Below, in pieces: positions 1-30,736 of a stretch of DNA of 30,736 bases. The DNA lies in IMG/VR virus record IMGVR_UViG_3300032087_004854, positions 1-30,736 of that record; one strand, given 5' to 3'. The notes under the pieces are model-generated. The model was not told where the DNA came from. It saw nothing but the letters and a program-made list of their open reading frames with translations, and made no database searches. The stretch comes from a virus. Numbering within the stretch: the stretch's first letter is position 1; each line of letters opens with the position of its first letter. A program made the translations under genes and the position numbers.

Positions 1-351
1 ATTAAGTGCTTCTATAAAAGGATTTCCTATGTAGACTGTATCTGGTAAACCGTATAATAAAATTCCACTATGAATCCATCTACGAAAATCATTTAATACA
101 AATGGATTCATATTATTTTGACATATATGGGAATACCCTATAAAGTGTCTTAAAATATCGGGTTTATAATTTTTGCCATGAATAAAAAAGATATCATCAC
201 ACTGAGCTTCTTTCATTTTATCAACCGTATGTTCAATAACTGGTTTATAAAAATCATAGCCGAGTAAAGGTAACATTTCTTTACTAAATGGTAAATTTAA
301 TCGAGTTCCGTTTCCTCCTACAGGAATGCAACCATATATTTTATTTTTCAT
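1..351 (-). CDS. Sugar-phosphate nucleotidyltransferase, N-terminal part (cut by window edge)
   Basis: The reading frame opens with ATG at 351 and runs off the left edge without a stop, giving 117 residues. Near the N terminus it reads IPVGGNGTRLNLPFSKEMLPL-like sequence; the GGNGTRL...P.SKEMLPL pattern is the nucleotide-binding signature of the glucose-1-phosphate thymidylyl/uridylyl/cytidylyltransferase family, which joins NTP and a sugar phosphate to make an NDP-sugar. The gene is the last visible member of a long minus-strand operon. Its ATG overlaps the TGA of the upstream oxygenase gene (ATGA, 348-351), so translation is probably coupled. The sugar and base cannot be told from this fragment. 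It suggests that the operon ends in, or feeds into, activated-sugar synthesis. Confidence 0.75.
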   Translation of the reverse strand, partial: MKNKIYGCIPVGGNGTRLNLPFSKEMLPLLGYDFYKPVIEHTVDKMKEAQCDDIFFIHGKNYKPDILRHFIGYSHICQNNMNPFVLNDFRRWIHSGILLYGLPDTVYIGNPFIEALN

Positions 352-1055
352 ATTAATTTTATTTGCGAACAGTTATCGTTTTCTAAAATATATTTAATAG
401 CTAAACACACATCATAATCATTTGCTTTATTATAATATATTTTTTTATCTCCAACTGATATTCCACCTTCAATATAGTTAATTTCTAATCCGTCTCCACT
501 TGGATTAAAATAATCATCAATACATTTATTATTAGTATTATTTTTAATCGGATAAACTTGAATCCAAGGTAAAGCTAACGTTCCTTCATCATTGAGTTGT
601 TTCATTTCATTATAGCTTTTATCAAAATGAAACAACAAATTAAATCTGCCTTCATCAGTATGATTGATTCCATTATGAATAGTTTTAGCATTTGTAATTA
701 CTGGTCCATCATAATAATAATCAATTTCTATATCATTTTTTTTAAATCTAATTAAATGTTCTTTATCATCTATTGGAAGTATAAGCGTGCAGCCTCTAGT
801 GTAATCGCTATGATATCCAGTTTCAGCACCTGGTGGAACGTAACTAAAACTATAAGTTGAGCTTTCTTTTAAAAATGCTTTTATTCTCCAGGCTTCTAAA
901 TTGATCGGAAACAAAATATCTTTAAACTCAGAAAAATATTTACCACCCTTTATACTATAACTAGGCCATGTTTCAATAGATGACACATAGTCGTTTAACA
1001 ATTTTTTATTGTATTTAATCTTTACTGGACTAATGTAATCGTCAGTATTAATCAT
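348..1055 (-). CDS. 2-oxoglutarate/Fe(II)-dependent oxygenase (1 of 5)
   Basis: The protein has 235 residues. The double-stranded beta-helix oxygenase signature is visible: His82-x-Asp84 (YHSDYTRG), distal His127 (NAKTIHNG) and Arg137, which would bind the 2-oxoglutarate carboxylate ten residues after the distal His. Enzymes of this fold use O2 and 2-oxoglutarate to hydroxylate a protein, amino acid or small molecule. The substrate is not evident. The central part resembles aspartyl/asparaginyl beta-hydroxylase-like phage proteins, and a C-terminal extension of about 80 residues after the Arg is unassigned. The start overlaps the upstream SDR gene by 8 bases. Confidence 0.75.
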   Translation of the reverse strand: MINTDDYISPVKIKYNKKLLNDYVSSIETWPSYSIKGGKYFSEFKDILFPINLEAWRIKAFLKESSTYSFSYVPPGAETGYHSDYTRGCTLILPIDDKEHLIRFKKNDIEIDYYYDGPVITNAKTIHNGINHTDEGRFNLLFHFDKSYNEMKQLNDEGTLALPWIQVYPIKNNTNNKCIDDYFNPSGDGLEINYIEGGISVGDKKIYYNKANDYDVCLAIKYILENDNCSQIKLI

Positions 1056-1620
1056 ATCTATTTGCCGTTATAGTAATTTCTTCAATGCACATTTTTGATT
1101 CTGTAATGTATTTAATACATTCTGCTACTTCTTCTACTGTTAATTTCTTTTCTTCTGGGTGTAATCTATCAACATAAGGAGTATGCATATGACCAACACT
1201 AATATATGTGCATAAAATTCCTGGACTTACATTTGTTCTATTGTGATTAATAGTTTGACAAATATTTTCTAATGCTACCTTTTCGGCTCTATAACTTACG
1301 TATTTAATCCACGGCTGTTCAGTATTAATGTGATCAGTAATACTTCCAATTCCAATTAAATGACCAGTTTTTCCAGCCTCAAGCCAAGAAACATATATTT
1401 TATGCATCATTCTTGCTTGCACATATGCTAAATTACCAACTAAGGTGTGAGCATTTAATATAACGCCGTCATACTGATGAGTAAGTTCTACAAATTTATT
1501 TTGAATTTCCTCATCATTTATATCCCATCCATTACTTCTACTATAAAAATCACTATCTAGAACTTTTGCTATTCCAGACGCTAATCCAGTTTCTGGATTA
1601 CCTGTTGTTATAAACTGCAT
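1048..1620 (-). CDS. Short-chain dehydrogenase/reductase (SDR) family protein
   Basis: This 190-residue protein begins MQFITTGNPETGLASGIAK, a Rossmann dinucleotide-binding TGxxxGxxxG-type start. It then carries NAH in place of the family NAG motif, a central Ser in IGSITD and a YRAEK (YxxxK) catalytic pair. This is the classical SDR layout for an NAD(P)-dependent oxidoreductase or epimerase. It is shorter than the usual 240-260 residues, because the substrate-binding C-terminal part is reduced. It overlaps the oxygenase genes on both sides (23 and 8 bases), so it is probably part of the same pathway. The substrate is unknown. Confidence 0.75.
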   Translation of the reverse strand: MQFITTGNPETGLASGIAKVLDSDFYSRSNGWDINDEEIQNKFVELTHQYDGVILNAHTLVGNLAYVQARMMHKIYVSWLEAGKTGHLIGIGSITDHINTEQPWIKYVSYRAEKVALENICQTINHNRTNVSPGILCTYISVGHMHTPYVDRLHPEEKKLTVEEVAECIKYITESKMCIEEITITANRYD

Positions 1621-2239
1621 TTACTGCTTCCTTATTCGCTGTTATCATTTCACGGTATTTGCGAAACTCTTCATTTTCTTGGGGTGTTGTATCTACTACA
1701 TCGTCAGCATCAATAAAAAGTATATTTACTCTTGGAGCGGCAGTGCCATTTGTAGTGCTATGCAACACATGAGTATTAATCCAATATGCTTTGCCTGGTT
1801 TCAGGCTAAAAACAATTTCATCTTTTGGAAAAACAAAATAATCCAATGGTGGTATTGTGAAAACTGGTATTTGATATCTATCTTTAAAATTGTCACAGTG
1901 CGTAGGATAACAGTCACCTTCAGCTAATAACATAATTCGAACAGCTGCTGGATTAGGATGAATTTTATTTACACATTCTTTTATATATGGAATTTCTAAT
2001 TCTGGATTCCAATGCCATTTTGTGCCTTTGCGATTATCTTCTTCAACTATATCGCCGTTTGGATTATACCCAATACGGCCATGAGAAATCCAATCTTCGG
2101 GGTTTTTTGTATTATATTGTAACCACCACCATTTCTGCCGGCCTCCTAAACTTGGATTGTCACGTATTACTTTAAGAACTTCTTGTTTAAGCAAATCTAC
2201 ATCAAAATTAAAATTATATTCTTTATAGAGATGATCCAT
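1598..2239 (-). CDS. 2-oxoglutarate/Fe(II)-dependent oxygenase (2 of 5)
   Basis: The protein has 213 residues with an aspartyl/asparaginyl beta-hydroxylase-like core. Visible metal ligands are His114-x-Asp116 (YPTHCDNF) and His160 (THVLHSTTNG), and Arg170 (APRVNILF) is the likely 2-oxoglutarate ligand, ten residues after the His. The N-terminal 90 residues are rich in Trp and charged residues and are not recognised. The ATG at 2239 lies inside the preceding gene (17-base overlap). The target could be a protein side chain, a free amino acid or a lipid/glycan precursor; the sequence does not decide. Confidence 0.75.
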   Translation of the reverse strand: MDHLYKEYNFNFDVDLLKQEVLKVIRDNPSLGGRQKWWWLQYNTKNPEDWISHGRIGYNPNGDIVEEDNRKGTKWHWNPELEIPYIKECVNKIHPNPAAVRIMLLAEGDCYPTHCDNFKDRYQIPVFTIPPLDYFVFPKDEIVFSLKPGKAYWINTHVLHSTTNGTAAPRVNILFIDADDVVDTTPQENEEFRKYREMITANKEAVNAVYNNR

Positions 2240-2897
2240 TGAATTCCTCTGGTTTCATAAATGGTTTTAAATATTTATTCTCTTTTCCATGGGCGTAATC
2301 TAAAGCTGGATGCCTGTGTGGCATTACAGGATAATAATCAACTCGGCTGCTATGTGCCACGTGTGTCCATCCTCCTTCTCTTCCAATACAATATTTACTT
2401 GTTGAAATTAATTTACAATTTTCTTCAATACTCATATGGCTGCCTAATTCAATAGGATTATCAATATATTGAATTATTTCTTCACTTACATTTCTTGGTA
2501 AAGTATATGCATGTCCGTTATAAATTTCTTCTGGTCCAGTGGTATAATAGCACACATGATCTTGAGGATTTCTTTTAAATCGCGTAGGATAATATTCATG
2601 TCTTAAAATACATGGAATAGTTTGAATCTCGTCTTCTGTATAATTTGGTGCTCTAAGATCTTTAAGATTCTCTTTCCAAGATTTCTGAGGATCTATTTCT
2701 AAATGTATTGTTGGTTTTTTATGAACAATAAGCGGATACTGTGGTTCTTGAAAACATGTCAGTATTTCACACCATTTACTATAGTTCCTATCATTTAAAC
2801 ATAAATCTATATTTAATTCTTCTTTTTGATTTACTAATAGCCAACTTATATTTTGCCATAATCCACCGAGACCCATATAATCAAAATTAAAAAACAT
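2223..2897 (-). CDS. GT-B-like glycosyltransferase candidate
   Basis: This protein of 224 residues has a C-terminal block SIEENCKLISTSKYCIG followed by REGGWTHVAHSS. That pattern (a helix, then a Gly-rich turn and a conserved His before a helix) resembles the nucleotide-sugar binding end of GT-B glycosyltransferases such as the heptosyltransferase (GT9) family. The early GLGG turn fits the same fold. The ATG at 2897 is preferred over an upstream in-frame TTG at 2924 because it forms a TAATG overlap with the SET gene and has AAAGGG just upstream. The similarity is to a short motif only, so the assignment is tentative. Confidence 0.45.
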   Translation of the reverse strand: MFFNFDYMGLGGLWQNISWLLVNQKEELNIDLCLNDRNYSKWCEILTCFQEPQYPLIVHKKPTIHLEIDPQKSWKENLKDLRAPNYTEDEIQTIPCILRHEYYPTRFKRNPQDHVCYYTTGPEEIYNGHAYTLPRNVSEEIIQYIDNPIELGSHMSIEENCKLISTSKYCIGREGGWTHVAHSSRVDYYPVMPHRHPALDYAHGKENKYLKPFMKPEEFNGSSL

Positions 2898-3352
2898 TAC
2901 CCTTTGCATTTTTGAGCATACCAACTTAAAGGAAGATTTAGAAATTTATAATCTTGACCAGTTACTTTACCTCTACAACTCGACGCTCCACAATTACAAT
3001 TTGGAATAGGATCTTTTTTAGTCAACATGAATGTTCCATAATCTACTGTTAAATATTCATCAGCTTCGATATCTCTTAGAGCTCTAAATACTACTTGTCC
3101 ATCTATATAAACATTGGGTTCACAACTATGATTAATATAAGCTTGATATTCTGCACCTTCAGGCAAATCAATTACTAAATCTTTGTCAATCAGTAATCCT
3201 TTATACCACTTATGATTCGATAAATGTCGTGCTAATCCACCCACAACAAATATTATTTCATCTTTTTTTATTTTAGCCGTAGCTTTTCGACAAAGGCCAT
3301 GAACATTATGCTCTTTAACGACCGTATCTTTATTGATATGAAAAAAATTCAT
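2897..3352 (-). CDS. SET-domain protein methyltransferase
   Basis: This 151-residue protein carries the hallmark motifs of SET lysine methyltransferases: YINHSCEPN (residues 73-80), RDIEADEYLTVDYG (94-106) and a C-terminal CNCGASSCRG cluster (119-128) like the zinc-binding post-SET motif. It should transfer methyl groups from S-adenosylmethionine to lysine in a protein. The ATG at 3352 is chosen; an in-frame TTG at 3370 lies further inside the upstream gene. SET proteins are mainly eukaryotic and scattered in bacteria, so one in a phage operon of oxygenases is unusual. The target could be a host protein or a phage peptide made by the same operon. Confidence 0.85.
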   Translation of the reverse strand: MNFFHINKDTVVKEHNVHGLCRKATAKIKKDEIIFVVGGLARHLSNHKWYKGLLIDKDLVIDLPEGAEYQAYINHSCEPNVYIDGQVVFRALRDIEADEYLTVDYGTFMLTKKDPIPNCNCGASSCRGKVTGQDYKFLNLPLSWYAQKCKG

Positions 3353-4088
3353 TAAACTTTGGATCCTCAAAATTTGCCATAACTAATGCGTGATATCTTG
3401 TTTTACCTTTTTTATTATTTACTGCATGATTGTGCTGTGTATTAATTATCCATGCCTCATTAAATTTATAATATTCAATGTGATGTTTATAATCCATATA
3501 CACAATCATTGAGGTATCTTCGTTTGTGACTAGTGGTATATGCAAATAAGCATGCGTATATATTGGTTCATAGTAACAATGACTATGCCAATTTATTCTT
3601 TCGCTATCATCTACTTTACTAATTAATACTCTGTCGCACATTTCCCATGTTACAAACTTTTCGATTACAGATCTGATATATGGTAATTTTAAAGTGGTAT
3701 CAACCATATGTTCTGGTGGTACTCGACCATCTTTAATTAAATGAGATTTTCCTAATATCTCCATAAAATCCCAAGTTTCACCAAATCCAAAATCTGGATC
3801 TTCACACCAGTTTCTTAGAAATTTAGACGTCCAATAACTACTTGTTCCTTGGCCTCGTGTACCCTTTACGTCGTTATTATATCCGTTCCATTGACCATCA
3901 ATAGAATTTAATTCTGTTAATATTTTATCTTGATCTAAATTTAATTTATCGGCTAATTTATAGTGAGGAACATGCAATAGTTGTTTTGCTATAGGATGAA
4001 TAGCTCTATCGCTTGCACACCGAGGGTTGCAAGTCGAATCAAATGCAGGAGCATTTTCTACATCTTCAAGTCTCCAATGTAGATCCAT
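3330..4088 (-). CDS. Aspartyl/asparaginyl beta-hydroxylase-like 2OG oxygenase (3 of 5)
   Basis: The protein has 252 residues. The C-terminal half shows the oxygenase core: His168-x-His170 (NWHSHCYY), HAYLHIPL, then His221 (NTQHNHAVNN) and Arg231 ten residues later. The second residue of the first motif is His rather than the usual Asp, which is tolerated in beta-hydroxylase-type enzymes that bind iron with two histidines. The N-terminal 130 residues contain several Cys (20, 24) and a WNGY stretch and are not assigned. The gene overlaps both neighbours by 23 bases. Its size and extra N-terminal region set it apart from the other four oxygenases. Confidence 0.7.
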   Translation of the reverse strand: MDLHWRLEDVENAPAFDSTCNPRCASDRAIHPIAKQLLHVPHYKLADKLNLDQDKILTELNSIDGQWNGYNNDVKGTRGQGTSSYWTSKFLRNWCEDPDFGFGETWDFMEILGKSHLIKDGRVPPEHMVDTTLKLPYIRSVIEKFVTWEMCDRVLISKVDDSERINWHSHCYYEPIYTHAYLHIPLVTNEDTSMIVYMDYKHHIEYYKFNEAWIINTQHNHAVNNKKGKTRYHALVMANFEDPKFNEFFSYQ

Positions 4089-4395
4089 ATGATTTTACCT
4101 CTTTTATATCGCTTTGCCATAAATCATCAATAATACGTTTAATATGAGATCTTAAATCATTTAAAGGAGCTATTAAATAATCTCCATCATGAAAATTATT
4201 TCTTTTTTTCTCTTCTAAATTCCATAGTTGCTCATTGATAGATTTAAGTATATTAAAAAAATATTGTATATCCTTGTATTCTTCTAAATTATATTGCAAA
4301 ATTTCTTTATGAACATTTAATCCATGATCCATTTTAATTTGAAGTATAGTTGCTCTATCAACATATTCTCCAATACCAATTTCAACTTTAGGCAT
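4066..4395 (-). CDS. DUF6165-like protein
   Basis: This small protein of 109 residues is mostly alpha-helical. The order of motifs, an N-terminal GEYVDRATILQIKM followed later by LKSINEQLWNLEE, matches what I know of the DUF6165 family (xDRxTILxIK ... LxxxNxxLWxxEd). The family has no assigned reaction and is often found near glycan or glycosyltransferase genes. Here it lies between two oxygenase genes with overlaps of 8 and 23 bases. It is probably a helper or adaptor of the pathway rather than a catalyst; that is inference. Confidence 0.6.
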   Translation of the reverse strand: MPKVEIGIGEYVDRATILQIKMDHGLNVHKEILQYNLEEYKDIQYFFNILKSINEQLWNLEEKKRNNFHDGDYLIAPLNDLRSHIKRIIDDLWQSDIKEVKSYGSTLET

Positions 4396-4867
4396 CTACA
4401 CAACCTACTAAATGAATACGTGTTTCCCAACTTGCATTTACTGCAGTATGTCTTTGAACAGTATCAACCCAATAAACTGATCCATCTCCTTTTAATCGAT
4501 GCAGATTATCTTCTAATATAAAAAAACAATTGTCATTTGTAGCTAAAGGAATATGAATCCTAGGAGTAAAATCTCGATGATAAGAATAACATGTTTTAGA
4601 ATCTTGCACCATTATACGAGTTCTAAACATATTAAATTTTTCCATAATAGAATTAGTATATGGTATATTAAATAAAGGAATACGAAAAGCTTTTTCTTGA
4701 TCTCTCGGATGTATATTTTGATCGTGTGTAAATTCAGCAACTGCGCCTGTGCCGTAATACGGATCTTGATCTTTTGATATTCCTTGTAAACAAAGAGTTC
4801 CTTCAGGCAATGTTTTCAACTCTTCTTGTATTGTTTCTATGTTTACTTTATCTAAAAATTTTATCAT
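4388..4867 (-). CDS. 2-oxoglutarate/Fe(II)-dependent oxygenase (4 of 5), minimal
   Basis: At 159 residues this is the shortest of the five oxygenases and is close to a bare catalytic core. Ligands are His97-x-Asp99 (YSYHRDFTPR), His140 (VQRHTAVN) and Arg150, again with exactly ten residues from His to Arg. The stretch RIHIPLATNDNCFFI after the HxD is typical of the aspartyl/asparaginyl beta-hydroxylase-like family. It overlaps the DUF6165 gene by 8 bases and the upstream gene by 20. The substrate is unknown. Confidence 0.75.
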   Translation of the reverse strand: MIKFLDKVNIETIQEELKTLPEGTLCLQGISKDQDPYYGTGAVAEFTHDQNIHPRDQEKAFRIPLFNIPYTNSIMEKFNMFRTRIMVQDSKTCYSYHRDFTPRIHIPLATNDNCFFILEDNLHRLKGDGSVYWVDTVQRHTAVNASWETRIHLVGCVDA

Positions 4868-5336
4868 TGTTAATCCTTAATACATATTGCATTCCACCAT
4901 AATGTAATTGTTCATAAGTAATATTCCAATTGTATTTACTCATTTTTTGAAACGCTTTAAATAAATTAGGACTTTCTTCTCTCGACACCCATATATTTTT
5001 ATAGCCCATATCTAAACATTTTTCGGCCGATAAATCTAATGTTGTTGTTCCGCGTTTTAAATCAGCTTTCCATCCACCAAAATCATAATTTCTATCTCTC
5101 GTATGTCGTGACATAATTCTTATTGAACCATTGTATTCTGGTATTTCAACTGCAGCGCTATAATATACCATATTATCATAATTATCCCAACCCATTCTTG
5201 CAAACTTAGTATATTCAAATAAAGGATTTTTTAAATAATTATCTTCGTGTTTGTGGCCACGATTTTTTTCAAATAACTCATTTATATATGGAATATATTT
5301 TTCTATCTTATCCAGTTTCCAAATCATCTGTTCCAT
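4848..5336 (-). CDS. Unrecognised protein, possible GNAT-like acyltransferase
   Basis: I do not firmly recognise this 162-residue protein. It has an alternating strand/helix pattern, with central strands around residues 55-80 (VYYSAAVEIPEYNGSIRIM), a helix after TTTLDLSAEKCLDMGYKNIWVS and a final strand GMQYVLRI. That order is compatible with an N-acetyltransferase (GNAT) fold, but no clear acetyl-CoA loop is visible. The ATG at 5336 overlaps the upstream gene by 29 bases; an ATG at 5327 is also possible. Its position between two oxygenases implies a role in the same pathway. Confidence 0.5.
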   Translation of the reverse strand: MEQMIWKLDKIEKYIPYINELFEKNRGHKHEDNYLKNPLFEYTKFARMGWDNYDNMVYYSAAVEIPEYNGSIRIMSRHTRDRNYDFGGWKADLKRGTTTLDLSAEKCLDMGYKNIWVSREESPNLFKAFQKMSKYNWNITYEQLHYGGMQYVLRINNDKIFR

Positions 5337-5919
5337 CTAAGCTAAACATTAATGCAATTCGTGGTTTATTAGACATATTCATTACAGCATGTGGATATCC
5401 GATATTAAGAAAATACGCTTGACCGTTTTCTAAATTATAAGCTTCTAATTCACCATCGCGTCGAAATACATTGACCACATTTCTATCGCCATAAATTGGA
5501 CAAATGCAACGAACAGCATATGATACATCATAATCAACATGAAATGGAATCGCTTTACCGGGTGCTAGCTTAGTAATTCGTATACGACTTGCTGGTGCTT
5601 TTAATTGAGTTACAATTTCTTCAAAATAACTGTTAGTATAATCTTCTGTTGGAATATTATAAAGATGTTCTTCTTTACGACGCAATCTTTCTTTAATGCT
5701 TGCCGTGTGTGGTAAAATTTCACTTGGAGTTGTTAAATTGATTTGTTCGAAGTTATCATACACCTGACCTACTAGTTCCATATGATTATCACACAGCATA
5801 GGATTAGCTGTACGAACATCAGTAAATTTTGTTGCCAATTTATCTGTAGCTTTTTGTAATTTATCTAAATCAATATTTAGATTAAAATTTTTAACTGTCG
5901 GTAAATTTTGTTTTCTCAT
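5308..5919 (-). CDS. 2-oxoglutarate/Fe(II)-dependent oxygenase (5 of 5)
   Basis: The protein has 203 residues. The motifs are His127-x-Asp129 (IPFHVDYD), a strand region with RNVVNVF, then His177 (IGYPHAVMN) and Arg187 (KPRIALMF) ten residues on. The PGKAIPFHVD lead-in is typical of aspartyl/asparaginyl beta-hydroxylase-like proteins found in phages. The ATG at 5919 overlaps the TGA of the aminotransferase gene (ATGA), indicating translational coupling. Of the five oxygenases in this operon, it is the one nearest the aminotransferase and desaturase genes. Confidence 0.75.
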   Translation of the reverse strand: MRKQNLPTVKNFNLNIDLDKLQKATDKLATKFTDVRTANPMLCDNHMELVGQVYDNFEQINLTTPSEILPHTASIKERLRRKEEHLYNIPTEDYTNSYFEEIVTQLKAPASRIRITKLAPGKAIPFHVDYDVSYAVRCICPIYGDRNVVNVFRRDGELEAYNLENGQAYFLNIGYPHAVMNMSNKPRIALMFSLDGTDDLETG

Positions 5920-6683
5920 AGTTTATAAATTCCTGCTAGACAAATTCGCGCTTGTTTTCCTCTTTTAAACTTTTCATATTCATCATCTTCTGTTGTTGCT
6001 AACCAAACTGAATCACTTGGTTTAAAATCCATTTGTTTACAAATTTCTTTTTGCTGATCTTTTAATTTGTTCCAAATAAAATCAATATCAAAATTACTTA
6101 TAATAGTTTCTGCTATATCATGTGCATAATAATTATAATATTTTGCTGAGTGTATTAAACTATCTAATTTTTTATCAGGCCTTTTGGTAAAATACCAACC
6201 AGTTCTTACGTTACGAATACCAAATGGTTTCGATAAACTAAAGAAAATATGTTCAACATTTGAACCAATTTCTATTTTTTTTATCTTTGTACTTCCAACA
6301 TATGCTAAATCTAAAGCTAAAGAACCTGAATGTATTTTTGTAAAGTTTCCATCAATAGCACTAGGCCAACTTTGATATTTAATACACTCTTCGTACGGAT
6401 TACCTTTTGGACTAATCCATTGATAGTCGCCTTCATCCATATAGACAGATCTAGTTTCTTGGTGATACCACCAATCCAATCCTTGAGTAATTCCATTCAT
6501 AGGATAAACATTGTAGTTAGTTAAATCAATGATTGGTAATAACCATTCTTTAATATTAGTTTTATAAAGTTCTACGCTATCATAATCTGGATCAACAGTG
6601 TCAATAATTTGTTTAACTTCAGTTAATACTGGTGTTCTTATAGCTTTACTAAGATTTAATATGCTATCTTTTATGGTGGTCAT
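5916..6683 (-). CDS. Minimal fold-type-I PLP-dependent aminotransferase-like protein
   Basis: This 255-residue protein carries the class I/II aminotransferase signature around the PLP lysine: SLSKPFGIRNVRTGW, with Lys152 and a downstream Arg-x-x-x-Gly-Trp. An upstream NGITQGLDWW resembles the GSTEALD-type cofactor-loop helix, and LDLAYVG sits where the family has the Asp-x-x-Tyr cofactor contact. Usual aminotransferases are about 380-420 residues; this one stops soon after the large domain, so most of the C-terminal small domain is missing. The ATG at 6683 is preferred over a TTG at 6707 because GAAGGAAA lies just upstream. It overlaps the desaturase by 20 bases. It may transfer an amino group to a keto-sugar or keto-acid, or could be an inactive PLP-binding form. 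Confidence 0.65.
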   Translation of the reverse strand: MTTIKDSILNLSKAIRTPVLTEVKQIIDTVDPDYDSVELYKTNIKEWLLPIIDLTNYNVYPMNGITQGLDWWYHQETRSVYMDEGDYQWISPKGNPYEECIKYQSWPSAIDGNFTKIHSGSLALDLAYVGSTKIKKIEIGSNVEHIFFSLSKPFGIRNVRTGWYFTKRPDKKLDSLIHSAKYYNYYAHDIAETIISNFDIDFIWNKLKDQQKEICKQMDFKPSDSVWLATTEDDEYEKFKRGKQARICLAGIYKL

Positions 6684-7209
6684 AATGGTTTCCTTCAAAC
6701 GGAGCAAATAAATTAATCCACCATTTATTTACTGGTCCTTTTTTTGAATGTCCTAATAAATTTAGCATTCCATAAAACACATACGAATATATATATACTA
6801 ACAAAAAATGGTAAAAAAAGCCATAATATAATGCAATCATCCAAGTTACTACCATTGTCATTAAACCATACTTATGAAAAAACATTATTCTTGGATTTTG
6901 ATATAAATCTTTTACAAATTTTCGCGGGATATTTTTTATTCTCCAAGTTGAGAACAATATTTGATGCCATTTTTTATATAATGGACTATGAGGATCTTTA
7001 GGAGTATCTGAATATGCATGATGCATTCTATGAATTCCAGACCAACTTAATGCGGACTGACCTCCACATAATACACCGCAATAAAGCATAATACATTGTC
7101 CTATAGGAGATACTTTTATTTCACCATGTGAGAAACAACGATGATAGCCAAACGTAATACCTATAGAAGCTAAGATATAATATAAGATATAAGATTCAAT
7201 GAATACCAT
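6664..7209 (-). CDS. Acyl-lipid/acyl-CoA fatty acid desaturase (minimal)
   Basis: This membrane di-iron desaturase of the stearoyl-CoA (delta-9) type has 181 residues. All three histidine boxes are present: HRCFSH (23-28), HRMHH (60-64) and EGNHYDHHKR at the very C terminus, plus the extra GH of NLLGHSKKG. Hydrophobic segments lie near residues 3-20, 35-52 and around 110-150. It would insert a double bond into an acyl chain in the inner membrane. Typical bacterial forms exceed 250 residues; here the protein ends directly after the third box. The ATG at 7209 follows GGAGAA; an in-frame TTG at 7224 would place that Shine-Dalgarno sequence inside the gene. It is the first gene of the long operon. 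Confidence 0.85.
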   Translation of the reverse strand: MVFIESYILYYILASIGITFGYHRCFSHGEIKVSPIGQCIMLYCGVLCGGQSALSWSGIHRMHHAYSDTPKDPHSPLYKKWHQILFSTWRIKNIPRKFVKDLYQNPRIMFFHKYGLMTMVVTWMIALYYGFFYHFLLVYIYSYVFYGMLNLLGHSKKGPVNKWWINLFAPFEGNHYDHHKR

Positions 7210-7233
7210 AATACAATTCTCCAAAATAAAAAT

Positions 7234-7255
7234 AGAGGGCTAACCGTGGCCCTCT
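7234..7255 (-). terminator. Rho-independent terminator
   Basis: On the minus strand a perfect 7-bp stem AGAGGGC/GCCCTCT closes an 8-base loop and is followed at once by ATTTTTATTTT. It lies after the outer-membrane-like gene and directly before the desaturase Shine-Dalgarno sequence. It should end or attenuate transcription of the tmRNA/membrane-protein unit before the oxygenase operon. Confidence 0.75.
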
Positions 7256-7298
7256 GCGTGCTTATTACGTAGCAACCCGATTCATAATATTATATATA

Positions 7299-7646
7299 TT
7301 AGAATTTAAAAGATGCACCTACTGTGAGGTTATCTTGATCGAAATCTTCATTAGTTTCGACTGTTACATATGCTTCAGCATTCTCTAAGAATGGATATCT
7401 CATAGACCATTCTAGATCCAACTTTTCGTCAGATAGATTTTGCATATCTAGTTCTGTTTCGACACCCCAGTTAATTCCCCAAAGGTTATAACCTACATAT
7501 GGAGTAGCAGTAATTGCTTCTGCTTCTGTGTCGAAGTTGTATTCAGCTTCTAGCGTTGCGCCTGCTGAGAATCCACCGCCGAGTTCGGCGGCGTTGATAG
7601 TTGTTGCTGTCAATAGAGCAGCAGTTGTTAGTGCAATGAATTTCAA
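7299..7646 (-). CDS. Small secreted outer-membrane beta-barrel-like protein
   Basis: The protein has 115 residues. It begins with a clear Sec signal peptide (MKFIALTTAALLTATTINAA, cleavage expected near residue 20). The mature part alternates hydrophobic and polar residues in about eight short strands with acidic turns, and ends in Phe (GASFKF), the C-terminal aromatic recognised by the outer-membrane assembly machinery. At about 95 mature residues it could make at most a small barrel. The start is TTG at 7646, supported by AAGGA eight bases upstream; no nearby ATG exists. It could modify the host outer membrane, for example in superinfection exclusion or lysis; this is inference. Confidence 0.65.
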   Translation of the reverse strand: MKFIALTTAALLTATTINAAELGGGFSAGATLEAEYNFDTEAEAITATPYVGYNLWGINWGVETELDMQNLSDEKLDLEWSMRYPFLENAEAYVTVETNEDFDQDNLTVGASFKF

Positions 7647-7658
7647 TATATCGTTCCT

Positions 7659-7889
7659 TTATTTACGATGCCAGATTTCGTATAGAACCCAAACTGCGAT
7701 CAAACCAACTAGGCCTTGAGAACCAAGAGCAGCAATAATACCGCTTACGTTATCAATAACACTAGAAACGGGTAGGAAAGGAATGTTGCCTAGACCTAAT
7801 ACTTCTAAGACAATCATCAATGCTGCAAGACTAATACCGACTTCAGCAAGAGATCCTGCCCATGTTTTTACTTTGTTTAGAATTTCCAT
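7659..7889 (-). CDS. Small two-helix membrane protein, holin candidate
   Basis: This 76-residue protein has two hydrophobic segments (about residues 15-35 and 45-70) joined by a short loop with prolines (GNIPFLP), a Lys-containing N terminus and a basic C terminus (WHRK). This topology is typical of class II holins, but also of many small phage membrane proteins. AGGAGAA lies upstream of the ATG. The gene follows the tmRNA and precedes the outer-membrane-like protein. Its closest potential partner, the secreted endolysin, lies about 1.6 kb away in another transcription unit, so the holin role is unproven. Confidence 0.55.
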   Translation of the reverse strand: MEILNKVKTWAGSLAEVGISLAALMIVLEVLGLGNIPFLPVSSVIDNVSGIIAALGSQGLVGLIAVWVLYEIWHRK

Positions 7890-7914
7890 TTAGAATTCTC
7901 CTTTGTTGAATAGT

Positions 7915-8046
7915 GTCACTTTTCTGTTGCTAGGTAAGTGACCAACCCCCTGTGTTATGCTGCTAAAGCGTAACCAGATGGTGCAAAGTTATCGTTTGCA
8001 TTTGTGTTTCGTAGACTCAAATACCAGTCGATCCTATTTCAGCCCC
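7915..8046 (-). ncRNA. ssrA: tmRNA coding piece
   Basis: It starts with the acceptor-stem strand GGGGCTG at 8046 and contains the resume codon and tag frame. After the tag stop it ends in a hairpin with perfect 7-bp arms GTCACTT (7942-7936) and AAGTGAC (7921-7915). The hairpin probably protects or defines the 3' end. The next gene's Shine-Dalgarno sequence begins about ten bases further on. Confidence 0.8.
7955..7999 (-). other. tmRNA proteolysis-tag reading frame
   Basis: Fourteen codons starting with GCA (resume Ala) encode ANDNFAPSGYALAA, followed by TAA. The AND/ANDN start and the ALAA end match the general form of alphaproteobacterial tags; the hydrophobic-Ala-Ala end is the ClpXP degron. 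The middle APSGY is the part most likely to differ from the host tag. Confidence 0.92.
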
Positions 8047-8124
8047 ATCATAAACACACGACTTGTGACTTTCGGTCCTTGTCCTATGCACAGGAAAGCA
8101 GGTGCATCTACTCTCATGTGTTTA

Positions 8125-8178
8125 TGGTGGAGCTGCGCGGTACTGCCCCGCGGTCCTGAATACTCTCTAACATCTACT
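8125..8178 (-). ncRNA. ssrA: tmRNA acceptor piece
   Basis: This is the piece with the encoded CCA end at 8127-8125, discriminator A at 8128 and T arm at 8152-8136. The T loop reads GGCAGTA instead of the tRNA-like TTCGANN, which I associate with alphaproteobacterial two-piece tmRNAs. A GTAGA at 8177-8173 can pair with TCTAC at 8015-8011 in the coding piece, as expected for the long helix that holds the two pieces together. The 5' end is placed by this pairing and by the late-type promoter just upstream. Confidence 0.8.
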
Positions 8179-8184
8179 GTCGTT

Positions 8185-8192
8185 TATTTATT
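8185..8192 (-). promoter_or_regulatory. Possible late-type promoter for tmRNA unit
   Basis: The minus strand reads AATAAATA here, one base from the T4 late consensus TATAAATA. A start site 5-7 bases downstream would fall at about 8178-8180, directly at the expected 5' end of the tmRNA acceptor piece. AT-rich matches occur by chance, so position is the main support. Confidence 0.4.
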
Positions 8193-8238
8193 AATTCTAC
8201 CACATCTGGGAGAAAATGTAAACCCTAAATATAAGCTA

Positions 8239-8256
8239 AGTGATATTTTTATCACT
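8239..8256. repeat. Inverted repeat between divergent units
   Basis: AGTGATA and TATCACT form perfect 7-bp arms around TTTT (plus strand). It lies between the plus-strand late promoter and the tmRNA gene. It may be an operator or an mRNA/terminator hairpin; the T-run is in the loop rather than after the stem, so a terminator is less likely. Confidence 0.5.
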
Positions 8257-8276
8257 AAAGTTTAATGTGATTTTTT

Positions 8277-8284
8277 TATAAATA
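8277..8284 (+). promoter_or_regulatory. T4-type late promoter
   Basis: This is an exact TATAAATA, the T4 late promoter element read by RNA polymerase with the gp55-type late sigma factor. It lies 53 bases upstream of the ATG at 8337, in the only region where transcription turns to the plus strand. Confidence 0.75.
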
Positions 8285-8336
8285 GCTACAAGAGCGGCAA
8301 ATACATTGATCATGAGAGAACTAAAACGAGGACAAC

Positions 8337-8813
8337 ATGGTCGATCCAATTACGGCTGTCGGTTTGGCTACGACTGCATTTAACGGCATTAAGCAAGCCA
8401 TATCGATGGGTAAAGATATCCAGTCAATGGGTACACAATTAGGTCAATGGTCTAAGGCCATTTCTGATTTAAACTATTCGCATGAAAAAGCACAAAAACC
8501 ACCTTGGTGGAAAAAACTTGGTGGAGGCGTAGAAGCTAATGCCATGGAAGTGTGGATGCAAAAGAAAAAAGCTGATGAAATGAGAGAAGAATTAAGATCT
8601 CATATCAGTCTTTTTTATGGTCCATCTGCATGGGATGAAATAGTAAAAATTGAAGCACAAATGCGTAAAGAACAAAAAGAAGCAATTTACGCTAAAGAAG
8701 AAATGAAACAAAAAATAATGGAATGGGTAGTTGGTATTATTGCTACTCTAGTAGGAGGTGCAGTAGTTATATTTGTAATATGGTTAATAGGAAAAGGTCA
8801 AGGTCGTTGGTAA
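8337..8813 (+). CDS. Unrecognised late protein with C-terminal membrane anchor
   Basis: The protein has 158 residues. It opens MVDPITAVGLATTAFNGIKQ and has a helical, charged middle rich in Lys/Glu (residues 65-125, coiled-coil-like). A strong hydrophobic helix, roughly residues 129-151 (VVGIIATLVGGAVVIFVIWLIG), is followed by a basic tail. A PPWWKKLGGG turn separates two helical parts. GAGG lies upstream of the ATG. I do not recognise a family with a known function. The late promoter suggests a virion, assembly or lysis role. Confidence 0.75.
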   Translation: MVDPITAVGLATTAFNGIKQAISMGKDIQSMGTQLGQWSKAISDLNYSHEKAQKPPWWKKLGGGVEANAMEVWMQKKKADEMREELRSHISLFYGPSAWDEIVKIEAQMRKEQKEAIYAKEEMKQKIMEWVVGIIATLVGGAVVIFVIWLIGKGQGRW

Positions 8814-9026
8814 ATGTTAGCACATGTCTTTGTTCTTGTACTTATGATAGATGGTAAAATAGTAAGCCAAGACATGCACTTTTGGTCAATCGAAAGATGT
8901 AATTATTTTGCTGGGCAAATGGTGAAAAGATATGGTCGAGGTAAAATACCTGACGAACAATCACCATTTGCCTATTGCAAACCTAAATTAGTAGACACCA
9001 GCAAAATAAAACCAGAAGTTTATTAA
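8814..9026 (+). CDS. Small unrecognised late protein
   Basis: This 70-residue protein starts immediately after the stop of the previous gene (TAAATG), so it is probably translationally coupled. The first 12 residues are hydrophobic (MLAHVFVLVLMI). The remainder is soluble and has two Cys (in RCNYF and YCKPK) that could form a disulfide if exported. No family is recognised. Its last codons and stop lie in the first copy of a 20-bp tandem repeat. Confidence 0.65.
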   Translation: MLAHVFVLVLMIDGKIVSQDMHFWSIERCNYFAGQMVKRYGRGKIPDEQSPFAYCKPKLVDTSKIKPEVY

Positions 9027-9052
9027 TCATTTCAGAAGTTTATTAATCATTT
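9013..9052. repeat. 20-bp perfect tandem duplication at convergent gene ends
   Basis: CAGAAGTTTATTAATCATTT occurs twice in a row (9013-9032 and 9033-9052). The first copy contains the stop of the plus-strand gene ending at 9026. The second contains the stop of the minus-strand gene ending at 9043. The duplication separates the two convergent genes. Confidence 0.95.
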
Positions 9053-9441
9053 AAATCATGATTATGAATTGCCATAATCGCATAATGAATTACTTTCTGT
9101 AAATCTTTACGGCCTTGTTCACGATCACCTTTCTTTCCATAGCGCTGAGCATACTTCAAGATATTTCCAATACAGAAACCTTCGGCATGGCCACTATCGA
9201 AAATAAATTCTGTAGCTTGAAATTTATTTTTAGCATAGTGCTGATTATATGTTGAATCGATATAATCTTGCATTTCATCTAAAAGGCCTTTTTCATTGAA
9301 CTTATATTCAATAGTAGAAGGCCAACCAAATGTATAATCTTCAGTTTCTTTAGGATTAAATCCCAAAGTCATATTACTCATATTGCTTGTATCAATTGTG
9401 ATGAATCCATCATCTTCAAGATCTTTTTTCTTCTGAGCCAT
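9043..9441 (-). CDS. DUF3310-type phage protein
   Basis: The protein has 132 residues. The C-terminal part, with GFCIGNILKYAQRYGKKGD followed by GRKDLQKVIHYAI, matches the DUF3310 pattern (FxxGNxxKYxxRxGxKxxxxxDLxKaxxY), widespread in phages and sometimes labelled nucleotide kinase. The biochemical role is not established. The N-terminal 80 residues are acidic and not recognised. The ATG overlaps the endolysin stop as TAATG. This is the last gene of its operon. Confidence 0.75.
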   Translation of the reverse strand: MAQKKKDLEDDGFITIDTSNMSNMTLGFNPKETEDYTFGWPSTIEYKFNEKGLLDEMQDYIDSTYNQHYAKNKFQATEFIFDSGHAEGFCIGNILKYAQRYGKKGDREQGRKDLQKVIHYAIMAIHNHDLND

Positions 9442-9941
9442 TATTTTCTCCTATAAAAAATATGAGAACCAATTCTTGTCACACGATCAAGAGTAGGCGC
9501 CCAATAAGGTTTTACATATGTAGCATGATAGTGTGTTGAACCTTCAGTAATTCCACGATATGCTCCATGAACATAGAAATCACGAGCAAACTTACGTGAA
9601 CGCTCCCATGCTTCTGAATTGTTTGGTGTGTCAGCTTTACCGTCACAATACCAACTAAATTGACAAGTGCGCTTTCCTACAACATATCCATCATGTACTA
9701 CATCACAAATTGTATCAGGATAATATCTACTTTCAACTCTATTTTGAACCACGTCTGAAACCGCCATAGCATCAGCCATACTTACAGCTCGTGTTTCAAA
9801 ATAGATATTCAAAGCAAGACACTCAAGTTCTTTAGCTTCAAACTTTTCTTGTTCTAGTTTTTGAGCATATGCTGGAAAAGCATAAATGCTACCAATAACC
9901 ATACTGCCTGTTAATAATCCAGATAAGATTGACTTCCACAT
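9441..9941 (-). CDS. SleB-type cell wall hydrolase (secreted endolysin)
   Basis: This 166-residue protein has a Sec-type signal peptide (about residues 1-26, ending PAYA) and then a SleB/Hydrolase_2 domain: LALNIYFETR (Glu49 the likely catalytic acid), a middle CQFSWYCDGK motif and a final GSTHYHA with a THYHA...P.W pattern. This family cleaves peptidoglycan between MurNAc and GlcNAc. The ATG at 9941 is chosen over an ATG at 9989 because it follows GAGGC, starts the signal peptide and overlaps the 39-codon gene as TAATG. The signal peptide suggests export by Sec rather than release through a holin pore. Confidence 0.85.
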   Translation of the reverse strand: MWKSILSGLLTGSMVIGSIYAFPAYAQKLEQEKFEAKELECLALNIYFETRAVSMADAMAVSDVVQNRVESRYYPDTICDVVHDGYVVGKRTCQFSWYCDGKADTPNNSEAWERSRKFARDFYVHGAYRGITEGSTHYHATYVKPYWAPTLDRVTRIGSHIFYRRK

Positions 9942-10060
9942 TATTTTTGCCTCATATAATATTGGTGTATCAACGTTTCGCCTGCACATATGCGTTGATA
10001 CAATTCACGTAGACTAATTTGGTGGTACTTTGCCACTTCTTTATATAATTGATCTACCAT
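9941..10060 (-). CDS. 39-residue small protein
   Basis: The frame ATG 10060 to TAA 9941 encodes 39 residues: it opens MVDQLYKEVAKYHQIS, has a middle LRELYQRICAG and ends in MRQK. It is predicted to be helical and charged. Its ATG overlaps the TAG of the upstream gene (ATGGTAG) and its stop overlaps the endolysin ATG (TAATG), which fits the overlap chain of this operon and is the main evidence for it. AAAAGA is a weak Shine-Dalgarno match. Function is unknown; being directly before the endolysin, a lysis-timing role is conceivable. Confidence 0.65.
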   Translation of the reverse strand: MVDQLYKEVAKYHQISLRELYQRICAGETLIHQYYMRQK

Positions 10061-10284
10061 TCTTTTCGGTCTTCTTCGTTATCCCAACCATAGCGATATG
10101 CTTCGATCTCACCTACAGTCATGTTGTCTTTTTCAACTCGCTCACCTTTATGAGTGCCATATGGCCAGTAGTGAGGGTCGAAAGAACGGTGATAATAGCG
10201 GTCAGCAGAACCCCTATCTTGAGGACTGCCATGTAAAGGAATACCATCAGTTACGATGATGTCAAAATCTGGATACTTTGTCAT
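10054..10284 (-). CDS. Unrecognised small phage protein
   Basis: This 76-residue, soluble protein is rich in aromatic and charged residues, with SPQDRGSADRYYHR, PHYWPYG and a C-terminal EAYRYGWDNEEDRKEW. The composition suggests a compact protein without membrane segments. The ATG at 10284 forms TAATG with the upstream stop; an earlier frame start at 10323 would overlap the upstream gene deeply. I have no functional assignment. Confidence 0.7.
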   Translation of the reverse strand: MTKYPDFDIIVTDGIPLHGSPQDRGSADRYYHRSFDPHYWPYGTHKGERVEKDNMTVGEIEAYRYGWDNEEDRKEW

Positions 10285-10502
10285 TAGTAAGTCTCCAATC
10301 CTGTGAAACCTTCTTGTGTCCAACCACGAGCTTCAGCGTGACCAAGAACAATATCTTGATAATTTGAAGCAGGCCACCAACCCTCTTTAAGGGCCCATTG
10401 TTTCATATCAAGTTGAACCATTATCGATTGTTCACCTTGAGCTGTATCAGCATTGATACGTCTAATTTCATCTCCAACAAAAGCGATTTCTGCTATAGAC
10501 AT
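10284..10502 (-). CDS. Unrecognised small phage protein
   Basis: The 72-residue protein MSIAEIAFVGDEIRR... has a Trp-rich centre (QWALKEGWWPASNY) and ends GWTQEGFTGLETY. No motif is recognised. It is bounded on both sides by TAATG overlaps (10502 and 10284), so its existence as a gene is well supported by operon structure. Confidence 0.7.
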   Translation of the reverse strand: MSIAEIAFVGDEIRRINADTAQGEQSIMVQLDMKQWALKEGWWPASNYQDIVLGHAEARGWTQEGFTGLETY

Positions 10503-10813
10503 TATGCTACCTCCTTGAACCCAACCATACCAACTTCGTACTCAACACCATTTACTTCCATGCGGTCAAACATAGATGTGGAACGAAGACCTAAACCATC
10601 TTCACGCTCAACAAGAACGGTAACGTCATCGTTAGCATCTTCACCGATCTTCTTAGACCAGCTACCCATTAGATTGTTTGTCCAACGGAACGCATATTCC
10701 AAAACGTCAGTTACGTTGTGTCCATCTGAAAAGTTAACCTCAGCAACAGGTGTGAAACCTTCTACGGCGCCTGTGATTTCATTGTAAGTTATGTGCTTAA
10801 CGATGATTTTCAT
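10502..10813 (-). CDS. Unrecognised phage protein, first gene of operon
   Basis: This 103-residue protein is predicted to be mainly beta-strand, starting MKIIVKHITYNEITGAVEGF. The ATG at 10813 is preferred to the one at 10828, because the latter sits on the Shine-Dalgarno sequence (AAGGAG) that serves 10813. The gene lies behind a promoter cassette that is nearly repeated upstream of the gene at 25369. No family is recognised. Confidence 0.7.
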   Translation of the reverse strand: MKIIVKHITYNEITGAVEGFTPVAEVNFSDGHNVTDVLEYAFRWTNNLMGSWSKKIGEDANDDVTVLVEREDGLGLRSTSMFDRMEVNGVEYEVGMVGFKEVA

Positions 10814-10921
10814 AACATTCTCCTTCATTTGATATAACTATCCTACTATATTCTGAAGGCAATGTACATGCTTTTTTTAAAATTCTTTTTATTTAAAATC
10901 AATAACTTATGATTTTTTTTA
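10806..10921 (-). repeat. Promoter/leader cassette, copy A
   Basis: On the minus strand this segment shares three blocks with 25367-25465: an A-run plus ATAAGTTATTGATTTTAAAT, then CATGTACA, then GTAGGATAG..TATATCAAATG followed by AAGGAGAAT..TATG. The spacers between blocks differ. In each copy the first block abuts the end of the preceding gene and the last block is the ribosome binding site and start codon. Confidence 0.85.
10840..10868 (-). promoter_or_regulatory. Sigma70-like early promoter
   Basis: On the minus strand TGTACA (10868-10863) and TAGGAT (10845-10840) are separated by exactly 17 bases, with TATAGT overlapping the -10. It lies upstream of the operon 10813-9043. The same hexamers and spacing occur at 25424-25396. 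Confidence 0.65.
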
Positions 10922-11620
10922 TTTTTTAATGAATTTTCTTATGATTGGAAACACTTTTTCAATCTCTTTGGCACATTCAAGAGCAACTTCACGGTGTTCT
11001 TTTTGTGTACCATTTCCAGATCTTAGTTCGATGTAGTGCATCCATGAACGAATAGTACCATTCATATAAATTCGTGACATCATATTACCTTCAGGCAATA
11101 CAGCTCGAGCTTGTTCTTTAGCAATACCATTTTCAATTGCCCACTGATATACTTCTTTAGCTTGATTTATAACCCCGTGTTGTCTACGACCCCACTCAGT
11201 AATGAGATCTTGTTTTTTCAAATCTAATTGAATAGCAGGATCATTTTCGATTTCAATAGAATTTTGACGATTAGTATGGTCTTGAAGGCGAGCTTCACGT
11301 TTTACCATATCTAAATCTTTAGTTGGATCAGCATATCGTTGACTAAACTCTTGAAAGCTAAAACTTCTATGTCTTAAGATTTGTCTCGCGATGTCTCTTG
11401 TTGTTTCAATTTCGAGGCATGCTGAGACCATTTCGAATGGCGACCAGTGAGATTCTTTGGCAAGGTATGACAAGAGTCTCTCAGCTGTTTTCTTGTTGGA
11501 TTGGTTGGATGGATTGGAGACACGGGCGCAATACGCGATGAGATCTTGGGCATCATCAATTCCTATAAAAGCATCTTTTGCGGGTTGTGAATAACTAATT
11601 AGTCTTACATTAGGTTTCAA
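10919..11620 (-). CDS. thyX: Flavin-dependent thymidylate synthase ThyX
   Basis: The protein has 233 residues. The ThyX motif appears as RHRSFSFQEFSQRY (RHRxxSxxExSxRY, with Gln at the usual Asn), followed by ARAVLPEG and NGTIRSWMHYIELR. It makes dTMP from dUMP using FAD, NADPH and methylenetetrahydrofolate for phage DNA synthesis. The start is TTG at 11620, overlapping the helicase stop (TTGA), with GAGG ten bases upstream; no in-frame ATG is near. The phage also encodes a thymidylate-synthase-family gene at 22135-22830, which suggests that the other enzyme does a different reaction. Confidence 0.93.
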   Translation of the reverse strand: MKPNVRLISYSQPAKDAFIGIDDAQDLIAYCARVSNPSNQSNKKTAERLLSYLAKESHWSPFEMVSACLEIETTRDIARQILRHRSFSFQEFSQRYADPTKDLDMVKREARLQDHTNRQNSIEIENDPAIQLDLKKQDLITEWGRRQHGVINQAKEVYQWAIENGIAKEQARAVLPEGNMMSRIYMNGTIRSWMHYIELRSGNGTQKEHREVALECAKEIEKVFPIIRKFIKK

Positions 11621-12981
11621 AGTTTAAAATCCTCAAATTTCTTTCCAGCTGGAGTTTTATCAAATACTGGTGTATCATCGGTTAACGTTTGTTGGGAATC
11701 ATCCACATCAAAAAGGCGCATACGACTTCTATCGACACCAACAACAAATCTTTTATAATGAGTAGGATCGTTGTACCGATTCTTAAGCTGTTTGACCATA
11801 ATTTGACCTTGTCGTTCGAGCTCTTCTGTCGAGATGAGTGCAAACATGAGGTCTGCGGTAGCGGGTAATCCAAAAGATTCAGAGGTATCTTCAAGCCCAA
11901 CATCCGAGTTAGAATAACCACTGCGAGTCGTTTGCGTTGCAGAGAATATCGGTAGGTCGTATTCCACTGCAAGACCTCGTAATTCTTCAGCAATTGCTTT
12001 AATGTAGTTGTATGAATTGATAGCACCACCCATTCCTTTCATACGGCTAGATGCGCAGATATTAAGATAATCAATAAAAATAATATCAGGTACAAATTGT
12101 TTTTTAAGTTTTAGTTCATTTAATAGTGCTCTAAAATGACCAGCATGAGCAGAACCAGTTGGATATTCTTTTACAATAAGCTTACCAGTTGTTTTACGAG
12201 CAAGATCAGCAACTTTAGTCGTAAACATATCTTTTGATAGATTGTCAAGTTGATCGATTGGAACATTTAATAAGTTAGCATCGATACGTTCAGCAATCCT
12301 TTCTTCTGCCATTTCCATAGTAATATAAAGAACATTATGACCTTCAGTCAATGCGCTAGCCGCAACATGGCACATGAATAATGATTTACCAACACCTGTG
12401 CCAGCAAGAGCAATATTAAGAGTCTTGTTTGGTACACCGCCTTTGGTAATTTTGTTAAAATACTCAAGATCAAAAGGAATACGAGATTCTTCTGTATGAT
12501 AGAAATCATAACGTTGATTCACATCTTCAATATAATCGTGACCAACTGAAGCATCAAATGTCACAGCAAGAGCATCTTGTAAAAGAGATGGCAAACTATT
12601 TTTTGTAAGCGTAGAATGTTTACCATCAATAATAGTAATTGATTCCATTACAGCATTATAGATTGCTCGATCTTGACACCACTTTTCAGTATTATCAAGT
12701 AACCATTTATCATCTACTTTATCACCAACAAATAATGTTTCAGCAATTTCACATGCTGCAGTATAAGCATCACCACTTAAAGTTGAATTATTTAACTCAA
12801 CCATAAATGATTCTGCTGTAGGTAACTTATTATATTTTGCTACATATTTACCGGCTTCTTTAAAAAGAGTACGATAAGGTCCTTCGAAATATTCTGGTTT
12901 AATAAATGGCAAAACACGACGCATATAATCATCGTCTGTCAATAAATTTCTTAAAATAGTTTGTTCTATTTTGTTATTCAA
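11617..12981 (-). CDS. 41: Replicative DNA helicase, DnaB/gp41 type
   Basis: This 454-residue protein has an N-terminal helical domain (about 1-140) and a RecA-type ATPase: Walker A AGTGVGKS (193-200), then DIIFIDYLNI as Walker B and a downstream SATQTTRSG sensor region. It matches T4 gp41 in layout and length. It unwinds DNA at the fork as a hexameric ring. The start appears to be TTG at 12981, overlapping the cupin stop by 8 bases; the next in-frame Met is residue 20, which would truncate the first helix. It is coupled to ThyX downstream. No gp61-like primase is seen nearby; the PrimPol-like gene at 26653 may supply primers. Confidence 0.93.
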   Translation of the reverse strand: MNNKIEQTILRNLLTDDDYMRRVLPFIKPEYFEGPYRTLFKEAGKYVAKYNKLPTAESFMVELNNSTLSGDAYTAACEIAETLFVGDKVDDKWLLDNTEKWCQDRAIYNAVMESITIIDGKHSTLTKNSLPSLLQDALAVTFDASVGHDYIEDVNQRYDFYHTEESRIPFDLEYFNKITKGGVPNKTLNIALAGTGVGKSLFMCHVAASALTEGHNVLYITMEMAEERIAERIDANLLNVPIDQLDNLSKDMFTTKVADLARKTTGKLIVKEYPTGSAHAGHFRALLNELKLKKQFVPDIIFIDYLNICASSRMKGMGGAINSYNYIKAIAEELRGLAVEYDLPIFSATQTTRSGYSNSDVGLEDTSESFGLPATADLMFALISTEELERQGQIMVKQLKNRYNDPTHYKRFVVGVDRSRMRLFDVDDSQQTLTDDTPVFDKTPAGKKFEDFKL

Positions 12982-13321
12982 TATACCCTACCGTTTCTCT
13001 TACTATATCGTTATGATTAAACTCAGCCCAATAGAGTTCGTAAGCAACACCAGACTCTAAACATTCAAACTGATGATAGAGGCCTGGTTTGACTTTATGA
13101 TAATCACCTTCTTGAAGAACTGTAACATCAACTAAATCATAGTCGCGTTGCCAGGTACGAATAAGCATGCTACCTGATTCAACATAAAATCCATTCCATT
13201 TATAACGATGTAAGTGTTTAGAGCATACGCCACCTTCTTCCATTTCAATACGATGAAACTCTAAAGCACCATTTGCTTCAATCAATTCCGTCGTTCCCCA
13301 AACTTTACCTGCTTTCATCAT
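12974..13321 (-). CDS. Cupin-domain protein (mannose-6-phosphate isomerase-like)
   Basis: The protein has 115 residues. The two cupin motifs are visible: a His-rich first motif KHLHRYKWNGFYVESGSM and a second with GLYHQFECLESG. Small cupins of this type bind a metal and act as sugar-phosphate isomerases, epimerases or sensors. The ATG at 13321 follows GGAG and overlaps the stop of a 17-codon frame. Given the KDO and nucleotide-sugar genes in the same operon, a sugar substrate is plausible, but this is inference. Confidence 0.75.
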   Translation of the reverse strand: MMKAGKVWGTTELIEANGALEFHRIEMEEGGVCSKHLHRYKWNGFYVESGSMLIRTWQRDYDLVDVTVLQEGDYHKVKPGLYHQFECLESGVAYELYWAEFNHNDIVRETVGYIE

Positions 13322-13371
13322 TCATTCTCCATCAATGCTGCCCAATTGCAACCCTCGAGCAGTTCTACCAT
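13318..13371 (-). CDS. 17-codon minicistron before the cupin gene
   Basis: The frame ATG 13371 to TGA 13318 encodes MVELLEGCNWAALMENE. AAGG lies five bases upstream of the ATG, and its TGA overlaps the cupin ATG as ATGA. It fills exactly the only gap between coupled genes in this part of the operon, so it may serve as a coupling or leader peptide. It is too short to judge by composition. Confidence 0.4.
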   Translation of the reverse strand: MVELLEGCNWAALMENE

Positions 13372-13378
13372 TGTTACC

Positions 13379-13627
13379 TTAGCCAAAACGATCCCTCATT
13401 AGTTTATCTCTTATTCTACGAGTATATATTGTTTCAGGTATTTGATCTATGATTTCAATTAGAAGTTTCAAATCTTCTCGGTCAAATCCTCCATACTCTG
13501 TATCTTTGTTTACAATGTAGCCACGTCTGTTGAGTTCGTCGATGAAGTCTTGATCGTCCAAACTGTCGATGATATCACCTATATAAACATCTACATCTAC
13601 CTCTACATTTACAGTTTTATAGCGCAT
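13379..13627 (-). CDS. Unrecognised small phage protein
   Basis: This acidic 82-residue protein opens MRYKTVNVEVDVDVYIGDI and contains a helical SLDDQDFIDELNRRGY segment. The ATG at 13627 is chosen because GGAG sits seven bases upstream and the preceding stop is at 13629; an earlier frame start would lie deep in the upstream gene. No family is recognised. Confidence 0.65.
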   Translation of the reverse strand: MRYKTVNVEVDVDVYIGDIIDSLDDQDFIDELNRRGYIVNKDTEYGGFDREDLKLLIEIIDQIPETIYTRRIRDKLMRDRFG

Positions 13628-13628
13628 T

Positions 13629-13826
13629 TTAGTGCTCCAATCCAAATTCGAAGTCCAGTCGGTAACCATCACTAGGTTTATAACCAAAGTGCCTAAGTTC
13701 TTTGATTTCGTTCATCATAGCATTGCCGCTATAGTTAGCATAAGGATACTTGCCTAACAATCGTTCACCCGTCTTACAACGTGCATCTTTCTTGAAGACA
13801 AACAGTGTGTAACCATATTGTGTCAT
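13629..13826 (-). CDS. Unrecognised small phage protein
   Basis: This 65-residue, basic and aromatic-rich protein includes VFKKDARCKTGERLLGKYPY in its first half and ends FEFGLEH. The ATG overlaps the upstream stop as TAATG. There is no membrane segment and no recognised motif. Confidence 0.65.
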   Translation of the reverse strand: MTQYGYTLFVFKKDARCKTGERLLGKYPYANYSGNAMMNEIKELRHFGYKPSDGYRLDFEFGLEH

Positions 13827-14155
13827 TATACATAGGCCTTACCTAGTAAATTTTCTGCTGACCAACGGGCTTCCCAATCTCCAATCCATTCAATTTTCTT
13901 TTCTCTTGACCAACCAGCCAGATAATCATTGTCTCTGTCAAATAGTTTTAATACTTCTTCTTCTGACATTAACTGTGTATCAACAATGTTTTCATTTAAA
14001 CAAAGTTGGCTGAACTCTTCAGCTTCATTGCAAGTCACAGAATCTTTAATAAAAGTTTCTGGATCACAGTCTTTGATGTCACTCGTAGGAATGACATATC
14101 TTGTTCTAAACTGTAGAACCGCGGTTAACACTACATAATCACTCATTTCGCTCAT
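13826..14155 (-). CDS. Unrecognised acidic phage protein
   Basis: The protein has about 109 residues, is acidic, with a Trp-rich C terminus (WSREKKIEWIGDWEARW). Three in-frame ATGs compete (14170, 14155, 14146); 14155 is preferred because AGGA lies seven bases upstream. The start lies within the end of kdsB, so the two are translationally coupled. No family is recognised. Confidence 0.65.
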   Translation of the reverse strand: MSEMSDYVVLTAVLQFRTRYVIPTSDIKDCDPETFIKDSVTCNEAEEFSQLCLNENIVDTQLMSEEEVLKLFDRDNDYLAGWSREKKIEWIGDWEARWSAENLLGKAYV

Positions 14156-14813
14156 TCCATTTCCTCGCATCTTCAGGTGTATTAATTTCTATTCCATTCC
14201 ATTCTACCTCATTTACACCAATTTGTACACCGTTTTTTATCCATCTTAATTGTTCTAATTGTTCAATTTGTTCTTCAGGATATTTTACATATGACCAATA
14301 TTTAGCAAGTACTTCTCTTGTATATCCATACACACCTAAATGCCAATCACCATATCCTTTAAATCCTCTTCCAAACCATAAAGCTCTATTTTCAAATCGA
14401 ATTAATTTTACCGTATTAGGATCATTTTGTAATTCTTTAGGCATTTTAGTATAGACAGTAGATACATGATAAAACCCTAATAAATCTATACAACCTTCAA
14501 TACAATCAGATGTTACGTCAGGCATATCACCTTGAACATTAATAAACTGATCGTATCTTCTTAATAAAGGTATGGCTCCACTACATCTTTCAGTTCCATT
14601 TTTGTAATTAGCATTTTCAACTCTACAATTATTATCATTAAAACGTTCTGCTATACTCCAATCGTCTGTTAAAACATATGTATCAAGACCTGTTTTAGCA
14701 CATACTTCATATACACGCTTTATCATTGGAATACCACCCAAATTTACAAGTGGCTTTCCAGGAAATCGACTAGATTTAAATCTAGCTGGAATAAGAATAG
14801 CGGTCGATGTCAT
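14139..14813 (-). CDS. kdsB: CMP-KDO synthetase KdsB (3-deoxy-manno-octulosonate cytidylyltransferase)
   Basis: The protein has 224 residues. Family motifs run through the sequence: ILIPARFKSSRFPGKPL at the N terminus (CTP binding), VLTDDWSIAERF, NGTERC, FINVQGDMP (metal-binding Asp) and the C-terminal EQLEQLRWI...INTPEDA. It activates KDO to CMP-KDO, the donor for lipopolysaccharide inner core. Bacterial KdsB is about 245-255 residues, so this is slightly compact but complete in motifs. It overlaps kdsA by 32 bases. Related enzymes activate other keto-sugars, so the exact acid is not certain. Confidence 0.92.
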   Translation of the reverse strand: MTSTAILIPARFKSSRFPGKPLVNLGGIPMIKRVYEVCAKTGLDTYVLTDDWSIAERFNDNNCRVENANYKNGTERCSGAIPLLRRYDQFINVQGDMPDVTSDCIEGCIDLLGFYHVSTVYTKMPKELQNDPNTVKLIRFENRALWFGRGFKGYGDWHLGVYGYTREVLAKYWSYVKYPEEQIEQLEQLRWIKNGVQIGVNEVEWNGIEINTPEDARKWNERNE

Positions 14814-15540
14814 TTACTACACTTTCAAAATCTTCTAGTCTTAGCATATTTGGTCCATCACTTGGTGCATTATCTGGATCTGCATGTACTTCTAAAAAGA
14901 AGTTGCTAATACCCATAGCACTGGCAGCCCGAGCAAGACCTGGAACGTAATCACGATTACCGCCACTTGATTTCCCATTGCCTCCGGGTTTTTGGACAGA
15001 GTGCGTAACATCAAAAACAATAGGATTGTCATAGTTAGCAAGCATATACTGAAGGCCAGTATAGTCAACAACAAGATTATTATACCCAAAACTAGTACCT
15101 CTTTCTGTAATCCAAACTTCTTTCGCGTTTTTAGTTTTACTTAATATGCCAGCAACATCCCAAGGTGCTAGGAATTGTCCCTTTTTAATATTAACTATGC
15201 AATTTGATTTACAAGCTTCTACAATTAAATCAGTTTGTCTACATAAGAATGCTGGTATTTGTAAAACATCAACTACACCTTTACATCTACTTATTTGTCC
15301 TACAGTGTGAACATCGGTTAATATTTTAAAACCAGCGTCTCTAATTTTTTGAAAGTCAGGCAGTGTGTCATCAATACCTACACCACGCTTACCAGACATG
15401 CTGGTGCGATTTGCTTTGTCAAAGCTTGCTTTAAATATATATTCAATTTCATATTTATCACAAACATCTTTACAATGATTAGCAATTTCTAAAGATTGCT
15501 CAAGAGACTCATGTTGACACGGTCCTGCTATTATCCGCAC
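14782..15540 (-). CDS. kdsA: KDO-8-phosphate synthase KdsA
   Basis: The protein has 252 residues. Clear KdsA motifs: GPC near the start, FKASFDKANRTS, LTDVH, LQIPAFLCRQTDL, NIKKGQFL, TERGTSFGYNNLVVD, DVTHSVQ and the EVH...SDGP end. It condenses phosphoenolpyruvate with arabinose 5-phosphate to KDO 8-phosphate. The start is GTG at 15540, supported by GAGGAAG seven bases upstream; no ATG is available. It lies inside the end of the upstream gene. With kdsB it gives two of the four KDO-CMP steps (the isomerase and phosphatase are not seen here). Confidence 0.95.
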   Translation of the reverse strand: MRIIAGPCQHESLEQSLEIANHCKDVCDKYEIEYIFKASFDKANRTSMSGKRGVGIDDTLPDFQKIRDAGFKILTDVHTVGQISRCKGVVDVLQIPAFLCRQTDLIVEACKSNCIVNIKKGQFLAPWDVAGILSKTKNAKEVWITERGTSFGYNNLVVDYTGLQYMLANYDNPIVFDVTHSVQKPGGNGKSSGGNRDYVPGLARAASAMGISNFFLEVHADPDNAPSDGPNMLRLEDFESVVNDIDRYSYSS

Positions 15541-15844
15541 GTTTTGCTTCCTCTCGTTCTATGGCAGCTTCAACCGCGTTAGTCATACATTCATATAAAA
15601 TTTCACCTACAACTTCAGCGCAATCATCTTCTGTAAGACCATCAATTGGAGAAGACAAAATTTCAAAATTAAAATTTAATTCGTCTTTTTCAGCCACTTC
15701 GGCAATAGTACCAAACCTAAAAACAGTTTCAGTATATTCACCTTCTAATATTCTAACATTCCACCAATTTTCATCATCTGATGGAATTAGTTCAAAGTCT
15801 TCATTCTGTTTCAAATTCAAGTTCCACTTCTGTTTGATAACCAA
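15509..15844 (-). CDS. Unrecognised acidic protein downstream of uvsX
   Basis: The protein has up to 111 residues and is strongly acidic, containing IPSDDENWWNVRILEGEYTE-like sequence and a helical C terminus rich in Glu/Ala. There is no in-frame ATG near the start: TTG codons at 15844, 15820 and 15814 are the candidates, and 15814/15820 have GTGGA upstream. The gene overlaps the end of uvsX and the start of kdsA. Function unknown. Confidence 0.6.
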   Translation of the reverse strand: MVIKQKWNLNLKQNEDFELIPSDDENWWNVRILEGEYTETVFRFGTIAEVAEKDELNFNFEILSSPIDGLTEDDCAEVVGEILYECMTNAVEAAIEREEAKRADNSRTVST

Positions 15845-16841
15845 TGGCGTATTGCCGTTTTAAAAATTCTTTGAAATCAGTATTAGTAAAGATTGGATCC
15901 CAAAATTCTTTCTCTAAAGTTTGATCATACCTAACCTTTGCGCCAATTTCACCTGTTTCCTGATTAACTTCAGAATACCACCCGTTGGAAGGTTTAGTAA
16001 CGTAGCCACCAGCGAGAGCCACATCAAGAAGGCCGCTGTAATTGCGAACACCACCGTCCCAGGAAACAGTAATAGGAATCTTAGACTTTTCTTTAACATA
16101 CCTGCTCTTTTCAACGTTAATTACAAAATGATACCCTTGAATCTCTGTACCTTTTTTATCTTGTTGTCTACCAAGAATCCAAATATTATCAGCACTATAA
16201 TATATGCCTGTACCTCCAGATACTACAGCTTTTGGAAATAATCCAATTTCCATATAAGTGTGATTTACTGCAATAAGAGGAATATCTTTCATATTTAGGT
16301 ATGGAGTACACATTCTAAACAGACCTTTAAGAGCTTTTGCTCTTGACATGTCTGCTACAGATTTTTCATTAATAGCATCTTCTAATTCTTTTTTCGATGC
16401 TAAATTACCAACTGAATCAATCATAATAATAACTTTATCATTACGATCAAGACCTTCAAGTTGAGAAATAACATCAAACTTAAGTTCTTCTACGTTTGTA
16501 ATTGGTGTATGAAGAACTCGAGTAGTATCGATATCATATTGTTGAAAATAAGATTGAGGAGAACCAAACTCTGAGTCATAAAATAATAGAACAGCATCTT
16601 CGTATTTTTTCAAATAAGCAGAAGCCATAATAAGACCAAAAGAAGTTTTAAAATGTTTTGATGGACCTGCAAGAACTGTAAGACCTGGAGCAATTCCTCC
16701 ATCTACAGAACCAGATAATGCCACATTAATCATTGGTACATCTGTTGGTACCATATCTTTTTCAGTAAAAAACTTACTTTCACTTAGAACATTAGTAAAT
16801 TCTATTTTACTGTTCTTTTTCAATTTATCCATTATTGACAT
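15801..16841 (-). CDS. uvsX: UvsX recombinase (RecA-like)
   Basis: This 346-residue protein has a RecA core. Walker A is AGPSKHFKTS (about 58-67), closely like the GPSKSFKS form in T4 UvsX rather than the GPESSGKT of bacterial RecA. Walker B is in DKVIIMIDSVGNL, and VNHTYMEIG marks the loop region. It forms filaments on single-stranded DNA and drives strand exchange in recombination-dependent replication and repair. ATG at 16841 is separated by one base from the upstream stop. The acidic C terminus (ELEFETE) is typical of RecA-type proteins. Confidence 0.95.
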   Translation of the reverse strand: MSIMDKLKKNSKIEFTNVLSESKFFTEKDMVPTDVPMINVALSGSVDGGIAPGLTVLAGPSKHFKTSFGLIMASAYLKKYEDAVLLFYDSEFGSPQSYFQQYDIDTTRVLHTPITNVEELKFDVISQLEGLDRNDKVIIMIDSVGNLASKKELEDAINEKSVADMSRAKALKGLFRMCTPYLNMKDIPLIAVNHTYMEIGLFPKAVVSGGTGIYYSADNIWILGRQQDKKGTEIQGYHFVINVEKSRYVKEKSKIPITVSWDGGVRNYSGLLDVALAGGYVTKPSNGWYSEVNQETGEIGAKVRYDQTLEKEFWDPIFTNTDFKEFLKRQYAIGYQTEVELEFETE

Positions 16842-16842
16842 A

Positions 16843-17598
16843 TTATACTGGAATCCCTTCGAATTGATTATTCATAATAAATTGCTTTACGTCTACTTTT
16901 GGTTTCCAACCAAATTCTTCTTTCATATGAGTATTATCAGCAGTATTGTTTGGAGCTTCACAAGTAGCACCTTCTTTTATAGGTACGTTATATCCAGCCA
17001 ATTCTGCCAAATCAGATACAGTATTACCCACTCCAGTACCAATATCGTAAGCGCGCTGTTGTGGTTCATTGTCAGAATTGATAATAGCCAATATCGCTGA
17101 GACAACATCACTAACGTGAATAAAGTCACGCACGTGATTAGTACTATACTCAAGATTGCTTGAAAGAAGCCTACCCATGAACATAGTATCGCGAGCACCA
17201 TCACCATACACAGTTGTAAAGCGAAGCGCTGTTTGTCTAGCTCTTGCAGTTTCTTCGTTAACTTTCTTTGTTGTTCCATAAGGAGATAACCACCATCTGT
17301 GAATACAGGATGAGGAAGCATACAATAATGGTACATTATTCTTCCTACAAATTTGTTGTATTCGAGTTGTATTTTCTACATTGTTTTTCCAATATTCTTG
17401 TGGATAGTCAATGCTACGTCTTACGTCGGCTTGTGCTGCTAAATGAATTACCCAACTTACACCAGAAGGTAATTCAAAGTGATCGATATGTCTTTCAATC
17501 TTTCGATCCCACTGATCTACAACATGTCCAGCTGCAATCAGTTCCTTTACTAAATGGGATCCAATGAACCCATGTGATCCAGTTACTACAATTTTCAT
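16843..17598 (-). CDS. NAD-dependent sugar epimerase/dehydratase
   Basis: This extended short-chain dehydrogenase has 251 residues. The N terminus KIVVTGSHGFIGSHLVKEL holds the GxxGxxG NAD site, and SSSCIHRWWLSPYGTTK supplies the Ser and the YxxxK catalytic pair. HLAAQADV and RDFIHVSDVV are typical of UDP-glucose 4-epimerase/RmlB relatives. It is 50-80 residues shorter than usual because the middle substrate region is reduced. AGAGGA precedes the ATG. It is the first gene after the promoter at 17664-17636. The substrate is likely a nucleotide sugar. Confidence 0.88.
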   Translation of the reverse strand: MKIVVTGSHGFIGSHLVKELIAAGHVVDQWDRKIERHIDHFELPSGVSWVIHLAAQADVRRSIDYPQEYWKNNVENTTRIQQICRKNNVPLLYASSSCIHRWWLSPYGTTKKVNEETARARQTALRFTTVYGDGARDTMFMGRLLSSNLEYSTNHVRDFIHVSDVVSAILAIINSDNEPQQRAYDIGTGVGNTVSDLAELAGYNVPIKEGATCEAPNNTADNTHMKEEFGWKPKVDVKQFIMNNQFEGIPV

Positions 17599-17635
17599 TT
17601 AAGAATCCTCTAATATTAATGAAGCTATTTATGCT

Positions 17636-17664
17636 ATTATACCATAAATTCATCTAATAGTACA
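17636..17664 (-). promoter_or_regulatory. Sigma70-like early promoter inside the end of the upstream gene
   Basis: On the minus strand TGTACT (17664-17659), 17 bases, TATAAT (17641-17636). The -10 overlaps the stop codon of the gene ending at 17637. It would drive the epimerase-uvsX-kdsA-kdsB-gp41-thyX unit. Confidence 0.65.
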
Positions 17665-18674
17665 CTCTTTTCTGGTGGTCGACCTTGTCTTTGTGCCCAT
17701 CCTGATACCCAACCAGAATTATTTTGAATATTAGCAGAGATATGGTCAAACGTATCGTCATTTCGTGGTACATAATTTTGACCAAATCGAACAAAGTCAC
17801 ATAAAACATCTTCATTATCTCGTGGTGCCCCACCCATACGTTCACATAATATATCCATAAATTTATCAGTACTATATCCGCTTGACATCATTTTCATACA
17901 CCTAACGGCATTATTACCAAAATATCCATGAGACTGATCATCTACAAGATCTTTATGATAATCACCCAAATCATATGAAAAAGCAGCATAAACAAAGTTA
18001 AATTTTCTGTGTCCCTGTTCAGCATTATATGCATTTAAAAAATCTGTAACTTGTTTATGTGTTTTCTTTTGGCCACTATGTAACCAATCAATGAGTCTAT
18101 CTAAAAGATGTGGTAATTCTTCAGTAAGATAATCAATAACACTTACACCTTTACGAGGAGCTGGAGGTTGGTTTCCAATTGAAGTGAAAGTTGGAATCTT
18201 ATTTGCTTTACGGTATTTAAGATCAGCACTCATTTCTTCAATTGATTCTAAAACTCCCCATTTATGAACACAATTATTTCTATAACCATGATCTCTTGTA
18301 AATGATGCTCCAGATCCTGTGGCTCTATGACACATATAAGCAAATAACCACGTTTTAAGATCCCATTTTTCAGTGATATAGCTATCAACCAAATCTACGT
18401 GTTTTTGACCTAAAGATTTATTCTTTAATTGATGATGTCTTTTTGGTGTTTCACTACGATACCTTAAATCTTGTAAAACATTTGAAAAACCAGCAGCATC
18501 TCTTGTATAACAATCGTAAATATCAATCTCTTGCATAAGATCGTCATTTATTTCTTTATTTGCTATTTCACCTGTATAAGGAATTTTTCCCCAGTTACAA
18601 TTAATTTGTAACCACTTGGCTCTTGGATAATAATAATCTACTAAAATATCAATTGCTTTTTCATTAAGCCACAT
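17637..18674 (-). CDS. Unrecognised large soluble protein of the PLP/SGNH gene set
   Basis: This 345-residue, helix-rich protein has Cys, His and aromatic residues in conserved-looking islands: CHRATGSGASFTRDHGYRN in the first half, PTFTSIGNQPPAPRKG in the middle and DFVRFGQNYVPRND near the end. I do not recognise the family. The Gly-rich/His islands and the neighbours (PLP enzyme, SGNH-like, thymidylate-synthase-like) raise the possibility of an amino acid:DNA transferase or related base-modification enzyme, but I cannot show this. It overlaps the PLP gene by 11 bases. Its final codons contain the next promoter. Confidence 0.7.
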   Translation of the reverse strand: MWLNEKAIDILVDYYYPRAKWLQINCNWGKIPYTGEIANKEINDDLMQEIDIYDCYTRDAAGFSNVLQDLRYRSETPKRHHQLKNKSLGQKHVDLVDSYITEKWDLKTWLFAYMCHRATGSGASFTRDHGYRNNCVHKWGVLESIEEMSADLKYRKANKIPTFTSIGNQPPAPRKGVSVIDYLTEELPHLLDRLIDWLHSGQKKTHKQVTDFLNAYNAEQGHRKFNFVYAAFSYDLGDYHKDLVDDQSHGYFGNNAVRCMKMMSSGYSTDKFMDILCERMGGAPRDNEDVLCDFVRFGQNYVPRNDDTFDHISANIQNNSGWVSGWAQRQGRPPEKSVLLDEFMV

Positions 18675-19548
18675 TCTTCGCCCACTCCCTATATGAATCT
18701 ATAGTATCTGCTAATTCTAAATTTTGTAAAATTGGTTCTTTTCCTACATTCCAAAAGAGAATGTCTTTATCAGTATTTTTAGGAATATACTTCCATACTT
18801 TGCCATCGTAAGTATCTATAGTCGGAAAAGGTGGTAGGTTTTCTTTTTTCTCTGCTTGTAAAAATGCAAGAGGTTCAGATATAGGTTTGGCAATTCCAAG
18901 CTCTCCAGCTTTCATATTACGAGATACACAAACTGAATGAAACTTTGCATTTGGCCATGCAATTTGAAGGGCACGAGTAAGTACACCTGTTGATGTAGCA
19001 GTATAAACTTCTTCTGGTTCTCGTATCTTCGAAGCTGTCTTTACAATACCAGCTGTGACCATTTCATGTTTCAATCCAAGTGGTACAAAGAAAGCATTTT
19101 TTCTTTCAGAAGCCCATTTCTTTGCAATGGCATTTAGATTTGGCATAGCAGCTATTCTATGAAATTGGAATTTAGCTCCTCGTTCAATACAACAGGCTTG
19201 ATGATGACTAATCTTTTTTGATGAAGGCATAAAAAGCATGACATCTTTACCATGTCGTTTTGCTACGTCAAGTATACTAACACCAGCAAGACCAGTCCGA
19301 GGTTGAACATAGACGATAGTATCGATTCGAGAATCGAGGCTACTAATAAGACAATCACCGCCACGAACTTTAGAACCCACAAGATAGTCGTCACGAACAA
19401 CTCGTACACCATCGTGCATATTAACCACTGGTTCACCATAAGGATCTTCCCAATCTTTTGCTAAATCTAAATAATATTCTTTTGGATCTCCATAGAATGG
19501 GTTTATATCTTTATTAATTCCATCTATAACATGATTTTTAAACGCCAA
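18664..19548 (-). CDS. Fold-type-II PLP-dependent enzyme
   Basis: The protein has 294 residues. VGSKVRGGD places a lysine (Lys60) where the ACC deaminase/cysteine synthase group has its PLP lysine. VQPRTGLAGVSILDVAKRHG is the typical helix that follows, and YTATSTGVLTRAL is the Gly/Ser/Thr phosphate-binding loop. Such enzymes carry out beta-elimination, replacement, deamination or decarboxylation-type chemistry on amino acids. The TTG at 19548 is preferred: GGGGAG lies nine bases upstream and it overlaps the preceding stop by 11 bases. An ATG at 19632 would add residues that do not fit the fold. Substrate unknown; a modified nucleotide bearing an amino acid is one possibility. Confidence 0.75.
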   Translation of the reverse strand: MAFKNHVIDGINKDINPFYGDPKEYYLDLAKDWEDPYGEPVVNMHDGVRVVRDDYLVGSKVRGGDCLISSLDSRIDTIVYVQPRTGLAGVSILDVAKRHGKDVMLFMPSSKKISHHQACCIERGAKFQFHRIAAMPNLNAIAKKWASERKNAFFVPLGLKHEMVTAGIVKTASKIREPEEVYTATSTGVLTRALQIAWPNAKFHSVCVSRNMKAGELGIAKPISEPLAFLQAEKKENLPPFPTIDTYDGKVWKYIPKNTDKDILFWNVGKEPILQNLELADTIDSYREWAKNVA

Positions 19549-20494
19549 GAGGTGATACTCCCCAATCGTTTCTTCTATGAAAAGGAGGAGCAATATGTAC
19601 ACTTCCACCATGTTCCATATAAGTATTCGCATATTTTTCTGGATCCATAGTATACCAATGTTCAGGTGGCATTACTACTTTACCTTTTGATTCATTATGT
19701 AGTATTTCAATAAAACGATTTGTTAAATCATATCGTTCTTTCCATGATCCAAAGAATGGTGTCTTTTTAAAATAACCAGTTTTAGGTAATTTACGACCTT
19801 CATATTCTACTGGAACAGGTGCCGTAAACCAAACATCATCTCCAAGTTCATTACCTTGACGAACATATTCTTTTAAAGTTTCTTTTAAATCGAAATCAGA
19901 ATGACGCAATATATGGTGCCTAATATCAATAGAACCGAGGCATATAGTAAGTCTATGTACGGATTCTTTGAAGTCTTCTCTGAGTCCTCTTCTAAGAGAT
20001 CCATAAAGAGTTTTACCATCAGTACGGTACACACGGTCACCAGCAGCGCTAAAAGCAATTGTATGAGAATCTCCATAGGTAATTCCATCTGATTTAATAT
20101 TTCTTTGTGTTAAAAAAGGAATATATTTTATTCTTTCAGAAACCATATCACACCACTTTTCAGTGATGCCTTCATATGTAGTATTATTACCTATACGAAC
20201 TTTTAACATAGCTCCATAGTCTGGCATATCGCAATCAAGTGACGTGATATTGTTACACGCTAACAACGTGTTTATTTTATCAAATATTTCTTTTGTAGCT
20301 CCACCAAATAAATTAAGTGTCCCACCAAAATTCACGCCATGATCAACATAAACTTGATCGGCTTTTAGAATATTAGCAGAACACTTATGATCTATTGCGG
20401 CATTTAGTTGGTTTTGCCAAATTTGTGTCCATCCTAAAACATGTGACTTTTCAGTTTTAGGAATATTAGTGATAGGATTCGTTATGACTTTCAT
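19538..20494 (-). CDS. SGNH/GDSL hydrolase-like protein
   Basis: This 318-residue protein has the SGNH blocks: TYGDSHTIAF (block I, nucleophile Ser), ICLGSIDIRHH (block III, G-x-I-D in place of GxND) and a late GGSVHIAPPF carrying the expected catalytic His. The N-terminal 120 residues form an extra domain with VDHGVNFGGTLNLFGG. SGNH enzymes are esterases or acyl transferases on lipids, sugars or amino acids. The gene overlaps the next one by 11 bases and the previous one by 29, so it should act with the PLP enzyme. The actual substrate is unknown. Confidence 0.6.
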   Translation of the reverse strand: MKVITNPITNIPKTEKSHVLGWTQIWQNQLNAAIDHKCSANILKADQVYVDHGVNFGGTLNLFGGATKEIFDKINTLLACNNITSLDCDMPDYGAMLKVRIGNNTTYEGITEKWCDMVSERIKYIPFLTQRNIKSDGITYGDSHTIAFSAAGDRVYRTDGKTLYGSLRRGLREDFKESVHRLTICLGSIDIRHHILRHSDFDLKETLKEYVRQGNELGDDVWFTAPVPVEYEGRKLPKTGYFKKTPFFGSWKERYDLTNRFIEILHNESKGKVVMPPEHWYTMDPEKYANTYMEHGGSVHIAPPFHRRNDWGVSPLGV

Positions 20495-21455
20495 ATACTG
20501 ACCTCAAGCTGAAATCCTTTGGAAAGATCCATTCATATGGAATTCTTTTCGTAGGTGATTTTACTCCATGATTAATAGCAATATGCTTATAAAAGAAACA
20601 TGTCTTATCTTCTATGTTCAAGAGCTTTTGCTCTTTAATTGGATTCATAGGATGATTAGACAATATCTCCATTTGTTCTAGCCATATTCTACCATATTCG
20701 TTAGTAGAAGTAAACAGTCCATTTTCATCTATTTCGTATTTTACTTTACTCATTAAATTTTTACCACCAAATATTTGGTGCATACCATCAAAGTGACCAG
20801 TACCTCCAAATAAAACAGATTCTGGATCACATACATTAGGATATGCCATAGCAATATAACGAGCAAAGTTTTTACATGGATACATAGGATTTCTAAATCC
20901 TTGTTCCTTCGCAAAATACTGTGCCATTTCTTTTGCAAGTTCCATCATAGTCCAAGGTCTATTTTTAGAACTTAAAATATGACCCATATCTTCAGCAGCT
21001 TGTTTTGGTCCAGTTAATAACCATTCACGAACGTTAGTGCCTTTAGGATAATAGATTTGAAATAAATCGTTTCGAGCATGTCTATGATGCTCAAACCGTT
21101 CTTTTAGTCCTTGTACACCATGATTCATTAGAGTTGTAAGTGTTAACCAATGTTCATTAGTAAAACTAAAAACAAGAGTATACCACATACGATGAAAATC
21201 ATCGGTTACATCTGACATAATATCACAGAATGGATGTTCATGCCAGTGTAACCGATGTGAAAAGATTTGATAATCTTGTTTGAGTAGTGTATCTTGTCTT
21301 TGATCGAACTTACGACAAAACTCAAAAAACTTTTCGAATCTTTGTTCTTGAGTCCAATCTTTCATCCAACTATCAACAGGTTTTCCTTTTTTATTAAGGT
21401 CTACTACTGTTGTATTTTCATATAAGATATCATATTCATTAGGCGATAAGTTCAT
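20466..21455 (-). CDS. Unrecognised large helical protein of the PLP/SGNH gene set
   Basis: This 329-residue protein is mainly alpha-helical, rich in His, Trp and Phe in its first half, with RNPMYPCKNFARYIAM and then VLFGGTGHFDGMHQIFGG in the second. The GGTGHFDGMHQ stretch with its His and Asp could be a ligand or catalytic site. I do not recognise the family; a link to phage DNA base-modification transferases is speculative. The ATG at 21455 is used; a TTG lies two codons earlier. Confidence 0.65.
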   Translation of the reverse strand: MNLSPNEYDILYENTTVVDLNKKGKPVDSWMKDWTQEQRFEKFFEFCRKFDQRQDTLLKQDYQIFSHRLHWHEHPFCDIMSDVTDDFHRMWYTLVFSFTNEHWLTLTTLMNHGVQGLKERFEHHRHARNDLFQIYYPKGTNVREWLLTGPKQAAEDMGHILSSKNRPWTMMELAKEMAQYFAKEQGFRNPMYPCKNFARYIAMAYPNVCDPESVLFGGTGHFDGMHQIFGGKNLMSKVKYEIDENGLFTSTNEYGRIWLEQMEILSNHPMNPIKEQKLLNIEDKTCFFYKHIAINHGVKSPTKRIPYEWIFPKDFSLRSVYESHNESYH

Positions 21456-21472
21456 AATCAAAGAGTTCTTTT

Positions 21473-21724
21473 TTAGTAACCACCATTATAAGTTTGTTCA
21501 GCTTGCAGATGAGCCATATCAACTTCAAGTTTAGTAATTCGTTCTTTTAATTCAATTATTTCTTGTTTCTTTTCAAGTTCTTCTTGTGCTTTTAATTTAG
21601 CATCTTCTTCACGACTTCGTCTCATCATATAATCGTAGTATGGTTCACGATAATACGTAGTATCCATGTATGTTTCATCATCTTCGTTATTCGTGACTTT
21701 TCTCAGTTTTTGCAATAAGTTCAT
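21473..21724 (-). CDS. Small coiled-coil protein
   Basis: This 83-residue protein has an aromatic, Asp-rich N-terminal third (YMDTTYYREPYYDYMMRR) followed by a long charged helix (residues 38-75) with heptad spacing of Leu/Ile/Val (LEKKQEIIELKERITKLEV), a likely coiled coil. It ends TYNGGY. It overlaps the dCMP deaminase gene by 38 bases. Function unknown; such proteins often act as adaptors or structural parts. Confidence 0.65.
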   Translation of the reverse strand: MNLLQKLRKVTNNEDDETYMDTTYYREPYYDYMMRRSREEDAKLKAQEELEKKQEIIELKERITKLEVDMAHLQAEQTYNGGY

Positions 21725-22145
21725 ATTTAACTCCTGCTTCTTGAAATAATTGTTTTGTTAACGACCATGAGTCGCGCCACCGCTCATCTACATCAGCTCG
21801 CATCACGACTCTTTTTACTCCAACTTGAATTACACCTAAGGCACAATTCGAACAAGTTGGTAAACCAGTTACATATATGGTTGATCCATCTAATGAAACA
21901 CCATTGAAACCAGCATTATAGATGCAGTTCATTTCAGCATGAACCACCAATTTGTATTTTTTTTCTCTATCTGTATACCTCTCATTTGAATCTATAATAT
22001 TACGCGGAAATCCATTATAACCTTGAGCTAATACTTGGCCTTTATTACCAATAGCAACAGCTCCAATTTGCCGCGATGGATCTTTAGACCATGTAGCAAT
22101 ATGCTCAGCAAGATCTAAATATCGATAATCCCATTTACTTAACAA
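21687..22145 (-). CDS. dCMP deaminase
   Basis: The zinc cytidine/deoxycytidylate deaminase motifs are present: HAEMN (zinc His and catalytic Glu) and LPTCSNCA (two zinc Cys). The N-terminal KWDYRYLDLAEHIATWSKDP and GYNGFPR are typical of dCMP deaminases. It converts dCMP to dUMP, feeding thymidylate synthesis. The start is uncertain: TTG at 22145 gives about 152 residues, aligns with usual N termini, follows AAGG and overlaps the upstream stop by 11 bases; ATGs at 22163 and 22169 lie deeper in the upstream gene without a clear Shine-Dalgarno sequence. Confidence 0.9.
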   Translation of the reverse strand: MLSKWDYRYLDLAEHIATWSKDPSRQIGAVAIGNKGQVLAQGYNGFPRNIIDSNERYTDREKKYKLVVHAEMNCIYNAGFNGVSLDGSTIYVTGLPTCSNCALGVIQVGVKRVVMRADVDERWRDSWSLTKQLFQEAGVKYELIAKTEKSHE

Positions 22146-22830
22146 GGTGAAAATGCCTTTCATAAACATGTAGATTTTGAACTTGCCAAACAATATGACC
22201 AAGCTCTATTTTATCTCCGCCATCATACATGTTTAATCCATTATAATCCATGATCAAACGATTCATCACTGCAAGTTGCCAAGCATAATCATTTTTATAA
22301 CCATACACGACATCATTACTCCGCATTTGAACTACAGAGTGTAAAAGATTATCTCGTATGTAATAAGAAACGGCATTGGTACAGATGAAATCGTTTTTAC
22401 CATTTTCGTTATATTCCAACCAAATAGATGGACGATTATAGATCATAGTAGCTCTACGACCGTCAGGATTTAACATTAATTCATCGAGTACATTTCCGTA
22501 CTGGTTATAATATATATCATCAAAAATCAGTTTTCCGTAATTAGAATTGATTTCTCCATGAGTATTTGCCGCATATTTCCAAGCAGCAGGAGCATCAGCG
22601 CCAGACTCTTTGTTAATATCATAGATATTTGTTGATTGTGAATCATACCACGCAAGTTCTTTTGCGATATATTCATCGTTAGGCGTACCAAAAATAGATG
22701 GTTCATCTGCTATAAACTGAGCACCAATTAATTCAATTGTTTTTTGACCAGTTTTATCAGTTGTGAATGCTTTATCGCTTAATTCGCCAATAAAATATTC
22801 ACGGATATCATGTACACTATTTATTTTCAT
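22135..22830 (-). CDS. Thymidylate synthase-family pyrimidine C5-modifying enzyme (probable dCMP/dUMP hydroxymethylase)
   Basis: The protein has 231 residues. Family motifs: NYGKLIF, NPDGRRATMIYNRP, a Cys in FICTNAVSYY (the nucleophile position), and MRSNDVVYGYKNDYAWQ, matching QRSxDxxxGxPxNxxxY. At the position of the pyrimidine-reading Asn of thymidylate synthase this protein appears to have Asp, as in T4 dCMP hydroxymethylase. The phage already has ThyX, so a hydroxymethylase role in making modified DNA precursors is the better reading. It is the first gene behind a promoter, with only six bases between the -10 and its ATG. dUMP as substrate cannot be excluded. Confidence 0.75.
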   Translation of the reverse strand: MKINSVHDIREYFIGELSDKAFTTDKTGQKTIELIGAQFIADEPSIFGTPNDEYIAKELAWYDSQSTNIYDINKESGADAPAAWKYAANTHGEINSNYGKLIFDDIYYNQYGNVLDELMLNPDGRRATMIYNRPSIWLEYNENGKNDFICTNAVSYYIRDNLLHSVVQMRSNDVVYGYKNDYAWQLAVMNRLIMDYNGLNMYDGGDKIELGHIVWQVQNLHVYERHFHLVK

Positions 22831-22836
22831 GGTTAT

Positions 22837-22865
22837 ATTCTATCACATATCTTTCTTAAAGTAAA
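22837..22865 (-). promoter_or_regulatory. Sigma70-like promoter, possibly leaderless
   Basis: On the minus strand TTTACT (22865-22860), 17 bases, TAGAAT (22842-22837). The ATG of the next gene begins at 22830, six bases after the -10, so the predicted start site coincides with the start codon. Confidence 0.5.
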
Positions 22866-23664
22866 CAATATTTTGTTCTTTTTCTCGTTCATCTCGTTCA
22901 TATTGTGCTCTATACTTATTGTTTGCCTTAATAACTTCTTCAATGATTGAAAGAACTCCAAGACCTGCGGTTTCAACAATTGCTTTTGTATCTTTTGGAA
23001 AACACGCTCCACCAAAACCTCTTTTATTGTCAAATCCTGGAACTTTAGTATGACCATGACCAATTCGCTTATCAGATCCAACTGCATTGAATACTACAGA
23101 AGGATTGGCATCGTATTGTGCACAAAGATCGTACATTTGATTGAAAAATGTTACTTTAGTTGCTAAGAAAGAATTAATAGTATATTTAACTAAAGAAGCT
23201 TCAATCATAGTCATAGTAAAAAACGATGCAGGATTACATAAACTATAACCTACATATAAATCTATAACATCATCTACAGCTTCAACTGGTCCACCTAAAA
23301 TATGGAATTGTGGATTAATAAATTGTTCTGCTGCTGATTTTTCAGTAAGAAATTCTGGATTATACACCACATCTGGATGCATCATCTCTTCGATAATATG
23401 TGGTGGAACAGTAGATTTTAGAATAATTTTTGCTGGAAAATCATTTGAGAGTAATTCTTCCATGACTTCTCGAACGATACTAAAATCATCCATTGGTGTT
23501 GGAACACAAACGAAAATATAATCTGTATCATCGTCAATGTCCATAATTTCAGTGCCAAGTTTTGGATCGATATGTTGTTGAATCACATGAGGATGATTAA
23601 ATCCATACGCAACTGCACCACCAACAAAACCTAATCCAACGATAGCTATTTTTTGTTCGTGCAT
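22843..23664 (-). CDS. UDP-glucose/GDP-mannose dehydrogenase, truncated
   Basis: The protein has 273 residues. The N terminus KIAIVGLGFVGGAVAYGF is the NAD-binding fold; CVPTPMDD and STVPP, then YNPEFLTE follow the family order, and GFGGACFPKDT holds the catalytic Cys (about residue 221). It oxidises a nucleotide sugar to the uronate using two NAD. Usual enzymes have 390-450 residues with a C-terminal UDP-binding domain; here the protein stops about 50 residues after the Cys, so that domain is missing. ATG 23664 is preferred over a distant in-frame start at 23748 inside the upstream gene. Confidence 0.85.
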   Translation of the reverse strand: MHEQKIAIVGLGFVGGAVAYGFNHPHVIQQHIDPKLGTEIMDIDDDTDYIFVCVPTPMDDFSIVREVMEELLSNDFPAKIILKSTVPPHIIEEMMHPDVVYNPEFLTEKSAAEQFINPQFHILGGPVEAVDDVIDLYVGYSLCNPASFFTMTMIEASLVKYTINSFLATKVTFFNQMYDLCAQYDANPSVVFNAVGSDKRIGHGHTKVPGFDNKRGFGGACFPKDTKAIVETAGLGVLSIIEEVIKANNKYRAQYERDEREKEQNIVYFKKDM

Positions 23665-24080
23665 TCCGAAACTCTCATCCTTAAATCGCTTGTCGAAAAG
23701 CGATGATCTCTCTTGTTGAAGTAAAGTTGTATTCCCCTTTTCCTGCATTCGTCTTTTCCTGTGAATTCTTTATCCCGATATTCTTCACCGAGTATTCGAA
23801 TATCAATAGGATACATGTTGAGAATGTCGAGTAAATCATTTTCAGTCGTATATACGACTACTTCATCGACATATTTAATTGCTGCTAATTGTGCCTGCCT
23901 CTCAACAACAGTTTGTACAGGTGTATTTTTTAATCTACGATCAATTGAAGGATCCACCTGTAATCCAACAATAAGATAATCGCAAACCGATTTTGCTTCA
24001 CGTAACATTGCGACGTGGCCAGCATGTAATAAATCAAATGTACTACAAGTAAAACCTATAGTGACTTTAGAGTATTCCAT
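23646..24080 (-). CDS. Cytidylyltransferase (glycerol-3-phosphate/sugar-phosphate type)
   Basis: The protein has 144 residues. GFTCSTFDLLHAGHVAML contains the HxGH nucleotide-binding motif, and RFSTSDLRMRV is the family (I)STSxxR motif. This is the nucleotidyltransferase group that includes TagD (CDP-glycerol synthesis) and the HldE cytidylyl/adenylyl domain (ADP-heptose). ATG 24080 directly precedes the core and follows GGAAA. It sits between a phosphomannomutase and a nucleotide-sugar dehydrogenase, so it probably serves glycan precursor synthesis. The substrate cannot be fixed from the sequence. Confidence 0.85.
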   Translation of the reverse strand: MEYSKVTIGFTCSTFDLLHAGHVAMLREAKSVCDYLIVGLQVDPSIDRRLKNTPVQTVVERQAQLAAIKYVDEVVVYTTENDLLDILNMYPIDIRILGEEYRDKEFTGKDECRKRGIQLYFNKRDHRFSTSDLRMRVSECTNKK

Positions 24081-24787
24081 GTATGTTTCCAATCCATAAC
24101 TGTAAATGATTTGCCGCATGGCATTTCATTCACTGCATCATAAATTTCAGCGTCATTACCACCAAATTGTGTTTTATCGCCAAAGAAATATATATTATCG
24201 TAATGTTCGAAGTCTTTTAGGATCTGAGCTTTGTTACAACCTAATGGTGTAATATCAATTCCAGTTTCACCAGCCACTTTAAATTCAATATCTTTAAAAT
24301 GTTCTCTAAGCCTATGCGCAATCTTATCTCTATCTTGATTTAATCTATCATATTCAACATACATCTTACGTTCACCAAGAGTACAATTACGACCGACTAT
24401 ACTAAAATTAAGCAAACCTACTCGTTGTTCAATATGATTACCAGTTCGAAGTGGAAATTTATTTTCTCTTAATTCAAATTCCAAAATACGAATAAGGTGA
24501 TCAGATGCTTTCCAATCACTATCACTTATACAGATATTTTTTCTAAAAACTTGAGCACCAGAACATTGGTAAACACGTTTACACAATTCGTAAATATATT
24601 CACCAACTTGTTCAACGGTTTTTGGTTTATCACTGCCAGTTACAAGATAGACTTCGTTCTTTTCGGCGAACTTAGAAAACCATACAGCGAATTTTTTATC
24701 CATACGTCCACGGCTTGGAGTTAACGTGCCGTCTACGTCAAAGATATATTTACTCTTCTGCTTGCGATTTACGTGTGGTATTGACAT
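24056..24787 (-). CDS. Eukaryotic-type phosphomannomutase (HAD superfamily)
   Basis: The protein has 243 residues. FDVDGTLTPSRG supplies the HAD nucleophile Asp17 and Asp19, VGLLNFSIVGRNC matches the MxNxSPxGRNC signature of the PMM1/PMM2 family, and FFGDKTQFGGNDAEIYDA is its metal-binding C-terminal motif. These enzymes interconvert mannose 6-phosphate and mannose 1-phosphate, leading to GDP-mannose. The length agrees with the family (about 245 residues). Bacteria usually use an unrelated phosphomannomutase, so this form is notable. It overlaps the upstream gene by 38 bases. Confidence 0.88.
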   Translation of the reverse strand: MSIPHVNRKQKSKYIFDVDGTLTPSRGRMDKKFAVWFSKFAEKNEVYLVTGSDKPKTVEQVGEYIYELCKRVYQCSGAQVFRKNICISDSDWKASDHLIRILEFELRENKFPLRTGNHIEQRVGLLNFSIVGRNCTLGERKMYVEYDRLNQDRDKIAHRLREHFKDIEFKVAGETGIDITPLGCNKAQILKDFEHYDNIYFFGDKTQFGGNDAEIYDAVNEMPCGKSFTVMDWKHTWNTLKSL

Positions 24788-25115
24788 TAATTGGCCTATT
24801 CAAAAAATCACGACCTGGTTCTTGACCATCCATACCACCTTGCATATAGGCTGCAAAGAAGGATGCATAGTTAATCATATCTATACACGAATCTTCGAGC
24901 GATTCAAAATTCGGTGCGTAATCGGGATCACTTTCCATTGCTTCAAGTACTGACTGCATACGTAAAATCTTGGCATGCATGATATCAAGAATGGTTGCGC
25001 AACCACGTGGATAATACATGGCTTGACGAATACGTGAATTTGGATTTTGGTAATCGTTACCTTTTTTATTCTGAATTTCAGCTGCTTTTTGCAGGATCTT
25101 TAAGCTTTCTTTCAT
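24750..25115 (-). CDS. DUF1599-like (nucleotide modification associated) protein
   Basis: The protein has 121 residues and is helical. NKKGNDYQNPNSRIRQAM, then ILDIMHAKILRMQSVLEA and LEDSCIDMINYASFFAAYM follow the pattern of the DUF1599 family, which has been proposed to be associated with modified nucleotides in phages. No catalytic role is proven. The ATG at 25115 overlaps the preceding stop as TAATG. Its presence in a genome with a hydroxymethylase-like gene supports, weakly, altered bases. Confidence 0.6.
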   Translation of the reverse strand: MKESLKILQKAAEIQNKKGNDYQNPNSRIRQAMYYPRGCATILDIMHAKILRMQSVLEAMESDPDYAPNFESLEDSCIDMINYASFFAAYMQGGMDGQEPGRDFLNRPINVNTTRKSQAEE

Positions 25116-25369
25116 TAACAAACTTCCCAACCTAAGTTATCTGCAACCCAATCGTTGCCTTTATCTTTTGCAAGAGCACATACTATTTGTTCACGAGGCT
25201 CTGTATCCATATCATTAATTGTATTAACGGCATTTTCTATATTGCCAAGAGAAATTTGAACGTCAACAAATTGAAACGCTTTTAGATCATCAAGATAAAG
25301 ATCTTTCAAATCTTTGTCTTCAATTGAGTAGCTAAATGTTTGATCGATAAGAGTTTTAACGGCGTTCAT
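25115..25369 (-). CDS. Unrecognised acidic protein, first gene of operon
   Basis: This 84-residue, acidic, helical protein opens MNAVKTLIDQTFSYSIEDKD and has a Trp-rich C terminus (GNDWVADNLGWEVC). ATG 25369 follows AAGGAGAA; an ATG at 25384 would sit on the Shine-Dalgarno sequence. It is transcribed from promoter cassette B. No family is recognised. Confidence 0.65.
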   Translation of the reverse strand: MNAVKTLIDQTFSYSIEDKDLKDLYLDDLKAFQFVDVQISLGNIENAVNTINDMDTEPREQIVCALAKDKGNDWVADNLGWEVC

Positions 25370-25465
25370 AGTATTCTCCTTCATTTGATATATCTATCCT
25401 ACCATAACCAGAATACATTGTACATGTTTTTGTTTCATTTAAAATCAATAACTTATCATTTTTTT
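25367..25465 (-). repeat. Promoter/leader cassette, copy B
   Basis: This is the second copy of the cassette at 10806-10921. ATAAGTTATTGATTTTAAAT, CATGTACA and the TATATCAAATG/AAGGAGAAT ribosome-binding block are conserved, while the spacers differ by substitutions and length. The stop of the preceding gene lies inside the first block. Confidence 0.85.
25396..25424 (-). promoter_or_regulatory. Sigma70-like early promoter
   Basis: On the minus strand TGTACA (25424-25419), 17 bases, TAGGAT (25401-25396), preceded by TATGG. It lies upstream of the operon 25369-22843. Confidence 0.65.
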
Positions 25466-25951
25466 TGGTCTGTAATAATAACCATCATACTGGCTTTTTT
25501 GCATTTTAAGCAAAACCGTATTAGCTTCTTCATAAGCAAAGAACGCATGTGGTACAACTTGACCAACTTCAAACTGCTCTTTAGTATCGATAGTAGTGTA
25601 AAATAAAAAATGAGTAAGTTCTCCTTGAGAAACTCGAGATTTCATCATATCTAATTTTTGCTCTGCAGTTTTACCATCACGTGACTTGCTTCGCGTTATA
25701 TTATAGTTAATACTTTCTAGTCTTTTAGCATCAATAAAATGATCAAGAATTCTAAAATCATGTTTATAATTATTTGGCATTTTTACTAAAGGTTTGTCAG
25801 CACCATAAAGTAACCACCATTCAAGTAAAAGATAATCACAATGCTTTCTATTTACAAATCCTCCTTCGTCATGTAGTTGATCAGCATAATTACAGAAGTC
25901 TTGAGTAACTACAATGTCACGAGTTACTAAATTAGAAAGTTGATTAATCAT
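25445..25951 (-). CDS. Unrecognised phage protein
   Basis: This 168-residue protein, mixed alpha/beta, has CDYLLLEWWLLYGADKP in the first half, a basic RSKSRDGKTAEQK loop and a Tyr/Lys-rich end (YDGYYYRPKKM). ATG at 25954 and 25951 are tandem; GGAGG lies just upstream and gives a better spacing to 25951. It overlaps the previous gene by 8 bases. No family is recognised. Confidence 0.65.
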   Translation of the reverse strand: MINQLSNLVTRDIVVTQDFCNYADQLHDEGGFVNRKHCDYLLLEWWLLYGADKPLVKMPNNYKHDFRILDHFIDAKRLESINYNITRSKSRDGKTAEQKLDMMKSRVSQGELTHFLFYTTIDTKEQFEVGQVVPHAFFAYEEANTVLLKMQKSQYDGYYYRPKKMISY

Positions 25952-26660
25952 CATTACCTCCAGAAAATGGCCATTTTGGCCTTTTCAGAACATGTTTATC
26001 AGACTGCCATAATCTTCGAAGAGCTGCTTTTTTTAAATCAGCAGATTCTATATGAGTTATAGGATTTGAAAAAGTCATTACTGATAATACAGAACCAGCT
26101 TTAAAATGATATTTACCAGGAGAAAAAAATGCTATCGTATTTAATGGCATAGCTTTACATTCAACTAAACCCGGTGACACTTTATATGGTACATCATTCC
26201 AATAAAGCGGATCTATAAATTGAACTAAAGTATTTTTTACATTGATATGACAATCAAATTCAAATTTTATTGCAACGTAATTTCCTGGCATTCCTTGAAG
26301 TTGACCAGATCCATGGTGAGTTATACTTTTTAAAACTGTATATCTGCTTTTTGTTTGGTATTTGTAATCTAGATTTTCATCTATCTCAAGTAAAATATCA
26401 CATGGAAATTTAATAGCAACTGAATGTTTAAATAGTGTATTAAATCCTGGACAAGACTTCGAAGTTTTTACAGACTCAGGAATAAAGTGCATCAAATCAT
26501 TCCAATATTTTCTTATATAATCAGGAACAGATTTGGCCTCATTATGTGTAATAACGGGTTGAGTTGTAAACCATTTCGGTTTTTCTAAAGAAAGAAATTC
26601 TCCCTCTATACTATGACCAACGTGAGTCATATCACCTATACAATATTCTAATTTAGACAT
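25944..26660 (-). CDS. Unrecognised phage protein
   Basis: The protein has 238 residues. Distinct stretches are PKWFTTQPVITHNEAKSVP, KTSKSCPGFNTLF and AIKFEFDCHINV, alternating strands and loops, with several His and a Cys-Pro-Gly motif that could form an active site. ATG 26660 overlaps the upstream stop by 8 bases; a longer in-frame extension to 26741 lies inside the upstream gene. I cannot name the family. Confidence 0.65.
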   Translation of the reverse strand: MSKLEYCIGDMTHVGHSIEGEFLSLEKPKWFTTQPVITHNEAKSVPDYIRKYWNDLMHFIPESVKTSKSCPGFNTLFKHSVAIKFPCDILLEIDENLDYKYQTKSRYTVLKSITHHGSGQLQGMPGNYVAIKFEFDCHINVKNTLVQFIDPLYWNDVPYKVSPGLVECKAMPLNTIAFFSPGKYHFKAGSVLSVMTFSNPITHIESADLKKAALRRLWQSDKHVLKRPKWPFSGGNDD

Positions 26661-27579
26661 TTTTATACACATACTCCAAAGCTCTATCTGCTTCTTTTTC
26701 CATTGGTCGATTTTCATACCAATTACCAGTTTCGATATCAAGTTCTCTACACATTGCAGTGATTTCTTGACATGTAATTGGATAATTATTCTTCACAGCA
26801 TTACCAGCAATGGCAACCATAATTTGGTACATCTTATGATACCAACCAGTATTATTAATTAAACGATATTCGGATTCCAAATTTTTAGGAAAGAATGGAC
26901 AGTCACGATATGATGACCAATTAAAATTAGTATTATCAAGTTTGGCTTTACGATGCTCTACAATTTGTGCTTGAATTTCTTCTGGTAATCTATCAAAGAA
27001 ATTATTGCCGCTTTTAATTGGAGCTGGATGTTTAGCCATTAAAACATCAGGATCTATAGCCATACCAGTATGATCAAAAATAAAGTTGAAAGCAGACTTG
27101 TACGTGCCAGGGATATAATACATTCGTGAATAATCTTTAGTCTGTTTATCTCCAATCGAACCGAGTTCGGTATTGAGGGCGTACCAGAAAGCTCGGATGT
27201 TATCTGCTTTAACTCTTTTCGTAAGTGGGAACACAAGCCTAAACTTAGGATAATCTTCTCGACTGCTAGCAGTACTATAGCAAATAAAGCTGAACTTATT
27301 ATATAAGGCAACCAACTCATTTTGTAGATCTCCTTCAAACTTGTGGTCATCAACATCAACAGCACACCAACCACCCCAATCAACTACATTGGCATTAGCT
27401 CGAGTTGTATTGGGGTGGTAAGTGGCAGGAGATATTAGTTGTGCTTCTTCTTTAGATTCACGAGGCACTTTAGCGAGATCGTATAACAAATGTTTGAACT
27501 GGTCAAAATTGTCCAAGTCCATACGACGATGTGTCTTATTGTCAAATACGCTTTTAAACAGCGTTAGAGAGATCTCCAT
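26653..27579 (-). CDS. PrimPol/archaeo-eukaryotic primase-like protein
   Basis: The protein has 308 residues. CAVDVDDHKF gives the DxD motif I. YSTASSREDYPKFRLVFPL matches the conserved strand region of phage and plasmid AEP primases (xPRFRLVxPL), and KDYSRMYYIPGTYK matches the D-x-SRxxYxPGT motif near the third catalytic Asp. A helical domain follows (residues 200-308), like a PriCT-type primase C-terminal helical region. It would make primers at the fork. ATG 27579 follows GAGG seven bases upstream. No T4 gp61-type primase is visible in this window, so this may be its replacement. Confidence 0.6.
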   Translation of the reverse strand: MEISLTLFKSVFDNKTHRRMDLDNFDQFKHLLYDLAKVPRESKEEAQLISPATYHPNTTRANANVVDWGGWCAVDVDDHKFEGDLQNELVALYNKFSFICYSTASSREDYPKFRLVFPLTKRVKADNIRAFWYALNTELGSIGDKQTKDYSRMYYIPGTYKSAFNFIFDHTGMAIDPDVLMAKHPAPIKSGNNFFDRLPEEIQAQIVEHRKAKLDNTNFNWSSYRDCPFFPKNLESEYRLINNTGWYHKMYQIMVAIAGNAVKNNYPITCQEITAMCRELDIETGNWYENRPMEKEADRALEYVYKNV

Positions 27580-27967
27580 GATTATCCTCGTGATTAGGAC
27601 CTTTCCACCCACCGGGTTTCAATAGATCAGGTAAACCAAATCGATTTGGCCGACCAGGTTTTATACCAGCCTTTTTATCCATATTGGCACGATAAATTTC
27701 ATCCCACGCTTTATGAGCATCTACTCCAAAAACGTCTAATGTACCAATAGCGAAAACACATAGATCAATTAAACCATCTACGATTTCTTCTTCATCGCCA
27801 TTATTAATAGCTCCAAGAGTTTCGTGTAACTCTTCATTAATCATTAACATACGAAACATAAGATACTTACGCATAAGATCTTTGTTGTCTTTGTTATTTT
27901 CAAACCAATCATGTACACCATATTTCTGGTGCATTTCATTGATATCTTTTACCCAATTTTCACTCAT
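27554..27967 (-). CDS. MazG-like nucleotide pyrophosphohydrolase
   Basis: The protein has 137 residues. The all-alpha NTP-PPase signature is present: NEELHETLGAI (ExxE) followed by EEEIVDGLIDLCVFAIG (ExxD), which bind magnesium and the triphosphate. It hydrolyses (d)NTPs, or possibly an alarmone or modified nucleotide, to the monophosphate. The C-terminal GRPNRFGLPDLLKPGGW is an extension. ATG 27967 comes one base after the stop of the 50-residue gene. In a phage with modified bases it might remove unmodified dCTP or dUTP; that is inference. Confidence 0.75.
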   Translation of the reverse strand: MSENWVKDINEMHQKYGVHDWFENNKDNKDLMRKYLMFRMLMINEELHETLGAINNGDEEEIVDGLIDLCVFAIGTLDVFGVDAHKAWDEIYRANMDKKAGIKPGRPNRFGLPDLLKPGGWKGPNHEDNHGDLSNAV

Positions 27968-27968
27968 A

Positions 27969-28121
27969 TTAAAATACCTGTACTGCGAACGAGATGATCG
28001 AGAAAAAGAACAAAATTGCGATGTAGATAGTAAGACCAAGAATGACTAATTTACCATTGTCTAAATCTGCGGCTGTACCTTCACCGTATTTGTCTTTAAA
28101 TGCTTTCAATGTTTTTTTCAT
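27969..28121 (-). CDS. 50-residue membrane protein
   Basis: The frame ATG 28121 to TAA 27969 encodes 50 residues: a basic then acidic soluble start (MKKTLKAFKDKYGEG) and one strong hydrophobic helix (about residues 28-48, with ILGLTIYIAILFFFSIIS). The promoter -10 ends six bases before the ATG, and the next gene starts one base after the stop. Both support a real gene. AGGA lies five bases upstream of the ATG in any longer transcript. Function unknown; it is probably an inner-membrane peptide expressed early. Confidence 0.7.
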   Translation of the reverse strand: MKKTLKAFKDKYGEGTAADLDNGKLVILGLTIYIAILFFFSIISFAVQVF

Positions 28122-28127
28122 GATCCT

Positions 28128-28156
28128 ATTATACTCCATTTTTCATTGTTTGTACA
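28128..28156 (-). promoter_or_regulatory. Strong sigma70-like promoter, possibly leaderless
   Basis: On the minus strand TGTACA (28156-28151), 17 bases, TATAAT (28133-28128). The start codon begins at 28121, where transcription is expected to start. Confidence 0.7.
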
Positions 28157-28160
28157 TACT

Positions 28161-30644
28161 TTACACAAAGAAATCTTCTAGTGTTGCTTTTTCTTCAGCT
28201 GACCACCCAACCGCATTGAGAATAAAATTAAGTGGTTCGATGAAAGTTTTTTCAAATTGTAAATCGTAATCAACATATCGGTGTAGTTTAAATTCTTCGG
28301 GCAAAACATCTGGATATGCGATTACGTTTTCTTGAATTGGATTTGGAACTTTAAGATACGTGAATTTGAGGCGATCACCATTTACAACCGACTCATACTT
28401 TTTCGTAAGCTTATGTTGTTTTAAGTACTTATTGTATAAGATAGCGCCTCGAACATGAATCGGTGTACCTTTCTTATATGAACCACGTTCCATCCAATCT
28501 GTAATATTAGATATAGATCTTGGAAAACTTACTTGCTCTGGAGGTAGGTTGTTGAATTGTTGCCTAAAATCTGCGATATATTTTTGAGTTTCGGCTTCTG
28601 TACCAGACAAGATAATTTTAAAAACTTCTTTAAATTTATCACGAACAACTTCAGGTGTAGAAGACTTAATAGCCTCAATACCCATAATCTTGAGTTTTGG
28701 TTCAGCGTATTGTACGCCTTCGTTATTGTGGACGTTTAGGATATATCGTTTCTTTGCTGTCCAAATACCACGATCAGCAATAACTTCTCTACCCATTTCC
28801 ATACGATTTTTATGGCCATTCATGTTTTTAAACAATTGTGCGTACGCTTTGGCCAATGCTGGCTCAAAGTGATCTTTACATATTTTATCTAAAAATTGAA
28901 CTGGATTCTTAGGTTTTAATAACCCAACCAAAGGGCCAAAATTAACATACAAAGAATCAGTATCAATAGCAATAACATAGTCTGCATCGGTTTTTAATAT
29001 TTGATTCATAGCCATGTTCATAGCTTTTTCAGCCCATTGTATAGCAAGTTGACCAGATAGTGTTACACCCTCGGCAAGTCGCAAATCAAAATATTTGAAG
29101 TATTGATTACCCAATGCGCCATACAAAGAGTTCATCAAAATCTTAATCGCCATTTGCTGGTTACCAAGAGTATTTATGTCATTTTGTAAACTTTCGTCTT
29201 TTGTTTTTTGATATTGTTGTTCAATAGCAAGCATCATATTTTTGATAGATCGACGTTCGTCATAGTAATCTTCAATAATACTTGGAATTACACCATCAAT
29301 ATCTTTACGATATGTAGAACCATTAGCTGCTACTGCGTAATTACTTTCAGTTGGAAGTCCACCATTCAAATAATGGTCAACACTATTAATTTGATTTTGA
29401 CTAATCAAAGTTTCAGGTGACATATTATTTTGAACAATAATATTAGGATATAGTGAATTTAAATCGAATGATACAACCCAATCATGAGCACCAACCATAG
29501 GATCTTTCACATAACCACCAGCGAACTTTGATTTATGTGCTTCAGGTGGAAAAGCAGGAGGTACAATTTTTTGTGAGTTAAGTTTACGATAGATGATTGA
29601 TTCCCATATCGCTGTAGTACCAAATGTGTCTTGATAATTAACACCACCTTTATATGCGATAGTCATAGCCAAAGTAATAAGACCAAGTTTATCTTCAAGA
29701 CGATCAACAAGTTGTACGTCTTTCATGTTATAATCGATATATTTTTGGAAATCATCTTTATAAAGATTGCGAAGAGAACCAGATTCTTCGAACGAAAGTT
29801 TTTTCTCGCCAAGAACTACATAAGCAATATGGTCAAGTTTGTATGATTCTTGTGGACCATACGTATAACCAAATTTTTGAAATAACTCGAGATAATCGAG
29901 AGTTTGAATACCTTTAATATCGTACACATCTTCTTCTTTACCACGACGAGTAATTTTACGATAGTCTACCATACCCCATGGAGAGAATCGTTTGATGTCA
30001 TTAAGACCAAGAATTTTGGCACAACGATTAATAAGATATGGAATATCAAAGAATCGAGTATTCCAACCCGTGATAACATCAGGTGTACGAGCAGGATCTG
30101 ACCACCAATTTAGAAATTGAAGAAAAAGATCTTCTTCATCATGACATTTAGTATACAAAACAGGTTGGATAAGAGCTTTTTCAGTGTCAAAGTCACCATA
30201 ACCCCAAACCCAATACACATCAGATTTACTTGATTTTACAGTAATGGCTAAGACACGTTGATTGGCCTCGGATGGGTGTGGAAACCCATCATCGTATTCA
30301 GTTTCGATATCGATTGTGGCCACATTGATAAGCTCACGTTTAAATTCGATTTGTTTTGGAAACTTAGAAGTAATATATTGATGAATATAATTTGGATTTC
30401 CGTACACCTTAAAGCTTTGAACATCTTTGTATTGTTCAAGCCAAAATTTTGCTTCTCGCATAGAGTCGAAAGACACTGAACCGACAGGGTATCCGTCAAG
30501 CCCGTGCCAGCCAGTGTCTTTCTTGGACGGAACAAAAAATTCCGGATTAAAAAAATCTTTGCGAATGACGCGCTCACCGCGATTATCATAACCGCGATAG
30601 AGCATTGAGTTTCCGTAGCGAACTACGGACGTATAAAAAGACAT
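28161..30644 (-). CDS. 43: Family-B DNA polymerase, T4 gp43 type
   Basis: The protein has 827 residues. The 3'-5' exonuclease motifs are DIETEYDD (112-119), GWNTRFFDIPYL (193-204) and YNMKDVQLVD (305-314). The polymerase motifs are A DLNSLYP (394-400), B KILMNSLYGALG (501-512) and C DTDSLY (561-566), followed by KKRYIL. The C-terminal TLEDFFV resembles the clamp-binding peptide that ends T4 gp43. It replicates the phage genome. T4 gp43 has 898 residues, so this one is slightly compact. GGAGG lies upstream of the ATG at 30644, and a strong promoter lies just before it. Confidence 0.97.
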   Translation of the reverse strand: MSFYTSVVRYGNSMLYRGYDNRGERVIRKDFFNPEFFVPSKKDTGWHGLDGYPVGSVSFDSMREAKFWLEQYKDVQSFKVYGNPNYIHQYITSKFPKQIEFKRELINVATIDIETEYDDGFPHPSEANQRVLAITVKSSKSDVYWVWGYGDFDTEKALIQPVLYTKCHDEEDLFLQFLNWWSDPARTPDVITGWNTRFFDIPYLINRCAKILGLNDIKRFSPWGMVDYRKITRRGKEEDVYDIKGIQTLDYLELFQKFGYTYGPQESYKLDHIAYVVLGEKKLSFEESGSLRNLYKDDFQKYIDYNMKDVQLVDRLEDKLGLITLAMTIAYKGGVNYQDTFGTTAIWESIIYRKLNSQKIVPPAFPPEAHKSKFAGGYVKDPMVGAHDWVVSFDLNSLYPNIIVQNNMSPETLISQNQINSVDHYLNGGLPTESNYAVAANGSTYRKDIDGVIPSIIEDYYDERRSIKNMMLAIEQQYQKTKDESLQNDINTLGNQQMAIKILMNSLYGALGNQYFKYFDLRLAEGVTLSGQLAIQWAEKAMNMAMNQILKTDADYVIAIDTDSLYVNFGPLVGLLKPKNPVQFLDKICKDHFEPALAKAYAQLFKNMNGHKNRMEMGREVIADRGIWTAKKRYILNVHNNEGVQYAEPKLKIMGIEAIKSSTPEVVRDKFKEVFKIILSGTEAETQKYIADFRQQFNNLPPEQVSFPRSISNITDWMERGSYKKGTPIHVRGAILYNKYLKQHKLTKKYESVVNGDRLKFTYLKVPNPIQENVIAYPDVLPEEFKLHRYVDYDLQFEKTFIEPLNFILNAVGWSAEEKATLEDFFV

Positions 30645-30667
30645 AGTACCTCCAACAACATGCTACT

Positions 30668-30696
30668 ATTATACCAAATTGTACGAGGTTTGTAAA
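30668..30696 (-). promoter_or_regulatory. Strong sigma70-like promoter for DNA polymerase
   Basis: On the minus strand TTTACA (30696-30691), 17 bases, TATAAT (30673-30668), 23 bases before the ATG at 30644. The spacer holds one copy of the 9-mer CTCGTACAA and a second copy lies upstream of the -35 (30730-30722); they may be regulator-binding sites. Confidence 0.75.
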
Positions 30697-30736
30697 CTAT
30701 TTTTTACACGTTTCTCATTCTTTGTACGAGCCTATC

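Follow-up and report, generated by a model that had tools for sequence, protein, structure and literature searches.

Why would a phage that already had a flavin-dependent thymidylate synthase also carry a gene of the thymidylate synthase family? This question was raised by a viral fragment of 30,736 nt (IMGVR_UViG_3300032087_004854), which we analyzed over its whole length and refer to as the window. As stated in the original prediction, ThyX was present in it together with a thymidylate synthase homologue (Table 1), and the homologue was proposed to have Asp instead of Asn at the base-reading position and to place 5-hydroxymethylcytosine (hmC) or a derivative in the phage DNA. The hmC reading was supported by the closest match of the protein to T4 gp42 and by its Asp181, and the words "or a derivative" gained strength from a different gene cassette that occupied the glycosyltransferase slot. 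We consider that the window phage very probably made its own modified cytosine and that the cassette behind gp42 probably decorated it differently from a sugar coating.

The open reading frame (231 aa, ATG start) matched PF00303 (Thymidylat_synt, E 3.4e-12) and phrog_160 (E 2.8e-44), and was 50.4% identical to T4 gp42 across 224 columns. In a phmmer search of PDB sequences, the top three matches were all T4 dCMP hydroxymethylase (1b49, E 4.9e-69; 6l18; 6a9a), and the CMP hydroxymethylase MilA and thymidylate synthases trailed at 2e-6 to 1e-4 (thymidylate synthase, 3.6e-5). Relatives were found by tblastn in 968 of 50,697 phage records, every one below 60% identity. In the alignment with E. coli ThyA, Cys150, Thr151 and Asp181 of the window protein corresponded to Cys146, His147 and Asn177, respectively, and the dUMP hydroxymethylase SPO1 gp29 had Asn at the last of these positions. 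The phmmer alignment placed the Asp of YGYKNDYAWQ on Asp in 1b49 and on Asn in 6l18 and 6a9a, two T4 dCMP hydroxymethylase sequences that differ from 1b49 at this site; the expected Asp was confirmed. Both Asp181 and Cys150 were unchanged in 27/27 aligned homologues, which were a selection out of 103 gp42 ORFs. Thus, in its closest match, its Asp at the Asn177 site and its catalytic Cys the protein agreed with the T4 gp42 family, and the Asn that characterizes ThyA was replaced.

According to the available part of the MetaGPA report (PMC8670742), positions 177 and 147 best separated the thymidylate synthase homologues on modified-cytosine contigs from the rest, and thymidylate synthase, dCMP-deaminase, MafB19-like and PRA-PH domains were found together on modified contigs. 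Pfam detected all four domain types in the window. Since the residues and the co-occurring domains given there were all present, we regard gp42, judged by its sequence, as an ordinary enzyme of an already known kind. Its best predicted product was 5-hydroxymethyl-dCMP because the alignment gave Asp rather than Asn and the enzyme resembled T4 gp42; a T4-like dCMP 5-hydroxymethylase whose product would end as hmC in the phage DNA is highly probable.

Asp alone was no proof of hydroxymethylation, since RB69p048 also had Asp at the base-reading position in our alignment, and the thymidylate synthase homologue of RB69 and phage NP was reported, in the accessible part of PMC13390438, to make 5-hydroxy-dCMP. 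An enzyme of this type would imply a substituted 5-hydroxycytosine as the base. However, the window protein was only 24% identical to RB69p048, in contrast to its much closer likeness to T4 gp42, it did not have the altered active-site loop of RB69p048, and it retained Glu58, Asp173 (RSxD, with RSND in the window) and Gly177, all three of which were lost in RB69p048. Since these T4-like residues were kept, synthesis of 5-hydroxy-dCMP appeared very improbable and was set aside on sequence grounds. The Pfam name, and ncbifam thymidylate synthase models that matched far under their cut-offs, would fit a second thymidylate synthase or else a dCMP methylase. Both were hardly credible, and the second thymidylate synthase was also set aside, given Asp at 177 and Thr at 147 in the ThyA alignment, T4 dCMP hydroxymethylase as the nearest solved relative, and dTMP already available from ThyX.

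Table 1. Genes of the window discussed in the text, with the searches and residues used to name them.
Feature	Position	Strand	Evidence and remarks
ThyX, flavin-dependent thymidylate synthase, dTMP source	10919..11620	-	PF02511 (Thy1), E 2.1e-44
UvsX recombinase, bounding the variable slot on one side	15801..16841	-	phrog_97
Nucleotide-sugar epimerase	16843..17598	-	phrog_540, PF01370
Cassette protein U17637, 345 aa	17637..18674	-	no Pfam family; predicted HhH DNA-glycosylase-like fold
PLP enzyme of the cassette, resembling fold type II	18664..19632	-	phrog_7093, E 8.9e-36; Lys88; the actual start is probably internal to the ORF
Cassette protein S19538, 318 aa	19538..20494	-	phrog_13881; beta-glucosyltransferase-related N-terminal domain, SGNH-like C-terminal part
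Cassette protein U20466, 331 aa	20466..21461	-	no Pfam family; predicted HhH DNA-glycosylase-like fold
dCMP deaminase	21687..22202	-	PF00383, E 3.8e-17; phrog_174
dCMP hydroxymethylase, T4 gp42 orthologue	22135..22830	-	Pfam, PHROG, PDB-sequence search, alignments; Cys150 (nucleophile position), Thr151, Asp181 (base-reading position)
UDP-glucose dehydrogenase-like protein (UGD)	22843..23748	-	PF00984, PF03721, phrog_9148
HldE/RfaE-like nucleotidyltransferase	23646..24119	-	PF01467; TIGR02199 under cut-off
Phosphomannomutase-like HAD protein (PMM)	24056..24787	-	PF03332, E 1.2e-31
MazG-like/PRA-PH pyrophosphohydrolase	27554..28039	-	PF01503, E 8.1e-10; candidate dCTP-pool enzyme

Similar to T4 gp42 (1b49) in its active-site residues, the window gene also resembled it in its place between DNA polymerase and UvsX. 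The neighbors were different: in T4, b-gt followed 42 and separated it from uvsX, whereas in the window the dCMP deaminase was directly next, its ORF overlapping gp42 by 68 nt (the true start may be internal), and U20466, S19538, the PLP enzyme and U17637 were located between it and UvsX. The deaminase adjoined gp42 in 79/80 gp42 loci. The original prediction had seen neither a kinase nor a glucosyltransferase; accordingly, the alpha-glucosyltransferase family PF11440 was not found in the window, and a general Pfam scan of 20 window proteins revealed no kinase. Since the record was a 30.7-kb fragment, these absences carried little weight.

The contents of the slot were compared across 160 loci, namely the best 80 of 137 relatives of U20466 and the best 80 of 596 relatives of gp42. 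In 60 of the 160 loci, gp42 was followed by UvsX within 12 kb, and each of these 60 slots was occupied by one module, never more, out of four alternatives: the cassette (36), an alpha-glucosyltransferase (alpha-GT; 16), a TET-associated glycosyltransferase (TAGT; 4), or a phrog_14998 gene with UDP-galactopyranose mutase (4), although a single shared slot may inflate the apparent exclusivity. The modules were named from PF11440 (E 7.7e-30 in L002), PF20691 (E 1.9e-20 in L051) and PF03275 (E 1.4e-54 in L079) for alpha-GT, TAGT and the mutase, respectively. In a separate tblastn search, two modules occurred together in 0/160 loci. The 80 loci fetched with gp42 contained alpha-GT in 32 cases, the cassette in 25, S19538 alone in 3, the phrog_14998 gene in 8, TAGT in 5 and no visible module in 7; no alpha-GT, TAGT or phrog_14998 module was found by tblastn in the 80 loci fetched with U20466.

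All 36 cassette islands had S19538, 31 had the PLP enzyme and 18 had U20466; from these island counts, S19538 and U17637 looked like the cassette core. UGD was present in 17 and the epimerase in 12 of the same islands, and the epimerase was not considered cassette-specific since it was common to cassette and glucosyltransferase islands. Among the 80 U20466-fetched loci, U17637 was found in 75, S19538 in 68, the PLP enzyme in 66, and gp42 and the deaminase in 23 and 19, respectively; among the 80 gp42-fetched loci, the deaminase was found in 79, S19538 in 28, U17637 in 25, the PLP enzyme in 16 and U20466 in 1. Since many loci were short, these gene counts were lower bounds.

The modules also appeared to have been exchanged repeatedly. 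On a gp42 tree of 83 rows (75 labelled; a quick method with some long branches), the module label needed 17 changes compared to a mean of 29.9 when shuffled, and well-supported branches forced at least 5 changes for the cassette and at least 6 for alpha-GT. The contigs that provided this evidence were metagenomic and related to each other, and loci belonging to the same virus group were not independent. In one pair, a cassette locus (L021) and an alpha-GT locus (L029) had gp42 proteins identical at 223/229 residues. The gp42 closest to that of the window (L002, 201/231, with UvsX at 94%) was followed by alpha-GT. Moreover, PF11440 was found in 0/8 cassette records, including two of 152 and 135 kb, versus 2/2 alpha-GT records.

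Several other features of these loci were observed. A C5 cytosine methylase-like protein (PF00145; e.g., L002:13477-14667) was present in 20/20 alpha-GT or TAGT islands, in 4/36 cassette islands and in 0/4 islands with the phrog_14998 gene. In one alpha-GT island (L010:10530-12716), radical SAM and SPASM genes, apparently two copies of each, were located beside the deaminase. Most neighbor genes of L003 were 91-99% identical to those of the window, but its gp42 matched at only 185/231 residues; the reverse was true of L002, whose gp42 was closer and whose neighbors were less similar, so gp42 itself seemed to have been exchanged. In the same slot of L079 (4223-5239), a phrog_14998 protein was encoded beside UDP-galactopyranose mutase and can be considered a candidate for a new hmC glycosyltransferase, perhaps one using galactofuranose.

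The profile of the S19538 family matched the beta-glucosyltransferase (beta-GT) family in hhalign (prob 79.7, E 1.5e-5, score 46.6), whereas the score did not exceed 23.5 over 100 column shuffles and was 15.8 when reversed, and the other cassette families gave no hhalign match to beta-GT. The match was located in the N-terminal part (prob 85.9) and was carried by divergent members (93.9), with the window-like members alone reaching only 5.5; through these members, the N-terminal domain of the family was recognized as related to that of beta-GT. Additionally, phrog_7922 (beta-glucosyltransferase) matched in L084 with E 0.0037, and Pfam T4-Gluco-transf matched 1/21 members with E 0.054. In Pfam, NCBIfam and PDB-sequence searches, the S19538 family gave only weak or chance matches. 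GDSH was invariant in the family, which also had a GNID/GSID-RHH motif and a His toward the end (GDSH 141-144, GSIDIRHH 187-194 and His300 in the window protein), resembling SGNH enzymes; the Pfam GDSL model PF00657 stayed under its cut-off (E 0.0082) in 2/21 members.

These data bear on the possibility that S19538 was a divergent beta-glucosyltransferase that used an NDP-sugar from the UGD, epimerase and HldE neighbors, with the HhH proteins helping. Its N-terminal domain and the adjoining sugar genes, with the island counts of UGD and the epimerase given above, would fit such a role. However, the C-terminal part of S19538 did not resemble the C-terminal nucleotide-sugar domain of beta-GT (prob 0.1) and had the GDSH and GNID motifs instead, Asp89, aligned to the presumably catalytic Asp100 of T4 beta-GT, was not invariant in the family, and the PLP enzyme would have no obvious place. 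Thus, we consider glycosylation by S19538 unlikely, though not negligible, and prefer a decoration of hmC other than glucosylation.

The PLP enzyme was fold type II-like according to its G-x-K lysine, Lys88, which was invariant in 15/15 aligned proteins, and its phrog_7093 match (Table 1). Pfam PALP (E 0.0033, under cut-off) and cysteine synthase (E 0.0016) indicated a weak likeness. Relatives of this enzyme formed part of proteins annotated as DNA modification methylase or methyltransferase in Erythrobacter phage R6L (gp1, L163) and Microcystis phage Mae-JY30; in R6L, the PLP domain appeared by eye to be inserted inside the methylase.

U17637 and U20466 had no relatives in Pfam, NCBIfam or PDB-sequence searches and 0 tblastn matches among the 50,697 phage records, and a profile comparison matched their two families to one another (prob 87.7, E 3.4e-6, 92 columns). 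Their predicted models (pLDDT 85.6 and pTM 0.86 for U17637; 85.0 and 0.84 for U20466) resembled AGOG (7ou3, archaeal 8-oxoguanine DNA glycosylase) in VIA, with Z 9.0 and rmsd 4.7 for U17637 and Z 7.3 and rmsd 5.3 for U20466, each over 206 residues, where a Z below 8, or below 13 for helical proteins, may reflect common architecture. Glycosylases headed both VIA lists: the first 11 rows for U17637 were all DNA glycosylases, the fourth row for U20466 was the queuine salvage enzyme 7u5a (Z 6.7), whose fold we take to be glycosylase-like, and the next unrelated rows had Z 3.4 and 3.9. The Foldseek matches of the two models were not significant (E 0.39 and 3.3); therefore, the HhH DNA-glycosylase-like fold was likely but not certain.

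A glycosylase-like helical domain was reportedly placed in the thymidine hypermodification pathway by Iyer in 2013. An assignment of U17637 and U20466 to the 5hmdU DNA kinase family (HMUDK_hel, PF18723) was not supported by hhalign, a comparison of low power, and PF18723 was found in 0/16 records searched, with ViI, M6 and phiW-14 as positive controls. For ADDT (PF18724), Pfam gave no match in either protein, and hhalign against three control sequences was negative, also with low power. This profile test was weak since the two control families, of three sequences each, failed to match each other.

We propose the following scheme. The gp42 enzyme would produce hydroxymethyl-dCMP, which would end as hmC in the phage DNA, and dTMP would come from ThyX, which could obtain dUMP through the adjoining dCMP deaminase. 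After replication, hmC would be decorated by the products of the genes at 17637-21461 and not by a glucosyltransferase. Based on its exchange in the slot with known hmC glycosyltransferases and on remote homology, it is likely that the cassette decorates hmC in DNA, and the whole explanation, a dCMP hydroxymethylase plus a cassette acting on its base, can be considered probable. The individual roles are doubtful: in the most likely arrangement, the beta-glucosyltransferase-like N-terminal domain would allow S19538 to recognize hmC-DNA, flipping or processing of the base might be the task of the HhH-fold proteins, and the attached group might be transferred or altered by the SGNH-like part together with the PLP enzyme.

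Alternatively, the cassette could be cargo in a permissive slot and unrelated to DNA modification; the DNA would then have hmC that is either plain or coupled to a sugar by a gene located beyond the fragment. The window was indeed only a fragment, the sugar-nucleotide genes (UGD, HldE, PMM and epimerase) were part of the same run of genes and were found in alpha-GT islands as well, and the cassette occurred in non-T4 loci where gp42 was not found. However, mere cargo would not agree with the exclusive occupancy in 60/60 slots, the repeated exchange on the gp42 tree, the absence of alpha-GT from the longer cassette records, or the beta-GT-like domain of S19538 and the predicted glycosylase-like folds. 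We regard cargo as rather improbable and retain the decoration of hmC by the cassette as the preferred reading.

The coupling of the cassette to the modified base was followed in 33 of 80 cassette records. A thymidylate synthase-family gene was found in 13 of them, and it was Asp-type in 12, including a distant one in G003 (256 kb); G005 (183 kb) had only an Asn-type gene. The other 20 records had no gene of this family, even at lengths of 150 kb (G021), 80 kb (G025) and 165 kb (G026). Therefore, the cassette may also serve another base or a base made otherwise, or these records may be incomplete. A TET/C5-methylase route to hmC was considered for 10 cassette records without an Asp-type gene: TET_JBP was found in none, which carried no information since no control matched either, and a C5 methylase was present in 1/10 and a dCMP deaminase in 4/10. 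By eye, apparent ribonucleotide reductase genes came no more than a few genes after the same cassette in two non-T4-like contigs (L086 and L131).

In comparison to the known hmC-modifying enzymes of T4-like phages (T4 beta-gt and alpha-gt, TAGT), the cassette occupied the same slot behind gp42 and, through S19538, shared the N-terminal domain of beta-GT. On the other hand, neither alpha-GT nor TAGT nor the sugar-binding domain of beta-GT was part of it, and HhH, SGNH-like and PLP proteins were present instead. Thymidine hypermodification in ViI, M6 and phiW-14 (PF18723, PF18724) was comparable in that a hydroxymethyl base undergoes a further change within the DNA, but that base was hmU and the base of the window was predicted to be hmC. 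The carbamoylation of hmC, as described in the available part of PMC8670742, was similar to the window in its Asp-type thymidylate synthase homologue, deaminase, PRA-PH domain and proposed non-sugar decoration, but the Pfam scan of 20 window proteins revealed no carbamoyltransferase. Other T4-like phages were also reported to replace the glucosyl pathway, with arabinosyl-cytosine in RB69 and NP (PMC13390438) and a pentose in Thanatos (PMC12838424); as far as the accessible parts of these reports show, RB69 and NP started from a distant thymidylate synthase homologue making 5-hydroxy-dCMP, and the genes of all three differed from the cassette. In the literature covered, largely outside subscription journals, we found no earlier description of such a cassette and no known hmC decoration using HhH, SGNH or PLP folds.

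The new part of the system was the cassette, a candidate route of cytosine coating that occurred frequently among marine viral contigs and could be exchanged for glucosyltransferases. The restriction, CRISPR and glycosylase defences that a phage is able to evade depend on coatings of this type, and their enzymes are useful as DNA tools. The cassette also bears on an old question about the Aeromonas phages 44RR, 31 and 25, all of them culturable. According to the available part of Petrov et al. 2010 (PMC2993671), these phages had gene 42 but no glucosyltransferase, and other hmC decoration in such phages was left open, RB69 and JS98 being named. A tblastn search of the 50,697 phage records found relatives of S19538 in 43, of which 38 were Aeromonas, 3 Tenacibaculum and 2 Stenotrophomonas, and phages 44RR, 31 and 25 each had this one cassette protein. 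In 44RR2.8t, it formed the N-terminal part of a 795-aa protein, and in phage 25 it was a separate protein of 348 aa; gp42 of 44RR had Asp at the base-reading position. The C-terminus of 44RR ORF233c was also considered as PF18723, and it stayed under the cut-off (E 0.0036; 4.1e-4) and did not match the U17637 profile.

Taken to its full extent, our proposal is a new hmC hypermodification in marine T4-like phages that is not glucosylation. The DNA-side domain of beta-GT would be joined to a domain of the SGNH type; together with HhH proteins that flip the base and with a PLP enzyme, it would add a non-sugar group, perhaps derived from an amino acid, and remodel it. The system would be freely exchanged with alpha-glucosyltransferase. 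If so, the decoration that is missing in the Aeromonas phages would be explained by a reduced (phage 25) or fused (44RR, 31) form of the cassette. We put this extended version forward only tentatively.

Other genes of the window, all on the minus strand, were observed outside the slot. At 14139-15540, a KdsB-like cytidylyltransferase (PF02348) adjoined a DAHP/KDO-8-phosphate synthase-like protein (PF00793), a pair whose sequences suggest synthesis of CMP-KDO or an LPS sugar by the phage and which was considered as a possible origin of a sugar for the DNA. Judging the translations by eye, 348-7224 encoded a run of proteins resembling 2-oxoglutarate/iron oxygenases, with a SET-domain-like protein at 2897-3370 and a fatty-acid desaturase-like protein at 6664-7224.
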